From Niastella koreensis GR20-10 (GTDB lineage Bacteria; Bacteroidota; Bacteroidia; Chitinophagales; Chitinophagaceae): DNA of 64,000 bases. The notes under the pieces were generated by a model that was given only the letters and a program-made list of their open reading frames with translations, was not told the DNA's origin and did no database searches. Positions 1-64,000 of this stretch are shown here, piece by piece. The first letter of the stretch is position 1; each line of letters opens with the position of its first letter. Where the stretch lies: assembly GCF_000246855.1 (NCBI RefSeq), contig NC_016609.1, forward strand, positions 8,878,744-8,942,743, read 5' to 3'. The translations under genes and the position numbers were made by a program.

Positions 1-1
1 T

Positions 2-487
2 GCCGCTGAAGTAAGCTTCCTGGCTGCTGAATACTATTTAAAAACAGCAAATCTTTCAGCCGCCAAAACCGCTTATGAAACCGGTATCAGACAGTCTGTT
101 GAATATTATTACTGGATCAGGACATTAAGCAATGACGCCTCGTCGGGGCCGCTTACCCCAACAAATGCTACCGAGGTCAATGCATACATTGCTTCTACAG
201 GAGTGAATTGGGATTTAGCGCTCACTACCGCCGATAAGTTAACATTGATCGCTACGCAGAAATGGATACACTACAGTGTTGTGCAGCCGCACGAAAGCTG
301 GGCCGAACTCAGAAGACTGGATGCCCCCGCATTAAGCTTTGAAGTTGACAACGCCAGCAATATTATAAAACAACCACCGGTAAGATGGTTTTATCCTTCA
401 TCTGAAAACATCTACAATAAAACCAATTATGATGTGGTGAGTTCAAAGGATAATCTTACCACCAGAATTTTTTGGGACGTTAAATAA
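2..487 (+). CDS. SusD/RagB-like outer-membrane glycan-binding lipoprotein, C-terminal part
   Basis: The frame is open from the left edge of the window to the TAA at 485-487, so the start and signal peptide lie upstream. The visible part of about 161 residues has the helical SusD pattern (AAEVSFLAAEYYLKTA near its start) and ends in IFWDVK. The complete SusD-like protein at 23988-25601 ends in the same residues, so the two belong to the same SusD subfamily. SusD proteins sit on the cell surface and hand glycans to a partner SusC TonB-dependent channel, which should lie just upstream. A strong terminator follows at 513-544, so this is the last gene of its operon. The family call is firm; the substrate cannot be told from this fragment. 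Confidence 0.9.
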   Translation, partial: AAEVSFLAAEYYLKTANLSAAKTAYETGIRQSVEYYYWIRTLSNDASSGPLTPTNATEVNAYIASTGVNWDLALTTADKLTLIATQKWIHYSVVQPHESWAELRRLDAPALSFEVDNASNIIKQPPVRWFYPSSENIYNKTNYDVVSSKDNLTTRIFWDVK

Positions 488-512
488 GTTTATATTAAGT
501 GTTGAGAGTTCC

Positions 513-544
513 GCCCCGATAGTCTTATCGGGGCATTTTTATTT
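513..544 (+). terminator. Rho-independent terminator after the SusD-like gene
   Basis: A perfect 9-bp stem (GCCCCGATA at 513-521, TATCGGGGC at 526-534) with a four-base loop GTCT is followed directly by ATTTTTATTT. It starts 26 bases after the stop codon at 487 and separates the operon from rmuC. Confidence 0.9.
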
Positions 545-589
545 ATATTAGGTTTCAATTCCTTAAATTGACCCATCAATACCATTAAC

Positions 590-1945
590 ATGGAGATCAT
601 TATTGTAACGCTGCTGGTTGCCTTGCTGCTGGTAGCCATTATTACCATGGTATTTGCATGGCGTGCTATGGCTGCCAAAAACAATACCGACTGGATGGCC
701 GTGAAATATAAAATGGAAAGCCTGTTGGGGGAGATTGCACGTATTGAAACGGCCATGAAACAGGAAATGGTGACCAATCGCCAGGAAACCGGTGATAATA
801 CCCAGCGCATCCGAACGGAGTTAGCGGCCTCGTTAAAAAACTTTGGCGAGTTGATTAACCAAACGATGGCCGGCGCCACAACGGTTCAAAAAGATAATTT
901 CTTTGCTTTGTTAACCAAGCAGAGCGAACAGAATAATGCCACTTCTCACCGGTTAGACCAAATGCGTGAAACACTGGAAAAGAAAATGGCTGAGCTGCAA
1001 ACCGGCAATGAACGCAAGCTCGATGAAATGCGCGCAACGGTTGATGAAAAATTGCAAAAGACATTGGAAACCCGCCTGGGCGAATCGTTTAAACTCGTAA
1101 GCGAACGGCTGGAAGCGGTACACAAAGGCCTGGGCGATATGCAGCAACTGGCAACGGGGGTGGGCGATCTGAAACGGGTGCTTACCAATGTAAAAACAAG
1201 GGGCGTGCTGGGTGAATACCAATTGGAAAGCATTCTGGAGCAGGTGCTCACTATTGACCAATACGGGCGCAACGTAAAAACAAAAGAAGGTTCCAATGCA
1301 CTGGTAGAGTTCGCCATAAAGCTACCAGGGCGTGGTGATAAAGATAAATCTGTGTGGTTACCGATAGATTCAAAATTTCCTAAAGAAGATTTTGAAGCGC
1401 TGGTGGATGCATATGATAAGGCATTGCCCGAGTTGGTAGAAGAATACAGGAAGAGTTTTGTAAAAGGCATTAGAAAATGCGCGCTGGATATCAGCAGCAA
1501 ATACGTTGATCCGCCGAACACCACCGACTTTGCCATCCTGTTTTTACCATTTGAAAGTTTGTATGCCGAAGTGCTGCGTACACCCGGTTTGTTTGAAAGT
1601 ATTCAACGCGAATATAAGATCATCATTACCGGTCCTACTACTTTATCTGCCTTGCTGAATAGTTTGCAAATGGGTTTCAGAACACTGGCCATTGAAAGGC
1701 GGTCGGGAGAAGTATGGCAATTGCTGGGTGCGGTAAAAACCGAGTTTGGCAATTTTGGCGGAATTCTGGAGAAAACCCAGAAGAAATTACAGGAAGCCAG
1801 TAATGTTATTGAACAGGCGGGCGTAAGATCGAGGGCTATTGAAAAGAAACTGCGGGATGTACAGGAATTACCTAAAGAAGATGCTGTTGCGTTAATTGGG
1901 AATACTGGGCCGTTAAATGAGGCAGAGGAGGAGAGTGGAGAGTGA
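590..1945 (+). CDS. rmuC: DNA recombination protein RmuC
   Basis: The 451-residue protein has one N-terminal membrane helix (about residues 3-24), a long coiled coil (about 30-190) and then the RmuC domain (about 190-415), with the family stretch GVLGEYQLESILEQVL near its start. RmuC proteins are membrane-anchored, nuclease-like factors that limit recombination at inverted repeats; the exact chemistry is not settled. The length fits the family. The ATG at 590 begins right at the membrane helix, and no better upstream start is seen. It stands alone between a terminator at 513-544 and a hairpin at 1955-1990, so it is probably monocistronic and unrelated to the neighbouring polysaccharide genes. 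The C-terminal tail is Glu-rich. Confidence 0.93.
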   Translation: MEIIIVTLLVALLLVAIITMVFAWRAMAAKNNTDWMAVKYKMESLLGEIARIETAMKQEMVTNRQETGDNTQRIRTELAASLKNFGELINQTMAGATTVQKDNFFALLTKQSEQNNATSHRLDQMRETLEKKMAELQTGNERKLDEMRATVDEKLQKTLETRLGESFKLVSERLEAVHKGLGDMQQLATGVGDLKRVLTNVKTRGVLGEYQLESILEQVLTIDQYGRNVKTKEGSNALVEFAIKLPGRGDKDKSVWLPIDSKFPKEDFEALVDAYDKALPELVEEYRKSFVKGIRKCALDISSKYVDPPNTTDFAILFLPFESLYAEVLRTPGLFESIQREYKIIITGPTTLSALLNSLQMGFRTLAIERRSGEVWQLLGAVKTEFGNFGGILEKTQKKLQEASNVIEQAGVRSRAIEKKLRDVQELPKEDAVALIGNTGPLNEAEEESGE

Positions 1946-1954
1946 AATGTAAGT

Positions 1955-1990
1955 AGTAAAGCCGGATATTTGCAATTCTCCGGCCTTACT
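1955..1990. terminator. hairpin after rmuC, probable terminator
   Basis: A 12-bp stem with one mismatch (AGTAAAGCCGGA at 1955-1966, TCCGGCCTTACT at 1979-1990) and a 12-base loop starts ten bases after the rmuC stop. The tail after it (TTAGAAAATCTT) is only moderately T-rich. rmuC and the converging DeoR-family gene meet in this 238-bp spacer, so the hairpin may serve both directions. Nothing else is recognised between 1991 and 2183. Confidence 0.55.
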
Positions 1991-2183
1991 TTAGAAAATC
2001 TTAACAACTGTTGCTCCTCGAGATAGGTAGGGTTACTACACTAGATTATTAACAGCTTGCAATATACGCGAAAATGGGAGCGGCCCTGCTACTTACCGGT
2101 AGTGAGGGCATACAAATAGTTATCCACGCTTACATTTACTAGTGTAAGCGTAGTTGTTTTAAGATGGGTGGTTCGTAAAAGTT

Positions 2184-2966
2184 CTATAAAAGGGTGAGGT
2201 TTTTGCCCTTGTAGGCTTGCAACTCATTGCTGTCTGGCGACAGTTCAGTAATTAAATAATCGATCTCGTTTACATCGGCGATCTTCATTTGCATTACCGA
2301 ATTCATTTTTTCCGAAATGGTGAGTACAGCCACTTTATCAGCCGCATTGATCATAGCTTTTTTAACCTGGATGGTTTCCCAGTCAGAATCGGTTAAGCCG
2401 CTGTTGGTATCAATGGCGTTGATACCCAGCACACACAGATCAGCCTTAATATTACTGAGGTATTGAAACACTTCGCCGCTTACCGTCATTTGGCTGTAAG
2501 TAGATATTTGTCCGCCGATCATGATGGTTTTAATCATCGGTTTATCGAGCAGCTCTACAGCGGTGAGCACATTCACGGTAATGAACGTGGCGCGTAGGGT
2601 AGGAGGAATTTTTTTAATAAACTCTCTGATGGTAGTTCCACCACCGATCAGCACGATCATATCATCCTTTAATAACTGCAGGGTTTTATCGGCAATGATC
2701 TCTTTCTTTTGTTGCGAATAAGTTTGCGACTCGTGCCCAATATGATAAGCCGCAGACATTACCCCGCCTTTTATCCTTATCACCTGGCCTTCTTCGGCCA
2801 ATTCATTCACATCGCGCCGGATGGTATCCTCCGATACGTCTATCAGTTTTACCAGGTCGGTAAACATCAAACGCGTATGGATGTTCACCTGTTTGGTGAT
2901 CAGCTTTTTCCTTTCCTTTTTTTGCAAGGCCACCGGCGCCGGCGTATTTGGGTTGTTGTTTGCCAT
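2184..2966 (-). CDS. DeoR/GlpR-family transcriptional regulator
   Basis: The 260-residue protein has an N-terminal DeoR helix-turn-helix (about residues 20-72, with SEDTIRRDVNELAEEGQVIR as recognition helix region). A DeoR-type sensor domain follows (about 85-250), containing GGGTTIREF and the GLTDSD motif near the C-terminus. Family members are usually repressors released by a phosphorylated sugar. The gene is divergent from the susC/susD/fucosidase/hexosaminidase operon that starts at 3391. The shared 424-bp spacer carries two perfect inverted repeats (3112-3141 and 3305-3321), so it is the obvious candidate regulator of that operon. The ATG at 2966 was taken as start. The family call is firm; the inducer is unknown. 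Confidence 0.93.
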   Translation of the reverse strand: MANNNPNTPAPVALQKKERKKLITKQVNIHTRLMFTDLVKLIDVSEDTIRRDVNELAEEGQVIRIKGGVMSAAYHIGHESQTYSQQKKEIIADKTLQLLKDDMIVLIGGGTTIREFIKKIPPTLRATFITVNVLTAVELLDKPMIKTIMIGGQISTYSQMTVSGEVFQYLSNIKADLCVLGINAIDTNSGLTDSDWETIQVKKAMINAADKVAVLTISEKMNSVMQMKIADVNEIDYLITELSPDSNELQAYKGKNLTLL

Positions 2967-3111
2967 AATCTATACACATTAAGATTGGGTACGTCTTCAA
3001 TTGACAAAATTCAAACTTTTAGCACTAAATAAAGAGACTTATTCAAGGGATGCAAGATTTTATTTTTAAAAAAGCGATTGCAGCTGCCTGAATTTATAAA
3101 CTCTCTATTTC

Positions 3112-3141
3112 TGCAATCTTTGCAATAATACAAAGATTGCA
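3112..3141. promoter_or_regulatory. perfect 11-bp inverted repeat, candidate operator
   Basis: TGCAATCTTTG (3112-3122) and CAAAGATTGCA (3131-3141) are exact reverse complements separated by eight AT-rich bases. The repeat lies in the spacer between the DeoR-family gene and the susC operon. Further copies of the half-site GATTGCA/TGCAATC stand at 3076-3082 and 3191-3197. No T-run follows, so a terminator is unlikely. An operator role is inferred from position. Confidence 0.6.
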
Positions 3142-3304
3142 AATATTTTGCAAAGATAATCATGCTGTTTCTCAAACTCAAATAATTTCATGCAATCGAT
3201 TGTTTACTATTGATTTACAGTGAATTAATATGTTTTGCGTCCAGATTGCCCAAAGTCATTATAAAATGCCGTTATTTAAGTATTTGCAGAAATAATTCCA
3301 ATAA

Positions 3305-3321
3305 CTGCAAATAATTTGCAG
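3305..3321. promoter_or_regulatory. 17-bp palindrome CTGCAAAT-A-ATTTGCAG upstream of susC
   Basis: Two perfect 8-bp arms flank a single central A, about 70 bases before the chosen susC start. It shares the TGCAA/TTGCA word with the inverted repeat at 3112-3141 and with TTTGCAAAG at 3147-3155. It may be a second site for the same regulator. The rest of the 424-bp spacer is AT-rich; it must hold both divergent promoters, but no -33/-7 pair is clear enough to call. Confidence 0.5.
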
Positions 3322-3390
3322 TTTGTATTCTTTTTGTTATTAAATTGTAACAGAATTCGCAACGTAACCAAACATTTCTACTCAACTCAA

Positions 3391-6300
3391 ATGCTTATGA
3401 AACGAGTCCAAACTATTGCTTCGGGCAGCCTGCTGCTATGTTTTCTTCTGCTTATCTCGCTCGCTGGCCTGGCGCAATCTGCCCTGTTAAGAGGGGTAAT
3501 TAAAAATGAAGCTGATCAAACAGGCATCCCCAATGCTACCGTAACCCTCACTTCCGGCGGGAGTTCTAACTCAACCACAACTGATCTAAAAGGTATTTTC
3601 GCCATGAAAATACCCGCCAGCCTTCAGTCTTCCACTTTTCAATTAACTGTTACCTCTGTGGGGTATGAAAAAAAGCTGATCACCATTGAGCCTGGTCAGG
3701 CGTCAGTCACAATTACGCTAAAAGCAGGTAGTAGCGATATGCTTGATAATGTGGTGGTAACCGCGTTGGGCATGAAAAAAGACCGCAAAGCAGTAGCATA
3801 CGCGGTAACCGAAGTAAAAGGAAGCGAATTCACCCAGGCCCGTGAAAATAATATCGCGAATGCATTGTCTGGTAAGGTCGCGGGGGTAAATGCGGCAGGT
3901 TTGTCAACCGGTCCGGGAGGTTCAAGCCGGGTTACCATTCGCGGTAATGGTTCCATGATCGGCGATAACCAACCTTTATATGTAATTAATGGTATGCCGC
4001 TCGATAATACGGTGCCGGGCGGTGCACCCACGGCAAATGGTATCACCAGCAACGTTGATAAAGGCGATGGCATCGCGGGCATTAACCCCGATGATATTGA
4101 ATCCATCACGGTGTTGAAAGGCGGTACTGCTGCGGCCCTGTATGGCTCACGCGCCAGTAACGGGGTAATTCTTATCACTACTAAAAAGGGAAGGGCGCAA
4201 CGCGGTATTGGCGTTGACTACAATTCTACCTTCACCATGGATAATGTAGCCGTTACTCCCGATTTTCAATATGATTATGGGCAGGGGCTCGATGGGGTTA
4301 TGCCCACCACTTTGACAGATGCGCAGGCATCGGGAAGAAAATCATGGGGTGCCCCCATCGATGGTTCAACCAATTATATGGGTGTAGATGGAAAAACACA
4401 TCCTTATGTGGCCCAGAAAAAGAACCTGCAGAATTTTTATCAAACCGGAACCACTTTCACCAATAGCCTGGCATTTGCCGGTGGCAGTGATAATTTCAAC
4501 TACCGCTTTTCTTTGGCAGACCTTAACAGCAAAGGTATTTTGCCGGGCACCACGTATAAACGTAAAACTTTCAACGTAGCCCTCAATGGCAAAGTAGGTT
4601 CTAAAATAAATATCGAAGCACTGGCCCAATACAACCTGGAGCAGGGACATAACCGTACAGGTGCGGGCGATGCGTTGGGAAATCCTAACTGGACACCCCT
4701 TGAAATTGCCAATACCGCCGATGTACGCTGGATAAAACCTGGTTACGATTCCTTAGGTAATGAAACCATCTGGAACGATGCCGCTATTGCCTCGAATGGT
4801 TATTTCGTCATCAACAAATGGAAGGAAGACGATGTGAAGAACCGCTTTATTGGGCAGGCGTCTATTTCCTATGAAGTCATTAAAAACCTGATAGTAAAAG
4901 GGACTGTAAGCCGCGATTTTTATAATTACAATTATTCAAACGTGTTGCCATCAGGGGCGTTGTATACGCCACTGGGCGAATATGTGGGATTGAAATCAGA
5001 CCTGTCTGAAACAAACAGCATGTTGAATATTAATTACCGTACCCGGTTTGCGCAAAATTTTGGCCTGAGCGCCATGGTGGGCGCCAACTCCCGTAAGTAT
5101 GCCAACAAGGAGCTGAATATTACCGGTAAGCAATATATCATTCCGTACTTCTATAGTGTTTCAAACCTGGCATCCTCTACGCTAACACCGGTTACCCAGC
5201 GTTCCACTACCAATTCGGTTTTTGGTTCTGCCGACTTCGATTTCAAAAACCTGTTCTTTGTAACCTTTACGGCACGTGAAGACTGGTTCTCTACTTTAAG
5301 CCCACAGAACAACCATATCTTTTATCCCAGTGTAGGTAGCAGCTTTATTTTGTCCGATGCATTTGAAATGCCAGAATGGGTTACTTTGGCCAAACTGCGT
5401 GGCAGCTGGGCGCAGGTGGGTGGCGGCGCTCCTGATCCATATGCCATCAATCTTACTTACAGCAACGTACCCAGTTCAGGCCAGCCCCTGCTGAATGTAA
5501 CACAGGATGTAAATAAACAGAACGCAATCTCCAATCCCAATCTGAAGCCCTATACTTCCACTACCTATGAAGGCGGATTTGAATTGCAAACATTCAATAA
5601 CCGGTTAGGCTTAGACTTTACTTATTACAACCGGCAAACTACCAACGACATTGTAAAAACAACCATCTCCGGCACTTCAGGCTATAATTCCGTGATCATG
5701 AACGTTGGGGAGTTAAGGAACCATGGTGTTGAAATGCTGTTAACGGGTAAACCCATTAGCCGCGCCAATTTTGGCTGGAATGTAAGCTACAATTTTGCGT
5801 ACAACCAAAGCAGGGTAGTAGAACTGGCGCCGGGATTAACCTCTGTTCAAATAGCCAACTCCGTTGGTAACTGGGCTTATTTACAACACATCAAAGGTCA
5901 GCCGTACGGAACCATTGTGGGCACCACTATGAAAAGAGATGACCAGGGCAATATAATATATAACCGGGGTAACCACCTGCCGGTAACAAGCAACCTGATG
6001 CCATTGGGTAACAGCGTGGCGCCGTATACCATGGGTCTTACCAACGAATTTCATTATCACAACTGGGGCCTGAATATTTTGCTCGATGGTAAATTCGGCA
6101 ACAAAATATTCTCCGTATTTGAGGTGTATGCCACTCGTATGGGTAAGTTAAAAAGCACCCTGCCTGGCCGCGATAAAGGGCTGGAGCTGAAAGGTGTTGA
6201 CCAGAACGGCGCTACTTATGATACTACCATTACGCAAGCCGGCGGGGTATTGCGCAACTATTACGATAATTATAAAGTGTATACTGATAAGTTCCTGCAC

Positions 6301-6546
6301 GATGGCAGTTTCATCAAACTCCGCCAGGTAATATTATCCTATAACATCCCGGTAAGCAAAATAAAAATGGCCAAGATCCAGGGAGCCAGCATTTCATTTG
6401 TGGCCCGCAACCTGTTCATTCTGTATAGGGAAACCAAAAACTTCGATCCTGAACAAAGCTTTACCAACAGCAATGCGCAGGGCTTTGAATCGATCGGTTT
6501 GCCCCGTACCCGCTCGTATGGCCTGAATCTGTCCCTTAAATTATAA
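3391..6546 (+). CDS. SusC/RagA-family TonB-linked outer-membrane transporter
   Basis: This TonB-dependent channel of about 1,050 residues imports oligosaccharides across the outer membrane with its SusD partner, which begins 21 bases downstream. An N-terminal signal peptide (hydrophobic core LLLCFLLLISLAGLAQ) is followed by a carboxypeptidase-regulatory-like domain (about residues 30-120, SVGYEKK). The TonB plug follows (about 125-270, with the SusC-typical ALYGSRASNGVILITTKKG), then a long beta-barrel ending in LNLSLKL. The frame is open upstream to a TTG at 3316. The ATG pair at 3391/3397 sits directly before the signal peptide and is preferred; 3397 (MKRVQ) is equally possible. It is the first gene of the run to 16549 and faces the DeoR-family gene. 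There is no STN domain, so no sigma/FecR signalling is expected. Confidence 0.93.
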   Translation: MLMKRVQTIASGSLLLCFLLLISLAGLAQSALLRGVIKNEADQTGIPNATVTLTSGGSSNSTTTDLKGIFAMKIPASLQSSTFQLTVTSVGYEKKLITIEPGQASVTITLKAGSSDMLDNVVVTALGMKKDRKAVAYAVTEVKGSEFTQARENNIANALSGKVAGVNAAGLSTGPGGSSRVTIRGNGSMIGDNQPLYVINGMPLDNTVPGGAPTANGITSNVDKGDGIAGINPDDIESITVLKGGTAAALYGSRASNGVILITTKKGRAQRGIGVDYNSTFTMDNVAVTPDFQYDYGQGLDGVMPTTLTDAQASGRKSWGAPIDGSTNYMGVDGKTHPYVAQKKNLQNFYQTGTTFTNSLAFAGGSDNFNYRFSLADLNSKGILPGTTYKRKTFNVALNGKVGSKINIEALAQYNLEQGHNRTGAGDALGNPNWTPLEIANTADVRWIKPGYDSLGNETIWNDAAIASNGYFVINKWKEDDVKNRFIGQASISYEVIKNLIVKGTVSRDFYNYNYSNVLPSGALYTPLGEYVGLKSDLSETNSMLNINYRTRFAQNFGLSAMVGANSRKYANKELNITGKQYIIPYFYSVSNLASSTLTPVTQRSTTNSVFGSADFDFKNLFFVTFTAREDWFSTLSPQNNHIFYPSVGSSFILSDAFEMPEWVTLAKLRGSWAQVGGGAPDPYAINLTYSNVPSSGQPLLNVTQDVNKQNAISNPNLKPYTSTTYEGGFELQTFNNRLGLDFTYYNRQTTNDIVKTTISGTSGYNSVIMNVGELRNHGVEMLLTGKPISRANFGWNVSYNFAYNQSRVVELAPGLTSVQIANSVGNWAYLQHIKGQPYGTIVGTTMKRDDQGNIIYNRGNHLPVTSNLMPLGNSVAPYTMGLTNEFHYHNWGLNILLDGKFGNKIFSVFEVYATRMGKLKSTLPGRDKGLELKGVDQNGATYDTTITQAGGVLRNYYDNYKVYTDKFLHDGSFIKLRQVILSYNIPVSKIKMAKIQGASISFVARNLFILYRETKNFDPEQSFTNSNAQGFESIGLPRTRSYGLNLSLKL

Positions 6547-6567
6547 TTACCATAACAGAAGAACAAT

Positions 6568-8097
6568 ATGAAAAATATAATAAAATACGCAGGTGGTTTG
6601 CTGGGGTTGGTAGGTGTGGTGTCACTGCAATCGTGCGACAAGAATTTTTCGGATACCAACACCAATCCGGAAGCTACCCAGAAAGTTATTCCTCAATACG
6701 TGTTTACAAAGGCCGAGTATGATGGCACTGCCAATATGCTGAACTTTTTGCTGGGCACCATGCAGTATACCACCAGTTATAACGATGTGGCGGGTTTTGG
6801 TTCCAAGTACAATGCTGCGCAGATCTCACAAACATGGCAGGCATTTAACGATGGCTATCCCAAAGAGATCAACGAATTGGGTATTGTGATCAAAGCTGTA
6901 AAAAACGATCCGTCGCAGGTGAACCTGTATGCAACAGCCCGGATCTGGCGGGTATATTGCTACAGCCGGTTGACCGACCTGTATGGCGACATTCCCTACT
7001 TTCAGGCCGGGTTAGGATATGACTCTTCCAACTACAAACCAGCGTACGATCCGCAAAGCGCTATTTACGCCGATATGTTGGCAGAACTGGATGCCGCCAC
7101 ACAAAGCTTCGACGCATCAAAAGGAACGTACGGCGCTGCTGACCTGATCTATAATGGCTCAACCGATAAGTGGAAGAAGTTCGGCTACTCTTTAATGCTG
7201 CGTTTGGGTATGCGTATGACAAAGGTAGATGCCAATGCCGCGAAGAACTGGGTTACCAAAGCTATTGCCGGGGGCGTGATCATCAATGATGCAGATATTG
7301 CGAAGATGAGTTACCTGGCTACCGGACAGGATATCAATAAAAACCCGTTGGCATTGAACCTGTGGAACAGCGATTATATTGCGCAGAATGGTAGTACCAA
7401 TACAGAGGGTGGCAAATACCAGGATGTATTTATTTCTTATTTGAAAAGCACCAACGATCCCAGGTTGCCCATGTTGTCGGTTGTATGGAATGGCGGCGTA
7501 GCTGATACGTCTGTAGGTTTACAAAAAGGCATGCCCGCTACTTTGGCCAATGCCAAGCCTGCCAATTTTGTAACCTATTCCGAGCCCAATCCTAAAACAA
7601 TTTTATTGCTGAGTTCACCGCGCCTGTTGTTTACCGCTGCAGAATCTTATTACCTGATGACGGAAGCTGCGTTGAGAGGCTGGTATAGTGGCGCCACAGC
7701 CAGCTCCCTGTATCAAAACGGTATTCAGGCTGCTATGCGGCAATGGACCCTTATTGGAGGTGCAGCAGGTACTATTGCGCCAGCCGCCATCACCAATTAT
7801 GTAGCGGCTAATCCGCTCAATACCGGCGGTACACTGGATGATCAGATGAAACAGATCTATACACAATTCTGGGTGAGTATTTTCCCTGATGCGCAGGAAG
7901 TGTTTGCCAGTTTTCGCCGTACCGGGTACCCCGCGCTGGTGCCTAACAACTATGCGGGCAATGCAACCGGTGGTAAATTCTTTAGAAGAATGTTGTATCC
8001 GCAAAACGAGCAAACGCTTAATGCCGATGCCTATGCAGCAGCCGTAAGCCGGCAGGGCGCAAACGATCTGTTAACCCAAATATGGTGGGATAAATAA
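6568..8097 (+). CDS. SusD/RagB-family surface glycan-binding lipoprotein
   Basis: The 509-residue protein has a lipoprotein signal peptide with lipobox SLQSC (Cys at residue 23), followed by an acidic DKNFSDTNTNP-type linker. The SusD helices include the tract YSRLTDLYGDIPYFQAG that is typical of SusD-2-like proteins. It ends in IWWDK, as does the SusD-like protein at 41441-43057, so these two resemble each other more than the FWDVK-ending pair (left edge and 23988). It is expected to cap the SusC channel encoded 21 bases upstream. Its stop codon is followed at once by the long hairpin spacer at 8098-8203. The substrate is unknown, but the downstream fucosidase and hexosaminidase suggest a fucosylated, N-acetylhexosamine-containing glycan. 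Confidence 0.93.
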   Translation: MKNIIKYAGGLLGLVGVVSLQSCDKNFSDTNTNPEATQKVIPQYVFTKAEYDGTANMLNFLLGTMQYTTSYNDVAGFGSKYNAAQISQTWQAFNDGYPKEINELGIVIKAVKNDPSQVNLYATARIWRVYCYSRLTDLYGDIPYFQAGLGYDSSNYKPAYDPQSAIYADMLAELDAATQSFDASKGTYGAADLIYNGSTDKWKKFGYSLMLRLGMRMTKVDANAAKNWVTKAIAGGVIINDADIAKMSYLATGQDINKNPLALNLWNSDYIAQNGSTNTEGGKYQDVFISYLKSTNDPRLPMLSVVWNGGVADTSVGLQKGMPATLANAKPANFVTYSEPNPKTILLLSSPRLLFTAAESYYLMTEAALRGWYSGATASSLYQNGIQAAMRQWTLIGGAAGTIAPAAITNYVAANPLNTGGTLDDQMKQIYTQFWVSIFPDAQEVFASFRRTGYPALVPNNYAGNATGGKFFRRMLYPQNEQTLNADAYAAAVSRQGANDLLTQIWWDK

Positions 8098-8203
8098 GGC
8101 AGACGGCAGAAGGCAGACGGCAGACAATTTTCCGGCGATGCGAGGTAATTATTAATCTCAAAGTTCGCGAATCATGTTTGCCGTTTGCCGTTTCCCGTTT
8201 GCC
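8098..8203 (+). repeat. word-repeat spacer forming a 29-bp imperfect hairpin
   Basis: Right after the susD stop, tandem GGCAGAC/GGCAGAA words fill 8098-8126. Tandem TTTGCCG words fill 8175-8203. Paired in RNA, the two arms give 27 of 29 positions matched, counting G-U, with a loop of about 48 bases. No T-run follows. It may act as an intra-operon mRNA stabiliser or be a neutral expansion of short words like those seen in other spacers here. Confidence 0.75.
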
Positions 8204-8304
8204 GGCAAAAAAGTTCTCGTACAATTTACAAGTAGGTTTTAAGTGTAACAAAGGAGGGCATGTCTATGCCCTTCTTTACTAAGATCAAAAAAGAAAAGCG
8301 TTGC

Positions 8305-9942
8305 ATGAAAAGATTGATCGTTGTTTTAATCTGTACTGTACAATATATAATGGCCTGGGCGCAACATGATGTGGTGAAAGATGGAGAAGCAAGTGAGTAC
8401 AACCTTAATAAACCGGAACGTGAGGAATGGTTGCGCAATGCACCAGGTGGTTTGTTTATTCATTTTAGTGTAGATGCGCAGCTGGGCATCGTGATCAGTC
8501 ATTCACTGGTAGGCGCTTCTGATGATTATGTAAACCGGTTTTTTAACGAACTGCCGGCAACCTTCAATCCGGCCCGGTTCAATCCCGAAGAGATCGCCAC
8601 CCTGGCAAAACTGGCCGGCATGAAATACATCATGTTCACCACCAAACACCATTCGGGGTTTTGCATGTGGGATACGAAATCAACGGGATTCAACATTATG
8701 AACACGCCGTACCATAAAGACCTGTTGAAAGAATTTGTGGATGCTACGCGTAAGGCAGGCTTGCAGGTAGGGTTTTATTTTTCGCCGGAGGATTTTCATT
8801 TTCTGCATACGCATAATATGCTCATAAGCCGGGATAATGTGGTGATGAATGAGCCGGTGAAAAAAGAGTTCGATGAATTTACCCGTACCCAGTGTGAGGA
8901 ACTGATGACCAACTATGGAAAAATTGATCTGCTGTTTATTGATGGTGAACCTAAGGAAGTGGTAAAAGCCACCTGCTGGAAACTGCAGCCAGACATCCTG
9001 ATAACAAGAGGGGCATTAAAAACAACCGAACAAATGCTGCCGGGCGTAACCATTCAAAAACCCTGGTTGTCGTGCATTACTATTGGAACGGCCTGGCAGT
9101 TTCAACCTACCAATGAAAGATACAAATCCGGCACTAACCTGATCGAATTGCTGATTGAAGCCCGAAGCAAAGGCGGCTCTTTATTATTGAATACCGGACC
9201 CAAACCCAATGGTGAACTGGTGGCCGATCAGGAAGACAGATTGCGGGAAATGGCAGCCTGGTATTTTATAAACAGGGAAGCGGTGGATAGTGTGCACCCC
9301 TGGGTAATTAGCCGCGAAAAGAATATCTGGTTTACAACAGCGGCCAACAAGCAAACCCTGTATGCTATAATTACCGGTTTGCCAGGTTGGGTAGAAGGGG
9401 AGCAAAAAAGTTTTACGCTGCATTCGGTAAAAGCAACGGCGAATACAATAATCAGTGTGCTGGGACAAAACGGAATAATCCAGGAATACAAACCAGGCAA
9501 GAACGTGCGCCCCTCGTTTAAACAAACAGATACAGGCCTGGTGGTATCGGTATTCCGCACTCAACGCATTTACGACGATCATAAGTGGCCCAACCCGGCA
9601 GTTATTAAAATCGAAAATATACAACCTGCCATTGAACCCGTACAGGTGGTAACGTTAGACGCCCGTTCATCCGCAACAGCCATGGTATTATCGGGTAAAG
9701 TGCTAAACTTTAAACCGGCTACGCCTATGAAGGCGCGGTTTTATTACCGGCCTTATCACGGACAGATAGAGGATTTGTACACAGGCCCCTGGATAAAATC
9801 GACCACTGCACCTATTGATAAGGATGGAAATTTTTCCGGTACGATCAATGGTTTGCAAAAAGGACAGCAGTATGAATACAAAGCGGTGGCAGAGTATAGT
9901 GGGATAGAATTGGAAGGCGATAAAAAATTATGGCATCCCTGA
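8305..9942 (+). CDS. secreted alpha-L-fucosidase, GH29
   Basis: The 545-residue enzyme removes alpha-linked L-fucose with retention. The signal peptide is MKRLIVVLICTVQYIMAWAQ, which fixes the start at 8305 rather than the upstream ATG at 8260. The GH29 barrel runs from about residue 40 to 340: KYIMFTTKHHSGFCMW is the family His-His strand, and the catalytic nucleophile is probably Asp213 in LLFIDGEP. A beta-sandwich C-terminus follows. The usual W-G motif after the first barrel His is altered (FIHFSVDAQLG), so its specificity may differ from the two GH29 enzymes at 25740 and 27269. The stop at 9942 is one base before the GH20 start, so translation is probably coupled. The family is firm; the linkage preference is unknown. 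Confidence 0.93.
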   Translation: MKRLIVVLICTVQYIMAWAQHDVVKDGEASEYNLNKPEREEWLRNAPGGLFIHFSVDAQLGIVISHSLVGASDDYVNRFFNELPATFNPARFNPEEIATLAKLAGMKYIMFTTKHHSGFCMWDTKSTGFNIMNTPYHKDLLKEFVDATRKAGLQVGFYFSPEDFHFLHTHNMLISRDNVVMNEPVKKEFDEFTRTQCEELMTNYGKIDLLFIDGEPKEVVKATCWKLQPDILITRGALKTTEQMLPGVTIQKPWLSCITIGTAWQFQPTNERYKSGTNLIELLIEARSKGGSLLLNTGPKPNGELVADQEDRLREMAAWYFINREAVDSVHPWVISREKNIWFTTAANKQTLYAIITGLPGWVEGEQKSFTLHSVKATANTIISVLGQNGIIQEYKPGKNVRPSFKQTDTGLVVSVFRTQRIYDDHKWPNPAVIKIENIQPAIEPVQVVTLDARSSATAMVLSGKVLNFKPATPMKARFYYRPYHGQIEDLYTGPWIKSTTAPIDKDGNFSGTINGLQKGQQYEYKAVAEYSGIELEGDKKLWHP

Positions 9943-9943
9943 C

Positions 9944-12241
9944 ATGAAGTACATACGTACATACCTGGTGATGATAGTAGCATTAATTGCCTGGCCATTG
10001 TCAATATGGGCACAGGCAGGTAGCGCTGCATTGCCAGCCCTGATCCCTTTACCAGTAACAATAACCCCAACGGCTGATGCCTTCTATATTACACCTGCCA
10101 CCAGAATCGTAGCAGGTCAGGCTTCCCTAAACAAAATCGCCGGATTACTAAATGGCTACGTAATTGGTTATGGCGGTAAATCATTGTCGAAAACTGCTGT
10201 TGCGGCTGGCAGTGACTTTATTTCCCTGACCATCGACTCTACCGCTGTTCCCTATAAAGAAGGGTATTTGCTTCATATTGATAAAAAAGCCATCCGTTGT
10301 ATTGGACATGACGCCGGTGGCGTGCTGCATGGGTTGCAAACCCTGCGGCAATTATGGAGTGGCGGCGGTAATAGTATAAAAGTACCCGGTTATACCATCG
10401 ATGACCATCCACGTTTTGCTTATAGAGGAATGGCGCTGGATGTAAGCCGGCATTTGTTCCCGGTTTCATTTATCAAAAAATACATCGATCTGCTGGCATT
10501 GTATAAGTTCAATACTTTTCACTGGCACCTTACCGACGACCAGGGCTGGCGGATTGAAATAAAGCAATATCCAAAATTGCAGTCGGTAGCCGCGTGGCGT
10601 AATGAAACGTTGATCGGCCATAAAAAAGAATTACCGCATCGCTTCGATGGCAAACGTTATGGCGGTTATTATACGCAGCAACAAATAAAAGAGGTGGTGC
10701 AATATGCGGCAGACCGGCAAATAACCATCATTCCTGAAATTGAAATGCCGGGCCATGCATCTGCTGCACTGGCAGCCTATCCCGCATTGGGTTGCACAGG
10801 CGGACCCTATACAACCGCTACTTATTGGGGGGTGTTTGATGATGTGTATTGCGCGGGCAACGATAGCACCTTTGTGTTTTTGCAAAATGTGCTGGATGAA
10901 GTGATGGCGCTTTTCCCATCGGCCTATATCCATATTGGCGGTGATGAATGCCCAAAAACAAGATGGCGGGTTTGTGCAAAATGCCAGCAGCGAAAACGAG
11001 CGCTGCGCCTGGCAGACGAACATGCGTTGCAGAGTTATTTCATTCAGCGAATGGAACAATATGTGAACAGTAAGGGCCGGCACATCATTGGCTGGGACGA
11101 GATTTTGGAAGGTGGCCTGGCGCCCAATGCCACGGTTATGAGCTGGCGCGGCGAAGAAGGCGGAAAAGCTGCCATTGCACAGCATCACCGGGTAATTATG
11201 ACACCCGAAACAAATTGCTATTTCGATTATTACCAATCATTATACAACGAAGAACCGCTGGCTGCAGGCGGCTTTACTCCATTGCAAAAAGTATATGGAT
11301 ACGAACCGCTGGCCGGAAATACAGACAACGCCACCTCAGATTATCTGGCAGGCGTGGAAGGACAGGCCTGGAGCGAGTATTATACCAGTGAAAAGCAGGC
11401 TGCCTATATGATCTTTCCCCGGGCAATGGCGCTGGCAGAACTGGCATGGACCCCAACCAAACAGCGCAATTATGATAATTTCCTGAACCGGTTGCGCGGC
11501 GAAGCGCGCTTGTTAAAACAAGAGAAAATTAATTATGATGCGCATTTCGATGACATCACTTATACCTCGGCGCCCCTGCAAAACAATGTTTTGCAAATAA
11601 ATTTGCAAAGCTCTTATCCTGGCGGCGAGATCAGGTTTACGACTGACAATACCGGGCCTACTTCGCAAAGTGCATTATATACCAGTGCAGTAGAAATTAA
11701 AAATACTTGTACAGTAAAAGCATTGCTCTTTAATAAAAAACATCAACCTGCGGGGCGTTTGTTTCAACAGGCATTTCGGATACATAAAGCGGTAGGCGCT
11801 GCCGTAACTTTGCAGAATAAACCCATGGACCGGTTCAACCCCGGTAATACAACCCTCGTAAATGGATTGTTTGGCAGCAACCGGTATAACGATAATCAAT
11901 GGCTGGGTTTTAGTGGCAATGATCTGCAGGCCGTTATAGATCTGGGTAAGGAGCAAACAGTACAACACCTGTCATTGGAAGTACTGAATTATCACTGGCA
12001 ACGAATGTGGGCGCCGGTTACCCTGCAGTTGCTGGCATCGAAAGATGGCGCACATTATTCAGAACTCTACCGGCAGGATTCATTTCCTGTTAATGGCATT
12101 AACAGACTGGATGTGCCGGTAACACCGGTACAGGCGCAATACATAAAAGTGATCGGCACCAACAAAGGCACCATCCCTGCGGGCGAATACGGCGCGGGTG
12201 GTAATGCCCTGCTGCTGATCGATGAAATTGTGGTTGAATAA
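9944..12241 (+). CDS. secreted beta-N-acetylhexosaminidase, GH20
   Basis: The 765-residue enzyme releases terminal beta-GlcNAc or GalNAc by substrate-assisted catalysis. A signal peptide (about 1-24) precedes the GH20b domain (about 30-155) and the catalytic barrel (about 158-500). The barrel contains FHWHLTDDQGWRIEIKQYPK and the catalytic pair Asp334-Glu335 in HIGGDECPK. A chitobiase-like C-terminal domain (about 540-610) and a discoidin-like F5/8 type C domain (about 630-765) complete it. It begins two bases after the fucosidase stop and ends 17 bases before the GntP permease gene. In context it would strip GlcNAc exposed after defucosylation. The call is firm by motifs. Confidence 0.95.
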   Translation: MKYIRTYLVMIVALIAWPLSIWAQAGSAALPALIPLPVTITPTADAFYITPATRIVAGQASLNKIAGLLNGYVIGYGGKSLSKTAVAAGSDFISLTIDSTAVPYKEGYLLHIDKKAIRCIGHDAGGVLHGLQTLRQLWSGGGNSIKVPGYTIDDHPRFAYRGMALDVSRHLFPVSFIKKYIDLLALYKFNTFHWHLTDDQGWRIEIKQYPKLQSVAAWRNETLIGHKKELPHRFDGKRYGGYYTQQQIKEVVQYAADRQITIIPEIEMPGHASAALAAYPALGCTGGPYTTATYWGVFDDVYCAGNDSTFVFLQNVLDEVMALFPSAYIHIGGDECPKTRWRVCAKCQQRKRALRLADEHALQSYFIQRMEQYVNSKGRHIIGWDEILEGGLAPNATVMSWRGEEGGKAAIAQHHRVIMTPETNCYFDYYQSLYNEEPLAAGGFTPLQKVYGYEPLAGNTDNATSDYLAGVEGQAWSEYYTSEKQAAYMIFPRAMALAELAWTPTKQRNYDNFLNRLRGEARLLKQEKINYDAHFDDITYTSAPLQNNVLQINLQSSYPGGEIRFTTDNTGPTSQSALYTSAVEIKNTCTVKALLFNKKHQPAGRLFQQAFRIHKAVGAAVTLQNKPMDRFNPGNTTLVNGLFGSNRYNDNQWLGFSGNDLQAVIDLGKEQTVQHLSLEVLNYHWQRMWAPVTLQLLASKDGAHYSELYRQDSFPVNGINRLDVPVTPVQAQYIKVIGTNKGTIPAGEYGAGGNALLLIDEIVVE

Positions 12242-12257
12242 AAACTAATAGAAAGAA

Positions 12258-13574
12258 ATGTCCATACTAATCGTATTGCTTTGCATTGTTATACTGATCC
12301 TGCTGATTACGTGGGGAAAGCTGAATGCGTTTCTGGCGTTTTTGATCATCTCCCTGTTGGCAGGATTGTTATTGAAACTGCCGCCGGAAAAAATTATGTC
12401 GGCAGTGCAGCAGGGTATGGGCGATACATTAGGTTCCCTGGTAAGCATTATTTGTTTGGGCGCCATGCTGGGCAAACTGGTAGCAGAAAGCGGCGCAGCA
12501 CAAAAAATTGCAACGGTACTGATGGGTGCGTTTGGCGCCCGGTATCTGCAATGGGCATTAATGATCACCGGGTTTATTATAGGCATTCCATTGTTCTATG
12601 GAGTAGGATTTGTGTTGATGGTGCCGCTGATCTTTTCAGTTGTATACCAGTATAAATTACCAGCGGTATATATTGGTTTGCCCATGTTGGCGGCATTGTC
12701 TGTAACGCATGGTTTTCTGCCCCCGCATCCATCACCTACCGCGTTGGTACAACAATTCGGGGCCAGCATGGGTATTACTTTGTTATACGGATTGCTCATT
12801 GCCATTCCGGCTATCATTATTGCCGGTCCATTGTTTTCAAGAGTGGTGAAGAATATAAAGTCGGAACCATTGGAATTATTCAGGCCACAGGCCATTGATA
12901 AAACCCAATTGCCCGGAAGCGCCAATAGTTTTATCACTTCTTTGTTGCCGGTATTTCTGCTTACGGCTACTACGGTGCTGAATTACCTCTTAAGCAACAA
13001 CCAATCAGCAAAGGGAGTACTAACCCTGGTCAGTGAACCCGGGCTTATCATGCTGGTATCTGTTTTAGTAGCCGCTTTTACGTTAGGCACCGGCTGCGGC
13101 AGGTCTATGAAATCGGTAATGGCCATCTATGGCGAAGCAGTGAAAGATGTGGGGATGATCCTGTTGATCATTGCCGGTTCAGGAGCGTTGAAACAGGTAT
13201 TAACGGAGAGTGGGGTAAGCAAAGAAATTGCGGCAGCATTGGAAACCTGGCCCGTTCATCCATTGGTGCTGGCCTGGTGTATGGCCGGCATCATTCGCAT
13301 TTGTGTGGGCTCGGCTACGGTGGCGGGGTTAACAACAGCCGGTATCATTGCGCCTTTGCTGGCTAAAACATCGGTAAATGCCAACCTGATGGTGTTATCG
13401 GTAGGCGCCGGCAGCTTATTGTTCTCGCACGTAAATGATGCGGGGTTCTGGCTTTTTAAAGAATATTTCAATTTGAGCATAAAAGACACCTTAAAAACCT
13501 GGTCGGTAATGGAAACAATTGTGGCTGTAACCGGATTGGTTGGTGTAATGATCCTGAGTTATACTATCGGTTAA
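12258..13574 (+). CDS. GntP-family gluconate-type permease
   Basis: The 438-residue inner-membrane protein has about a dozen hydrophobic helices. It carries family-typical segments such as GYGVGFVLMVPLIF-like residues near 115-130 (seen as FYGVGFVLMVPLIF) and HGFLPPHPSPTALV near residue 150. GntP proteins import gluconate or related sugar acids with protons; some relatives carry idonate, glycerate or D-serine. It sits between GH20 and RidA with spacings of 17 and 24 bases, so it is part of the same operon. With RidA and a KDG-kinase-like gene behind it, a sugar-acid or amino-sugar-acid substrate is likely, but that is inference. The family is sure; the substrate is not. Confidence 0.9.
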   Translation: MSILIVLLCIVILILLITWGKLNAFLAFLIISLLAGLLLKLPPEKIMSAVQQGMGDTLGSLVSIICLGAMLGKLVAESGAAQKIATVLMGAFGARYLQWALMITGFIIGIPLFYGVGFVLMVPLIFSVVYQYKLPAVYIGLPMLAALSVTHGFLPPHPSPTALVQQFGASMGITLLYGLLIAIPAIIIAGPLFSRVVKNIKSEPLELFRPQAIDKTQLPGSANSFITSLLPVFLLTATTVLNYLLSNNQSAKGVLTLVSEPGLIMLVSVLVAAFTLGTGCGRSMKSVMAIYGEAVKDVGMILLIIAGSGALKQVLTESGVSKEIAAALETWPVHPLVLAWCMAGIIRICVGSATVAGLTTAGIIAPLLAKTSVNANLMVLSVGAGSLLFSHVNDAGFWLFKEYFNLSIKDTLKTWSVMETIVAVTGLVGVMILSYTIG

Positions 13575-13597
13575 AATAAATATCAAACATTGAACAA

Positions 13598-14059
13598 ATG
13601 AACGCAGAAGAAAGATTCAAAGCACTGGGATTAAAATTACCTCCTGCTCCCACACCATTGGGTGTGTACAAACCTTATCTCATCGATGGTAAATATCTGT
13701 ATTTATCCGGCCACGGGCCTGTGAAGGAAGATAAAACCCTCATTATTGGCCGTATAGGAAGCGAGCTGAATGTAGAGGAGGGTAAGCTGGCAGCCCAGCA
13801 GGTAGGGCTTACTATGTTGGCAACGATCTGCACACATGTTGGCAGTCTCGATAAAATAAAGCGCGTGATCAAAGTGCTGGGTATGGTGAATTGCACAGCT
13901 GATTTTGAGCGGCATCCTTATATCATCAACGGCTGCAGTGAATTGTTTGCTGCGGTATGGGGCGAAGAGAATGGCATTGGCGTTCGCAGCGCCGTAGGAT
14001 TTGGTTCTTTACCCGATAATATTCCGGTGGAGATCGAGGCGATGTTTGAGTTGGTGTAG
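13598..14059 (+). CDS. RidA/YjgF-family enamine/imine deaminase
   Basis: RidA proteins hydrolyse reactive enamine or imine intermediates released by PLP-dependent dehydratases. The 153-residue protein has the family core YLSGHGPV near residue 38. Its C-terminal stretch is VRSAVGFGSLPDNIPVEIEA, in which the Arg matches the catalytic arginine of E. coli RidA (in ARSCVEVARLP). It is slightly longer than the 128-residue classic form. It lies 24 bases after the GntP permease gene. No PLP dehydratase is encoded nearby, although one would be the natural partner; it may be elsewhere in the genome. The family is firm. Confidence 0.9.
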   Translation: MNAEERFKALGLKLPPAPTPLGVYKPYLIDGKYLYLSGHGPVKEDKTLIIGRIGSELNVEEGKLAAQQVGLTMLATICTHVGSLDKIKRVIKVLGMVNCTADFERHPYIINGCSELFAAVWGEENGIGVRSAVGFGSLPDNIPVEIEAMFELV

Positions 14060-14090
14060 GGGAGTTGACCAGTTAACCAGGAAAATGCAA

Positions 14091-14126
14091 GTTGATAGCG
14101 TTGATAGGGTTGATATAGTTGATAAA
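14091..14126. repeat. GTTGATAG-type short word repeat
   Basis: Four near-identical GTTGATA words follow one another in the spacer between RidA and the kinase. The same block recurs almost exactly at 43062-43086, and in reverse complement at about 61175-61203 and 51404-51420. The remaining spacer to 14266 contains AGCTT/CAGCTT words (14195-14225). No gene is seen here. Confidence 0.6.
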
Positions 14127-14266
14127 GGCCAGAGCCAAAACCGGAACTGTATTTGCTTTCAGCTTTTACCTTTCAGTTTTTTGCCTGTATTTGTTTGCAG
14201 CTTATAGCTTGAAGCTTGTAGCTGTTTTCTGCCGAAATTGGGTTATACTTGTTGTAAATGTAATGA

Positions 14267-15298
14267 ATGATGATTACCCCCAGTCCTGTTCAGTTGACCG
14301 CATTTGGTGAATTTATGCTGCGGTTGCACAGCGCCGGATCGCAACGTTTTTTACAGACCCAGGAGTACAAAGCATACTATGCAGGGGCAGAAGCCAATGC
14401 CTGTGTGTTGTTGTCACGCCTGGGTGTTACAACCAGGTATGTTACCCGTGTTCCGCAAAATGACATTGCACTGGCTGGCATTCAGCAATTGCAAAGTCAT
14501 GGCATAGCTACCGGCCATATAGTATATGGTGGTGAAAAGCTGGGCCTTTATTTTACGGAGCCGGGTAATCATATCCGCCCCACACGGGTGATCTACGACC
14601 GGGCCGGTTCCTCTTATGCAGAACTGCAACCCGGCATGATCGATTGGAAGCAATCATTAAACGATTCTCAATATTTTCATTGGTCGGGCGTGGCTCCGGC
14701 GGTTTCACAAAGCGCAGCCGATGTATGCGCCGAAGCGCTGGCTGTGGCAAAACAGCAGGGCGTTATCATTTCAGCCGATTTCAATTATCGTAGTACTTTA
14801 TGGAAATACGGTAAGAAAGCGGCCGACATTATGCCCGCCTTATTGCAACCGAGCGACATAGTAGTGGCTGACCTGGATTCAGCTGCTGTATATTACGGCA
14901 TCAATACCGATGCCAATGCCTCATTGGAAGAACGGTTCAAACAATGCAGCGGCGCCTTGCAGCAACGATTGCCCAACATGAAAACCCTGGGCATGAGCTT
15001 TCGCAAAACCGATGGTCCAGTACATATTTATTCAAGCGCTTTGATGCACAACGGGCAGTATTATTTTTCTACCGGTTATAAGTTGCCCTATATCACTGAC
15101 CAGATTGGTACAGGTGATGCCTTCACCGCCGGGATGTTATACGGATTGATGAATGGGTATGAACCACAGGCCATCGTTGAATTTGCCACCGCCTGCGGCG
15201 CCCTGAAACAAAGCATTCATGGCGATTGGGCAGTAATTTCTAAAATGGAGGTTGAGCAATTTATGCAAACCGGATCATCTGGAAGAATAATTAGATAA
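14267..15298 (+). CDS. kdgK: PfkB-family sugar kinase, 2-dehydro-3-deoxygluconokinase-like
   Basis: The 343-residue cytoplasmic kinase has a PfkB fold. The N-terminal substrate loop YYAGAEANACVLLSRLG lies at about residues 30-50, and the C-terminal anion-hole and catalytic motif GTGDAFTAG at about 284. The overall pattern (FGEFMLRL start, GGAEAN-like loop, late GTGDAF) fits 2-keto-3-deoxygluconate kinases, which make KDPG from KDG and ATP; other PfkB substrates cannot be excluded. No KDPG aldolase is in the window. It is separated from RidA by a 207-bp word-repeat spacer but has the same orientation and probably the same transcript. ATGs at 14267 and 14270 are both possible starts. Confidence 0.82.
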   Translation: MMITPSPVQLTAFGEFMLRLHSAGSQRFLQTQEYKAYYAGAEANACVLLSRLGVTTRYVTRVPQNDIALAGIQQLQSHGIATGHIVYGGEKLGLYFTEPGNHIRPTRVIYDRAGSSYAELQPGMIDWKQSLNDSQYFHWSGVAPAVSQSAADVCAEALAVAKQQGVIISADFNYRSTLWKYGKKAADIMPALLQPSDIVVADLDSAAVYYGINTDANASLEERFKQCSGALQQRLPNMKTLGMSFRKTDGPVHIYSSALMHNGQYYFSTGYKLPYITDQIGTGDAFTAGMLYGLMNGYEPQAIVEFATACGALKQSIHGDWAVISKMEVEQFMQTGSSGRIIR

Positions 15299-15458
15299 AG
15301 GCAGTAGGCAGTGGGCAGTAGGCAGTGGTGAAAACGGCAGAGGGCAGAGTTGCCACGACGCGGCAACAATGGTGGTAATGAGTCTGAAATAGGTAAAAAG
15401 AAAAATAGTCGCAAGGCAGTATTCCTCCCCCTTCACCGGAGGGGGCGGGGAGGCCTGC
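15299..15458. repeat. composite spacer: GGCAGTA words, small palindrome, GC-rich palindrome
   Basis: Tandem GGCAGTA/GGCAGTG words (15299-15325) are followed by a near-palindrome with GTTGCC/GGCAAC arms (15349-15367). After an AT-rich stretch comes the GC-rich element CCTCCCCC..GGGGAGGCCTG (15424-15455). The same order of parts appears in front of the GH92 gene (58618-58757), including the lead-in word GGCAGTATT. The last part also recurs at 44324 and 61050. It ends about 20 bases before the dipeptidase start. Confidence 0.7.
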
Positions 15459-15475
15459 AACAACAAATTTAAAGC

Positions 15476-16549
15476 ATGTTTATTATAGACGCACACCTGG
15501 ATTTAAGTATGAATGCCATGGAATGGAACCGCGATCTGCGGCAATCAGTTATGGACATTCGCAAAAGGGAAATGGGATTGACAGATAAACCTGACAGAGC
15601 TAAAGGCACCGTAGCGCTGCCTGAATTACGTAAGGGAAATATAGGGTTGGTGGTAGCTACGCAAATTGCCCGCTATATAGAGCCGGGTAGTTGGCTGCCT
15701 GGCTGGCATTCGCCCGAACAGGCATGGTCGCAAACCCAGGCGCAGCTGGCCTGGTACAAAGCCATGGAAGCCGACGGTGAAATGGTGATGATAAAAAACA
15801 AGACTGATCTGGAAAGTCATCTGGCGTTGTGGCTGAATGGCGAACCCAATGATAAGAAACCCATCGGCTATATCCTGAGCCTGGAAGGAGCCGATTCTAT
15901 AGTTACACTTAAGCACCTGGAAATAGCCCATGCCTATGGATTGCGGGCTGTTGGTCCGGCCCATTATGGCCCCGGCCGTTATGCCAATGGTACCGATGCT
16001 ATCGGCGGATTGAATGCCATGGGCAGGGAACTTATAAAAGAAATGGACCGGTTAAACATGATCCTCGATGCCACGCATTTGTGCGATGACGCCTTTTGGG
16101 ATGCCCTCAGCATTTTTAAAGGACCGGTATGGGCCAGCCATAACAATTGCAGGGTGTTGGTTAATCACAACCGTCAGTTCAGTGATGACATGATAAAGGC
16201 ATTGATAGAAAGAGATGTTGTAATCGGCGGGGCGCTCGATGCCTGGATGATGGTGCCTGGCTGGGTACGGCAGCAATCGACGCCCGAAGGCATGCATTGC
16301 AACCTCGACAAAATGCTCGATCACCTGGATCATATCTGCCAGCTGGCAGGCAATACCCGGCATGTGGGTATTGGTACCGATCTCGATGGGGCCTTTGGCA
16401 AGGAACAATCTCCCTATGACCTGGAAACCATTGCCGATCTGCAGAAGATCCCTGTTTTGTTAACCAAACGTGGATATGCACCCGCAGATATTGAAGCCAT
16501 TATGCACGGCAACTGGCTGCGCTTCCTGCGAAAAGCATGGAGCAATTAA
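15476..16549 (+). CDS. membrane-dipeptidase family (M19) metallopeptidase
   Basis: M19 enzymes use a two-zinc centre to hydrolyse dipeptides, often those with a D-residue at the C-terminus. The 357-residue protein begins IIDAHLDLSMNAMEWN with zinc ligands His7 and Asp9. It has the bridging Glu in LSLEGAD and the further His ligands in DATHLCDDAFWD and ASHNNCR. There is no signal peptide, so it is cytoplasmic, which is usual for bacterial members. It is the last gene of the run begun at 3391. A hairpin with a T-run follows at 16598-16635. Its tie to the GntP/RidA/kinase set is unclear; it could act on amino-acid conjugates or D-amino acid compounds. The family is firm. Confidence 0.9.
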   Translation: MFIIDAHLDLSMNAMEWNRDLRQSVMDIRKREMGLTDKPDRAKGTVALPELRKGNIGLVVATQIARYIEPGSWLPGWHSPEQAWSQTQAQLAWYKAMEADGEMVMIKNKTDLESHLALWLNGEPNDKKPIGYILSLEGADSIVTLKHLEIAHAYGLRAVGPAHYGPGRYANGTDAIGGLNAMGRELIKEMDRLNMILDATHLCDDAFWDALSIFKGPVWASHNNCRVLVNHNRQFSDDMIKALIERDVVIGGALDAWMMVPGWVRQQSTPEGMHCNLDKMLDHLDHICQLAGNTRHVGIGTDLDGAFGKEQSPYDLETIADLQKIPVLLTKRGYAPADIEAIMHGNWLRFLRKAWSN

Positions 16550-16988
16550 TGTTTAAAGGTTGTTTAACAATCCGGGTAATTTTTTAAATAAGAAGTATGC
16601 CAGCCCCAAAACGGTGGGCTGGCAGCGTTGTTTTTAACGGTAAATACGTTTTTTGGGATAAATAATAACCGCTTAATTATAAGAGTCTTACTTACAATTT
16701 CTCCACTGGCTTCGCTTTTAAGGAATGTTTTATGAACAATAGGCACAAAAATGGCTTATAGCAGCATGACTGTCATTGCTACGGTCATTGCAGGCAACAT
16801 CGATACCCTTCCGTCCAACCTTTCACCCCTGGTCTGTAGTAGATATTTTAGTTAGCTCAATACATGAAGGCGCTTTAATAACATTTTAATAACCCAACGG
16901 TTGTGTAATAAGCAGCCGTACTATAAATGACTTGATACAACCATAGGCAAATTATACTATACAGAAATTTATTTATATAGAACTTGTT
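16550..16988. other. 439-bp spacer without a gene
   Basis: Apart from the hairpin at 16598-16635 I see no coding sequence, RNA gene or clear promoter. The second half (16840-16988) is AT-rich and must hold the promoter of the glycosyltransferase gene. The one short reverse-strand open frame (16564-16746) has no recognisable features. Confidence 0.6.
16598..16635 (+). terminator. probable Rho-independent terminator of the 3391-16549 operon
   Basis: A perfect 9-bp stem (TGCCAGCCC at 16598-16606, GGGCTGGCA at 16616-16624) with a nine-base loop is followed after a short gap by GTTGTTTTT. It lies 49 bases after the dipeptidase stop. The T-run is slightly displaced, so the call is moderate. Confidence 0.65.
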
Positions 16989-18077
16989 ATGAAGATCGTA
17001 CATGTAGTAGAACCTTTTGCTTCTGGTATAGCAGCGTTTGTTCAGTCGATTGTGCAAAACCTCCGGGATGATTACCATATCGTGATTCATGGTGAGCGGG
17101 AATATGTGATGCGTTCAAAGGAGGTCATAAAATATTTTCCGGATGACAATGTGCAGTTTATCAGGTGGCGATCGGCACAACGTAGTATAAGCGTGGTAAA
17201 AGATACAGTAGCGTTGGTTGAGCTTTGCAGGCTGTTGCAGAAACTGAAAGCCCAGAAAATGGTGGATGCTGTTCACCTGCATTCTTCCAAAAGTGGTTTC
17301 CTGGGCCGGCTTGCCTGCAGGCTTATGAACATAACCAACGTGATCTATACGCCCAATGGCGCACCGTTTTTGTTAAGTAATATAAATGCAGTTAACCTGT
17401 TTTATAAACTCTTTGAAAAACTGGGTTCCTCATTTGGCGGAAAAGTCGTTTGCAGTTCCCAATCTGAACAGGATGCCTATCGAAAACTGGGCATTAAAGC
17501 GCTGAATATTAACAATGGCATAGCCGTTGATACCAGCCATTACATTCCGGAAGAAGCGCCGTCGGTAAGCGGTAAATTCCGTATTGTTACCTGTGCGCGC
17601 ATTGTGCAGCAAAAGAACCCCATATTATTTAACGCCATTGCAGCTCATTTCAGGGATTTTGAGCAGTTTGAATTTATCTGGGTGGGCGATGGGGAAGACC
17701 GTCACCTGCTTACGGCGCCCAATATTACCATAACCGGTTGGTTACCGCAATCGGATGCGTTGGCGCTTATCAACAGCGCTCATTTATATTTATCCACTTC
17801 CCAATACGAAGGACTGTCTTTTTCCGTTCTCGAAGCGTTGTCACTCCGTAAAACGGTGTTGTTAAAGAATTGCATCGGTAACCGGGATATTGTGAAAAAG
17901 GGCTTGAACGGGGACCTGTTTTCCATTGCGCAGGAAGCCATCGTAAAGATCTTTCAATACTACAATAATCCGGCAATGTTACGGGTTATGGGCGAGTATT
18001 CGGGCTGGCTTTGCCATAAAGAGTTTAATGTAGACACCACTTGTTTGGGGTACCGGAATTTGTATCAGCGTGTTTAA
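16989..18077 (+). CDS. GT4-type glycosyltransferase
   Basis: The 362-residue protein has a GT-B fold. The N-terminal part begins MKIVHVVEPFASGIAAFVQS, a Gly-rich acceptor loop. The C-terminal nucleotide-sugar domain contains the EX7E motif (EGLSFSVLEA, about residues 277-286) and a typical VTCARIVQQKNP strand. Such enzymes add a sugar from a nucleotide donor in exopolysaccharide, LPS or capsule synthesis. There is no signal peptide. It stands apart from any polysaccharide synthesis cluster in this window; only a coiled-coil gene follows, 33 bases downstream. The family is clear; the acceptor and donor are unknown. Confidence 0.88.
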   Translation: MKIVHVVEPFASGIAAFVQSIVQNLRDDYHIVIHGEREYVMRSKEVIKYFPDDNVQFIRWRSAQRSISVVKDTVALVELCRLLQKLKAQKMVDAVHLHSSKSGFLGRLACRLMNITNVIYTPNGAPFLLSNINAVNLFYKLFEKLGSSFGGKVVCSSQSEQDAYRKLGIKALNINNGIAVDTSHYIPEEAPSVSGKFRIVTCARIVQQKNPILFNAIAAHFRDFEQFEFIWVGDGEDRHLLTAPNITITGWLPQSDALALINSAHLYLSTSQYEGLSFSVLEALSLRKTVLLKNCIGNRDIVKKGLNGDLFSIAQEAIVKIFQYYNNPAMLRVMGEYSGWLCHKEFNVDTTCLGYRNLYQRV

Positions 18078-18110
18078 ATAATAAAGTATAATCAGTTTAA
18101 ATAAAAAACT

Positions 18111-18515
18111 ATGGATATCTCTGTAAACGGACTGAAAGAAAGGAACGAAAGCGCAAAGAATGGAACTAACGGGCATGCCATAGCCGATCCGGCATATAAA
18201 CAGATCAATGAAAAACTGGAGCAGATCACCCGGCACCTGCTGCAGGAAAATGACTATAAACAACAGGTAATAGAAGAACAGCGGTTTGAAATGGAAGCGC
18301 TGAATAAAGAGATTGATCAGAAAGCGGTGGTAATAGCAGGTTTGAAAGAACAACTAAACCAGTGTGCGCAACATACAGAAGGGCACCGGCAACTGATCAA
18401 TAAATTATTGAACGACATTGAGCATTTTCAGAATGATATCGAGTGGTATAAGCGCACCTATGAACGCAGAAGTATTTGGGGTGTGCTGAAAGATAAGTTA
18501 ACAAAAAAGAAATGA
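18111..18515 (+). CDS. coiled-coil protein of unknown function
   Basis: This 134-residue hydrophilic protein is almost wholly alpha-helical with heptad-like spacing (about residues 35-125). It has no signal peptide or membrane segment and is rich in Glu, Lys and Gln. It ends in KDKLTKKK. I do not recognise a family. It follows the glycosyltransferase by 33 bases in the same direction, and its stop (18513-18515) directly abuts the stop of the converging sigma-factor gene (18516). Similar coiled-coil segments occur beside glycosyltransferases as chain-length or scaffold parts, but there is no motif here to support that. Confidence 0.7.
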   Translation: MDISVNGLKERNESAKNGTNGHAIADPAYKQINEKLEQITRHLLQENDYKQQVIEEQRFEMEALNKEIDQKAVVIAGLKEQLNQCAQHTEGHRQLINKLLNDIEHFQNDIEWYKRTYERRSIWGVLKDKLTKKK

Positions 18516-19076
18516 TTAGAAGAGCAGCAGAGCCAGCGTGGTGAGCAGTTTCTTTAATGATTTAATGGATTGATACAACAGGTTGCGGGCCGCCTGGTAA
18601 TTAATGTTCATGATCTCACTCACTTCTTCATAACTCAGCTCCTGGTAAAACTTCAGGTAAATAATTTCTTTCTGCCGGTGCGATAACCGGCCAAGCGCCT
18701 GTAATACCCGCGCGGTTTTTTCTGCATCCTGCTCCCGCCCAACCAGCAGGGTTTCGTGGCTTAATTCAAACAACACATCGCTGTAATTTTCGTTAAAAGG
18801 ACTGGCTGTTTTGCGTTGATAGGCGCGGTATAACTTGTATTTAAGCGATTTAAACAAATAGGCTTTTACCGATTGTACCTGGGTCTGGCTCTTGTTCTGC
18901 CATAATTCTGTAAATAACTCCTGGATGCAATCCTCCAGGATATCGTTGTTGCCGGTGAGCTTACTGCCATATTGAACCAGCGGTTCATAATACCGCCGGA
19001 ACAACAGGTCAAAAGAATGGTGATCGCCTTGTTGGTAGGCCTCCCATAATACTATATCAGGCTGGTTGGAAATCAA
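18516..19076 (-). CDS. ECF RNA polymerase sigma factor (Bacteroidetes SusC-associated type)
   Basis: The 186-residue protein contains sigma region 2 (about residues 20-90, FDLLFRRYYEPLVQYGSKLT and DCIQELFTELWQ) and region 4 (about 125-180, LSHRQKEIIYLKFYQELSY and an HTH in YEEVSEIMNINYQAARNLL). It should direct transcription of the susC operon opposite it once released by the FecR anti-sigma factor. The start is TTG at 19076: an in-frame stop lies just upstream (19086-19088), and no ATG occurs before region 2. The gene is divergent from fecR, with 148 bp between them, whereas sigma and fecR are more often codirectional. The family is firm. Confidence 0.9.
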   Translation of the reverse strand: MISNQPDIVLWEAYQQGDHHSFDLLFRRYYEPLVQYGSKLTGNNDILEDCIQELFTELWQNKSQTQVQSVKAYLFKSLKYKLYRAYQRKTASPFNENYSDVLFELSHETLLVGREQDAEKTARVLQALGRLSHRQKEIIYLKFYQELSYEEVSEIMNINYQAARNLLYQSIKSLKKLLTTLALLLF

Positions 19077-19224
19077 TTTGTTAAGCTACCGCTAGTTTTT
19101 TGAGTATGAAACGGAAACAGATGTGAATTTAGGATATGTTTTAGATGAAAGTCGCAAAAAGGGGCAAAAATATGGTTACAAAAAATGATTTTGCCGTACT
19201 AAAATTAGAAGAGAAACCTACTAT

Positions 19225-20250
19225 ATGGATACACCGATCAATTCTGTTGAAGACCTTATAAGTGATGATAGCTTTTTGGCGTGGTATTTTAAAACCGATC
19301 AGCAAGCTGTAGACAACTGGAACCTCCGTATTGCCAATGATCCTATGCAAAAAAAGTTGGTTGATGAGGCAGTTCAATTACTCCAACGTATCACCATTAA
19401 AGAAGAACCGGTTGATGCCCAACGGCTAAATATCGCCCGGGAAAGATTAGCAAAAGCTATCAACCTGGCTAATGATCCTCAGCCCGCAACACCGGTTGTT
19501 TCCATGCTTTCGCGCCGCACAAAATGGTGGGCCGCAGCTGCAATAATTTTCTTAACTTCAGCAGGTATTTGGCAATATATCCGCACTACTGGTAAACTTG
19601 TTATGCAAACAGCCTACGGGGAAACCCGGCAGGAAGTTTTACCCGATGGATCCCAGGTTATGTTAAACGCCAATACCACTCTCAACTACCGCAAATGGAA
19701 AGAAGGGGCAGATAGAGAAGTATGGGTAAACGGTGAAGCCTTTTTCCATGTTAAAAAAACAGCTCAGAAAACACGATTCATTGTCCATACCGGCCATTTT
19801 GATGTGGTGGTAACAGGAACTCAATTCAATGTTATTAACCGGAACAGCAAGAACAATGTACTGCTAACAGAAGGAAGCGTTACGGTACAGGGTAAAGATC
19901 AGGAAGTACAAATGAAGCCGGGCGAATTTGTTGAGTTCAATACTACCGGAATTCAAAAGAAGGGCGTTAACAACGCGCCCGTGCTGGCCTGGACAGAACA
20001 TAAATTTATTTTTGAGAAAACTCCTATGAAAGAGGTCGCTGAACTGGTAGCGGATCTGTATGGAATTAAAGTTAACCTGGCTTATAATGCCGCGGCAACT
20101 GATTCTCTCTCTGGCATTATACCCAACGACAACCTGGAAGAAGTAGTGCAACTGTTGGCTTACTCAGGGTATGATGTAGAGAAAAAAGGGAAAGAAATTC
20201 TGATTAGGAAAAATAAAAAGAACCAGAACCAGGCAGGTTTATTTTTTTAA
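19225..20250 (+). CDS. FecR-family anti-sigma factor
   Basis: The 341-residue protein has a cytoplasmic N-terminal sigma-binding part (about 1-98), one membrane helix (about 101-119), a periplasmic FecR domain (about 125-225) and a C-terminal DUF4974-type domain (about 268-335). FecR proteins hold an ECF sigma factor inactive until the STN domain of a loaded TonB-dependent transporter signals through the periplasm. The next gene, nine bases downstream, encodes exactly such an STN-bearing SusC, and the sigma gene lies divergently upstream. It is the first gene of the run to 37898. The call is firm. Confidence 0.94.
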   Translation: MDTPINSVEDLISDDSFLAWYFKTDQQAVDNWNLRIANDPMQKKLVDEAVQLLQRITIKEEPVDAQRLNIARERLAKAINLANDPQPATPVVSMLSRRTKWWAAAAIIFLTSAGIWQYIRTTGKLVMQTAYGETRQEVLPDGSQVMLNANTTLNYRKWKEGADREVWVNGEAFFHVKKTAQKTRFIVHTGHFDVVVTGTQFNVINRNSKNNVLLTEGSVTVQGKDQEVQMKPGEFVEFNTTGIQKKGVNNAPVLAWTEHKFIFEKTPMKEVAELVADLYGIKVNLAYNAAATDSLSGIIPNDNLEEVVQLLAYSGYDVEKKGKEILIRKNKKNQNQAGLFF

Positions 20251-20259
20251 GATCTGCGT

Positions 20260-23200
20260 ATGAGGAAAAAAGGCTCTGAAAGATTTTTTCGGGGATGTTT
20301 TTTCATAGTTTCATTGTTGCTTGTCAACTGTGTCTTTGCGCAGGATGCAGTATCATTCAATCGAAAAAGGCCTCCCCGGCAGTCTTTACATGCAGGCGTA
20401 TCAACTCCGGCAACAGACACATCTATTGCCAGGCAGCCTCTTTTTTCCATTCTGAAGCAATTGAATCAATCGAAAGGCATTTTCTTCCTCTTCTCCGAAA
20501 AATCATTTGGCGATATACTGGTAAAACCGGTTGTGGATAAGAACCTGCCGGTTGAACAAATACTGGTTGACCTGCTGCAGTTTACCGGGTTGAATTTTAA
20601 AAAGGTAAACGATAAAACCTTTGTCATTATCGCCGCTCCTGAAAATACAACAACTCAAAGCCCACCCATTACAGAAGAGTCAAAAAATAGTGCTGAAAAG
20701 AAAGCTCAGTTGGTAAAAGGCCGTATTACCAATGATGGAGGAAAACCATTGGCCAATGTGAGCATTTCGATAAAAGGCACCAGCATTGGTACTACTACCA
20801 ATGGGGAAGGGGAATTTAATATAACAGGCGCAAAGGGGCAGGTGTTGCAGTTATCAAGTGTGGGGTATGAAAAGAAGGAAATTCAGTTGAGTAATTCCAG
20901 CCCCATTATCAATCTCAATGTGCAAATGTCGCTATTGGAAAATCTGATGAATGAAGTGGTGGTAACTGCTCTTGGCGTAAATAAATATTCCCGGTCGCTG
21001 GGGTATTCGTTAAGCACGGTAACGGCAGAGAATCTTTCTGCAGCCGGTAACACCAATTTTGCTTCTGCCTTATACGGCCGTTCACCGGGGGTGATGATCA
21101 AAACGGCGCCCGGTGGTGCCACCAGTGCCGTGCAGGTACAGATCCGTGGTGTGAACTCCCTTAATTTTAACGCGCAGCCATTGTATGTAGTGGATGGCAT
21201 CATCATTCGTAATACCAACGAAAAAGGCATTACCGGCATCAACAACGGCGGCTACTGGGCCGATCCCCGCATTCGGGGCAATGGAATCCTGGACATTAAT
21301 ATTGCCGATATCGATAACCTGTCTATTTTAAAAGGCGCCAGTGCAACCGCCTTATATGGATCTGAAGCTGCTGCGGGTGTTGTGGTTATCACTACCAAAA
21401 AGGGAACGGCCAAAAAGCGGTTAGGCGTTGCTGTAAATTATACCAACACTTTAGAGGAAGCAGCTTTTTTGCCAAAATACCAGAATGAGTATGGGCCCGG
21501 TTCCGACAGGGCCACCAATCTTTCTGAAGGTGCTACCGAAGACGGCTGGATACCGGTTGATACCGATGGCGATGGCATCAATGATGCCATGCGCCCCAAC
21601 TTTACTGCCTATGCGCAATTTGGTCCCAAATTCGATGGCAGCCTGGTTCCCTGGTGGGATGGGCAAATGCGGCCTTATGTGGCACACGAAAAGAATTATA
21701 AACAATTGTATCGTCTCGGGTTTAATTCTATCCTCAATACTTCGATGTCTAATGCCACCGATAAATTTTCTTACCGGTTATCATACACCCGCAACGATTA
21801 TAAAGGCATTCAACAGGGGGGCGATCTGCAACGCAATACTGTACACCTCAATACTAATTTCAAGATCACCGATAAACTGAATATAGATGTAATCGCCAAC
21901 TATTTAGGCAGCAAGGTGCATAACCGGCCTTACCAGTTAACCAGGATCATTGCAGCTTATGCGGGTCTTTTCAGCAGGGCAGAAGATATGTCGGTGGTGT
22001 TTAACAAATACAAAACCAGTGAAGGCTACAAATGGGTGCCCTTCAACCAGCCACAACGGAATCCCGCTGAAGCATTGCGCTATAATGTAAAAAGCGAAAT
22101 GCTTGATTTTTTGTGGATGCAATTAAGGAATAGTGAAGATGAATATGAGGACCGTTTGCTGAATAGTGTAACCCTCAATTATGAGCTGAACAAAGAGCTG
22201 AAGTTCAGGGCCCGGTTTGGCAATGATTTTACCAGTCTGAAAACAGAATCAAAGCTGTACAGTGAATATCCCTCCGCTTTCAATACGGCTGCGTCAAGTA
22301 CCGGGGGTTATAAAATTGCCAATGGCAGGTACTCCATCCTGTATGGCGATGCGTTGCTTACCTGGTCGAAAAAACTACCCCACAAATGGAGCCTCTCACT
22401 GACCGGTGGTTATCAGTCGCGCAAAGAAAACTACATCGATCAGTCATCGGAGACCACCGATGGCTTGCTGGAAGAGAACTGGTTTAGCCTGGAAAATTCC
22501 TACCATGCGCTTAAAACGGGCTCCGACAGAAGCGCCATTCTTAAATATGCCTTCCTGGGTTATTTTAACCTTTCGTACAAAAACTATTTGTATTTTGAAG
22601 GAACGGCCCGCAAGGAATATTCTTCTACATTACCGCCAGGTCACAACAGTTATTTTTATCCATCACTGAATACGGCATTTATTTTTAATGAAGTGTTGAA
22701 CCTGCCTGCCTGGGTCTCCTTCGGCAAACTGCGTTCTTCTATTGGCGTGGTAGGGAATGCGCCGCCGCCGTATACTTCGCCGGTAACCTACACCCAGCAG
22801 AACCTGGCTACTGCACAGGGAACGGTAGCTGCCCTGAATTCGCAAATGAATGCGGGCAACAACAACATCAGGCCCGAGAATAAATACGAGCTGGAGATGG
22901 GATTGGAAACTATGTTGTTCAGGAACCGGCTGGGTTTTGATTTTACCTGGTACAACAGTCGTACGGTAAACCAGATCGTACAACTGAGTGTGCCTGCCAG
23001 TTCAGGCGCTATGACCAAACTGGTTAATGCCGGCGAACTGCAAAGCAATGGAATAGAGGCAAGAATTCAGGCAACGCCATTTCTTGCCCGTAAATTTAAA
23101 TGGACAACCCAGGTAACGGTGGCGAAATCCCGGTCAAAAGTGAGCAAACTGGCAACGGACGTTAATAATATTACATTTTATGAAGCCGAACAAAATGGGC

Positions 23201-23979
23201 TTAGAATAGTAGCTGAAGAACATGAAACAATTGGGAATATCTATGTTTATCCAAGGTTAAAAGATAACAATGGCAATTACATAATCGGCTCCAATGGGTT
23301 GTATACCATCGATAACAACCGGTATGAGAAGGTGGGCAATGTAATGCCAAAGCTAACCGGCGGTTGGTTTAACAATTTGAGCTGGAAACATTTTTCGCTC
23401 GATTGCGCTGTTGACTATCGCTTTGGTGGCAAACTGGTATCACCGCCATTGAAATATAATACTGGAGCCGGCATGTATAAAAGCACGTTGCAGTACCGCG
23501 ATGAAGAACATGGCGGGTTACCCTATTATATCGACCCCAGTGGACAAAAAATATTGTTACCCAGCCATAACTCAAAAGTGTCCAATGCAGGCAGGGTGTA
23601 TCACGATGGCGTTATTCTGCCGGGCGTAACCGTAACGGGACAGGAGAATACCCAAATCGTAGATGCCGCCTATTATTATATGAACACGTTTATCTGGGGG
23701 GCTTCCTCGGTAAATGAAAGTGCTGTGGTAGATAACAGTTATGTAAAATTACGGGAACTGGTGATCGGTTATTCACTACCGTCCAAATTAACAGGAAAAA
23801 TGCATTTTAATAATATCCGCATTTCACTGATCGGTAGAAACCTGTTCTATTTCTACCGGACGTTAAAGAACATCGATCCAGAAGCAACCATTGGGTCCAA
23901 CTGGATCAGGCAAAGTGTGGATGAGGGCTCAATGGCCGCAACCCGGAGCATGGGCTTTTCGGTAAACCTTGATTTTTAA
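20260..23979 (+). CDS. SusC/RagA-family TonB-linked transporter with STN signalling domain
   Basis: At 1239 residues this is the largest SusC here. After a signal peptide (about 1-28, ending NCVFAQ) comes an STN domain (about 50-120, LFSILKQLNQSKGIFFLF through KTFVIIA). A carboxypeptidase-regulatory-like domain (about 150-235), the plug (about 240-380, ALYGSEAAAGVVVITTKKG) and the barrel ending in FSVNLDF follow. The STN domain is the part that contacts FecR to activate the ECF sigma factor. The susD gene follows after eight bases. Compared with the three other complete SusC proteins of the window, only this one has STN. It is expected to import oligosaccharides produced by the GH29, GH35, GH3 and GH2 enzymes encoded downstream. 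Confidence 0.95.
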   Translation: MRKKGSERFFRGCFFIVSLLLVNCVFAQDAVSFNRKRPPRQSLHAGVSTPATDTSIARQPLFSILKQLNQSKGIFFLFSEKSFGDILVKPVVDKNLPVEQILVDLLQFTGLNFKKVNDKTFVIIAAPENTTTQSPPITEESKNSAEKKAQLVKGRITNDGGKPLANVSISIKGTSIGTTTNGEGEFNITGAKGQVLQLSSVGYEKKEIQLSNSSPIINLNVQMSLLENLMNEVVVTALGVNKYSRSLGYSLSTVTAENLSAAGNTNFASALYGRSPGVMIKTAPGGATSAVQVQIRGVNSLNFNAQPLYVVDGIIIRNTNEKGITGINNGGYWADPRIRGNGILDINIADIDNLSILKGASATALYGSEAAAGVVVITTKKGTAKKRLGVAVNYTNTLEEAAFLPKYQNEYGPGSDRATNLSEGATEDGWIPVDTDGDGINDAMRPNFTAYAQFGPKFDGSLVPWWDGQMRPYVAHEKNYKQLYRLGFNSILNTSMSNATDKFSYRLSYTRNDYKGIQQGGDLQRNTVHLNTNFKITDKLNIDVIANYLGSKVHNRPYQLTRIIAAYAGLFSRAEDMSVVFNKYKTSEGYKWVPFNQPQRNPAEALRYNVKSEMLDFLWMQLRNSEDEYEDRLLNSVTLNYELNKELKFRARFGNDFTSLKTESKLYSEYPSAFNTAASSTGGYKIANGRYSILYGDALLTWSKKLPHKWSLSLTGGYQSRKENYIDQSSETTDGLLEENWFSLENSYHALKTGSDRSAILKYAFLGYFNLSYKNYLYFEGTARKEYSSTLPPGHNSYFYPSLNTAFIFNEVLNLPAWVSFGKLRSSIGVVGNAPPPYTSPVTYTQQNLATAQGTVAALNSQMNAGNNNIRPENKYELEMGLETMLFRNRLGFDFTWYNSRTVNQIVQLSVPASSGAMTKLVNAGELQSNGIEARIQATPFLARKFKWTTQVTVAKSRSKVSKLATDVNNITFYEAEQNGLRIVAEEHETIGNIYVYPRLKDNNGNYIIGSNGLYTIDNNRYEKVGNVMPKLTGGWFNNLSWKHFSLDCAVDYRFGGKLVSPPLKYNTGAGMYKSTLQYRDEEHGGLPYYIDPSGQKILLPSHNSKVSNAGRVYHDGVILPGVTVTGQENTQIVDAAYYYMNTFIWGASSVNESAVVDNSYVKLRELVIGYSLPSKLTGKMHFNNIRISLIGRNLFYFYRTLKNIDPEATIGSNWIRQSVDEGSMAATRSMGFSVNLDF

Positions 23980-23987
23980 ATGAAGTA

Positions 23988-25601
23988 ATGACCAGAACGG
24001 TAAAATATATTATCTCTTTGTTGTTGTTTGCAGTGACTATAGGTAGTTGCGGCAAAAAGCTGGCTGAGTTGTATAATGATCCCGATCAAACAGTAAAGCC
24101 CTCCATAGAGAAGTTTTTTACCGAAATGCTGAATAACAACCGGGTGCGGCCTTCCTACTGGAATGTGCGTACGTTTATTGCCATGCACACCGGCATTTAT
24201 ACACAGTCATTGGGCTATTTGAATTATACCACCTCCTATCAACAGAATGCCGGTTATACCCAGGACCGGTGGAATGATTTTTACCGGCCGGGTAATTCAA
24301 TTGATGGGGGCGATGGCGGCATTATGGCGCATTACCGGTTAATAGAATCGTTGTATGCGGCCATGAACGATAACGACCAAAAGGCCAATGCCCTGGTGTT
24401 TTACATGGCCGCCAAAGTGGTTATGTACGACCAGGCTTCACAAATTGTTGACATGTGGGGCGATATTCCTTTTTCAGAAGCAGGCAATGTAAATACTACC
24501 GGTAGCGTGGCCCCACCAAAGTTCGACAATGCGGCCAGTATCTACGATGCCATGCTGGATGGCTTGAAAAATGCGGCGCTGTATTTTTCCAGTGCCCGGC
24601 AGCTTTCACCCGCTACCCAAACCTTGTTTGCTAAACAGGATATATTATTAAACGGACAGTTTGACAAATGGCAGCAGTATGCCAATTCTATCCGGTTGCG
24701 TTTGTTGATGCGCATCTCTTTTGTAAATGAAGAAAAGGCAAAGACCGAAGCGCTGAACATAATCAATAATCCTGCGGTATATCCACTGGTTGATGGCGCT
24801 ATGAATTATGCGCCGCCGCAAACCGATATATTGTTACAACCGCTCACTAATTATGTAGATGACCTGCACAATGCCCTAACAGAGGTATTCAATTATATGG
24901 CGCCGGATTATATGTTGAACTCGGTGATGAACCCCTGCAGCGATCCGCGTATACCGGTGTTATTCGATAGGTATGGCCGTTCGGATGGCGATCAGTTTAT
25001 TCGCAATACCGGTTACCGGGCCATGCCGGTGAATGACAATGCCGAAACGCAACAGGTGAATATAGGCCGCTATGCTATCCTGGATTCCGCCACTTTTTTA
25101 TTCAACAGTAAATTGCCAGGCATTGTGATCACTGCCTCCGAAGTGAATTTTTTAAAAGCAGAAGCCTGGGAACGATGGGGTGGGGGCGATGCAAAGGCCG
25201 CTTATGAAACCGCCGTTCGGCAATCCATTGCCTTTTACTATTACCTGAACAGCCTGAACACCGTTACCCGCATGCCATTGACGCCACCTGCATCAACTGA
25301 AATTGACGCTTTTTTAGAGGGCGATCAAATGAAATATGCAGGTACTACCAGCGAAAAGCTGACGAAGATCTGGATTCAGAAATGGCTGCATTTCGGATTT
25401 TTGCAATCCGTACAGGGTTGGGCAGAATATCGCCGCACGAAGCAACCCGTATTACAATTTTATCCGTCTACATTACCAGGATACGAAACACCGCCATCCC
25501 GGCTGATCTATCCTGCCAGCGAAACTTCATATAATACAAACTATGCATCCGTGAGGGACAAGGATGTTCGTACCGGTAAAATATTCTGGGACGTAAAATA
25601 A
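23988..25601 (+). CDS. SusD/RagB-family surface glycan-binding lipoprotein
   Basis: The 537-residue protein has a lipoprotein signal (core IISLLLFAVTIGSC, Cys at residue 21). The helical core includes YDQASQIVDMWGDIPFSEAG, the SusD tract also seen in the other copies. The C-terminus ends IFWDVK, as in the SusD remnant at the left edge. It begins eight bases after its SusC partner. It should bind the target glycan on the cell surface and form the lid of the SusC pore. The downstream genes suggest a fucosylated, galactosylated glycan. The family is firm; the ligand is unknown. Confidence 0.93.
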   Translation: MTRTVKYIISLLLFAVTIGSCGKKLAELYNDPDQTVKPSIEKFFTEMLNNNRVRPSYWNVRTFIAMHTGIYTQSLGYLNYTTSYQQNAGYTQDRWNDFYRPGNSIDGGDGGIMAHYRLIESLYAAMNDNDQKANALVFYMAAKVVMYDQASQIVDMWGDIPFSEAGNVNTTGSVAPPKFDNAASIYDAMLDGLKNAALYFSSARQLSPATQTLFAKQDILLNGQFDKWQQYANSIRLRLLMRISFVNEEKAKTEALNIINNPAVYPLVDGAMNYAPPQTDILLQPLTNYVDDLHNALTEVFNYMAPDYMLNSVMNPCSDPRIPVLFDRYGRSDGDQFIRNTGYRAMPVNDNAETQQVNIGRYAILDSATFLFNSKLPGIVITASEVNFLKAEAWERWGGGDAKAAYETAVRQSIAFYYYLNSLNTVTRMPLTPPASTEIDAFLEGDQMKYAGTTSEKLTKIWIQKWLHFGFLQSVQGWAEYRRTKQPVLQFYPSTLPGYETPPSRLIYPASETSYNTNYASVRDKDVRTGKIFWDVK

Positions 25602-25739
25602 TTGTCCGGGGAACTTTTTAAAATCCGGTAACTATCGTTGAAAATCTGATATCAGTACTTAGATTTGAGCGCTGCCATTTTTTTAACCAAGCACCCCCCC
25701 ATTATGTTCATCAGTACGTTAACTACAAAACGGTTGAGT

Positions 25740-27176
25740 ATGCGGTCACTTATCCTTTCTTTTTTTGCCTTGCTGACAATAGCCACACAGGCACAGGAGC
25801 AGGGCGTGCATCCGCAGTCAACAACCTATGAATGGCCTACAGATCCGGCGGTAAAAGAAAAGCTGGAACATTGGCGCGACCAGAAGTTTGGTATGATCAT
25901 CCACTGGGGCTTGTATGCAGTGCCCGGTATGATTGAGTCATGGGCTTTGTGTTCGGAAGACTGGATTAGCCGGGATACCAACAGCGACTATGGAGAATTT
26001 AAAAAATGGTACTGGGGTTTGAAGAAAGATTTCAATCCCACACAATTCAATCCCGACCAATGGGCGCAGGCTGCAAAGGATGCGGGCATGCGGTACCTGG
26101 TGTTCACAACCAAACACCACGATGGCTTTTGTATGTTCGATACAAAGCAAACGGATTTTAAGATCAGCAACGGACCGTTTGCCAGCAATCCCAAGGCCAA
26201 CGTAGCCAAGTATGTGTTTGATGCTTTTCGGCAGAAAGGATTGATGATCGGGGCGTATTTTTCAAAACCCGACTGGCATTGCCCTTACTATTGGTGGCCG
26301 ATGTATGCCACTCCCGATCGCAATAACAATTATGATATTCGTAAACATCCTGGTCGCTGGAACCAGTTTAAACAATATACGTATAACCAGATCAGCGAGT
26401 TGATGCACGACTACGGTTCCATGGACATTCTGTGGCTCGATGGAGGCTGGGTACGTCCATTGGAATCAGTAACCGAAGAAGTAAGAGGCTGGGGCGCTGC
26501 CATTCCGGCCTGGAGCCAGGATATTGATATGCCTGCCATTGCTAAAATGGCCCGCCAGGCGCAACCGGGTTTGTTGATCGTTGACAGAACCGTGCATGGG
26601 CCTTATGAAAATTACCAAACGCCCGAACAACGGGTGCCCGATAAACAACTCGATCATCCCTGGGAAAGCTGCATTACGCTGGGCAATGCCTGGGGGTATG
26701 TGCCCAATGATCAATTAAAATCCTCAGCCAAAGTCATACATCAGTTAATTGAAGTGGTGGCCAAAGGCGGCAGCCTGTTATTGGGAGTTGGGCCCAACCC
26801 GCAAGGCACATTACCCGAACCGGTAGTGCAGCGTCTGGCGGAGATCGGCAGTTGGCTGAAGGTAAATGGCGAGGCTATTTATAATACCCGTCCCATACAG
26901 GGCTATCAAAGCGGTAACGTGTATTTCGTGCAGTCGAACCATACCAAATCGGTGTATGCATTGGCGTTGCTCGATGAAAATGCGCCCGTACCTGCTACCA
27001 TTGAATGGACGATCAATGTACCGGCAAAAGGTTCCAAAATAAAATTACTGTCAACCGGCGCACCGGTTAAATATACAGTGAAAGATGAGAAGGTGATCAT
27101 CTCGGTGCCGCCTGCTGTACAAAAAGCAAAAGGCAATCCAGCTTTGGCATTCGAGTTTATCGTGGCAGCTGACTAG
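25740..27176 (+). CDS. secreted alpha-L-fucosidase, GH29
   Basis: The 478-residue enzyme has a signal peptide MRSLILSFFALLTIATQAQ. This supports the ATG at 25740, although an ATG at 25704 and a TTG at 25665 are in frame. The GH29 barrel contains KFGMIIHWGLYAVPG (about 49-63), RYLVFTTKHHDGFCMFD and the likely nucleophile Asp234 in ILWLDGGW. It retains the W-G-L-Y-A-V-P motif that the GH29 at 8305 lacks. It follows susD by 138 bp and precedes a second GH29 gene. A beta-sandwich tail of about 100 residues ends the protein. It removes alpha-fucose; the preferred linkage is not visible from sequence alone. Confidence 0.94.
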   Translation: MRSLILSFFALLTIATQAQEQGVHPQSTTYEWPTDPAVKEKLEHWRDQKFGMIIHWGLYAVPGMIESWALCSEDWISRDTNSDYGEFKKWYWGLKKDFNPTQFNPDQWAQAAKDAGMRYLVFTTKHHDGFCMFDTKQTDFKISNGPFASNPKANVAKYVFDAFRQKGLMIGAYFSKPDWHCPYYWWPMYATPDRNNNYDIRKHPGRWNQFKQYTYNQISELMHDYGSMDILWLDGGWVRPLESVTEEVRGWGAAIPAWSQDIDMPAIAKMARQAQPGLLIVDRTVHGPYENYQTPEQRVPDKQLDHPWESCITLGNAWGYVPNDQLKSSAKVIHQLIEVVAKGGSLLLGVGPNPQGTLPEPVVQRLAEIGSWLKVNGEAIYNTRPIQGYQSGNVYFVQSNHTKSVYALALLDENAPVPATIEWTINVPAKGSKIKLLSTGAPVKYTVKDEKVIISVPPAVQKAKGNPALAFEFIVAAD

Positions 27177-27183
27177 TATAAGA

Positions 27184-27236
27184 CCCTGAGCGGAGTCGAA
27201 GGGGCAGGCCAGCGCGTTGAGCGAAGTCGAAACGCG
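27184..27236. repeat. twin short repeats with conserved core and different complementary arms
   Basis: Two copies of the core GAGCGRAGTCGA lie side by side. The first (27184-27203) is flanked by CCCT and AGGG, the second (27213-27236) by CGCGTT and AACGCG. Each pair of arms is complementary although the arm sequences differ. The motif lies between two fucosidase genes, just after a stop codon. Similar short elements are familiar as dispersed repeats in many bacterial genomes, which I recall but could not check. Confidence 0.75.
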
Positions 27237-27268
27237 ACATAATTACATTAATATATAATCAGGAGCAA

Positions 27269-28732
27269 ATGACTTTCAGGAAAGGTTTTATCACAATCGC
27301 CATTGGAGCAACGGTTTCTCTTGGCTTTTTAGCGCCGCAGCTGAAAAAAGTAGATCCACCTGCACCGGCAGGACCCGTACCTACTGCCAACCAACTGGCC
27401 TGGCAACAGATGGAAACCAATGCCTTTGTGCATTTCACCATCAATACATTTACCGATCGCGAATGGGGCAAAGGCGACGAAAGTGAAAAATTATTTAACC
27501 CGGCTGGTACCGATGCCATGCAATGGGCGCGCGTGTTGAAAGAAACGGGTTTCAAAGAAATGATCCTTACCTGTAAACACCACGATGGATTTTGTTTATG
27601 GCCAACCAAATACACCGAACATTCTATAAAGAACAGTCCGTATAAAAACGGCAAAGGCGACATTGTAAAAGAAGCCTCCGATGCCTGTAAGAAATATGGG
27701 TTGAAGTTTGGAGTTTATATGTCGCCCTGGGACAGGAACCGGGCCGATTATGGTACGCCTGACTATGTTACTTATTATCGCAACCAGTTAAAGGAATTGT
27801 TCACCAATTACGGACCGGTTACCGAAATGTGGTTCGATGGCGCCAATGGCGGCGATGGTTATTATGGCGGCGCCAATGAAAAAAGAAAGATCGACGGCAG
27901 AACGTATTATGACTGGCCAACTACATTAGCGATGGTGCGGCAAATACAACCCAATGTTATTTTCTTTAGCGATGCCGGTCCCGGTGCACGTTGGGTAGGC
28001 AATGAAAGAGGCGAAGCCGGAGAAACCAACTGGAATACCATAACACCCGATACCTTATATGCAGGAAAGCCTGGGGTTGAAAAGCTGTTGAACGAAGGTT
28101 CGGAAGATGGTACCGCCTGGATCCCGGCCGAAGTGGATGTATCCATCCGGCCAGGTTGGTTCTATCATAAAAAAGAAGACTCCCTGGTAAAAACACCCGA
28201 GCAACTCTTTAATATATACCTCACTTCAGTGGGGCGCGGCTCGGTCTTGCTGTTGAATGTGCCACCCGATCAACGCGGTATTTTTAATGAAAGAGATGTA
28301 AAAGCGCTCTATGGTTTCCGAAACCTGCTGAACCGCGAATTTGGTAAAAATAAAGCGCTGGGTGCAACAATAACCGCTACCAACTACCGCGGTAAAGAAG
28401 GTGCCTATGCTGCATCTAATGCAATAGATAACAATCTTGATTCATATTGGGCTACAGATGATGGCGTAACTACTGCTTCGCTGGAAATAAATACCGGTAG
28501 GCTGCAAACCATCAAATATGTAATGCTGCAGGAGTATATCAGGTTGGGACAACGCGTAAAATCATTTACAGTAGAAGTGGAAGATAATGGCGGCTGGCAA
28601 CAGGTAGCGGCCGGCACCACCATTGGGTATAAACGCATTTTAAAACTAAACCCGGTAAAGGCCGGTAAAGTGCGGATAAATATTACGGCTTCAAAAGCCT
28701 GTCCGGTAATTTCCAATGTGGCAATTTATTAA
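27269..28732 (+). CDS. alpha-L-fucosidase, GH29 subfamily-B-like, with discoidin-type domain
   Basis: The 487-residue enzyme has an N-terminal hydrophobic segment (about 6-24) that may be a signal peptide. The GH29 barrel (about 40-345) contains NAFVHFTINTFTDREWG, KEMILTCKHHDGFCLW and the likely nucleophile Asp190 in EMWFDGANGG. That motif set is characteristic of GH29 subfamily B, whose members cleave alpha-1,3/4 fucose in Lewis-type structures. The C-terminal 130 residues form an F5/8 type C-like carbohydrate-binding module (AYAASNAIDNNLDSYWATDD). The start has an unusually good ribosome site, AGGAG, seven bases upstream. It lies 92 bp after the other GH29 and 28 bp before GH35. The family is firm; the subfamily is likely. 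Confidence 0.92.
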   Translation: MTFRKGFITIAIGATVSLGFLAPQLKKVDPPAPAGPVPTANQLAWQQMETNAFVHFTINTFTDREWGKGDESEKLFNPAGTDAMQWARVLKETGFKEMILTCKHHDGFCLWPTKYTEHSIKNSPYKNGKGDIVKEASDACKKYGLKFGVYMSPWDRNRADYGTPDYVTYYRNQLKELFTNYGPVTEMWFDGANGGDGYYGGANEKRKIDGRTYYDWPTTLAMVRQIQPNVIFFSDAGPGARWVGNERGEAGETNWNTITPDTLYAGKPGVEKLLNEGSEDGTAWIPAEVDVSIRPGWFYHKKEDSLVKTPEQLFNIYLTSVGRGSVLLLNVPPDQRGIFNERDVKALYGFRNLLNREFGKNKALGATITATNYRGKEGAYAASNAIDNNLDSYWATDDGVTTASLEINTGRLQTIKYVMLQEYIRLGQRVKSFTVEVEDNGGWQQVAAGTTIGYKRILKLNPVKAGKVRINITASKACPVISNVAIY

Positions 28733-28760
28733 TAACAATTACAATCAGTAGTAACATCGT

Positions 28761-30620
28761 ATGGGCATTAATAAAAGATGGGTAAGTGGTTTACTGGGTA
28801 TTTTGTTCACCGGTACTGTTATAGCGCAAGGCAATCATACGTTTGAAATAAAAGATGGACAATTTGTTTACGATAGCAAACCAGTTCAGATCCATTCGGG
28901 CGAAATGCATTATGCCCGCATTCCGGCGCCTTACTGGCGGCACCGGTTACAAATGATAAAAGCAATGGGGCTGAACACCGTGGCCACCTATGTGTTCTGG
29001 AATTATCATAACCCATCGCCGGGTGTGTGGGATTTTACCACTGGCAGCCACAACATCAGGGAGTTCCTGCGCATTGCCAGGGAAGAAGGTATGTTTGTAA
29101 TTCTGCGGCCCGGTCCTTATGCTTGTGCTGAATGGGAATTTGGCGGATATCCCTGGTGGTTGTTAAAAGATACCAGTCTGGTTATTAGAGCATACAATCA
29201 ACCTTTTTTAGATTCCTGCAAAACCTACATCAACAAACTGGCCGAACAGGTAAAAGACCAACTGGTAAGTAAGGGTGGTCCCATTATTATGGTGCAGGTG
29301 GAAAATGAATTTGGGTCTTATGTAGCTCAACGAAAAGATATTCCTTTGGCTGAGCACCAGCGGTATAACGAAGCCATCCATCAATTACTGATCAAATCCG
29401 GGTTAACCGGTCCGTTCTTTACCTCAGATGGCAGCTGGTTGTTTGATGGTGGTTCCTTACCAGGGGTGTTACCTGCAGCCAATGGCGAAGGCGATGTAGA
29501 GAACCTGAAAAAACAGGTGAACAAATACCATAACAACCAGGGGCCGTATATGGTAGCGGAATACTATCCCGGCTGGTTACATCATTGGACGGAACCTTTC
29601 CCGAACATTCCTGCCAAACAGGTTACGGATCAGTTGGAAATATACCTGAAGGGCGATGTCAACTTCAACGTATACATGGTGCATGGCGGCACCAACTTTG
29701 CCTTTACATCCGGCGCCAATTACGACAAGGACCACGACATTCAACCCGACCTTACTACGTATGATTATGATGCACCCATTAGCGAACCGGGCTGGGCTAC
29801 ACCCAAATACCTGGCGGTACGGGAGCTGATGAAACAATATGTAAAATATCCTGTTCCGGAAATTCCTGCTCAAATACCCGTAATAACGCTGCCACCGATT
29901 CAATTAAGCAAGTCGATGGATTTGTTTGACTGGAAGAAAACCATAAAGCCGGTTGTAGCAGACACTCCTTTAACCTTTGAAGCATTGAACCAGGGACATG
30001 GGTATGTGCTGTACAGCAAAAAGTTCGGTCAGGCGGTTCAGGGTATATTACAGATAAACGGGTTGCGCGATTATGCCGTGGTGTATGTGGATGGGAAGAA
30101 CGTGGCGGTGCTGAACCGAGTGAATAAACATTACACGGCTACTGTAGAAATTGCGGCTAACAGTACGCTGGATATCCTGGTAGAGAATATGGGCCGTATT
30201 AATTATGGCAGTGAGATCGTACATAATAACAAGGGCATCATATCACCGGTGTTGATTAATGAGAAGGCTATTACCGGTAACTGGAATATGTACAAGCTGC
30301 CATTTACCCAACAGCCTGTTGTAAATACAGGCAAACAAAAAGAAGGAAAAGCAGCGTTGTACAGCGGGACCTTCACCGTAACCAAACCCGGTGATGTATT
30401 TTTAGACATGCACAGTTGGGGCAAAGGCATCATTTTTGTAAACGGCCACAACCTTGGCCGCTACTGGCAGGTTGGTCCGCAACAAACTTTATACTTACCT
30501 GGTTGCTGGCTAAAGACCGGAACGAATAACATAGTGGTATTCGAGCAATTGAATGTGGGGATAAAGCCGGAGATTCCTACTGTGATGAAGCCGTTGTTAA
30601 AGGAGTTGAAGAGTGAGTAA
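28761..30620 (+). CDS. secreted beta-galactosidase, GH35
   Basis: The 619-residue enzyme has a signal peptide (about 1-23) and a GH35 barrel (about 28-350). SGEMHYARIPAPYWRHRL is the substrate-entry signature, the acid/base is Glu183 in VENEFGSY and the nucleophile Glu267 in VAEYYPGW. Two C-terminal jelly-roll domains follow, ending with NGHNLGRYWQVGPQQTLY, typical of the family. GH35 members often cleave beta-1,3-linked galactose. This would suit Lewis-a type ends together with the subfamily-B fucosidase 28 bp upstream, but that is an inference. The motifs are complete, so the family call is very secure. Confidence 0.96.
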   Translation: MGINKRWVSGLLGILFTGTVIAQGNHTFEIKDGQFVYDSKPVQIHSGEMHYARIPAPYWRHRLQMIKAMGLNTVATYVFWNYHNPSPGVWDFTTGSHNIREFLRIAREEGMFVILRPGPYACAEWEFGGYPWWLLKDTSLVIRAYNQPFLDSCKTYINKLAEQVKDQLVSKGGPIIMVQVENEFGSYVAQRKDIPLAEHQRYNEAIHQLLIKSGLTGPFFTSDGSWLFDGGSLPGVLPAANGEGDVENLKKQVNKYHNNQGPYMVAEYYPGWLHHWTEPFPNIPAKQVTDQLEIYLKGDVNFNVYMVHGGTNFAFTSGANYDKDHDIQPDLTTYDYDAPISEPGWATPKYLAVRELMKQYVKYPVPEIPAQIPVITLPPIQLSKSMDLFDWKKTIKPVVADTPLTFEALNQGHGYVLYSKKFGQAVQGILQINGLRDYAVVYVDGKNVAVLNRVNKHYTATVEIAANSTLDILVENMGRINYGSEIVHNNKGIISPVLINEKAITGNWNMYKLPFTQQPVVNTGKQKEGKAALYSGTFTVTKPGDVFLDMHSWGKGIIFVNGHNLGRYWQVGPQQTLYLPGCWLKTGTNNIVVFEQLNVGIKPEIPTVMKPLLKELKSE

Positions 30621-30746
30621 AGAGGCAGGCTGCAAGCCTCAAGCTGTAAGCAAATACACCGCAACGCGGAACAAAGAACTTAGAACAAAGAACGCTAAAC
30701 CTGGAACCTGAAACCAGCGACTTGAAACCAACTAACATCTTTCATT
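30621..30746. repeat. spacer of degenerate short words
   Basis: The 126-bp spacer between GH35 and GH3 consists of loosely repeated words (CAAGCTGTAAGC, then AACAAAGAACTTAGAACAAAG, then ACCTGGAACCTGAAACC). It includes a CCGCAACGCGG remnant of the small palindrome seen at 51382-51394. No gene or terminator is recognised. Confidence 0.5.
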
Positions 30747-32903
30747 ATGAATAAACTTCTTCAGTTTTTGTTAAGCTGCTTTATAGTAATAAATACTCAG
30801 GCACAAACCAGCGTATTTAGAAACCCTCAGCAACCCATGGAAGCCCGGGTGAACGACCTGTTGCATCAGTTGACCCTGCCCGAAAAGATCTCATTGCTGG
30901 GCTATCGCAGCAAAGAAGTAGAACGGTTGGGTATTCCTGCTTACAACTGGTGGAACGAAGCCCTGCATGGCGTGGCAAGAGCAGGTGTGGCAACCGTGTT
31001 TCCACAAGCCATTGGTATGGCTGCTACCTTCAACGATGACTTATTAAAAGAAGCCGCTACTGTTATCTCCACAGAAGCCCGTGCCAAATACAATTTATCA
31101 CTGGCGCAGGGGCGTCACTTGCAATACATGGGTTTAACCTTCTGGTCGCCCAATATCAATATCTTTCGCGATCCACGCTGGGGGCGCGGACAGGAAACCT
31201 ATGGCGAAGATCCATTTCTTACGGCACACATGGGAACCGCCTTTGTAAAAGGTTTGCAGGGCAACGATCCCCGCTATTTAAAAGCATCGGCCTGTGCCAA
31301 ACACTTTGCCGTGCACAGCGGACCAGAGAATGGCCGCCATACTTTCAATGCCATTGTTGATGAGAAAGACCTGCGGGAAACATATCTCTATGCCTTTCAT
31401 GCGCTGGTTGATGCGGGCGTGGAATCGGTGATGTGCGCCTATAACCGCGTGAATGACCAGCCCTGCTGCAGTGGTAATTTTTTATTGAACAGCATCCTGC
31501 GTAATGAATGGAAATTTAAAGGTCACGTTGTAACTGACTGCGGGGCGCTGGATGATATTTTTATGCGGCACAAGGTGATGCCTTCAGGCGTTGAAGTGGC
31601 AGCCGCCGCCATCAAGGCCGGCGTAAACCTCGATTGTTCAAACGTGTTACAAAAAGATGTAGAGAAAGCGGTAGAACAAAAACTGTTAAACGAAAAAGAT
31701 ATCGACAGCTCACTGGCGCATCTGCTGCGCACCCAAATAAAACTTGGTTTTTATGATGATCCAACAGCCAATCCGTTTTATAAATACGGCGCCGATAGTG
31801 TAGCCAATACAGCGCATGCAACTCTTGCCCGGGCCATGGCACAGCAAAGCATGGTGTTGTTGAAGAATAGCAACCAGTTATTACCGCTGGATAAAAAGAA
31901 ATATCCTGCCATTATGGTGGTGGGTACCAATTCCGCTTCCATGGATGCTTTGTTGGGTAACTATCATGGAGTGAGCAATCGCGCGGTAAGTTTTGTAGAA
32001 GGCATTACCAACGCAGTAGATGCCGGTACCCGGGTAGAATATGACCAGGGCAGCGATTACAATGATACCACGCATTTCGGCGGCATCTGGGCTGCGGGCA
32101 ATGCCGATATTACAGTAGCTGTAATAGGACTAACGCCCGTGTATGAAGGCGAGGAAGGCGATGCCTTTCTGGCTGCCAAAGGCGGCGACAAACCCGACAT
32201 GAGTTTACCGGCGGCGCATATCGCTTTTATGAAAGCGTTGCGTAAAGCCAATAAGAAACCCATCATCGCGGTAATTACTGCTGGTAGTGCGGTGGACATT
32301 TCTGCCATAGAACCTTATGCCGATGCCATCCTGCTGGCCTGGTATCCCGGTGAACAGGGTGGTAATGCACTGGCTGATATCCTGTTTGGAAAGGTATCAC
32401 CAGCCGGTCGCCTGCCCGTAACTTTTTACCAGTCATTTGCCGATGTGCCTGCTTATGACAATTATGCCATGAAAGGCAGAACGTACCGTTACTTCAATGG
32501 GAAGGTGCAATATCCTTTCGGGTATGGATTAAGTTATACCTCTTTTGCCTATGAGTGGCAGCAGATGCCTGCGAACATCCGCACGGCCAAAGACAGCGTT
32601 TCTTTTTCTATAAAAGTAAAGAACACCGGCAGCATGGATGGCGATGAGGTGGTGCAGGTATATGTTGAATACCCGGCTGTAGAGCGCATGCCGTTGAAAG
32701 AACTGAAAGCATTCAAACGCGTGCATGTAAAAGCGGGTGGCGAGGAAACTGTACAATTAACTATTCCTGCTTCTGATCTGCAGAAATGGGACCTGGCCAC
32801 CAGCAGCTGGAAATTATACCCCGGCTCGTATAACATATTTGCCGGTGGCAATTCAACTGATAAGAAGATTGTTGCTACAATTAAGGCAGGTGGAAAGAAA
32901 TGA
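30747..32903 (+). CDS. secreted GH3 beta-glycosidase (beta-xylosidase/beta-glucosidase type)
   Basis: The 718-residue enzyme has a signal peptide (about 1-20), a GH3 N-terminal barrel (about 40-335) with YNWWNEALHGVAR and KHFAVHSGPENGRH, and the nucleophile Asp264 in VVTDCGALDD. The GH3 C-terminal domain (about 370-590) and a fibronectin-III-like domain (about 630-710) follow. The NWWNEALHGV and TDCGA motifs resemble the beta-xylosidase branch of GH3 rather than NagZ-type enzymes, but GH3 activities overlap and glucosidase is possible. It lies between GH35 and GH2 in the same operon. If it is a xylosidase, it would fit removal of beta-1,2-xylose from plant N-glycans. The family is firm. Confidence 0.94.
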   Translation: MNKLLQFLLSCFIVINTQAQTSVFRNPQQPMEARVNDLLHQLTLPEKISLLGYRSKEVERLGIPAYNWWNEALHGVARAGVATVFPQAIGMAATFNDDLLKEAATVISTEARAKYNLSLAQGRHLQYMGLTFWSPNINIFRDPRWGRGQETYGEDPFLTAHMGTAFVKGLQGNDPRYLKASACAKHFAVHSGPENGRHTFNAIVDEKDLRETYLYAFHALVDAGVESVMCAYNRVNDQPCCSGNFLLNSILRNEWKFKGHVVTDCGALDDIFMRHKVMPSGVEVAAAAIKAGVNLDCSNVLQKDVEKAVEQKLLNEKDIDSSLAHLLRTQIKLGFYDDPTANPFYKYGADSVANTAHATLARAMAQQSMVLLKNSNQLLPLDKKKYPAIMVVGTNSASMDALLGNYHGVSNRAVSFVEGITNAVDAGTRVEYDQGSDYNDTTHFGGIWAAGNADITVAVIGLTPVYEGEEGDAFLAAKGGDKPDMSLPAAHIAFMKALRKANKKPIIAVITAGSAVDISAIEPYADAILLAWYPGEQGGNALADILFGKVSPAGRLPVTFYQSFADVPAYDNYAMKGRTYRYFNGKVQYPFGYGLSYTSFAYEWQQMPANIRTAKDSVSFSIKVKNTGSMDGDEVVQVYVEYPAVERMPLKELKAFKRVHVKAGGEETVQLTIPASDLQKWDLATSSWKLYPGSYNIFAGGNSTDKKIVATIKAGGKK

Positions 32904-33051
32904 AGAATGAAGAATGAAGAATTAAGAACAGAGAAATGAGAAGGGAAAACAAATATTGAATGTCGAATATTGAATGTTGAAGTTTGAGAACAGGACTGAA
33001 AGCTCGCGAATCCTTTCACGTTTGACGTTTCACGACTAAAGAAATTGCAAC
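32904..33051. repeat. spacer of degenerate short words
   Basis: The spacer begins with GAAGAAT words repeated three times (32904-32925). It continues with GAATATTGAATGTTGAA words and ends with TTTCACGTTTGACGTTTCACG. No gene, promoter or terminator can be supported. Confidence 0.5.
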
Positions 33052-35667
33052 ATGAGAAAACTAAGCTTGTTAATATTATTGGGGATTGTAGTTAATCAAA
33101 CAGCTACAAGCCAAACCCGCTACGAACTAAACACCGGTTGGGTATGTTCACCCATTGGGTCGGTAAAGGCAACTGGTGACAAGATCTCTGCGCCATCTTA
33201 TTCCATAAAAGGCTGGATGCCGGCCACCGTGCCCGGCACAGTGCTCACCACATTGCTGGATAATAAAAAAGTGCCCGATCCTTTTTATGGCATGAACAAT
33301 GAAAAGATCCCCGACATTTATAAAACCGGTCGTGACCAGTATACCTATTGGTTTGTAAAAGATTTTACCGAAAAAGCACCGGGTAACGACCAGGTATGGT
33401 TGCAATTCAGAGGTGTAAATTACAGCTGTGATGTTTTTTTGAATGGCAAACAATTGAACAGTGCCCGTCACTACGGCATGTTCCTGCGGCAATCATACAA
33501 CATCACCAAACTGCTGAACAGCAATGGTACTAACCGCCTGGCGGTAATTGTATATCCCATCGACCCGGTTGGTAATCCCAATGGCGGGCAGGGGGGCGAT
33601 GGCACCATTGCCCGCAACGTATCACACCAGTATGTAGCCGGGTGGGACTGGATTCAACCCATGCGGGATCGCAATACCGGCATCTGGGACAAAGTATACA
33701 TTGAAAGAACCGGTGGCGTAAATATCAAAAACCCGCATGTGGTTACTATGGTGCCGGGTGTGCGTAAAGTGGAAGGACCACAAGCGCCGGCCCAGATCAT
33801 GGCCAGTGCAGAACTGGAGAACCCTACCGCAACTAAGAAAGAAGGCGTGCTGCAATACCAGATAGATGGCCAGGTAATAAAACAACCAGTGAGTATAGAA
33901 CCGGGTACAGTGAAAGAAGTAACGCTGCCAATGTACCAGCTCAGCAACCCAAAGCTCTGGTGGCCCAATGGCTACGGTCCGCAGAATTTATATACTTTTA
34001 AGTTTCAATTCCTGGAAGCAGGGCAAACGGTTACCGATGAAGAAACGGTAACAACCGGGGTACGTGAAATTCAGGCAACCTGGAATACAGCCACCCGCAG
34101 CAAACAAATAGCGGTAAACGGACAAAAGATCTTTATCAAAGGTGGCAACTGGATCATTTCCGATGCTATGCTGCGTTTCACCGATCTGCGCTACGATGCC
34201 GAAGTGCGTTATCACCGCGATATGAACCTCAACCTCATCCGTGTGTGGGGTGGGGCGCTCATCGAGCGGCCGGAATTCTTCAATGCCTGCGATAAGTATG
34301 GCATGCTCGTGATGCAGGATTTCTGGATGTCGGGCGATTGCAACGGCCGTTGGGTAGACCCTGCGAAATCGGAAGATCAATGGACACGCAGAAAATACCC
34401 CGACGATCATACGCTGTTCCTGAATTCGGTGGCCGACCAGGTAAAACTGGTGCGTAACCATCCTTCCCTCGCCATCTGGTGTGGCGGCAACGAGATCACC
34501 CCGCCCGAAGATATTCTGCGACCTATGAAGGATTCCATTTTGCCAGCATTGGATGGCACCCGCTGGTTTGTAGATTATTCCAACAGTGATGAGATGTCGT
34601 TAAATACGCTGGGTGGTAATGGCGACGGACCATATGGCATTCAAGATCCTGTTACTTTCTGGGAACATCGTACTTTCCCATTCAATTCAGAAGTAGGATC
34701 AGTAGGAGTAGGTGATTATGAATCCCTGAAGCGTTTTATGCCGGCGGAGAACATGCAGGTGCCGCAATATCCTTCCAACAAAGTTGATCCTGTTTGGGAC
34801 TATCATAAATACATTGGTTACAACCAGTACATCGATCCCTATGGCGCGGCAAAAGACGTAGCCGATTTTTCCAAAAAAGCGCAACTGGTAAATTACGATC
34901 AGTACCGCGCCCTGGCTGAAGGCTTTAGTAACCATATGTGGGACTGGTATACCGGGTTCATCATCTGGAAAACCCAAAATCCCTGGACAGCCTTACGCGG
35001 ACAGATGTATGATTATTACCTTGATCCCAATGCCTGTTTGTTTGGGTTGCGTAATGGCAGCGAACCGGTGCATGTGATGTGCAATCCCACTGATGGCATG
35101 GTTACTATAGTGAACAACAGTTTTGAAGAGCAAAGGAACCTGATGCTGACCGTGCATTTTTACGATCTGAATGGTAAAGACAGTTTTGTTACCCAGGTAT
35201 TCGCCTATATAGAGCCAACATCGATAAAACGAATCTTATCGGTAAAAGAACTGGCAGGCAAGCTGGCAAAAGACAAAGGTGTGTTCCTTTCCCTGCAATT
35301 ACTCGATGAAAAAAAGCAGGTAATAAGCGATAACTGTTACTGGCTGCCCGATGCCAACGGTAATTATTCCGGTTTGCAGTCAATGGCGCCGGCAACATTG
35401 AAAATAAAAGCTACCCAAACGGGCAAAGGAAAAATAACCGTAACGCTCACCAATGCAGTGAACAATCCGGTTGCCTTCTTTAACCGGGTAACCCTGCTCG
35501 ATGCCAAAACAAAAAGCCGGGTGATGCCGGTGTTCTATAGCGATAACTATTTCTCTGTATTACCCGGGGCCGAAAAGACGATCACCGTAGAATCTGACAA
35601 TTCTAATCCACTTCTAATCTCTATAGAGGGATGGAATGTTACTCAACTTGCGGTACCGGTTTTATAG
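33052..35667 (+). CDS. secreted GH2 enzyme, beta-mannosidase / exo-beta-glucosaminidase type
   Basis: The 871-residue enzyme has a signal peptide (about 1-20), a GH2 sugar-binding domain (about 25-220, with GWDWIQPMRDRNTGIWDKV) and an immunoglobulin-like domain (about 225-340). The TIM barrel (about 345-640) carries the acid/base Glu481 in WCGGNEI and the probable nucleophile Glu547 in FNSEVGSVG. Two further sandwich domains follow. The NTGIWD and GGALIERPEFF motifs place it with exo-beta-glucosaminidases and the plant mannosylglycoprotein endo-beta-mannosidases rather than with LacZ. The second group cleaves the Man-beta-1,4-GlcNAc bond of N-glycans, which would complete the enzyme set of this operon. 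The family is firm; the specificity is inferred. Confidence 0.93.
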   Translation: MRKLSLLILLGIVVNQTATSQTRYELNTGWVCSPIGSVKATGDKISAPSYSIKGWMPATVPGTVLTTLLDNKKVPDPFYGMNNEKIPDIYKTGRDQYTYWFVKDFTEKAPGNDQVWLQFRGVNYSCDVFLNGKQLNSARHYGMFLRQSYNITKLLNSNGTNRLAVIVYPIDPVGNPNGGQGGDGTIARNVSHQYVAGWDWIQPMRDRNTGIWDKVYIERTGGVNIKNPHVVTMVPGVRKVEGPQAPAQIMASAELENPTATKKEGVLQYQIDGQVIKQPVSIEPGTVKEVTLPMYQLSNPKLWWPNGYGPQNLYTFKFQFLEAGQTVTDEETVTTGVREIQATWNTATRSKQIAVNGQKIFIKGGNWIISDAMLRFTDLRYDAEVRYHRDMNLNLIRVWGGALIERPEFFNACDKYGMLVMQDFWMSGDCNGRWVDPAKSEDQWTRRKYPDDHTLFLNSVADQVKLVRNHPSLAIWCGGNEITPPEDILRPMKDSILPALDGTRWFVDYSNSDEMSLNTLGGNGDGPYGIQDPVTFWEHRTFPFNSEVGSVGVGDYESLKRFMPAENMQVPQYPSNKVDPVWDYHKYIGYNQYIDPYGAAKDVADFSKKAQLVNYDQYRALAEGFSNHMWDWYTGFIIWKTQNPWTALRGQMYDYYLDPNACLFGLRNGSEPVHVMCNPTDGMVTIVNNSFEEQRNLMLTVHFYDLNGKDSFVTQVFAYIEPTSIKRILSVKELAGKLAKDKGVFLSLQLLDEKKQVISDNCYWLPDANGNYSGLQSMAPATLKIKATQTGKGKITVTLTNAVNNPVAFFNRVTLLDAKTKSRVMPVFYSDNYFSVLPGAEKTITVESDNSNPLLISIEGWNVTQLAVPVL

Positions 35668-35684
35668 TTTCAGGTTGCCGGTTA

Positions 35685-35767
35685 CCGGTTACCAGTCACC
35701 AGGAAGGCAGGCTATGTCTAATAGCGGGTTACGAATGGAAACCCGGAAACCGGAAACTGGTAACCGG
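35685..35767. repeat. inverted repeat of CCGGTTACC words
   Basis: CCGGTTACCAGT (35685-35696) and its exact reverse complement (35756-35767) stand 59 bases apart after the GH2 stop. Additional CCGGTTACC and GGAAACCGG words surround them. The structure resembles the spacer hairpin at 8098-8203 but with different words. No gene is seen between 35668 and 35900. Confidence 0.7.
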
Positions 35768-35900
35768 CGACATTTCCTGGGAGGATTGCTATTGCCAATT
35801 GCCTGCCCTGCCTGCAACCGGTATAAGGTATTCCCCGTCTAATAAATTGCAGATATTTACTATTTTACAAACCAATCTGCAATAAACCCCCATATATAAT

Positions 35901-37898
35901 ATGTTCTGTAGGTGGCTTGTTTTGTTCTGTTTGTTCCTGTTCCATACCTGTTTGAAAAGTAATGCCCAGCAAAAAAATTCCATTGGCATCCAACTGGTGG
36001 ATATAAAGGCTGGTACATTCAGCATGGGATCGGAACGCGGGAAAGAGGATGCCGACGAGAGCCCCGTACATGATGTCACCATTTCCAAAGGTTTCAAAAT
36101 GTCGGCCACCGAAATCACCAACAAGCAATACGAAGCATTTGATCCGGAACATAACAAACTGCGTGGTAAACAAGGCTTCTCCTTAAAAGACGATGAAGCG
36201 GTAGTTTTTGTGAGTTATGACGAAGCGGTCGCTTTTTGCGCCTGGTTATCAAAAAAGGAAGGCAAGCCTTATCGCCTGCCTACAGAAGCAGAATGGGAAT
36301 ACGCATGCCGCGCCGGCACTACCACCGATTATTTTACCGGTAATGAGCTGCCAGCCGAATACCAGAAATTACAACATACCAATCGCACCCCGGTACCCGT
36401 TTCCCTGCAGGTGGCGCAAACCGCCCCCAACGAATGGGGATTGTACGATATGCATGGTAATGTGGAAGAATGGTGCAGTGACTGGTATGGCGCTTATGTC
36501 GCCAGCCCCCAAACAGACCCGGTGGGCCGGCAAACCGGTATGAGCCGCGTTACCCGCGGCGGCAGCCACAATACCCCTGTGCGTTACCTGCGCTCGGCTA
36601 ACCGGCAGGGTATGTTACCGGAAGACAAACACTGGCTCACGGGCTTCAGAATAGTACAGGGCGCCCTGCCCCGTACAAAAGCGCTACCGGCTGAGCCAAC
36701 ACCTGCCAATTGCCTGCAGGTAAGCCAGCAAAAATATGTATGGCAAAAAGAAACCCAGCCGGTTTTCGAGGCGCCTGTTACTTATGTAATAAAACCCGAT
36801 AGCAGCACGGGTATTCCATTCTATAAACATAATCATTGTCCGGCCATCACCTGGTGCCCCAACGGCGATCTGCTGGCCGCCTGGTTCAGCGCCAATAATG
36901 AAAATGGCCGTGAAATGACGATCCTGGCCAGCCGCTTACGGGCCGGTAAAAAAACATGGGATACCGCCTCCCTGTTTTTCATGGTGCCCGACAGAAATAC
37001 TACCGGCACTTCACTTGTATACGATCAAAAAGGAACATTATACCATATTAATGGCGTAGAGGCCGCCGGCGACTGGCAAAACCTGGCCATGGTTATGCGC
37101 ACCAGTACCAATAACGGCGCCAGCTGGTCGAAACCGGTGTTGATAGAACCCGAACATGTAAAACGCCATCAGGTAATTGCAGGTTCACAGGTTACCCGCG
37201 AGGGCTGGCTGGTACAGTTTTGTGATGCCGACCCCAGCTCACGTGGAGGCACAGCCATGTACATCAGTAAAGACAAAGGCACTCATTGGACAACGCCTTA
37301 TACGTTACCTAATACACCTAAGTTTAAAGACAGCGCCATAGGTGGCCTGATTGCGGGTATCCATGGCAGTGCCGTACAACTGAAAGACGGCCGTTGGCTG
37401 GCCCTGGGACGTAATGATAATATTAAGGTAGATAGTGTGACAGGCGAAAGAATGACCATGAGCATCTCCGGCGATGGCGGCGCCAGCTGGCAATACAGCC
37501 CTTCCATTTTTCCGCCCATTAGCAGCGGACAGCGCCTGGTACTGCGCCGACTGAATGAAGGCCCTTTGTTAATGGTCTCTTTTACGCATTGTCCCGGTAA
37601 ATCAACCGTGGAAGGCATGGACTTTACCAGGCCCAATGGCGAAGTATATAAAGGGTATGGCATGTATGCCGCCCTTTCTTATGATGAAGGCAAAACCTGG
37701 CCGGTAATAAAGCTATTGACCGATGGACACCTGCGTCAGCTCAATGGCGGCGCCTGGACCGGCATGTTCAGAATGGACAGCACGCATTCGGAACCAAAAG
37801 GATACCTGGCCGCTACACAAACCCCCGATAATGTAATACACCTCATCAGCAGTAACCTCTATTATCGATTTACATTGGCGTGGTTGCAGCAACCATAA
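35901..37898 (+). CDS. SUMF1/FGE-like domain fused to a sialidase-like (BNR) domain
   Basis: The 665-residue secreted protein has a signal peptide (about 1-23) and a formylglycine-generating-enzyme-like domain (about 25-254: TFSMGSERG, RLPTEAEWEYACRAGT, DMHGNVEEWCSDWYG, RGGSHNTPVRYLRSANR, LTGFRIV). A six-bladed sialidase-like part follows (about 275-660). It carries four Asp-box motifs, NNGASW, KDKGTHW, GDGGASW and YDEGKTW. The FGE domain has no cysteine in the segment after RGGS where true FGEs carry their catalytic pair, so it is probably not a sulfatase activator. The sialidase part lacks a clear FRIP motif (NHCPAI stands there), so sialidase activity is doubtful. It is the last gene of the sigma/FecR-linked operon. 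No sulfatase gene is in the window. Confidence 0.88.
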   Translation: MFCRWLVLFCLFLFHTCLKSNAQQKNSIGIQLVDIKAGTFSMGSERGKEDADESPVHDVTISKGFKMSATEITNKQYEAFDPEHNKLRGKQGFSLKDDEAVVFVSYDEAVAFCAWLSKKEGKPYRLPTEAEWEYACRAGTTTDYFTGNELPAEYQKLQHTNRTPVPVSLQVAQTAPNEWGLYDMHGNVEEWCSDWYGAYVASPQTDPVGRQTGMSRVTRGGSHNTPVRYLRSANRQGMLPEDKHWLTGFRIVQGALPRTKALPAEPTPANCLQVSQQKYVWQKETQPVFEAPVTYVIKPDSSTGIPFYKHNHCPAITWCPNGDLLAAWFSANNENGREMTILASRLRAGKKTWDTASLFFMVPDRNTTGTSLVYDQKGTLYHINGVEAAGDWQNLAMVMRTSTNNGASWSKPVLIEPEHVKRHQVIAGSQVTREGWLVQFCDADPSSRGGTAMYISKDKGTHWTTPYTLPNTPKFKDSAIGGLIAGIHGSAVQLKDGRWLALGRNDNIKVDSVTGERMTMSISGDGGASWQYSPSIFPPISSGQRLVLRRLNEGPLLMVSFTHCPGKSTVEGMDFTRPNGEVYKGYGMYAALSYDEGKTWPVIKLLTDGHLRQLNGGAWTGMFRMDSTHSEPKGYLAATQTPDNVIHLISSNLYYRFTLAWLQQP

Positions 37899-38350
37899 GA
37901 CCAGCTTCATGAATTGGCACAAACTTTCCAACCGTTAATTTACTAACGGTAACACTATATAGTGTCGGTGAGGTACTGATTGTAATCAGCTTTTTGTAAT
38001 TTTTTTAAAAGTATGCAACAGATCATTTAAAATTGTTGCCTGATAAAAAAGAATTGTGATTTCTTAATTACAAAAAATGAATCAGCGCACACTTATAATA
38101 TGCCATCATGTGTAGCCTTTGCTATGCATGATGGGGAATTATAGCCATCAGTATAGCCATTCGTGTTCATTCAATCAGGAATAACCAAAACGCTCAGCAC
38201 TTCACCGTTCCTTAACTGAAAAGGGTTTTAACACCGTCAGGGGTTAACAAAATGATTTTGCAGTCTGAAAATGACGGCTGTGTATAGCTATGTCATTTTG
38301 CAACCAACCTTCTCCTGGGAGTTATTTAATCATCATAAAACACACTGCTA
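37899..38350. promoter_or_regulatory. 452-bp regulatory spacer with several palindromes before the third susC
   Basis: No gene is seen. Notable elements are an inverted repeat ACCGTTA-N6-TAACGGT (37931-37950) and a perfect 14-bp palindrome ACACTATATAGTGT (37952-37965). CTGATTGTAATCAG (37976-37989) is followed by T-rich sequence, which may end the upstream operon. An inverted repeat of 8-bp arms, CCATCATG / CATGATGG, lies at 38103-38110 and 38127-38134. Operator and terminator roles are inferred from position only. Confidence 0.5.
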
Positions 38351-41300
38351 ATGAGACACGTTCGCTTGTTAATCGCATTCATTCTGCTGCATTCAGCGGT
38401 TCTGGCGCAAAACCGGCAAATTTCCGGTGCTGTCAAAGACAAGGCTGGTACTGCTATTCCCTCCGTTTCAATTAAAGTAAAAGGAAAAAATAATCAGACG
38501 GTCACCGATATAAACGGTGTATTTAGTTTACAGGTACCGGCTGGTAACATTCAACTCGTAGCCAGTTCTATTGGCTATAAGGAAACAACAATTGATGTAG
38601 CCGCCAGTCAAAGCACAGTTGACATTAACCTGGAAGAATCAGGAGAACAATTGGGCGAGGTGATAGTGACCGCATTGGGCATATCGAAGGAATCCAGGAA
38701 AGTAGGGTATTCTGTATCAACCGTTGCAGGCGACCAGTTAACCCAGGCAAGGGAAACCAATGTAGCTAATTCTTTAAGCGGCCGCGTGGCTGGCTTAAAG
38801 GTATCAGGAACCAATAGCGGTCCTGGTGGAACCGTAAAACTATTGTTGCGTGGGTTGCCAAGTATGAATAACCCCGGCTCGCCGTTGTTTGTAATTAATG
38901 GCGTACCGATGGACAATACGCAAAGGGGGGCTTCCAGCGAATGGGGCGGCGCCGATAACGGCGATGGCATCGGTAACATTAACCCCGATGATATTGAAAC
39001 CATGACGGTGCTGAAAGGCCAGGCAGCTTCTGCCCTCTACGGTTCAAGAGCCAGTAATGGTGTAATTATTATCACCACCAAATCTGGCAAGCGCAATGAT
39101 TTTTCAGTAGACTATAACCTGAATGTGATGGTAGACAAAGCCATCGACTATACCGATTTTCAATATGATTACGGTCAGGGTGTAGGTGGTCTTAAACCCG
39201 CTACAGCTGCGTCCGCACAGGCATCGGGCCGGTTAAGCTGGGGCGCCAAACTGGATGGTTCGCAGGTAATTCAGTTCGATGGTAAAATGTATCCGTATTC
39301 TGCACAAAAAGACAATATCAAAAACTTTTACCGGGCCGGTCCATCTGTAACCAATACTGTGGCAGTTTCAAGAGGCGGCGAGAACGGTGCGTTCCGTTTG
39401 TCCATGTCAAACCTGAACAATTCCTCCATTGTAAGGGGAAGTGGGTTAACCCGGAAAACCATTAACCTGAACGTTGATCAGAACATTACAGATAAACTGT
39501 CGGTAAAACTGGTTGGCAATTATATCGACGAACAATCACAGAACAGGGCGCAGTTGAGTGATGGTCCCATGAACCCGAACAACGGCGTTTTTCTGGCCAC
39601 TAATATTAATGAGAACATCCTGGCACCCGGCTATGACCCGGTTACTGGTTATGAAACGCAGTTCAGCGATGATGAATATGTAACCAATCCGTGGTTTGTG
39701 GTGAACCAGTATCACAATGACCTGGGCCGTAAACGGTTGATCTCTTCAGTACTTGGAAAGTACCAGTTCTCAAAATGGTTGTATGCCCAGGCACGCGTTG
39801 GTTATGATATCACCCACGACCGGTTGTTCAGGGTAGAACCCTGGGGTACAGCTTACACTACCAACAGGGCGGGTAATTTACAGGACCTGGCATCAACTGA
39901 ACGTTTTGAATTGAATGTGGATGGATTGATCGGCGCTACGCATAAAATAACAGAAGACATTTCATTTGATGCGGCCATTGGCGCCAACCTGCGTAAGAAC
40001 CAGGAAGAAAAAATAAAGATCGGCGGTGGTCCGTTCATCCTGCCATATCAATATAGCTGGAATAACGTACAAAATTTTAACCGCGATTATTCTTTCTACA
40101 AAACAGAAGTTCACTCGGCATATTATACACTCGATCTTGCGTATAAAAACTTTTTAACAGTTGGAACCACCGGGCGTTATGATGCTTATTCTACCCTGCC
40201 GAAAGACAATAACAACATTTTCGTTCCCTCGGTGTCTGCAAGTTTGATCTTTTCTGAATTAACCCACATCAAGAGTCTTGACTTTGGTAAACTCAGGGCT
40301 TCTTATGCGGTAACCAGCAATGAATTATCAAAAGCCTACCAAACCCAGGTGTATTATTCGCTTGGGAACAATTACAATGGCGTGCCTATTGGCCAGTTCA
40401 ATACTTCATTGCCAAGCGGTTTGTTAAAACCATTTACCGTTGCTGAGTTTGAGATCGGGACCGAATTAAGATTTTTGGCTAACCGGCTGAATATCGATGT
40501 AGCCTATTTTACAAAGAAAACAAAGAACGAGATCATGGGGGCTACCTACAGCATTTCAACCGGTTATACCAGTGGTTACATAGCCAATGGCCAAACCCAG
40601 AACAAGGGCCTGGAATTGCAGATCAGCGCGGTACCAATTAAAAGCAAAGACTTTAGTTGGACGGCTACCTTCAACTTTACTTCCATTGCCAACAAAGTAT
40701 TGAAAACAGATGCAGCCGGCAACAACGTAAACCTTGGGCAGGACCGGGCAACATTGGGCAATGCGGTAACCGCTTATGTGAAAGGCATGTCGGGTCCGCA
40801 GATCCTGGCGTATGATTATAAATACAATTCAAAAGGCGAGATGATAGTAGATGCATCCGGATATCCTGTCCGTCGCGACACATTGCTGGCCCAGGGTAGT
40901 GTATTGCCAAAGCAATACGGTGGATTTAATAATGAATTTGTTTATAAGGGTATTTCGTTGTCATTCCTTATCGATTACAATTATGGGAATAAAATACTCA
41001 GCGCCACCAGCTATTATTCTATTTACCGTGGTCTGAATAAGATGACGCTCGAAGGACGCGATGGCATTACAAAAGGTGTGCTTGACAATGGCAATCCCAA
41101 TACCACCAAAGCCGATGCCCAGGGGTATTACACCGCTGTGGCGCAACGGATAACCAAAAGCAGTGTGCTGAATGGCGACTTCATCAAACTACGTCAGGTA
41201 ACAATAGGGTATAGCATACCAGCAGAAATAGTCAGCAAATCGGTGATCTTCAGATCGGCTACCATTTCACTGGTGGGACGCAACCTGTGGACCATCATGA

Positions 41301-41428
41301 AAAACAGTGATAACATAGATCCGGAATCAAATTTTGGTTCCACCATTAATTACATTGGAATTGAAGGTACCAGTTTGCCTTCTACCCGGACTTATGGCGT
41401 TAACCTGAATTTGAAATTTAAAAAGTAA
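38351..41428 (+). CDS. SusC/RagA-family TonB-linked outer-membrane transporter
   Basis: The 1025-residue protein has a signal peptide (about 1-19, ending AVLAQ), a carboxypeptidase-regulatory-like domain (about 22-100) and the plug (about 105-255, ALYGSRASNGVIIITTKSGK). The barrel ends in LNLKFKK. There is no STN domain. It resembles the SusC at 3391 closely in the plug (ALGI-K--RK, QARE-N-AN-LSG). Its partner susD follows after 12 bases, and both partners resemble the 3391/6568 pair. The genes behind them encode an FG-GAP/ASPIC protein and a vanadium haloperoxidase rather than glycosidases, so the imported ligand may not be a simple glycan. The family is firm. Confidence 0.94.
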   Translation: MRHVRLLIAFILLHSAVLAQNRQISGAVKDKAGTAIPSVSIKVKGKNNQTVTDINGVFSLQVPAGNIQLVASSIGYKETTIDVAASQSTVDINLEESGEQLGEVIVTALGISKESRKVGYSVSTVAGDQLTQARETNVANSLSGRVAGLKVSGTNSGPGGTVKLLLRGLPSMNNPGSPLFVINGVPMDNTQRGASSEWGGADNGDGIGNINPDDIETMTVLKGQAASALYGSRASNGVIIITTKSGKRNDFSVDYNLNVMVDKAIDYTDFQYDYGQGVGGLKPATAASAQASGRLSWGAKLDGSQVIQFDGKMYPYSAQKDNIKNFYRAGPSVTNTVAVSRGGENGAFRLSMSNLNNSSIVRGSGLTRKTINLNVDQNITDKLSVKLVGNYIDEQSQNRAQLSDGPMNPNNGVFLATNINENILAPGYDPVTGYETQFSDDEYVTNPWFVVNQYHNDLGRKRLISSVLGKYQFSKWLYAQARVGYDITHDRLFRVEPWGTAYTTNRAGNLQDLASTERFELNVDGLIGATHKITEDISFDAAIGANLRKNQEEKIKIGGGPFILPYQYSWNNVQNFNRDYSFYKTEVHSAYYTLDLAYKNFLTVGTTGRYDAYSTLPKDNNNIFVPSVSASLIFSELTHIKSLDFGKLRASYAVTSNELSKAYQTQVYYSLGNNYNGVPIGQFNTSLPSGLLKPFTVAEFEIGTELRFLANRLNIDVAYFTKKTKNEIMGATYSISTGYTSGYIANGQTQNKGLELQISAVPIKSKDFSWTATFNFTSIANKVLKTDAAGNNVNLGQDRATLGNAVTAYVKGMSGPQILAYDYKYNSKGEMIVDASGYPVRRDTLLAQGSVLPKQYGGFNNEFVYKGISLSFLIDYNYGNKILSATSYYSIYRGLNKMTLEGRDGITKGVLDNGNPNTTKADAQGYYTAVAQRITKSSVLNGDFIKLRQVTIGYSIPAEIVSKSVIFRSATISLVGRNLWTIMKNSDNIDPESNFGSTINYIGIEGTSLPSTRTYGVNLNLKFKK

Positions 41429-41440
41429 AACATCGTAACA

Positions 41441-43057
41441 ATGAAACAATTACTTCTCTATATAAGTGTGGGGGTAGTGCTGTTGGTAACGGGCTGTACC
41501 AAAGACTTTGAAACAATAAATACCGATCCAACACAAACCCCGCCTTCCAATTTTAACTCAGACTACTTTTTATCGGGCAGTCAGTATAATTATATAAATG
41601 GCATAACCGGGTATAATGGTTCCATCCTGTTTCAGAGTGGTTGGGCGCAGATCTTTGCTTCAACCTCCTCAGGTGCTGCCAACTATTACAGCAATATGGA
41701 TAAATATGTAGCATCGGGCAATACCAACGATTATTCCGGCCGCGGTTGGGACCTGGGTTATAAAGGTGCCCGGCTTGACCAGGAAATTATAAAGAATTAC
41801 GGCGCCAATGCCGACAAGGTAAATGTGGTAAGCGCCGCTACGGTAATGAAAGTATTGTGCATGCAGTACATTACTGACCTTTATGGCGATATTCCTTATT
41901 CCCAGGCTCTGCAGGCATCTGCTAATGTAACAACGCCTGTATATGATAAACAACAGGATGTATATAATTCCATGTTTGCCGATTTGGATGGCGCCTTGTC
42001 GAAGTTCGATGCGACAAAAGCGAAACCTGCCGCCGACCTGTTCCCGTACAAAGGCGATGTGGCCTTATGGAAAAAGTTTGGCTATTCACTGATGTTACGC
42101 CTTGCTATGCGACTGACCAAAGTGGATATTGCCACGGCACAAAAATGGGCCGAAAAAGCAGCTGCCGGCGGAACCCTGGCATCCGTTTCGGAAGATGCCT
42201 GGATTAAAGGAGATTATTCCAATGGTTATCAAAGTGAAAATTCCCGCTCGTTGATTACCCCCGCCGATTACTACCAGGTAAGATGGAGTAAACTGCTGAT
42301 GGATTATTTGAAAGCTGTCAATGATCCCCGCGTACCTGTTATTGCCGAAATACCACCCGCCGGACTGGCTGCCAGTCAGGACCCAACAAAAACAGGTGAT
42401 AATACATTTTCAAAGCAAATGGGCCTGCCCAATGGCTGGGACCTTAATGGAGGCGCCACTGATATCAGCAAAGCACCCGGTTATCCCGGTGGTTCAGGTA
42501 CCGGCGGCGATTTTACTCCTATTGGCTTATACAGCCGGCCACGTACTGCCATCTATACAAATTTGAGCAGTCCGCAGTTTGTATTGACGTATGCCGAATC
42601 AGAACTGCTGTTAGCCGAAGCAAAAGCAAGAGGCTGGAATGTAGGGGCCACTACTGCTGCCCAGCATTACAAAAATGGGCTTTCTGCAGCTTTACAATCA
42701 TTGACTCCTTTTGGGGCCAGCGCCGTTATTAGTCCAACAGATGCTGATGCCTATGCAACGGCCCATCCATTGGATGTAAGTTCTTTGAATGCTTCCTTAA
42801 AAATGATCAATGAACAATACTGGGCAACCACTGGTATCCTGATGAATTTCGTGGAAGCCTGGAATAACTGGAAAAGATCGGGCTATCCGGCTTTAAGTCC
42901 GATTGTATATGTAGGTAATTTTTCAAAAGGACAAATACCCAGACGGCAATTATACCCCACAACAGAATCAACCGCCAACCCGGCCAATTATAAAATTGGC
43001 GTGAGTAATTTGAATGGTGGAGATGATTGGATTTCGAAGATGTGGTGGGATAAGTAG
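41441..43057 (+). CDS. SusD/RagB-family surface lipoprotein
   Basis: The 538-residue protein has lipobox VTGC (Cys at residue 19), then an acidic linker DFETINTDPTQ. SusD helices include MQYITDLYGDIPYSQALQ, and the C-terminus ends MWWDK as in the SusD at 6568. It is encoded 12 bases after its SusC. The protein should bind the ligand at the cell surface and lid the SusC pore. It is followed by a 133-bp word-repeat spacer and then the FG-GAP/ASPIC gene. The ligand is unknown. The family is firm. Confidence 0.93.
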   Translation: MKQLLLYISVGVVLLVTGCTKDFETINTDPTQTPPSNFNSDYFLSGSQYNYINGITGYNGSILFQSGWAQIFASTSSGAANYYSNMDKYVASGNTNDYSGRGWDLGYKGARLDQEIIKNYGANADKVNVVSAATVMKVLCMQYITDLYGDIPYSQALQASANVTTPVYDKQQDVYNSMFADLDGALSKFDATKAKPAADLFPYKGDVALWKKFGYSLMLRLAMRLTKVDIATAQKWAEKAAAGGTLASVSEDAWIKGDYSNGYQSENSRSLITPADYYQVRWSKLLMDYLKAVNDPRVPVIAEIPPAGLAASQDPTKTGDNTFSKQMGLPNGWDLNGGATDISKAPGYPGGSGTGGDFTPIGLYSRPRTAIYTNLSSPQFVLTYAESELLLAEAKARGWNVGATTAAQHYKNGLSAALQSLTPFGASAVISPTDADAYATAHPLDVSSLNASLKMINEQYWATTGILMNFVEAWNNWKRSGYPALSPIVYVGNFSKGQIPRRQLYPTTESTANPANYKIGVSNLNGGDDWISKMWWDK

Positions 43058-43060
43058 GCG

Positions 43061-43176
43061 AGTTGATAGGGTTGATATAGTTGATACAGATTTTTCGTAA
43101 TAGTTAAGAAGTAGGAAGTAGTAGGTTGAAATGTTGACAAGTTAACATGTTGACGAGGTTGAATATCCTACTTCTT
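43061..43176. repeat. word-repeat spacer with 11-bp complementary arms
   Basis: The spacer begins with GTTGATAG words (43062-43086) identical over about 25 bases to those at 14104-14128. AAGAAGTAGGA (43106-43116) and its exact reverse complement TCCTACTTCTT (43166-43176) enclose further GTTGACA/GTTAACA words. No gene or T-run terminator is seen. Confidence 0.7.
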
Positions 43177-43190
43177 ACTTCTCATTCTTT

Positions 43191-46100
43191 ATGCTTATGA
43201 TCCGATTAGCCATCCATACCACCCTGGTATTCTTTGTGACAACAAGAGTAATGGGGCAAGCTCCGCTTTTTGAACTCCTCTCACCCAAACAAACCAACAT
43301 AAAATTCGAGAATCATATCAGTGAAACTGAGAATCTGAATGTACTGGCGTATGAATATTTTTATAATGGTGGTGGCGTGGCTGTGGGGGATATCAATAAT
43401 GACGGACTGGAAGATCTTTTTCTGACCTCGAATATGGGTGAGAACAAGTTGTTTCAGAACATGGGTAACCTGCAATTCAGGGATATTACCAAAGAAGCAT
43501 GCAAAGAATTATCAGGAAGACCCGGTGGCTGGAAAACAGGCGCCACCATGGCCGATGTAAATGGCGATGGCTGGCTGGATATTTATGTTTGTTACTCCGG
43601 CAAGGTCACCGACGATATGCGCCGGAACCAGTTATTCATTAACCAGGGCAATGGCACGTTTAGAGAAGAAGCGGCCGCTTATGGCCTCGACGATAAAAGC
43701 TATAGCACCCAGGCTGCATTTTTTGATTACGACAACGATGGCGATCTCGATCTGTTCCTGTTAAATCATAGCGTAAAGAAGATCGATAACATGGAGTTTG
43801 CCCGGTATCGGGATGATGTAGATGAACTGGCCGGTGATAAACTCTACGAAAATCAGAACAATCATTTTGTAGATGTTTCCAAAAAAGCAGGCCTCCGGCA
43901 AAATCCACTAACGTTTGGCCTGGGTATAGCCATTTCCGATATTAATAAAGATGGCTGGCAGGATGTATATGTGACCAACGACTACAACGAGCCTGATTAC
44001 CTGTACATCAACAATGGCAACGGCACATTTACTAATATAGCCGATAAAAGCCTGCGTTACCTGTCGCAGTTTTCCATGGGCGTTGACATTGCCGATTTTA
44101 ACAATGATGCCCTGCCGGATATTATTACGCTCGATATGTTGCCCGAAGACAACCGGCGACAGAAATTATTACAGTTGCAGGAAAACTATGAATCCTTTTC
44201 TTTAATGGTGAACCAGGGCTTAAACCCGCAGTATATGCGTAATATGCTGCAACTGAATAATGGTATTATTCCCTCGGCGGCTAACCGGGAAGGAGGTTTG
44301 AATGTTAATCGCGAGGTATCCAACTCCCCCTCCACTGGAGGGGGGCGGGGGGAGGCTTCGTTTTCCGAGATCGGCCAACTGGCCGGCGTTTCAAATACCG
44401 ACTGGAGCTGGTGCCCCCTGATGGCCGATTATGACAACGATGGGTACAAAGACCTGTTCATTACCAATGGTTATTTCCGCGACTATACAAACAAAGACTT
44501 TTTACGTTACTGGGGCGATTACAAGGTTAAAAAAGCAGTAGACCGCGAACCGGTTTTACTCATGGACCTCATTCGCGCCATGCCCTCAACTTCAGTTATA
44601 AATTATATTTTCAGGAACAACCATAATTGCACCTTTTCCAACCAGCAGAAACAATGGGGGATGGATAAGCCGTCTGTTTCATCAGGGGCGGTATATGCAG
44701 ATCTGGATAACGATGGTGATCTTGATTTGGTGGTTAATAACATTAATGAGAATGCGTTTGTGTACAGGAACACCGCACGGGAGAGCTCGAAGGCCGGTTA
44801 CCTTTCCCTTATTTTACATTATAAAAAACCAAACTGGTTTGCGCTTGGCACAAAAGTATATGTGTACGATCGTCATGGCGTGCAATATGAAGAGCTAAAC
44901 CCCACACGCGGCTATTTATCCTGCGTTACCACGCGCCTGCATTTTGGGCTCGATAGCACCACTACCGTTGATTCCATAAAGATCATTTGGCCCGATCGTA
45001 CCGTGCAATTACTCACCCGGGTAGCAGCTAATCAGCAACTCACTATTAACTACGATCAACCCAAACCTGTTATCGACGACGATCCCATATATGCCGGCAA
45101 AACCATCTTTACACCTGCCGGTAAATTATTCACCTATACCCATACAGACCAAAGTGAAAATGATTTTAAACGCCAGTTGCTGATGCTGTTCATGTATTCA
45201 AAATGCGGACCGGTAATAGCAAAAGGCGATGTAAATAAAGATGGACTCGAAGACCTGTTTGTAAGCGGTGATAAAAACAAAGCCGGCAGGATCTATATTC
45301 AAAATGCAAAAGGATCATTTTACGAAGCGCCGGATTGCGTCATCGGCGATGAGAACACCTCCACCATTTCGGCCGCAGCATTTGTGGATGTGGACGGCGA
45401 TGGCGACCAGGACCTGTATGTTGCTAAAGGCGGATACGGATTGTATGAACCTGGCTCGGTAGCCTTGCAGGATGAATTGTATCTCAACGATGGCCATGGG
45501 CAGTTCAAAACGGCTATGGGCGGATTGCCCAATGTAAACGCAAATAGTAAATCGTGTGTACGGCCTTGTGATTTTGATGGCGATGGCGATATAGACCTGT
45601 TTGTGGGCGGCCGGGTGATACCAGGCCGTTATCCGTTAGCGCCTACCTCGTACCTGTTGGTGAACAACGGCAAGGGACAGTTTACTGCTGCTAAAGTGCC
45701 GTTCTCGAACATTGGTATGGTCACCGATGCCCAATGGGTTGACCTTGATAAAGACGGACGAAAAGACCTGGTGCTGTGTGGGGAGTTTATGCCGGTAACT
45801 GTGTTTATGAATACGCCAACCGGGTTTGTAGATAAAACCAGTTCGTACTTTGATAAACCAGCCAATGGTTTCTGGTTTACGTTGCAGATAGCCGATCTGG
45901 ATCAGGATGGCTACGACGACATCATTGCCGGTAACCTGGGGTTGAACTCCTGTTTACACCTATCGGAAAAAGAACCCGGGGTGTTGTATTATGCCGACTT
46001 CGATAACAATGGGTCCATCGATCCCTTTTTTACCTATTACATTCAGGGTGAAAGTTACCCGTTTGTAAGCCGCGATGAATTGAATGAACAGATCTATCCT

Positions 46101-46568
46101 ATGCGCAAGGTCTTCACTTCCTATGCGGCGTATTCAACCGCTACCATCAACGATATTTTTACAAAGGAAGAACTGGCAAAAGCCGGACGCCTGCAGGTAA
46201 CAGAAACCCGCAGCAGGGCTTTTTTAAATAAGTATGGAAAAATGATCCCGGTTGAATTGCCTGTGCAGGCGCAGTTCTCTGTAGTCACCAACATCATTGC
46301 CGATGATTTTAATGGCGATGGTAAAAAAGACCTCCTGCTGTTCGGCAACCATTCCGATAACCGGTTAAAGTTCGGTTGCATCGATGCCAGTTATGGTTGT
46401 TTGCTTACCGGTGATGGCCACGGGAATTTCACTTATGTCAGCCAGCCTCAATCGGGACTGGATGTAAAAGGGGATGTAAAAACCGCCGTGGAATTAAAAA
46501 CCAGGAATGAAAAATATATTATAGCAGGGGTGTGTAACAGCCCCATGCAATTTTATAAAGTACAGTAG
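43191..46568 (+). CDS. secreted FG-GAP/VCBS repeat protein with ASPIC/UnbV domain (CRTAC1-like)
   Basis: The 1125-residue protein has a signal peptide (about 1-22) and two sets of calcium-loop FG-GAP repeats. Examples are DVNGDGWLDIYV, DYDNDGDLDLFL, DINKDGWQDVYV, DLDNDGDLDLVV and later DFDGDGDIDLFV, DLDKDGRKDLVL, DFNGDGKKDLLL. An ASPIC/UnbV-type domain (about 535-625, with LHFGLDS and IKIIWPDR) lies between them. Such proteins form calcium-bound beta-propellers, and the Bacteroidota examples are often next to SusC/SusD genes; their role is unknown. Residues about 358-393 are an in-frame insertion into the usual LNNG-N-G-FSEIG passage. It contains a copy of the GC-rich repeat (44324-44360). 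The haloperoxidase gene starts one base after the stop. Confidence 0.92.
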   Translation: MLMIRLAIHTTLVFFVTTRVMGQAPLFELLSPKQTNIKFENHISETENLNVLAYEYFYNGGGVAVGDINNDGLEDLFLTSNMGENKLFQNMGNLQFRDITKEACKELSGRPGGWKTGATMADVNGDGWLDIYVCYSGKVTDDMRRNQLFINQGNGTFREEAAAYGLDDKSYSTQAAFFDYDNDGDLDLFLLNHSVKKIDNMEFARYRDDVDELAGDKLYENQNNHFVDVSKKAGLRQNPLTFGLGIAISDINKDGWQDVYVTNDYNEPDYLYINNGNGTFTNIADKSLRYLSQFSMGVDIADFNNDALPDIITLDMLPEDNRRQKLLQLQENYESFSLMVNQGLNPQYMRNMLQLNNGIIPSAANREGGLNVNREVSNSPSTGGGRGEASFSEIGQLAGVSNTDWSWCPLMADYDNDGYKDLFITNGYFRDYTNKDFLRYWGDYKVKKAVDREPVLLMDLIRAMPSTSVINYIFRNNHNCTFSNQQKQWGMDKPSVSSGAVYADLDNDGDLDLVVNNINENAFVYRNTARESSKAGYLSLILHYKKPNWFALGTKVYVYDRHGVQYEELNPTRGYLSCVTTRLHFGLDSTTTVDSIKIIWPDRTVQLLTRVAANQQLTINYDQPKPVIDDDPIYAGKTIFTPAGKLFTYTHTDQSENDFKRQLLMLFMYSKCGPVIAKGDVNKDGLEDLFVSGDKNKAGRIYIQNAKGSFYEAPDCVIGDENTSTISAAAFVDVDGDGDQDLYVAKGGYGLYEPGSVALQDELYLNDGHGQFKTAMGGLPNVNANSKSCVRPCDFDGDGDIDLFVGGRVIPGRYPLAPTSYLLVNNGKGQFTAAKVPFSNIGMVTDAQWVDLDKDGRKDLVLCGEFMPVTVFMNTPTGFVDKTSSYFDKPANGFWFTLQIADLDQDGYDDIIAGNLGLNSCLHLSEKEPGVLYYADFDNNGSIDPFFTYYIQGESYPFVSRDELNEQIYPMRKVFTSYAAYSTATINDIFTKEELAKAGRLQVTETRSRAFLNKYGKMIPVELPVQAQFSVVTNIIADDFNGDGKKDLLLFGNHSDNRLKFGCIDASYGCLLTGDGHGNFTYVSQPQSGLDVKGDVKTAVELKTRNEKYIIAGVCNSPMQFYKVQ
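44324..44360. repeat. GC-rich imperfect palindrome inside a coding sequence
   Basis: The sequence CTCCCCCTCCACTGGAG..GGCGGGGGGAGGC lies in frame within the FG-GAP/ASPIC gene and is read as SPSTGGGRGEA. It matches the spacer repeats at 15424-15455, 58718-58757 and, more loosely, 61050-61087. The adjacent residues (NREGGLNVNREVSN) also look foreign to the surrounding family sequence, so the inserted segment is longer than the palindrome. Confidence 0.75.
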
Positions 46569-46569
46569 T

Positions 46570-47979
46570 ATGCCCTTAAGCCACCTTTATTTGTTTGGTA
46601 CATTGTCACGCCGGCGTCTGGTAACAGGCGTCGGCATACTTTGTTTTTTTGTGTGCTTTCATTTTCAGCAGGCCACTGCCCAAACCATGGCGGTAAAAAC
46701 AAAAGAATGGAAGAAAGAAAACATTTTTACCCGGTATTTGCAACCAGCCGTTTTTTCATTATCAAAAGTAATGATGCATGATGTGGTAAACCCACCAGCC
46801 GCTGCCCGTTATTATGCCTATTGTATGCTGGGCGCGTACGAGATCATTTCCCAGCACGATCCGTCAATGATACCACTGGGCAATTTCCTGAATCAATATA
46901 AGCGGTCTGCTATCCCCATGCCTTCAAAACAGTACGATCATCGTATTGCAGCTATTTATTGTATTATGGAAACGGGCAGGCTGATGCTGCCTTCAGGTTA
47001 TCAACTGCAGGACGACGAGGCGCGGTTTATTGCCGAACAACAGAACACAAAGGTTTCCCGTGCTGTAATTGACAGTTCGGTTGCAGTGGGTAGTTACCTG
47101 GCGGCCCGGATAGTAGAGTATTCCAAAACCGACCGGTATGGGAAGTTAAGCGCCCAGTTACGTTATACTCCCGTAAAAGGCGATGCATATTGGTATCCAA
47201 CACCCCCTGCTTATATGGAAGCGGTAGAGCCCAACTGGAAAACCATCCGGCCGCTGGTAATAGATTCCTGTAACCAGTTTGTTCCATTGCCACCCGTTAC
47301 CTTTAGCAAAGACAGCAACAGCGATTTTTACCGCCTGGCCAAAGAAGTGTATGATGTTTCTGTAAAACCCACGGCCGAGCAGTTGAACATCGCTTCGTTC
47401 TGGGATTGCAATCCTTTTGTGGTGGCTACGTCGGGACATATGTCAATCGGGTTTAAAAAGATCAGCCCTGGCGGCCACTGGATGAACATTGCCGCCATTG
47501 CCGCGCAAAAAGCGAATCTGAGTTTTGCCGAAACCATCACGGTGCAAATGCTTACCGGCATCACCATCATGGATGCCTTTATCAGTTGCTGGGATGAGAA
47601 ATACCGCTCTAACCGCATTCGCCCGGAAACTTATATCAACCGTTACATCAACCTGAAATGGCAGCCCTTGCTGCAAACGCCGCCCTTCCCCGAATACACC
47701 AGCGGGCATAGTGTGGTGTCAACCGCCGCTGCAGAAGTGCTTACGTATCTGCTCGGCGATCAGTTGATGTTTACTGACAACTCAGAAGAATTGTTTGAAA
47801 TTCCCGCCCGTTCATTCGCATCCTTCAGACATGCGGCTGCCGAAGCGGCCATCTCGCGCCTGTACGGCGGCATCCATTACCGCGATGCCATCGAAAACGG
47901 ACAACAACAGGGTAAACAGATCGGTAGATTTATCGCAGGCCGGCTAAAATCGGCCGGCGTTCAGCCATTAAAGCCCTGA
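46570..47979 (+). CDS. vanadium-dependent haloperoxidase / PAP2-like phosphatase, secreted
   Basis: The 469-residue protein has a signal peptide (about 1-38, ending ATAQ). It carries the complete vanadate/phosphate-binding triad of the PAP2/haloperoxidase superfamily: KYRSNRIRP (Lys344, Arg351), SGH (His380) and SRLYGGIHYRD (Arg430, His436). Vanadium haloperoxidases oxidise halides with hydrogen peroxide; relatives with the same motifs are acid phosphatases, and sequence alone does not separate them. It starts one base after the FG-GAP/ASPIC stop, so the two are probably translated together. It is followed by an AraC-type gene 31 bp downstream. The superfamily is sure; chloride, bromide or phosphatase activity is not. 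Confidence 0.92.
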   Translation: MPLSHLYLFGTLSRRRLVTGVGILCFFVCFHFQQATAQTMAVKTKEWKKENIFTRYLQPAVFSLSKVMMHDVVNPPAAARYYAYCMLGAYEIISQHDPSMIPLGNFLNQYKRSAIPMPSKQYDHRIAAIYCIMETGRLMLPSGYQLQDDEARFIAEQQNTKVSRAVIDSSVAVGSYLAARIVEYSKTDRYGKLSAQLRYTPVKGDAYWYPTPPAYMEAVEPNWKTIRPLVIDSCNQFVPLPPVTFSKDSNSDFYRLAKEVYDVSVKPTAEQLNIASFWDCNPFVVATSGHMSIGFKKISPGGHWMNIAAIAAQKANLSFAETITVQMLTGITIMDAFISCWDEKYRSNRIRPETYINRYINLKWQPLLQTPPFPEYTSGHSVVSTAAAEVLTYLLGDQLMFTDNSEELFEIPARSFASFRHAAAEAAISRLYGGIHYRDAIENGQQQGKQIGRFIAGRLKSAGVQPLKP

Positions 47980-48010
47980 TGGGTTCTTTTACAATTCGTA
48001 ACTTTAATGC

Positions 48011-48871
48011 ATGGATGCCGACATTCATACTTTATACGAATCTGATTTTTACCGCATCATGGATTTCCGGTGCCGGTGTACCGATTGCCGTACCTCAAAA
48101 CCGGAATACAATGCCACTTTTTGCATCAGCTTTGTGCGCAAGGGGAATTTCCTGTTCAACGTTTTCCGGCGTTCCCTCGATTCATATACCGGTTGCGTAC
48201 TGGTAACCAAACCCAATTACGAACGCACGGTAACCCACACGCACGATGTACCCGACGAATGCACCATCTTTGAATTTAAAAAGGATTTCTTTGGCTCCCT
48301 GCTCGAACATTATGGCGGCATTCCCTTCTTCCAGGATAACGACTGGCATTCCACGCTCATTAAAACAAGTGCAGAAACGGAGTTCCTGCATTTTCACATT
48401 GTAAAGCTGGTGCTTACCCGCTCGGGCAGCAAGCTGCAAATAGACAATGCCGTAATTGAGGTGATTGAAAAAGTGTTGAGTAATATCACCGATTACAAAC
48501 CAGACCTGAAGATCAATCCGCGTTTAAAGAAGAATCATTTGATTACACTGGAAAGGGCCAAGGAGTACATGGCCGATCATTTTACTGAAGATATTTCCCT
48601 GCTGCAGATTGCCACACATTGTTATGTAAGTCCTTTTCATTTCAGCCGGTTGTTCAAAACCTTTACATCGGCTTCGCCGCATCAATACCTGTTGACACTC
48701 CGGCTGAAGAATGCCGAGTTATTATTGCGCAATACCACACAACCTATGGCCGATGTTGCCTTTACTTCAGGTTTTAATAGTGTAGAACATTTTACCGCCG
48801 CTTTTAAACAGAAATATAATTGTCCGCCTGCTACTTACCGGCAACAGGTTGAAGCACCCACCTTAAAATAG
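48011..48871 (+). CDS. AraC-family transcriptional regulator
   Basis: The 286-residue protein has an N-terminal cupin-like sensing part (about 1-150, unusually Cys-rich near the start: FRCRCTDC). Its C-terminal AraC double helix-turn-helix (about 183-280) includes HCYVSPFHFSRLFKTFTS and FTSGFNSVEHFTAAFKQKYN. AraC proteins usually activate transcription on binding a small ligand. It is encoded 31 bp after the haloperoxidase in the same direction and may regulate the 38351-47979 genes. The CxC and following C in the N-terminus could bind metal or sense oxidants, which would suit a peroxidase neighbour, but that is speculative. The family is firm. Confidence 0.92.
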   Translation: MDADIHTLYESDFYRIMDFRCRCTDCRTSKPEYNATFCISFVRKGNFLFNVFRRSLDSYTGCVLVTKPNYERTVTHTHDVPDECTIFEFKKDFFGSLLEHYGGIPFFQDNDWHSTLIKTSAETEFLHFHIVKLVLTRSGSKLQIDNAVIEVIEKVLSNITDYKPDLKINPRLKKNHLITLERAKEYMADHFTEDISLLQIATHCYVSPFHFSRLFKTFTSASPHQYLLTLRLKNAELLLRNTTQPMADVAFTSGFNSVEHFTAAFKQKYNCPPATYRQQVEAPTLK

Positions 48872-48929
48872 CAGGATTTCTTAAGTCATTTGGCCAATGG
48901 CGGAATAGCTTTGCCGGAAACATAGCATC

Positions 48930-49337
48930 ATGAATAATCAATTATTGTTAACAGTCGAAAATTCAAAGAATTACACATTACAGGTGGCCAATGCCATGCC
49001 CGACAAGGAGTATCATTACAAACCGGCAGGCGCCGGGTGGGATTTTGGCGAATTATTAAACCATATCGCTTATGGCATCCAGTGGTGGCAGGATAATTAC
49101 ATCACCGGTAAGAAAACGGATTGGGATCCGCCAAAAGTAAAAACAAGTAAAAAAGAAGTAGTAACCTGGCTTACCAACGCTTACGATACGTTGCTGAAGA
49201 CCATCAAAAATCAGCCCGGTAATGAACAAACCGGCAACGGTGTGCACGCTACGCTCGATCACATCACGCATCACCGTGGCCAGGCGGTTATTTATTTAAG
49301 AACCTTTGGCGTAGAGCCACCGGAATACACTTATTAG
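48930..49337 (+). CDS. DinB/YfiT-like putative metal-dependent enzyme
   Basis: The 135-residue protein is a four-helix DinB-superfamily protein. It has a first His in ELLNHIAYGIQWW (about residue 49) and the C-terminal HITHHRGQAVIYLR (about residues 110-123). These give the three-His metal site of the family. Functions of DinB proteins are mostly unknown; some are thiol-dependent transferases. It has no signal peptide and is a little shorter than the 150-170 residues common in the family. It follows the AraC gene by 58 bp and converges on the inositol-related genes. The family is likely; the function is unknown. Confidence 0.88.
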   Translation: MNNQLLLTVENSKNYTLQVANAMPDKEYHYKPAGAGWDFGELLNHIAYGIQWWQDNYITGKKTDWDPPKVKTSKKEVVTWLTNAYDTLLKTIKNQPGNEQTGNGVHATLDHITHHRGQAVIYLRTFGVEPPEYTY

Positions 49338-49364
49338 TGTAAGCCGCCGGTCACCGGTAGCTGC

Positions 49365-49550
49365 CTATTGCCTACTGCCTTTCCCCTTGAACAACATCAT
49401 AGCCAAACCAAACACCAGGAAACCAGATCCGGTATAGACATTCAGGTTATTTCCATAACCACTCATCCATTCGTTCAACAGCAGGATCACCGAAACAACG
49501 GAAAAGAACAGGCCTATGACAAATTGCAGATCGTTTAATTTTTTTAACAT
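49365..49550 (-). CDS. small two-helix membrane protein
   Basis: This 61-residue protein has two predicted membrane helices (about 10-26, FVIGLFFSVVSVILLL, and 40-54, GSGFLVFGLAMMLF) joined by a short polar loop, and a basic C-terminus. I do not recognise a named family. The gene starts 15 bases downstream of the SSS symporter stop in the same direction, so it is very probably cotranscribed. It may be an accessory peptide of the symporter, in the way some SSS carriers have small membrane partners; there is no direct evidence. Confidence 0.7.
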   Translation of the reverse strand: MLKKLNDLQFVIGLFFSVVSVILLLNEWMSGYGNNLNVYTGSGFLVFGLAMMLFKGKGSRQ

Positions 49551-49565
49551 GACAACAATGTTTTG

Positions 49566-51227
49566 TTAGAAGAAAATAAAGTTCAGCAAAAGAGTAATTA
49601 CTATAAGTACTATGCCCAACGGTACCACCCGCAAATACCATTTTTGCTGGTGGTATTTGGGTTTTTCTGTTAAAGAGTACACCAACCCTTTTAATTGTTC
49701 ATCAGGTTTGGGTTTGGTAAGCAGGCTTACTATAATGGCCGTAAAGAAATTGAAGATCCAGGAAACGCCGGCAACAATAAATGCCTGTCCCATGCCGCTT
49801 TTAATGGGATACAACGGCGCTATCCAGCCGCCTTTGCCTTCGGCAATGGTAACACCATGCGTAACAGCGGCAGCAAGGGTGCCTGCAACCAGCCCCCAGA
49901 AAGCGCCGTGCCCGGTAGTGCGTTTCCAGAACATACCTAACAGGAATGTTGCAAACAACGGACCATTCACAAACCCGAATACCAGTTGCAGAAAATCGTT
50001 GATATTATTAAAGCTCTTGGCAATGTAGGCAGTGACAATGGAAATAAGAATACCCACCACCGTAACGGCTTTTCCTACCAACAGGTAATGCCGGTCGCTT
50101 TTGTTCTTTACAAAATACGACTGATAAATATCGAACGTGAATACTGAGTTAAAGGCAGTAACGTTACCAGCCATACCGCTCATAAAAGAAGCGATCAGCG
50201 CTGTGATGCCCACACCCAGAATACCGGTAGGGTAGTAGTGCGCAATCAGTGAAGGCAGGGTCATGGTGTAGTCAAGTTCCCCGTTGGCGGCCGTGGGAAT
50301 ACGATACCCCTTTGATGCCAGGGCCGGTTGCATTAATGTAATGGCAATGACACCAGGTAACACCACAATTAAAGGCATCATCATTTTGGGGATGGCGGCA
50401 ATAATAGGTGTGCGTTGTGCATCGCCCATGTTTCTTGCTATCATGGCCCGTTGCACCACCAGGAAGTCGGTACACCAGTAACCAAACGACATTACAAAGC
50501 CCAACCCAAAGATCAGCGACATAAAATGCAGGCCCATCGGATTATCGTTGGCGTTACCCATGTATTTCCAGGCATGGGTCATTTCAGGTTGCAGCAGGTG
50601 CTTGACATTGTCCCAGCCACCGGCATCCTGCAACGCAATTATAACCAGTGGTGATAAACCTAATACGATCAGGAAGAACTGTAATACTTCATTATATACT
50701 GCGCTGGTAAGACCGCCCAGGAAAGTATAGACCATTACAATGCCGGCCGATACCCAAATGGAAATATCGAAATCCCAATGCAGGATGGTTTCCATTAATT
50801 TGGCCAGGGCATATAAAGAAATGCCCGACGAAAAAACAGTCATAACTGCAAAGGAGATGGCGTTCAACCCTCTTGTTTTTTCATCGAAGCGAAGAGAAAG
50901 ATATTCAGGAACGCTGCGAGCGCGGCTTCCATAATAAAAAGGCATCATAAAAACACCCAGGAAAACCATGGCGAAAATAGCGCCCACCCAATAAAAGTGT
51001 ACGGTCATAATGCCATACTTGGCCCCGGAAGCAACCATGCCGATCACTTCCTGTGCACCCAGGTTGGCGGAGATAAAAGCCAGGCTGGTGATCCAAAGTG
51101 GAATACTTCGGCTGCTGGTAAGGAAGTCGTTACTTGATTTGATTTTCTTTTTAATCAGGAATCCAACCCCAATAACAAAGATGAAATAGACCAAGATGAT
51201 CAGGTAGTCGGCAAAATGTAGGCTCAT
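49566..51227 (-). CDS. sodium:solute symporter (SSS/SGLT family), possible inositol carrier
   Basis: The 553-residue inner-membrane protein has about 13-14 hydrophobic helices and typical SSS features. These are an N-terminal YLIILVYFIFVIGVGFLIKK helix, the motif GAQEVIGMVASGAKYGI near residue 58 and YTFLGGLTSAVYNEVLQFF near residue 170. It resembles vSGLT/SMIT-type sugar carriers. The ATG at 51227 is preferred; a TTG two codons upstream is the only longer start. It lies downstream of a LacI regulator, which is divergent from myo-inositol oxygenase, so myo-inositol is the likely substrate. A 14-bp palindrome stands 65 bp upstream of its start. The family is firm; the substrate is inferred from neighbours. 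Confidence 0.9.
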   Translation of the reverse strand: MSLHFADYLIILVYFIFVIGVGFLIKKKIKSSNDFLTSSRSIPLWITSLAFISANLGAQEVIGMVASGAKYGIMTVHFYWVGAIFAMVFLGVFMMPFYYGSRARSVPEYLSLRFDEKTRGLNAISFAVMTVFSSGISLYALAKLMETILHWDFDISIWVSAGIVMVYTFLGGLTSAVYNEVLQFFLIVLGLSPLVIIALQDAGGWDNVKHLLQPEMTHAWKYMGNANDNPMGLHFMSLIFGLGFVMSFGYWCTDFLVVQRAMIARNMGDAQRTPIIAAIPKMMMPLIVVLPGVIAITLMQPALASKGYRIPTAANGELDYTMTLPSLIAHYYPTGILGVGITALIASFMSGMAGNVTAFNSVFTFDIYQSYFVKNKSDRHYLLVGKAVTVVGILISIVTAYIAKSFNNINDFLQLVFGFVNGPLFATFLLGMFWKRTTGHGAFWGLVAGTLAAAVTHGVTIAEGKGGWIAPLYPIKSGMGQAFIVAGVSWIFNFFTAIIVSLLTKPKPDEQLKGLVYSLTEKPKYHQQKWYLRVVPLGIVLIVITLLLNFIFF

Positions 51228-51291
51228 GCGCAATCGTTAACTGTGTGATAGCTAGTTTCTACACGCAATATATTTCTTTCATTTCATTAAT

Positions 51292-51305
51292 ATGATTGCA
51301 ATCAT
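51292..51305. promoter_or_regulatory. perfect 14-bp palindrome ATGATTGCAATCAT, candidate LacI-type operator
   Basis: The palindrome lies upstream of the symporter gene. The half-site GATTGC recurs at 51334-51339 and again directly before the inositol oxygenase start (52611-52616), both as ACGATTGC. These positions fit binding by the LacI-family regulator encoded between them. Confidence 0.55.
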
Positions 51306-51344
51306 GTTTTAGTGTAAATATTTACGAATACGATTGCGAGGGAA

Positions 51345-51420
51345 GGCAGCCGGCAAAACGGCAGACGGCAGAAGGCAAACAGCCGCGACGCGGCGAACCC
51401 TTCTCAATGCTATCAACCCT
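51345..51420. repeat. GGCAGAC-type words with small perfect palindrome
   Basis: GGCAGCC/GGCAGAC/GGCAGAA words are followed by GCCGCG-A-CGCGGC (51382-51394) and then by a reverse-complement GTTGATAG block. The same parts occur at 15299-15367 and 58618-58665. The palindrome has no T-run on either side. Confidence 0.6.
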
Positions 51421-51432
51421 GTCGACTTGCAA

Positions 51433-52440
51433 CTACATAGTAGATTCTCTCTCAATTAATACAGAGGGGATTACAACCCGCTCCCGCCTCAAGTCAAACG
51501 TACTTTTCTCTATTCCCTTGAATAGCAGTGTAGCAGCGGCTTTACCGATCTCAAAAGCAGGTTGGGTAATGGTGGTGAGCGGGGGATTCAAAATAGGCGC
51601 GGTATCTAATGTGGCAAACGCAATCACTTTAAGATCATGGGGAATGCGGATGTTCAGCTCGTGACAGGCGAGGTAAACCGGGGTAACAATTTTCTCTACT
51701 GAAGCGATCAGTCCGTCGGGGCGGTGGCCACTTTGCAGTAATGATTTTACCTGTTTATACATGCTGTCATTATCAGTGCAGTAAACGATCTGCTGATCGG
51801 TTTGGGGAATGCTGGCTTTATTCAAAGCCGCTTTAAAGCCATTTATTCTGTTTTGAAGAAGGGGCAGGCTTTCTGAAACGGAAATGAAAGCAGGTTTATG
51901 ACAGCCTTTTTGTAGTAAAAGATTGGCAGCCATCAAACCACAGTCAAAATCGTTGGTAGTTACCCTCGCTGTTTCAGTGCCTTCCTGTTCCCGGTCGAAA
52001 AAAACAACGGGAATATTATTTGCCTGCAACTTATTGATATGGTCAGCCGAATTTGTTTCGCTTGAGATAGAGATCAATACCCCATCTACGCGACCGCTTG
52101 CGCAATCCTCTAAAATGGTTTTTTCATTTGCGAATTTCTCATGCGATAGATATATAAGTACGTGATAGCCTTTGGTTTCAGCAACCGATTGAATACCGTT
52201 AATGGCAAGGGAGAAAAAATTATCGGCCACTTCGGGCAGCACTACTGCAATGGTTTTACTTTTCTTGCGGCGCAGGCTGCTGGCATAGGGGTTAGGTATA
52301 TAATTTAACCGCGTAGCCAGCTCCATTACTTTCTTTTTAGTTTCATCACTGATCTCATAACTATCGCGCAATGCCTTCGAAATAGTGGAAACTGATAGTT
52401 GCAACTGGTCGGCCAGGACCTTTATATTTACTTTACTCAT
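51433..52440 (-). CDS. LacI-family transcriptional regulator
   Basis: The 335-residue protein has an N-terminal LacI helix-turn-helix (IKVLADQLQLSVSTISKALR, about residues 6-25) and a hinge with the Pro-rich YIPNPYASSLRRKK. A periplasmic-binding-protein-like sensor domain follows (about 60-330). LacI regulators are released from or recruited to operators by a small sugar-type ligand. It lies between an SSS symporter and, divergently, myo-inositol oxygenase, so it probably controls both, with inositol or a breakdown product as effector. Candidate sites with GATTGC occur in both promoter regions. The family is firm. Confidence 0.94.
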   Translation of the reverse strand: MSKVNIKVLADQLQLSVSTISKALRDSYEISDETKKKVMELATRLNYIPNPYASSLRRKKSKTIAVVLPEVADNFFSLAINGIQSVAETKGYHVLIYLSHEKFANEKTILEDCASGRVDGVLISISSETNSADHINKLQANNIPVVFFDREQEGTETARVTTNDFDCGLMAANLLLQKGCHKPAFISVSESLPLLQNRINGFKAALNKASIPQTDQQIVYCTDNDSMYKQVKSLLQSGHRPDGLIASVEKIVTPVYLACHELNIRIPHDLKVIAFATLDTAPILNPPLTTITQPAFEIGKAAATLLFKGIEKSTFDLRRERVVIPSVLIERESTM

Positions 52441-52618
52441 TGAAGAATTACCGCCTTAATTGTTTGTTTTACAGACTGTTTTATCATGCAAAATGCTGCA
52501 ATCTCTCGCAACCGTTTTCGTAAATAAAGTTAAATGAAGGCTAACAATCTTTAGCAAAAAAGTTGAACTTAGTTCCAGAAACTAACACAAGTCATAAATT
52601 ATTTATAAAACGATTGCT

Positions 52619-53506
52619 ATGGCTACTCCTGGTAAATTCACAGAGAAAGAGATCAATCCGCTTGGAAGTTTGGACGAATGGGAAGATGATGTACTGCAAC
52701 GTTACCCCGATCCCGATTCAATAGTTAAAGACAAGACAAAAGAAGAATACCGGAATTATGACGATCCCGCCCGGGATACCGTAAAGGAATTTTACCGGTT
52801 GAACCATACTCATCAAACGTATTCATTTGTACAGGAAAAAAGGAAGGAATTCTTAGGGTTCAATCGTAAGGAAATGAGTGTTTGGGACGCGTTTAATTTC
52901 CTGAACCAGCTGGTTGATGATTCTGACCCTGATACAGATCTTGATCAGTTTCAACACCTGTTACAGGCTTCCGAAGCCATTCGCGCTGACGGGCACCCCG
53001 ATTGGATGGTACTGACCGGTTTGATGCACGATATGGGTAAGGTACTTTGCCTGTTTGGCGAACCGCAATGGGCCGTAGTGGGCGATACATTCCCCGTTGG
53101 TTGCGCTTATTCCGATAAAATAGTCTATCCTGAATTTTTTAAGAACAATACCGATTACACTGATCCTGTTTTCAGCACTAAACTAGGAGTATATACGCAG
53201 AGTTGCGGCTTGCGCAATGTAAACATGTCATGGGGACATGATGAGTATGTATACCAGATGTTAAAGGACTATTTGCCCGAGCCTGGCCTTTATATGTTAC
53301 GCTACCATTCATTTTATGCCTGGCACCGGGAAGGCGCTTATGACCACCTGTTAGATGACCATGATCGTGAAATGCTGAAATGGGTTAAGTTGTTCAATCC
53401 ATATGACTTGTATTCAAAAAATCCTACACCACCAGACTGGAAGCAGCTTAGGCCGTATTATGAAGATTTGATAGCTAAATACCTTCCTTCTACCATTAAG
53501 TTTTAA
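52619..53506 (+). CDS. myo-inositol oxygenase
   Basis: The 295-residue cytoplasmic enzyme cleaves myo-inositol with O2 to D-glucuronate at a di-iron centre. All six iron ligands known from the mammalian enzyme can be placed: His113 (QFQHLLQASEAIR), His137-Asp138 (LMHDMGK), His207 (SWGHDEYVY), His230 (RYHSFYAWH) and Asp263 (FNPYDLYSK). The length matches the eukaryotic form. Bacterial copies are uncommon outside Bacteroidota and a few other groups. It is divergent from the LacI regulator, with 178 bp between, and shares the GATTGC motif upstream. With the SSS symporter it would form a short inositol-to-glucuronate route; glucuronate metabolism genes are not in the window. The call is very secure. 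Confidence 0.97.
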   Translation: MATPGKFTEKEINPLGSLDEWEDDVLQRYPDPDSIVKDKTKEEYRNYDDPARDTVKEFYRLNHTHQTYSFVQEKRKEFLGFNRKEMSVWDAFNFLNQLVDDSDPDTDLDQFQHLLQASEAIRADGHPDWMVLTGLMHDMGKVLCLFGEPQWAVVGDTFPVGCAYSDKIVYPEFFKNNTDYTDPVFSTKLGVYTQSCGLRNVNMSWGHDEYVYQMLKDYLPEPGLYMLRYHSFYAWHREGAYDHLLDDHDREMLKWVKLFNPYDLYSKNPTPPDWKQLRPYYEDLIAKYLPSTIKF

Positions 53507-53650
53507 CATTACTCCACCCTCGAACTTTATCCACTCCTTGTTTTATCAGCAATGATCAAATGAGCTGGCCTTGTGTGCAGTTTACTGATCGGCGCGTGTA
53601 TCGTTATGCAAACACAATACTCAGGTATGTTGTGTGTGTTTTTATCGGCT

Positions 53651-53664
53651 TACATTTAAATGTA
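53651..53664. promoter_or_regulatory. perfect palindrome TACATTTAAATGTA upstream of the fourth susC
   Basis: This 14-bp palindrome lies 70 bp before the susC start in a 227-bp spacer after inositol oxygenase. No dedicated regulator gene adjoins this susC, so the site may be bound by a distant factor. It is AT-rich and could be chance. Confidence 0.35.
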
Positions 53665-53733
53665 TCAGGTACACTTAAACTCTCTTTAAGAAACTGAATG
53701 GAAGATTAATTCACTTAACCTAAAACTTTTGTT

Positions 53734-56700
53734 ATGAGATTGCTTTGTCAGTCGCTCCCGAAAGGTGCGGGCATTCACCTGTTGCTGCTGCTTTTGATAT
53801 CGCCGCTTTGTATGCTGGCGCAAAACTCCCAAATGACCGGAACGGTAAGAGATTCATCGGGCCATCCTATGGCCGGGGTTACGGTCAGTGTAAAAGGAAA
53901 GAATATGATAACCAGTACAAAATCGAATGGCGCCTTCGCCATCCCTGCACAAAAAGGGGACGTACTGGTTTTTAGTGGTGTATCACTCGACAACCAGGAA
54001 ATTTCTTTATCAGGTACAGAACCGGTTAATGTAACTATGCACAGCGCTGCAACGGTTATGACCGACATTGTAGTGGTTGGTTATGGTAAATCTTCGCGAA
54101 AAGCGTTAACCAGCGCCATTACCACTGTTAAACCCGAAGATCTGAACAGAGGCGCCATTGCCGATGTTGGGCAGTTATTGCAAGGTAAAGTGCCGGGCCT
54201 GAACGTCACCGCCAGTGGTGATCCCAACAGACCGGCTGCCGTGATTGTACGTGGTGCATCAACCATCAATAGTCCTGGCGGCCCCTTCTATGTAGTAGAC
54301 GGCGTTCCCGGTGTTGATATCTCGGTTATTGCGCCTGCCGATATCGCTTCCATGGACATTTTGAAAGATGCCGCTGCAACAGCCATTTATGGTAACCGTG
54401 CTGCCAACGGCGTTATTATTGTTACAACCAGAAGAGGTAAAAGAGGACAGCCCCAGGTTTCTTACAGTGGGTTTGTAGGCCTTGAAAAAGTGTCCAGCAG
54501 GCTCAAAGTGATGAATGCCGGCCAACTGAGAGATTTCCTGTCAAAGAACAACCTGGCCTTTACACCGCTTGATGACAAAGGCGCCAATACCGACTGGCAA
54601 AAAGAAATACAGCGCAATGAAGCCGTATCAACAAGCCACAACATTTACCTCGGTGGCGGTGGCGATCATGGTACCTACAGCGCCAGTTTGAACTATTTCA
54701 GCAAGCCGGGGATCTTAAAGAACAGTAATCTGCAACGTATCATTGCCCGCCTGTCTGTTGAACAATTCTTACTGAACGATAAATTGAAATTGGGGCTTAA
54801 CGTTACCAATTCGAATAATAATGCAGATGATATCCCTTACAGGAATACGGTACTGCTGCAATCAGCTACCTATCTGCCTGTGTCGCCTGTAAAGAACCCC
54901 GATGGTACTTATTTCGAGAACTTTACCAAAACAGGTTATTACAACCCGGTGGCCATGATGAACCATAGCCAGCAGAACAATAAATACAACAACCTGTTGG
55001 CCAATTTGACTGCTCAGGCAAAACTGCCCTTTGGCCTTACTTACGACCTGAACGTGGCGTACATCAACAACTCGAATTTATACGGTTCTTACCTCGATAA
55101 ATATTTCACGAGCAATTATAATGGCATGTATGACAATCCTGACCCCACAACCTATGGTCATGGATTGCAGGCGTTCGGTACAAACGGACAGGCTACCCGC
55201 CAGGCTTACAGCAATTCGAGCAAGATCCTGGAAACATACTTTACGTGGGATAAAGTTATTGGAAAACATAGCGTGAATGCGGTGTTGGGTTACTCCTGGC
55301 AGGAAAATGTAAACGGTGATGGCTTCCAGGTAACTACGTATAACTTCCCTGTCGACAATATAGGATACCAAAATCTGGCCTTAAGCAATCCGTATGCTTA
55401 TTCAACCCGTATTGGATTGGGAGCAGATGGTATTTATCAAAAGATCAGGTTGATCTCGGATTTTGCCCGGTTGAAATACAATTACAATGACAAGTATTTT
55501 TTACAGGCATCATTAAGAAGGGATGGCAGCTCTGTATTTGGTGCAAATCATCAATGGGGGTATTTTCCTTCAGTGGCTGCAGCCTGGCGCATAAGCGAAG
55601 AAAATTTTATGAAATCGCAAGATTTGTTTAGCGATCTGAAATTGCGGGCAAGTTATGGTGTTACCGGTAACGCCTTTGGTTTCGGCGCTTATACGGCACA
55701 ATTCATAATGGGACCCCAGGGTACTTATTATTATAATGGCGCACAGGCCGCAGCATATGGCCCCATTGCAGCTGCTAATCCCGATCTGAAATGGGAGCAA
55801 ATTGCTACCTCCAATATAGGTGTAGACTTCACTTTGCTGAAGGGTAAGCTGGGTGGTTCAATTGATGTATATAAAAAGCGAACAACCGATATGATCTATA
55901 AGTACAATGTCGATCCTATTCTGGTTCCTGTTGGTTCTATCGTTGCAAACGGTGGCATCATGGATAATAAAGGGATCGAACTGGCGCTCAGTGGTACTAT
56001 TGTTTCAAACAGTAAGTTTACCTGGACGAGCAATTTGAACCTGGCGCACAATGACAACAAGATCGTCAGTTTAAAGAGTCCCCTGTTTCCGGGTGGCGAC
56101 TCACTGGCTGTAGGTTTTCCTGAAGGCGGCGGTCAGTCGGGTGCTTCGCTCCAACTGTTAAAAGAAGGACATCCGCTTGGTCAATTCTATTCCCTGGATT
56201 ATCAAGGTAAGAACGCTGCTGGTATCTCCCAATATTTGGCCCAGGATGGAAAAACACTGACCACCAATCCGCTGCGTGGAACTGATTATCATTACCTCGG
56301 AAATGCGCAACCTAAATTGTTACTGGGTTGGACCAATAACTTTAAATACCAGGATTTTGACCTGAACATTGCCTTCCGTGGTGTATTCGGCAACAAGATC
56401 TTCAACGCTACCCGTGCAGACCTGTTTCGCCCCAGTACCGCGCAATACACCAATATTCTGGTTGATGCAGCTGGCGAATCAACCGCCGATATTAATGCCT
56501 ACAAATATTCTTCCCGCTTTATTGAAAGTGGAAGTTATGTACGCCTCGATAATGCCACTTTGGGTTACAACATGAAACATCTGGGGCCTTATATTAAATC
56601 CCTCAGACTGTATTTGACCGGAAACAATTTGTTTGTAATCACAAAATTCAAAGGGGTAGATCCTGAGGTGAACCAGGGTGGTATAGCGCCGGGTATCGAT

Positions 56701-56760
56701 TACAACAATTTTTATCCAAAAACCCGTACGCTCTTATTTGGAGCAAACATCTCCTTTTAA
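53734..56760 (+). CDS. SusC/RagA-family TonB-linked outer-membrane transporter
   Basis: The 1008-residue protein has a signal peptide (about 1-30, ending CMLAQ), a carboxypeptidase-regulatory-like domain (about 33-105) and a plug (about 110-235) starting with DIVVVGYG, the standard SusC TonB-plug signature. ATAIYGNRAANGVIIVTTRRG follows, and then a barrel ending FGANISF. The other three complete SusC proteins have VVTALG at the plug start, so this one belongs to a different branch. Its susD follows after 23 bases and the GH92 mannosidase after that. There is no STN domain. It probably imports mannose-containing oligosaccharides. The family is firm. Confidence 0.95.
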   Translation: MRLLCQSLPKGAGIHLLLLLLISPLCMLAQNSQMTGTVRDSSGHPMAGVTVSVKGKNMITSTKSNGAFAIPAQKGDVLVFSGVSLDNQEISLSGTEPVNVTMHSAATVMTDIVVVGYGKSSRKALTSAITTVKPEDLNRGAIADVGQLLQGKVPGLNVTASGDPNRPAAVIVRGASTINSPGGPFYVVDGVPGVDISVIAPADIASMDILKDAAATAIYGNRAANGVIIVTTRRGKRGQPQVSYSGFVGLEKVSSRLKVMNAGQLRDFLSKNNLAFTPLDDKGANTDWQKEIQRNEAVSTSHNIYLGGGGDHGTYSASLNYFSKPGILKNSNLQRIIARLSVEQFLLNDKLKLGLNVTNSNNNADDIPYRNTVLLQSATYLPVSPVKNPDGTYFENFTKTGYYNPVAMMNHSQQNNKYNNLLANLTAQAKLPFGLTYDLNVAYINNSNLYGSYLDKYFTSNYNGMYDNPDPTTYGHGLQAFGTNGQATRQAYSNSSKILETYFTWDKVIGKHSVNAVLGYSWQENVNGDGFQVTTYNFPVDNIGYQNLALSNPYAYSTRIGLGADGIYQKIRLISDFARLKYNYNDKYFLQASLRRDGSSVFGANHQWGYFPSVAAAWRISEENFMKSQDLFSDLKLRASYGVTGNAFGFGAYTAQFIMGPQGTYYYNGAQAAAYGPIAAANPDLKWEQIATSNIGVDFTLLKGKLGGSIDVYKKRTTDMIYKYNVDPILVPVGSIVANGGIMDNKGIELALSGTIVSNSKFTWTSNLNLAHNDNKIVSLKSPLFPGGDSLAVGFPEGGGQSGASLQLLKEGHPLGQFYSLDYQGKNAAGISQYLAQDGKTLTTNPLRGTDYHYLGNAQPKLLLGWTNNFKYQDFDLNIAFRGVFGNKIFNATRADLFRPSTAQYTNILVDAAGESTADINAYKYSSRFIESGSYVRLDNATLGYNMKHLGPYIKSLRLYLTGNNLFVITKFKGVDPEVNQGGIAPGIDYNNFYPKTRTLLFGANISF

Positions 56761-56783
56761 TTTAACCAGCAAAATTGAGAATT

Positions 56784-58433
56784 ATGAAAAAAAGACTGAT
56801 CTATATAGTTGCTTCTTTGATGGCTGCTGGCGTAATGGTTTCTTGTCATAAAGTAACCGTGAAAGCAACCACGGAATTGACGCCAGATGTATACCCACAG
56901 GATTCTGCTTCCTTTATCTCCGCTTCAGGGCCCGCCTATGTAGCATTGAGGGGTAATGTGGCTGCAGAATACTTCTTTCAGCAAACATACAGTACCGATG
57001 AGGGCATTATGCCTGCCCGGGGCGGTAACTGGTACGATGGCGGCCAGAACATGGAAATGCACTATCATACCTGGACAAGGGATAATGGGTATTTAAATGG
57101 CAACTGGTACTGGCTTTCTACCATTATTGGGGTAGTGAATCAGGAGTTATCTATCCTCGGTAAAACGCAGCCGGCAGGTACGGCCAAAGACAGGAACCTT
57201 GCCGAGCTGAAAATGGTGCGTGCCCTGGCTTATTATTTTATGATGGACAACTGGGGTAATGTACCCATCGATACGGTATATGGCGATTTTGCACCGCGTG
57301 ATAAATCACCCCGGGCCGATGTCTTCAACTTTATTGAGAGTGAAGTAAAAGCAGCGATCCCTTTACTGAGCACCGACGTGAATGCTTCCACTTATGGCCG
57401 GTTCACGCAATACGGGGCCTATGCGCTGCTGGCCAAAATGTACCTGAATGCAGAGTATTATATTGGCACTAAAAAATACAACGAGTGTATTGCCGCCTGT
57501 GATAATGTTATCAATTCAAATAAATACAGCATAACCAACAGGGCCACTTATTTGCAGTCGTTTTATCCTGCTAACGGGCCGCTGTCCGCAGGAAGTAAGG
57601 ATGAGTTCATTTTTGCCATTCCTTATGACCCTACGTTCACTAATACTTTTCCTTTCCGCAGCAACAACTACCATGCCCGGTACGATGTGCCACGGTCGAT
57701 GGGTAAAGTGGCTGCAGGAGCAGGCTATAATTACTTTGGTATTCCTTACACACCGGGCGCCCCGGCAAGTACCCTGCCTGAGTTCTATGCTTACTTTAAC
57801 GATGCTGGTGACATCCGCAACAAGCAGTGGCTGGTGGGCAAACAAACCCTGCCCGACGGCGTAACACCGCTTACGATCACTACCACCAAAGCGGGTTACG
57901 ATGCCATTACCTATGCAGGAGATAACACCCCTTATACTTATCAGTTGGACCTGACGCCGAATATTGTATTGCGCCAAAGCTCCACTTCATTCGATTGCGG
58001 AAATGATGAAGTGGCCTGGAACATGGGATACCGTAATATCAAGTTTTACCCTGATGCCACTTCTGCCACCCGCGATCAGAATAATGATATTCCTATTTTC
58101 CGTTATTCAGACATCATATTGATGAAATCAGAGGCTATTTTGCGTGGCGGCACGGCTACACTTGGAGCAACCGCTTTATCGCTGGCTAATGATCTGCGGG
58201 CAAAACGTACCACAACGGCGCCATGGGCAACCATTACGCTGGATAGCATTTACAACGAACGCAGCCGTGAGTTTGCCTGGGAAGCCTGGCACCGGAATGA
58301 CATGATCAGGTACGGTAAATATGAAGGCAAATGGGGTTTCAAAACAAACGCAGATGCGTATCGCAGAATATTCCCGATCCCAACCAATGCGTTTGCAGTT
58401 AACCCTAAACTGACACAGAACACAGGTTATTGA
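56784..58433 (+). CDS. SusD/RagB-family surface glycan-binding lipoprotein
   Basis: The 549-residue protein has lipobox VMVSC (Cys at residue 21). It has a classic RagB/SusD layout: an N-terminal SusD-like region with LAYYFMMDNWGNVPIDTVYG and a C-terminal RagB/SusD domain ending in the usual ERSREFAWEAWHRNDMIRYG and IPTNAFAVNPKLTQNTGY. It differs from the SusD-2-like proteins at 6568, 23988 and 41441. The ATG at 56784 is chosen over an in-frame TTG at 56775 because it begins the lipoprotein signal. It is the binding partner of the SusC 23 bases upstream. Two hairpins follow its stop. Confidence 0.94.
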   Translation: MKKRLIYIVASLMAAGVMVSCHKVTVKATTELTPDVYPQDSASFISASGPAYVALRGNVAAEYFFQQTYSTDEGIMPARGGNWYDGGQNMEMHYHTWTRDNGYLNGNWYWLSTIIGVVNQELSILGKTQPAGTAKDRNLAELKMVRALAYYFMMDNWGNVPIDTVYGDFAPRDKSPRADVFNFIESEVKAAIPLLSTDVNASTYGRFTQYGAYALLAKMYLNAEYYIGTKKYNECIAACDNVINSNKYSITNRATYLQSFYPANGPLSAGSKDEFIFAIPYDPTFTNTFPFRSNNYHARYDVPRSMGKVAAGAGYNYFGIPYTPGAPASTLPEFYAYFNDAGDIRNKQWLVGKQTLPDGVTPLTITTTKAGYDAITYAGDNTPYTYQLDLTPNIVLRQSSTSFDCGNDEVAWNMGYRNIKFYPDATSATRDQNNDIPIFRYSDIILMKSEAILRGGTATLGATALSLANDLRAKRTTTAPWATITLDSIYNERSREFAWEAWHRNDMIRYGKYEGKWGFKTNADAYRRIFPIPTNAFAVNPKLTQNTGY

Positions 58434-58466
58434 GATAATTAGTTTTAGGAAAGGCGATGACAGAGC

Positions 58467-58499
58467 GCCGGGCCCGATCCATAGGGTCCGGCCAATTTT
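58467..58499 (+). terminator. GC-rich hairpin after the fourth susD
   Basis: GCCGGGCCC (58467-58475) pairs with GGGTCCGGC (58484-58492), including one G-U pair, around an eight-base loop; CAATTTTA follows. The T-run is short. It may terminate weakly or protect the susCD transcript end. Confidence 0.5.
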
Positions 58500-58566
58500 A
58501 AAGAAACTGCTTTTAAAATCCAAGAGACTAAATTCTTTTTCATAATTATGTAGCAGTAATTATTAC

Positions 58567-58597
58567 CTCCGGGCTTTCCAGCCTGGAGTTTCTTTTT
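58567..58597 (+). terminator. Rho-independent terminator between susD and GH92
   Basis: An 8-bp stem with one G-U pair (CTCCGGGC at 58567-58574, GCCTGGAG at 58581-58588) and six-base loop TTTCCA is followed by TTTCTTTTT. It is a good intrinsic terminator, so GH92 probably gets its own transcript or only read-through. Confidence 0.75.
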
Positions 58598-58617
58598 AGG
58601 GCAGGGGGCCGGGATGA

Positions 58618-58757
58618 AAGGCAGCAGGCAGTAGTGAAGGCAAAAGGCAAAGGCCCCGTCGCGGCAATATAAAATCCCGAAAATCGAAGACAAGCATATA
58701 AATTATTAGGCAGTATTTCTCCCCCTTCCACCGGTTGGCGGAGCCGGGGGGAGGCCT
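58618..58757. repeat. composite spacer repeat before GH92
   Basis: GGCAGCA/GGCAGTA words, a CCCCGTCGCGG remnant of the small palindrome, an AT-rich stretch and GGCAGTATTTCTCCCCCTTC..GGGGGGAGGCCTG follow in the same order as at 15299-15458 before the dipeptidase gene. AACTTTGAACTATGAAC words then run up to and into the GH92 start. The 337-bp gap holds no gene. Confidence 0.7.
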
Positions 58758-58770
58758 GAAACTTTGAACT

Positions 58771-61041
58771 ATGAACTTAAAACTAGTTTTACTACTTATA
58801 ACCTGTTTGCCTGTAACTATCTATAGCCAGGATCTAACCAGATATGTTCAACCGTTGGCCGGAACTGCCTCCTCCACAACAACTGCTGCACAAAAACACA
58901 GCGAAGCGGGTTCAGAAAAAAATGCCAATACCATTCCCGCAGTAGGCATGCCCTTCGGCATGACACAATGGACGCCCCAAACCCGGGCAACAGAAACGAA
59001 ATGTATTCCCCCTTATTTTTATAAAGACAGTCTCATAAATGGCTTTCGCGGTACTCACTGGATCAGCGGTTCCTGTATGCAGGACTATGGCAGCGTAGCT
59101 ATAATGCCCATTACGGGGCCATTAAAAACACAGAATTTTGCTACCCCCTTTTCGCATGACCAGGAAATTACCGCCCCTGATTATTATAAAGTAACATTAC
59201 CCGCCTATGATTGCATCACGGAAATAACCGCCACTGCCCGTTGTGGCATGATGCAATTCACCCTGCAACACGATGATAGTTTATACCTGCTGGTTATCCC
59301 CAACAGTGACCGGGGCGAAAGTGCTGTGTATATCGATGCTGCAAAAGGTGAAGTGTGGGGCTATAATCCCGCCCATCGGATTTACCAGGGCTGGGGTAAC
59401 AAAACCGGGTTTAGTGGATATTTCTATTTACAGTTTGAAAAAATACCGGTACATGCCGGTTCCTTCCAGGAAGGAAATATAATGGCGATTGACAGTGTGC
59501 GCAATCAAAAGAACAGCGGCGTGTTTGCCGGCTTTAAATTAAAAAAAGGTGAACAGCTGCGCATTCGCATAGGCACTTCTTTCAGCAGTGTGGCCGAAGC
59601 CAGAAAGAATTTACTGGCGGAGATCACCACCTGGAATTTTGCATCGGTTCAATCCAATGCTAAAAAAGCCTGGCAACAGGCATTATCGCAAATACAGGTG
59701 CAGGGCGATAATGAGAAGGATAAAAGGGTCTTTTATACCGCACTATATCACGCTTTTCAACATCCGCGCCTGTTCAGCGATGTAAGCGGCGCTTACCCTT
59801 CGTTTGCCAGCGGATTGCCTGTTCGTAAGTTAGCTAATGGGCAGTACTACGATGATTTTTCCATGTGGGATATTTATCGCGCTCAGTTACCCTTATTACA
59901 GATCTTACAACCGGAAAGGATAAATCAATTGGTATCGTCCCTGATCTTAAAAGGCCAGCAAGGCAGGTGGTTGCCAATTTTCCCCTGCTGGAACAGCTAT
60001 ACCGCCGCCATGGTGGGAGATCATGCTACTGCATTTATTGCATCGAGCTATACAAAAGGCATTCGTGGTTATGATGTAAACGAAGCGTACCGGCTGATGC
60101 GGCAAAACGCATTCGATATACCCAATAACGAAGATTATACCAACGGAAAAGGGCGCCGGGCCCTGCCCTCGTACCTGCAATATGGATATATACCTATGGA
60201 AGACAGTGTGCCCGAAGCCTTTCATAAAAAAGAACAGGTGAGCCGTACCCTGGAATATGCTTACGATGATTATGCGCTGTCCATGGTAGCCAAAGGACTG
60301 AATAAAACAGCAGATTATACGGCGCTTCACAAGCGGGCGCTTAATTATCGCAACGTGTTTGATAGCAGGGTAGCGCTGGTGCGCGGCAGATATGCCGATG
60401 GTCACTGGTATGAACCCTTTAATGCCGACAAACGCGAGCCCTATATTACGGAAGGAACACCGCGGCAGTATACGTTTTATGTTCCACAGGATGTGGCGGG
60501 GCTGGCCCGCCTGATGGGTAGCCATAAAGCACTGGAAACTGCACTGGACACTTTATTTGCCAAAAACGAATACTGGCATGGTAATGAACCCGGGCACCAG
60601 ATCCCGTTTATGTATAATTACACCGCTGCGCCCTGGAAAACGCAACAGGTTGTACGGCAGATCCTGAACGAAGAATACAGCGATGGACCTGGCGGATTAA
60701 GCGGCAACGACGATGCCGGACAAATGAGCGCCTGGTATGTATTCGCGGCTATTGGCATGTACCCCCTCGATCCGGTTTCGGGTGAGCATTTACTTTGTTC
60801 ACCAATCTTCGACAAAATTACCCTGCAATTACCCGGTAATAAAAAACTGCAGATCGTTTGCCACAAACAAGCATCAGGCGATAGCTATATTCAACAAACA
60901 AAACTGAATGGCAACCCCTATCAAAAGAATTACATCAACTATACCGAAATTATGAAGGGCGGCGTGCTGGATATTTATCTACAGGCGAAACCATCTGACT
61001 GGGGTAGCACCATAAATGCCAGGCCGGCTAATAAGTTTTAG
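58771..61041 (+). CDS. secreted alpha-mannosidase, GH92
   Basis: The 756-residue enzyme has a signal peptide (about 1-20). The N-terminal beta-sandwich (about 25-270) contains FRGTHWISGSCMQDYGSVAI. The (alpha/alpha)6 catalytic domain (about 285-740) carries MWDIYRAQLPLLQILQPERI, NEPGHQIPFMYNYTAAPWKT and GLSGNDDAGQMSAWYVFAAI, the last holding the probable catalytic-base Asp residues. GH92 enzymes are calcium-dependent, inverting exo-alpha-mannosidases, mostly acting on N-glycans or fungal mannan. Its gene follows the fourth susCD pair but behind a terminator and a repeat spacer. It could complete the N-glycan set encoded at 20260-37898. The family is very secure; linkage specificity is not visible. 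Confidence 0.96.
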   Translation: MNLKLVLLLITCLPVTIYSQDLTRYVQPLAGTASSTTTAAQKHSEAGSEKNANTIPAVGMPFGMTQWTPQTRATETKCIPPYFYKDSLINGFRGTHWISGSCMQDYGSVAIMPITGPLKTQNFATPFSHDQEITAPDYYKVTLPAYDCITEITATARCGMMQFTLQHDDSLYLLVIPNSDRGESAVYIDAAKGEVWGYNPAHRIYQGWGNKTGFSGYFYLQFEKIPVHAGSFQEGNIMAIDSVRNQKNSGVFAGFKLKKGEQLRIRIGTSFSSVAEARKNLLAEITTWNFASVQSNAKKAWQQALSQIQVQGDNEKDKRVFYTALYHAFQHPRLFSDVSGAYPSFASGLPVRKLANGQYYDDFSMWDIYRAQLPLLQILQPERINQLVSSLILKGQQGRWLPIFPCWNSYTAAMVGDHATAFIASSYTKGIRGYDVNEAYRLMRQNAFDIPNNEDYTNGKGRRALPSYLQYGYIPMEDSVPEAFHKKEQVSRTLEYAYDDYALSMVAKGLNKTADYTALHKRALNYRNVFDSRVALVRGRYADGHWYEPFNADKREPYITEGTPRQYTFYVPQDVAGLARLMGSHKALETALDTLFAKNEYWHGNEPGHQIPFMYNYTAAPWKTQQVVRQILNEEYSDGPGGLSGNDDAGQMSAWYVFAAIGMYPLDPVSGEHLLCSPIFDKITLQLPGNKKLQIVCHKQASGDSYIQQTKLNGNPYQKNYINYTEIMKGGVLDIYLQAKPSDWGSTINARPANKF

Positions 61042-61049
61042 ATTCGCGG

Positions 61050-61204
61050 TCCCCTCCCGACCTTCCGCCAGCTGGCGGAGAGGAGTTTGGCAACCTCAAG
61101 ATAAAACTTAAACGATCCTATTTCCGGCCTTGCTGGCATCTACCGTACTCCTCTGAGAGAGGGGGCACCTATTAACTTGTCAACGCTATCAACTCTATCA
61201 ACTT
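61050..61204. repeat. palindrome TCCGCCAGCTGGCGGA and reverse-complement word block
   Basis: A 16-bp perfect palindrome (61064-61079) sits within CCCCTCCCGACC..GAGAGGAG, a diverged copy of the GC-rich repeat. CTCCTCTGAGAGAGGGGG follows at 61148-61165. A reverse-complement GTTGATAG block runs at 61175-61203. The 245-bp gap between GH92 and the next gene holds no other feature. Confidence 0.6.
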
Positions 61205-61286
61205 CCCCCCTGCCTTTGTTAACAGAAATTTGGCTCAAAATCCTCCAATTGTCCCTATTTTCGCTACCATCAACAATACTATTCCT

Positions 61287-61928
61287 ATGCGTTCCTTATT
61301 ATGCTTGTGCCTGCTGGTTGTATTTGCAGGCGCCCAGGCCCAGGATGAATCCTTACCCGATCTCAGAAACAAAAGAGAAAGCTTTACAAAATATCCCAAA
61401 GGCGAGATCCGCGACGACCTGGCCACCTTTACCATTGGCGGCATCGACGAACGCCTGGGTAAAGACCCCTTACCGAAATTACCCGCCACCGACTACAATA
61501 TGCACTCAATAACTTTTGAAGGCGACAAACAGAAAGTGGTTATCACCAGCGGCACCTTTGAGGCTTCCAAACACAAGTTGTTTTATTACTACGATAAGAA
61601 ATACCTGGTAAAAATAGATGGTAAGCCTTACTATGGCGACTATGGCAGTATTCCAACCACTACTATTTCTTCGGTTAATGTTATCCTTAATGGTAAAGAT
61701 ACCGTTGCCATTCCGCCAGCTGCCTATGCCGATCTGTTCCACCCCGAGTTTACCTATTCAGAAGGCGGTACCATTAAAACCCATAATGCAGTGTACCTCT
61801 CAAAAGACAAGCACCGCATGTACATTTATATGGTAAATGCTGAAGCCATTGGTAAGTACGAAGTAACCTGGATTTTGCAGGATAATAAATATGTAGGACG
61901 TGTTGTTGACTCCGGCATCATGCGATAA
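61287..61928 (+). CDS. secreted protein of unknown function
   Basis: The 213-residue protein starts at an ATG directly before a signal peptide MRSLLCLCLLVVFAGAQAQ; an upstream in-frame start at 61230 would place a non-signal extension in front and is rejected. The mature part is soluble, rich in Tyr, Lys and Gly, with alternating strands (ITFEGDKQKVVITSGTFEAS, VYLSKDKHRMYIYMVNAEAI) that suggest a beta-rich fold. I recognise no family, catalytic motif or lipobox. It follows GH92 in the same direction but behind a 245-bp repeat spacer, so cotranscription is uncertain. Confidence 0.75.
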   Translation: MRSLLCLCLLVVFAGAQAQDESLPDLRNKRESFTKYPKGEIRDDLATFTIGGIDERLGKDPLPKLPATDYNMHSITFEGDKQKVVITSGTFEASKHKLFYYYDKKYLVKIDGKPYYGDYGSIPTTTISSVNVILNGKDTVAIPPAAYADLFHPEFTYSEGGTIKTHNAVYLSKDKHRMYIYMVNAEAIGKYEVTWILQDNKYVGRVVDSGIMR

Positions 61929-62309
61929 AAGCAGCTTTTTTGCTGTGTGAATATGTGAATTTACCGCGGTTAACAGCCCTGGCTGTAGCGATATTTTAAT
62001 AGGTGTAATCAACACATTGTCAGGTTAAAAGGGTAGTAAAAATCCGCCTGTAAAAATATTTTCTACCCGGGAACAATTTACGAACCACGAACACCGTTAG
62101 TATATCGGTTTTTCATAGGATATTGGATTTTTAACGGGCCTGGATTTCTATCCGGGCCTTCTTGTTTTTAACAGTTTCCTTCGGCTAAAAATGTAGATAT
62201 TTAGCAACAATACGATCCGCCCCCAGGTAAATCTTCCGGACCCATACCAGTAAACTACAATCCGTACAGTGAGCATGGTTTTTTAGTATTAATAACAAAG
62301 GTTGCAAGT
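61929..62309. other. 381-bp spacer with an isolated terminator
   Basis: No coding sequence is seen. ACAGCC-CT-GGCTGT (61973-61986) is a short palindrome. The terminator at 62137-62170 is over 200 bases from the previous stop and 140 bases before the next start, which leaves room for a long 3' UTR or a small RNA. Confidence 0.5.
62137..62170 (+). terminator. Rho-independent terminator
   Basis: GGCCTGGAT (62137-62145) pairs with ATCCGGGCC (62150-62158), including one G-U pair, around the loop TTCT. TTCTTGTTTTTA follows. It either ends the transcript of the secreted protein gene or an unannotated small RNA. Confidence 0.8.
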
Positions 62310-63263
62310 ATGAATCTGATCGATTTTCTGCTACTGTTAATAGTAGCCTATGGTATGTGGGATGGCTGGCAAAAAGGTTTTATCGTGGAACTATTGTACC
62401 TGATGGGCCTTATTGTAAGCATTGCAGTAACCTTTTTATTTTATCCTTACCCTACTATTTTTATCAACAAATATATTCCTGCACTCGGCTCCTGGGCATT
62501 GCCGCTGGCTTTTATAATTACATATGTACTAATGCGGGTAATTACAAATGTGCTTATCAATAAAACATTGTACAGAATTCCGGTGGAGGCGCATGGCCGC
62601 TGGGATAACAAGATGCTGGGTTTAATACCCGGTTTTGTAAATGGTGTTACCCATGCAGTAATTGTGGCTGCCCTGTTGCTGGCCCTGCCCATCAGTAATA
62701 ACATCTCCAACACAACCCGCCAAAGCCGCTTTGTAGTTATGTTGTCGGTGCCGGCCGAGTTGATAGAAACCAAATTATCGCTGGTATTTACTGAAGTGGA
62801 AAGAACCATGAACCGGTTAACGGTAAAGCCCGGTTCCAATGAAACGGTCATCCTTCCCTTTAAAGTGATGGCGCCGCCACCCCGGCCCGATCTGGAAACA
62901 CTGATGTTGAGCTGGGTAAATGCCGAGCGGATAAAAGCGGGCTTGAATACCCTGAAACTGGATCGGGAATTAACCGAGGTTGGCCGCAAGCATTCGATCG
63001 ATATGTTTCAACGAGGTTATTTTTCACACGTGTCGCCCGACGGGAAAGGACCCTTTGACCGCATGAAAGAGGATAGGGTGCAATTCACCAATGCCGGGGA
63101 GAACATTGCACTGGCGCCCACCTTGGATATTGCACATAATGGATTAATGCATTCGCCGGGGCACCGCGCTAACATCCTCCGGCCCGAATTTGGCCGTTTG
63201 GGTATTGGAATAGTAGATGGCGGTAAGTATGGGCTCATGATATCACAGGAATTCAGAAATTAG
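62310..63263 (+). CDS. CvpA-like membrane domain fused to a CAP (SCP/PR1) domain
   Basis: The 317-residue protein begins with a CvpA-type domain of four membrane helices (about residues 4-125, starting NLIDFLLLLIVAYGMWDGWQKG). A linker (about 150-195) leads to a CAP domain (about 197-317). The CAP domain has WVNAERIKAGLNTLKLDREL, HSIDMFQRGYFSHVSPDG, ENIA and MHSPGHRANILRPEFGRLGIG. The two His (in HS and SPGHR) and Glu (in ENIA) correspond to the usual CAP cavity residues. CvpA proteins are linked to envelope maintenance; bacterial CAP domains are secreted and of unclear function. The CAP part should face the periplasm. No operon partner is evident; it follows a terminator by 140 bp. Confidence 0.92.
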   Translation: MNLIDFLLLLIVAYGMWDGWQKGFIVELLYLMGLIVSIAVTFLFYPYPTIFINKYIPALGSWALPLAFIITYVLMRVITNVLINKTLYRIPVEAHGRWDNKMLGLIPGFVNGVTHAVIVAALLLALPISNNISNTTRQSRFVVMLSVPAELIETKLSLVFTEVERTMNRLTVKPGSNETVILPFKVMAPPPRPDLETLMLSWVNAERIKAGLNTLKLDRELTEVGRKHSIDMFQRGYFSHVSPDGKGPFDRMKEDRVQFTNAGENIALAPTLDIAHNGLMHSPGHRANILRPEFGRLGIGIVDGGKYGLMISQEFRN

Positions 63264-63335
63264 TTTACAGTTCATAGTTTACAGTTTACTGTTCGGGAAT
63301 AACAGAGAACTCTGAACAGAGAACTGAGAGCAGTA

Positions 63336-63506
63336 TTATTTCCCTCCAAAAAGCTTACTGATAATCCAAAATATCAACCCTATTACCAATACTACTAAGA
63401 ATATCCCCCACCACATACCCGCTTTAAAAATGCCTTCAACAGCGGCGCAACCTGAATAAAACAAGGTCATCAGCAGAAAACATAAGCCGTAATATTTCTT
63501 TATCAT
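63336..63506 (-). CDS. small lipoprotein with C-terminal membrane helix
   Basis: The 56-residue protein starts at the ATG at 63506; an in-frame TTG at 63521 is less likely. It has a lipoprotein-like N-terminus (MIKKYYGLCFLLMTLFYSGCA, Cys at residue 20) and a second hydrophobic segment (about 30-50, WWGIFLVVLVIGLIFWIIS) ending in KLFGGK. Small proteins of this shape are common in Bacteroidota and remain without a known function. It converges on the CvpA-CAP gene and is divergent from proB. Confidence 0.7.
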   Translation of the reverse strand: MIKKYYGLCFLLMTLFYSGCAAVEGIFKAGMWWGIFLVVLVIGLIFWIISKLFGGK

Positions 63507-63688
63507 AACACGAGATTTCAAGTATTAACTAAAACTATGTGCCGGTTATAATATGTTGACATTCATTTATTTGGTATTGCTTTTTGTGGAGTTATTTGCA
63601 CAATATGCTAACATCTGGAAGTTGAATTAGTGATTAGGAAACGTCGAACTTTGAACTTTGAACTGGGAACTATGAGCTAAATTTGCGC

Positions 63689-64000
63689 ATGCAAAAACCG
63701 GTTATTGTAATAAAGCTAGGCACGGCGGTGATAACGAATGAGGAGGGCGTAATCAGTCATACCATTATAAAGAAGGTGGCGTCGGAAGTTGCGGAGCTGT
63801 TTCATACGCATCGAGTAGTGTTGGTATCGAGTGGGGCCGTGGGCAGCGGAAAAGTATTTATTCAAAATTACAAGGGCAGTATTACTGAACGTAAGGCGGC
63901 AGCAGCCGTAGGCAATCCTTTGCTGATCCAATTATACCAGAAACAATTTTCCAAATTCGATATTCCGGTGGCGCAAGCGCTTTGCGAACGGCACCATTTC
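63689..64000 (+). CDS. proB: glutamate 5-kinase, N-terminal part
   Basis: The first 104 codons are visible and the frame runs off the right edge. The sequence opens MQKPVIVIKLGTAVIT, the amino-acid-kinase phosphate loop. VVLVSSGAVGSG, the ProB signature, lies at about residues 43-54, and AAAAVGNPLLIQLYQKQF follows. ProB phosphorylates L-glutamate in the first step of proline synthesis; proA would be expected nearby to the right. The spacer before it consists of GAACTTTGAACTTTGAACT words (about 63647-63670). The call is firm although partial. Confidence 0.92.
   Translation, partial: MQKPVIVIKLGTAVITNEEGVISHTIIKKVASEVAELFHTHRVVLVSSGAVGSGKVFIQNYKGSITERKAAAAVGNPLLIQLYQKQFSKFDIPVAQALCERHHF

Follow-up and report, generated by a model that had tools for sequence, protein, structure and literature searches.

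A recurrent SusC-SusD-ASPIC-haloperoxidase gene block that seems to place halide or peroxide chemistry in Bacteroidota sugar uptake

Gene organization of the locus

The window analyzed here, a 64,000-nucleotide stretch of the genome of the soil bacterium Niastella koreensis GR20-10, contains five consecutive open reading frames on the + strand, separated by gaps of 12, 133, 1 and 31 nt. The first, which opens a conserved four-gene block, encodes a SusC/RagA TonB-dependent outer-membrane receptor of 1025 aa (38351..41428; TIGR04056, 571 bits), and is followed by genes for a SusD-like_2 surface lipoprotein of 538 aa (41441..43057; PF12771, 213 bits; lipobox LLVTGC), an FG-GAP/ASPIC (UnbV_ASPIC) protein of 1125 aa with a signal peptide (43191..46568; FG-GAP_3, 262 bits; UnbV_ASPIC, 77 bits), a ZgVIPO1-type vanadium haloperoxidase (VHPO) of 469 aa that is predicted to be exported (46570..47979), and an AraC-family regulator (48011..48871; HTH_18, 79 bits). 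The first-pass annotation of this DNA had described five co-directional genes with a single base between the FG-GAP/ASPIC and haloperoxidase genes, and both observations were confirmed. The nearest solved relative of the window SusC is 5fq6 (BT_2264; E 1.1e-95), while the nearest solved structures to the SusD are 5j5u and the mixed-linkage-glucan binding proteins 6dmf and 6e60.

Immediately upstream, genes identified by family matches as GH29, GH29 with F5/8, GH35, GH3, GH2 and an FGE-BNR protein fill positions 25665..37898 of the same strand and end 452 nt before susC. The GH3 is beta-xylosidase-like and the GH2 CsxA/beta-mannosidase-like. Direct reading of the intergenic region (37899..38350, + strand) reveals the palindrome CTGATTGTAATCAG followed by the T-run CTTTTTG, and alignment with N. 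vici (L075) adds further conserved stretches; together these sequence features suggest that susC begins a separate transcription unit. The upstream glycosidase cluster is probably transcribed separately from the susC block.

A ZgVIPO1-type haloperoxidase and a double-propeller ASPIC protein

Over residues 48-460 the window VHPO matches the Zobellia vanadium iodoperoxidase ZgVIPO1 (PDB 4CIT) with 383 bits, sharing 44% identity over ~400 residues. The vanadate site, reported as complete in the first-pass annotation, is indeed found in full: W341, K344, R351, S378-G379-H380, R430 and H436 correspond to W321, K324, R331, S358-G359-H360, R410 and H416 of ZgVIPO1, and the catalytic Trp, Lys, Arg, Ser, His, Arg and His are kept in 100 of 100 ASPIC-adjacent VHPOs. 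Fold comparison with ZgVIPO1 (4usz) gave a Z of 53.1 and an rmsd of 2.0 over 400 residues, whereas acid phosphatases reached Z values of at most 15.7 over ~200 residues. Sequence similarity, active-site residues and fold therefore agree on a ZgVIPO1-type haloperoxidase and disfavor a plain acid phosphatase. At one position the two enzymes differ, with Y263 of ZgVIPO1 replaced by F283 in the window protein and, among 100 ASPIC-linked members, by phenylalanine in 94; the halide preference may therefore differ from that of ZgVIPO1, and halide activity of the window enzyme is itself a prediction from sequence. We found no published assay of any SusCD-linked VHPO and, to our knowledge, ZgVIPO1-type bacterial enzymes have no settled physiological role.

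In the FG-GAP/ASPIC protein, a large calcium-propeller protein, two FG-GAP propeller regions flank the ASPIC domain, the FG-GAP_3 match being spread over 8 stretches. The AlphaFold2 model (pLDDT 86, pTM 0.86) has murine CRTAC1 (9etn) as its closest fold (E 1.6e-28). The CRTAC1/ASPIC-UnbV type, with its FG-GAP propeller and ASPIC domain, is the best match in both sequence and fold; the bacterial protein, however, is twice as large, with a second propeller added. We know of no role for ASPIC proteins in bacteria, and our literature search returned no report giving CRTAC1 or ASPIC-UnbV proteins a role in nutrient uptake. We propose the window protein as a putative partner of SusCD and the VHPO.

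Recurrence of the block across Bacteroidota

The first-pass annotation mentioned similar pairings elsewhere in Bacteroidota, and a neighborhood survey of the window plus 80 named loci (81 loci, ~31 genera) found them to recur very widely. The ASPIC gene lies immediately upstream of the VHPO gene in 77 of the 81, with a median gap of -1 nt and frequent overlap of the two genes, and 50 loci show exactly SusC-SusD-ASPIC-VHPO, with SusC at position -3 from the VHPO. In a less biased, class-wide sample of 66 VHPOs, an ASPIC gene was present within four genes in 47 and directly upstream in 32, compared with a chance expectation of roughly 1% based on ~5.7 ASPIC genes per genome; the pairing is thus far from chance. 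Moreover, the pair accompanies two different SusD lineages, the distances of ASPIC and VHPO correlate with r=0.92 over 66 blocks, and ASPIC is co-inherited with the VHPO. N. koreensis itself also carries SusCD-ASPIC loci that lack a VHPO, and of the 7 ASPIC genes in its genome, 6 lie in SusCD loci. Anchoring signals of ASPIC and VHPO also agree over all loci (p = 5e-7), but no association was found within the SusD_RagB type and ASPIC shows no variation within the SusD-like_2 type; the agreement may therefore reflect ancestry, and we rejected shared lipoprotein anchoring as evidence of a complex.

An abbreviated form of the block surrounds the iodoperoxidase of seaweed bacteria, an enzyme proven in the laboratory. 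A genome with a 99% copy of ZgVIPO1 has the order ASPIC-ASPIC-ASPIC-VIPO, so that the copy directly follows three ASPIC genes, and in a congener with an 88% VIPO, SusCD lies one gene upstream of the ASPIC run. The clade of the window gene differs in having a SusD-like_2 pair immediately upstream. Our literature search found no published description of an ASPIC, haloperoxidase and SusD block, nor its treatment in FG-GAP/VCBS-related work, and no function of the pairing, as the earlier annotation had stated.

Glycosidase neighbors and candidate cargo

The first-pass annotation noted that no glycosidase is present and suggested a cargo other than a plain glycan. The observation holds inside 38351-48871 and fails just upstream, where the two GH29, the GH35, GH3 and GH2 genes lie; glycosidases abut the block in other genera too, and the conclusion about cargo was rejected on this gene neighborhood. 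GH2 orthologues (81-85%) closely precede the block in four Niastella/Longitalea genomes, members of GH29, GH2, GH3, GH92, GH20 and GH125 recur beside it at other loci, and VHPOs of the ZgVIPO1 family also adjoin GH65, trehalase and other sugar-catabolic genes. The locus resembles Sus-type polysaccharide utilization loci in its adjacent SusC and SusD genes, its regulator, the CAZyme genes alongside and the exported partner protein after SusD; it differs in that the core of the block holds a haloperoxidase instead of a CAZyme, often with no CAZyme in the same run.

Glycosidase neighbors are usual for any SusCD pair and so do not identify the cargo. Our guess for the window's clade is an N-glycan-like glycoconjugate: of the set expected for XylFuc N-glycans (GH29, GH3, GH2/GH35, GH92, GH20, PNGase), GH29, GH3, GH2 and GH35 are found in the window, and GH92 and GH20, along with GH125, in relatives; no PNGase was noticed among the window genes. 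The report on plant N-glycan use by Bacteroides massiliensis (PMC9522356) describes GH29, a GH3 beta-xylosidase, GH2, GH92, GH20 and an AraC regulator; similar families flank the block, although the window GH2 is CsxA/mannosidase-like.

A proposed role and its alternatives

As the four-gene block recurs across Bacteroidota, in abbreviated form also around the iodoperoxidase, halide or peroxide chemistry looks to be an integral part of sugar uptake in this phylum. The reading we favor, with slightly less than even confidence, is a Sus-type glycan-uptake operon equipped with an accessory, dedicated halide-peroxidase module. SusC and SusD would take up a ligand derived from a glycan. The ASPIC protein, whose two beta-propellers include a CRTAC1-like half, would be an exported SusCD partner and the usual neighbor of the VHPO. 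Outside the inner membrane, the VHPO would bind vanadate and, like ZgVIPO1, use H2O2 to convert iodide (possibly bromide) into hypohalous acid. The likeliest purpose of the module would be to dispose of H2O2 that the cell encounters at its surface while attacking plant, algal or other biomass, and/or to alter the phenolic or protein portions of an incoming glycoconjugate. Free iodide is scarce in soil, which counts against this reading.

We consider it unlikely that the VHPO is instead a defense enzyme, releasing hypohalous acid against competing microbes or quenching their signals during feeding, with SusCD and ASPIC merely co-regulated. The products of VHPOs are antimicrobial, the enzyme is predicted to be exported, and an operon would couple release to feeding; nevertheless, the tight pairing and co-inheritance of ASPIC and VHPO argue for a joint physical task over loose co-regulation.

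Even less probable is a phosphatase or similar hydrolase that dephosphorylates an imported glycan or glycoconjugate, with vanadate incidental. VHPOs and acid phosphatases have an oxyanion site in common, the structure of a VHPO apoenzyme in a phosphate-intermediate state is known (3bb0), only the generic PAP2 model of Pfam matches the window protein (41 bits), and its neighbors include sugar genes. Against this stand the vanadium iodoperoxidase as by far the closest relative in sequence and fold, the invariably retained tryptophan of the VHPO site, and the ASPIC context shared by the 99% ZgVIPO1 copy.

A similarly low probability is assigned to the first-pass suggestion that phenolic or lignin-like material is the target of the module, which would oxidize or halogenate it, and that SusCD imports the aromatic product. 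VHPOs are established halogenating enzymes of electron-rich aromatics and many host genera are soil and plant-associated, but the catabolic genes nearby code for glycosidases, sugar kinases, isomerases and symporters, aromatic-ring and dehalogenating enzymes are absent from the 25 most frequent Pfam families among downstream genes, and the window SusD is nearest to glucan-binding and other SusD proteins. Least probable is a gene order left by shared ancestry with VHPO and SusCD functionally untied: 30 of 109 ASPIC-adjacent VHPOs (about a quarter, some at loci cut by contig ends) have no detected SusD within four genes, but such an order would decay without selection, and the block is spread over many Bacteroidota families at low identity, contains overlapping genes and comes with two SusD lineages.

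Beyond the favored reading of an uptake operon with a halide-peroxidase module, a more far-reaching one is possible, though we hold it only tentatively: a widespread, previously undescribed Bacteroidota uptake system in which the ASPIC double propeller would couple the VHPO to SusCD and oxidative halide chemistry at the cell surface would do part of the work of acquiring glycans or glycoconjugates. ZgVIPO1 would then belong to such a system and not be a stand-alone enzyme of halogen metabolism. The deeply conserved joint place in SusCD operons gives both ZgVIPO1-type VHPOs and ASPIC proteins a testable context, and connects the halogen and peroxide chemistry of soil and sea with everyday sugar uptake in one of the main biomass-degrading phyla.

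Additional features of the block

Among the surveyed loci, an AraC gene stands beside the VHPO in Niastella, Longitalea and Foetidibacter only, and we therefore rejected it as a member of the conserved unit, regarding it as a lineage-specific neighbor. No co-directional gene follows within 200 nt downstream in 36 of 79 blocks, and a scan for sigma-70-type promoters did not stand out from expectation (31 found, 24.7 expected). The window ASPIC gene contains an in-frame insertion of ~33 aa (44259..44360, + strand), recognized by alignment with other ASPIC sequences, from which it is absent; the paralogue L035 of the same genome holds a different insertion there. It carries a dispersed genomic palindrome (core 44324-44344) whose pattern has 26 forward and 29 reverse matches in the genome, many places being counted twice because the pattern is palindromic, versus 0 in a reversed control, and AlphaFold2 predicts the insertion to be disordered, with pLDDT below 50 at residues 363-385.

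Gene organization of the SusCD-ASPIC-haloperoxidase block

ORF reading confirmed the five plus-strand genes, with their coordinates, that the first-pass annotation had proposed, as well as the one-base spacing between the third and fourth. By family matches, they encode a SusC/RagA receptor (38351-41428), a SusD-like_2 lipoprotein (41441-43057), an FG-GAP/ASPIC protein of 1125 aa (43191-46568; ASPIC), a PAP2-superfamily protein of 469 aa (46570-47979), here termed VHPO for vanadium haloperoxidase, and an AraC-family regulator (48011-48871). A conserved palindrome and T-run lie between susC and the upstream BNR gene, suggesting separate transcripts. The SusD-ASPIC gap holds a perfect 12-nt inverted repeat, TAAGAAGTAGGA/TCCTACTTCTTA, with a 49-nt spacer (43105-43177).

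The best solved relative of the VHPO is the Zobellia galactanivorans vanadium iodoperoxidase ZgVIPO1 (4CIT, 383 bits). Superposition of the VHPO's predicted structure on 4usz/4cit gives Z 53 and rmsd 2.0 over 400 residues. Z falls to about 30 with other chloroperoxidase-type enzymes from bacteria and fungi and to about 19 with bromoperoxidases of algae, and does not exceed 15.7 with acid phosphatases. The vanadate site is complete in the sequence, as annotated earlier, tryptophan included, and W/K/R/S/H/R/H is intact in 100 of 100 relatives lying directly downstream of an ASPIC gene. Y263 of ZgVIPO1 is replaced by Phe (F283), as in 94 of these 100; the ZgVIPO1 site numbering used here agrees with the residues found at those positions of the aligned sequence.

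The AlphaFold2 model of the ASPIC protein is confident (pLDDT 86, pTM 0.86), with FG-GAP repeats on either side of the ASPIC domain; by fold and sequence its best match is CRTAC1 (9etn), which spans about half of the protein. The gene carries an in-frame insertion of about 33 aa (44259-44360), predicted to be disordered, and an ASPIC paralogue at another locus of this genome (L035) has a different insertion at the same place. Inside the insertion lies a dispersed palindrome, CTCCCCCTCCNNTGGAGGGGG (core 44324-44344), with 26 forward and 29 reverse matches in the genome (one contig, 9,033,684 bases), many places counting twice over both strands, and none for the reversed control.

Recurrence and co-inheritance of the block

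The linkage of these known families is real, widespread and apparently undescribed. Scanning named genomes gave 80 VHPO relatives from about 31 named genera and about a dozen families, the nearest in Niastella vici and N. caeni. The pairing sought in this survey recurs: with the window included, ASPIC directly precedes VHPO in 77/81 loci, a rate biased by seeding mostly with ASPIC-linked VHPOs, and the exact SusC-SusD-ASPIC-VHPO order is found in 50/81, several more being truncated where a contig stops. Between ASPIC and VHPO the median spacing is -1 nt. Four genomes (loci L164-L167) have an extra ASPIC gene after VHPO, making the order SusC-SusD-ASPIC-VHPO-ASPIC.

With the window protein as its only seed, a class-wide sample yielded VHPOs in 54/295 genomes. 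Among 66 VHPOs read in 60 regions, ASPIC lay within four genes of 47 and directly upstream of 32, and a Sus gene within five genes of 28. Given about 5.7 ASPIC genes per genome (20 genomes of the sample), the chance expectation for ASPIC near VHPO is roughly 1%, an estimate assuming about 4,000 genes; no p-value is given because the loci are kin by descent.

In a set of 66 complete blocks, the distances of ASPIC track those of VHPO with a correlation of 0.92, higher than for SusC-SusD (0.83) or Sus-VHPO (0.71-0.76). The block is accompanied by SusD proteins of two distinct lineages, the PF12771 and PF07980 types. On the VHPO tree, 2 switches of SusD type are enough, and ASPIC linkage changes at least 11 times. 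Within the N. koreensis genome, SusCD loci contain six of the seven ASPIC genes, with VHPO also present in two such loci and absent from three, so ASPIC looks like primarily a SusCD partner to which VHPO was added.

Zobellia-type enzymes and other settings

The CHARACTERISED enzyme (ZgVIPO1) has the same gene context as the window VHPO. In one genome, presumably Zobellia, a VHPO with 99% identity to ZgVIPO1 directly follows a run of ASPIC genes, and in a congener (88%) SusC-SusD lies one gene upstream of the ASPIC run, adjoined by LacI, HAD-hydrolase, GH65 and amylase genes. At other ZgVIPO1-type loci, VHPO stands beside SSF symporter, sugar-kinase and isomerase-like genes. ZgVIPO1-like genes occur in 281/390 genomes of one family of the class, f16 (E <= 1e-120). 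Runs of several ASPIC genes end at a ZgVIPO1-type gene directly downstream in loci L194-L196, L202 and L204-L206, with SSF symporter and sugar-catabolic genes close by.

VHPO paralogues at L036 (at 8.22 Mb in the N. koreensis genome), L066 and L068-L073 adjoin trehalase and/or GH65 genes; several of these loci have a second VHPO-like gene (513-520 aa) and, between the two, a gene of 310-323 aa, the one tested giving no Pfam match.

Proposed function and cargo

The exported VHPO, carrying vanadate, would likely use H2O2 with iodide or bromide, and ASPIC would likely link it to SusCD. Fresh brown alga induces one of the Zobellia vIPOs, vIPO3, and the enzyme has been considered in relation to algal defence (PMC9296495); this is consistent with the handling of peroxide or halogens while feeding. 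The gene linkage gives two protein families of unsettled role a testable context.

Directly upstream of the block, on the same strand, lie two GH29 genes, a GH35, a beta-xylosidase-like GH3, and a GH2 whose nearest solved relatives are an exo-beta-glucosaminidase, then beta-mannosidases. In four genomes of Niastella/Longitalea, orthologues of this GH2 (81-85%) lie close upstream of the block; in other genera its orthologues (62-64%) are downstream, and there the commonest families running on downstream of the block are GH29, GH2, GH92 and GH3, with GH125 and GH20 also found. Plant N-glycan breakdown employs GH29, GH2, GH20, GH92 and GH3, and one published N-glycan locus combines GH3 and GH2 with a sulfatase and a regulator of the AraC type (PMC9522356). 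By analogy with that set, we would hazard that the cargo in the window's clade may be an N-glycan-like glycoconjugate, a weak guess since most SusCD pairs have GH genes alongside.

Upstream of susC on the same strand, an FGE-sulfatase-like and BNR (sialidase-like) domain fusion gene (35901-37898) is conserved in Niastella and Longitalea. Unlike the glycosidases of other genera, the genes downstream of VHPO in Dyadobacter (L084, L087, L088, L090-L092, L096 and L110) include a ThuA-domain gene and, at most of these loci, a DUF7133/HEAT/cytochrome c gene.
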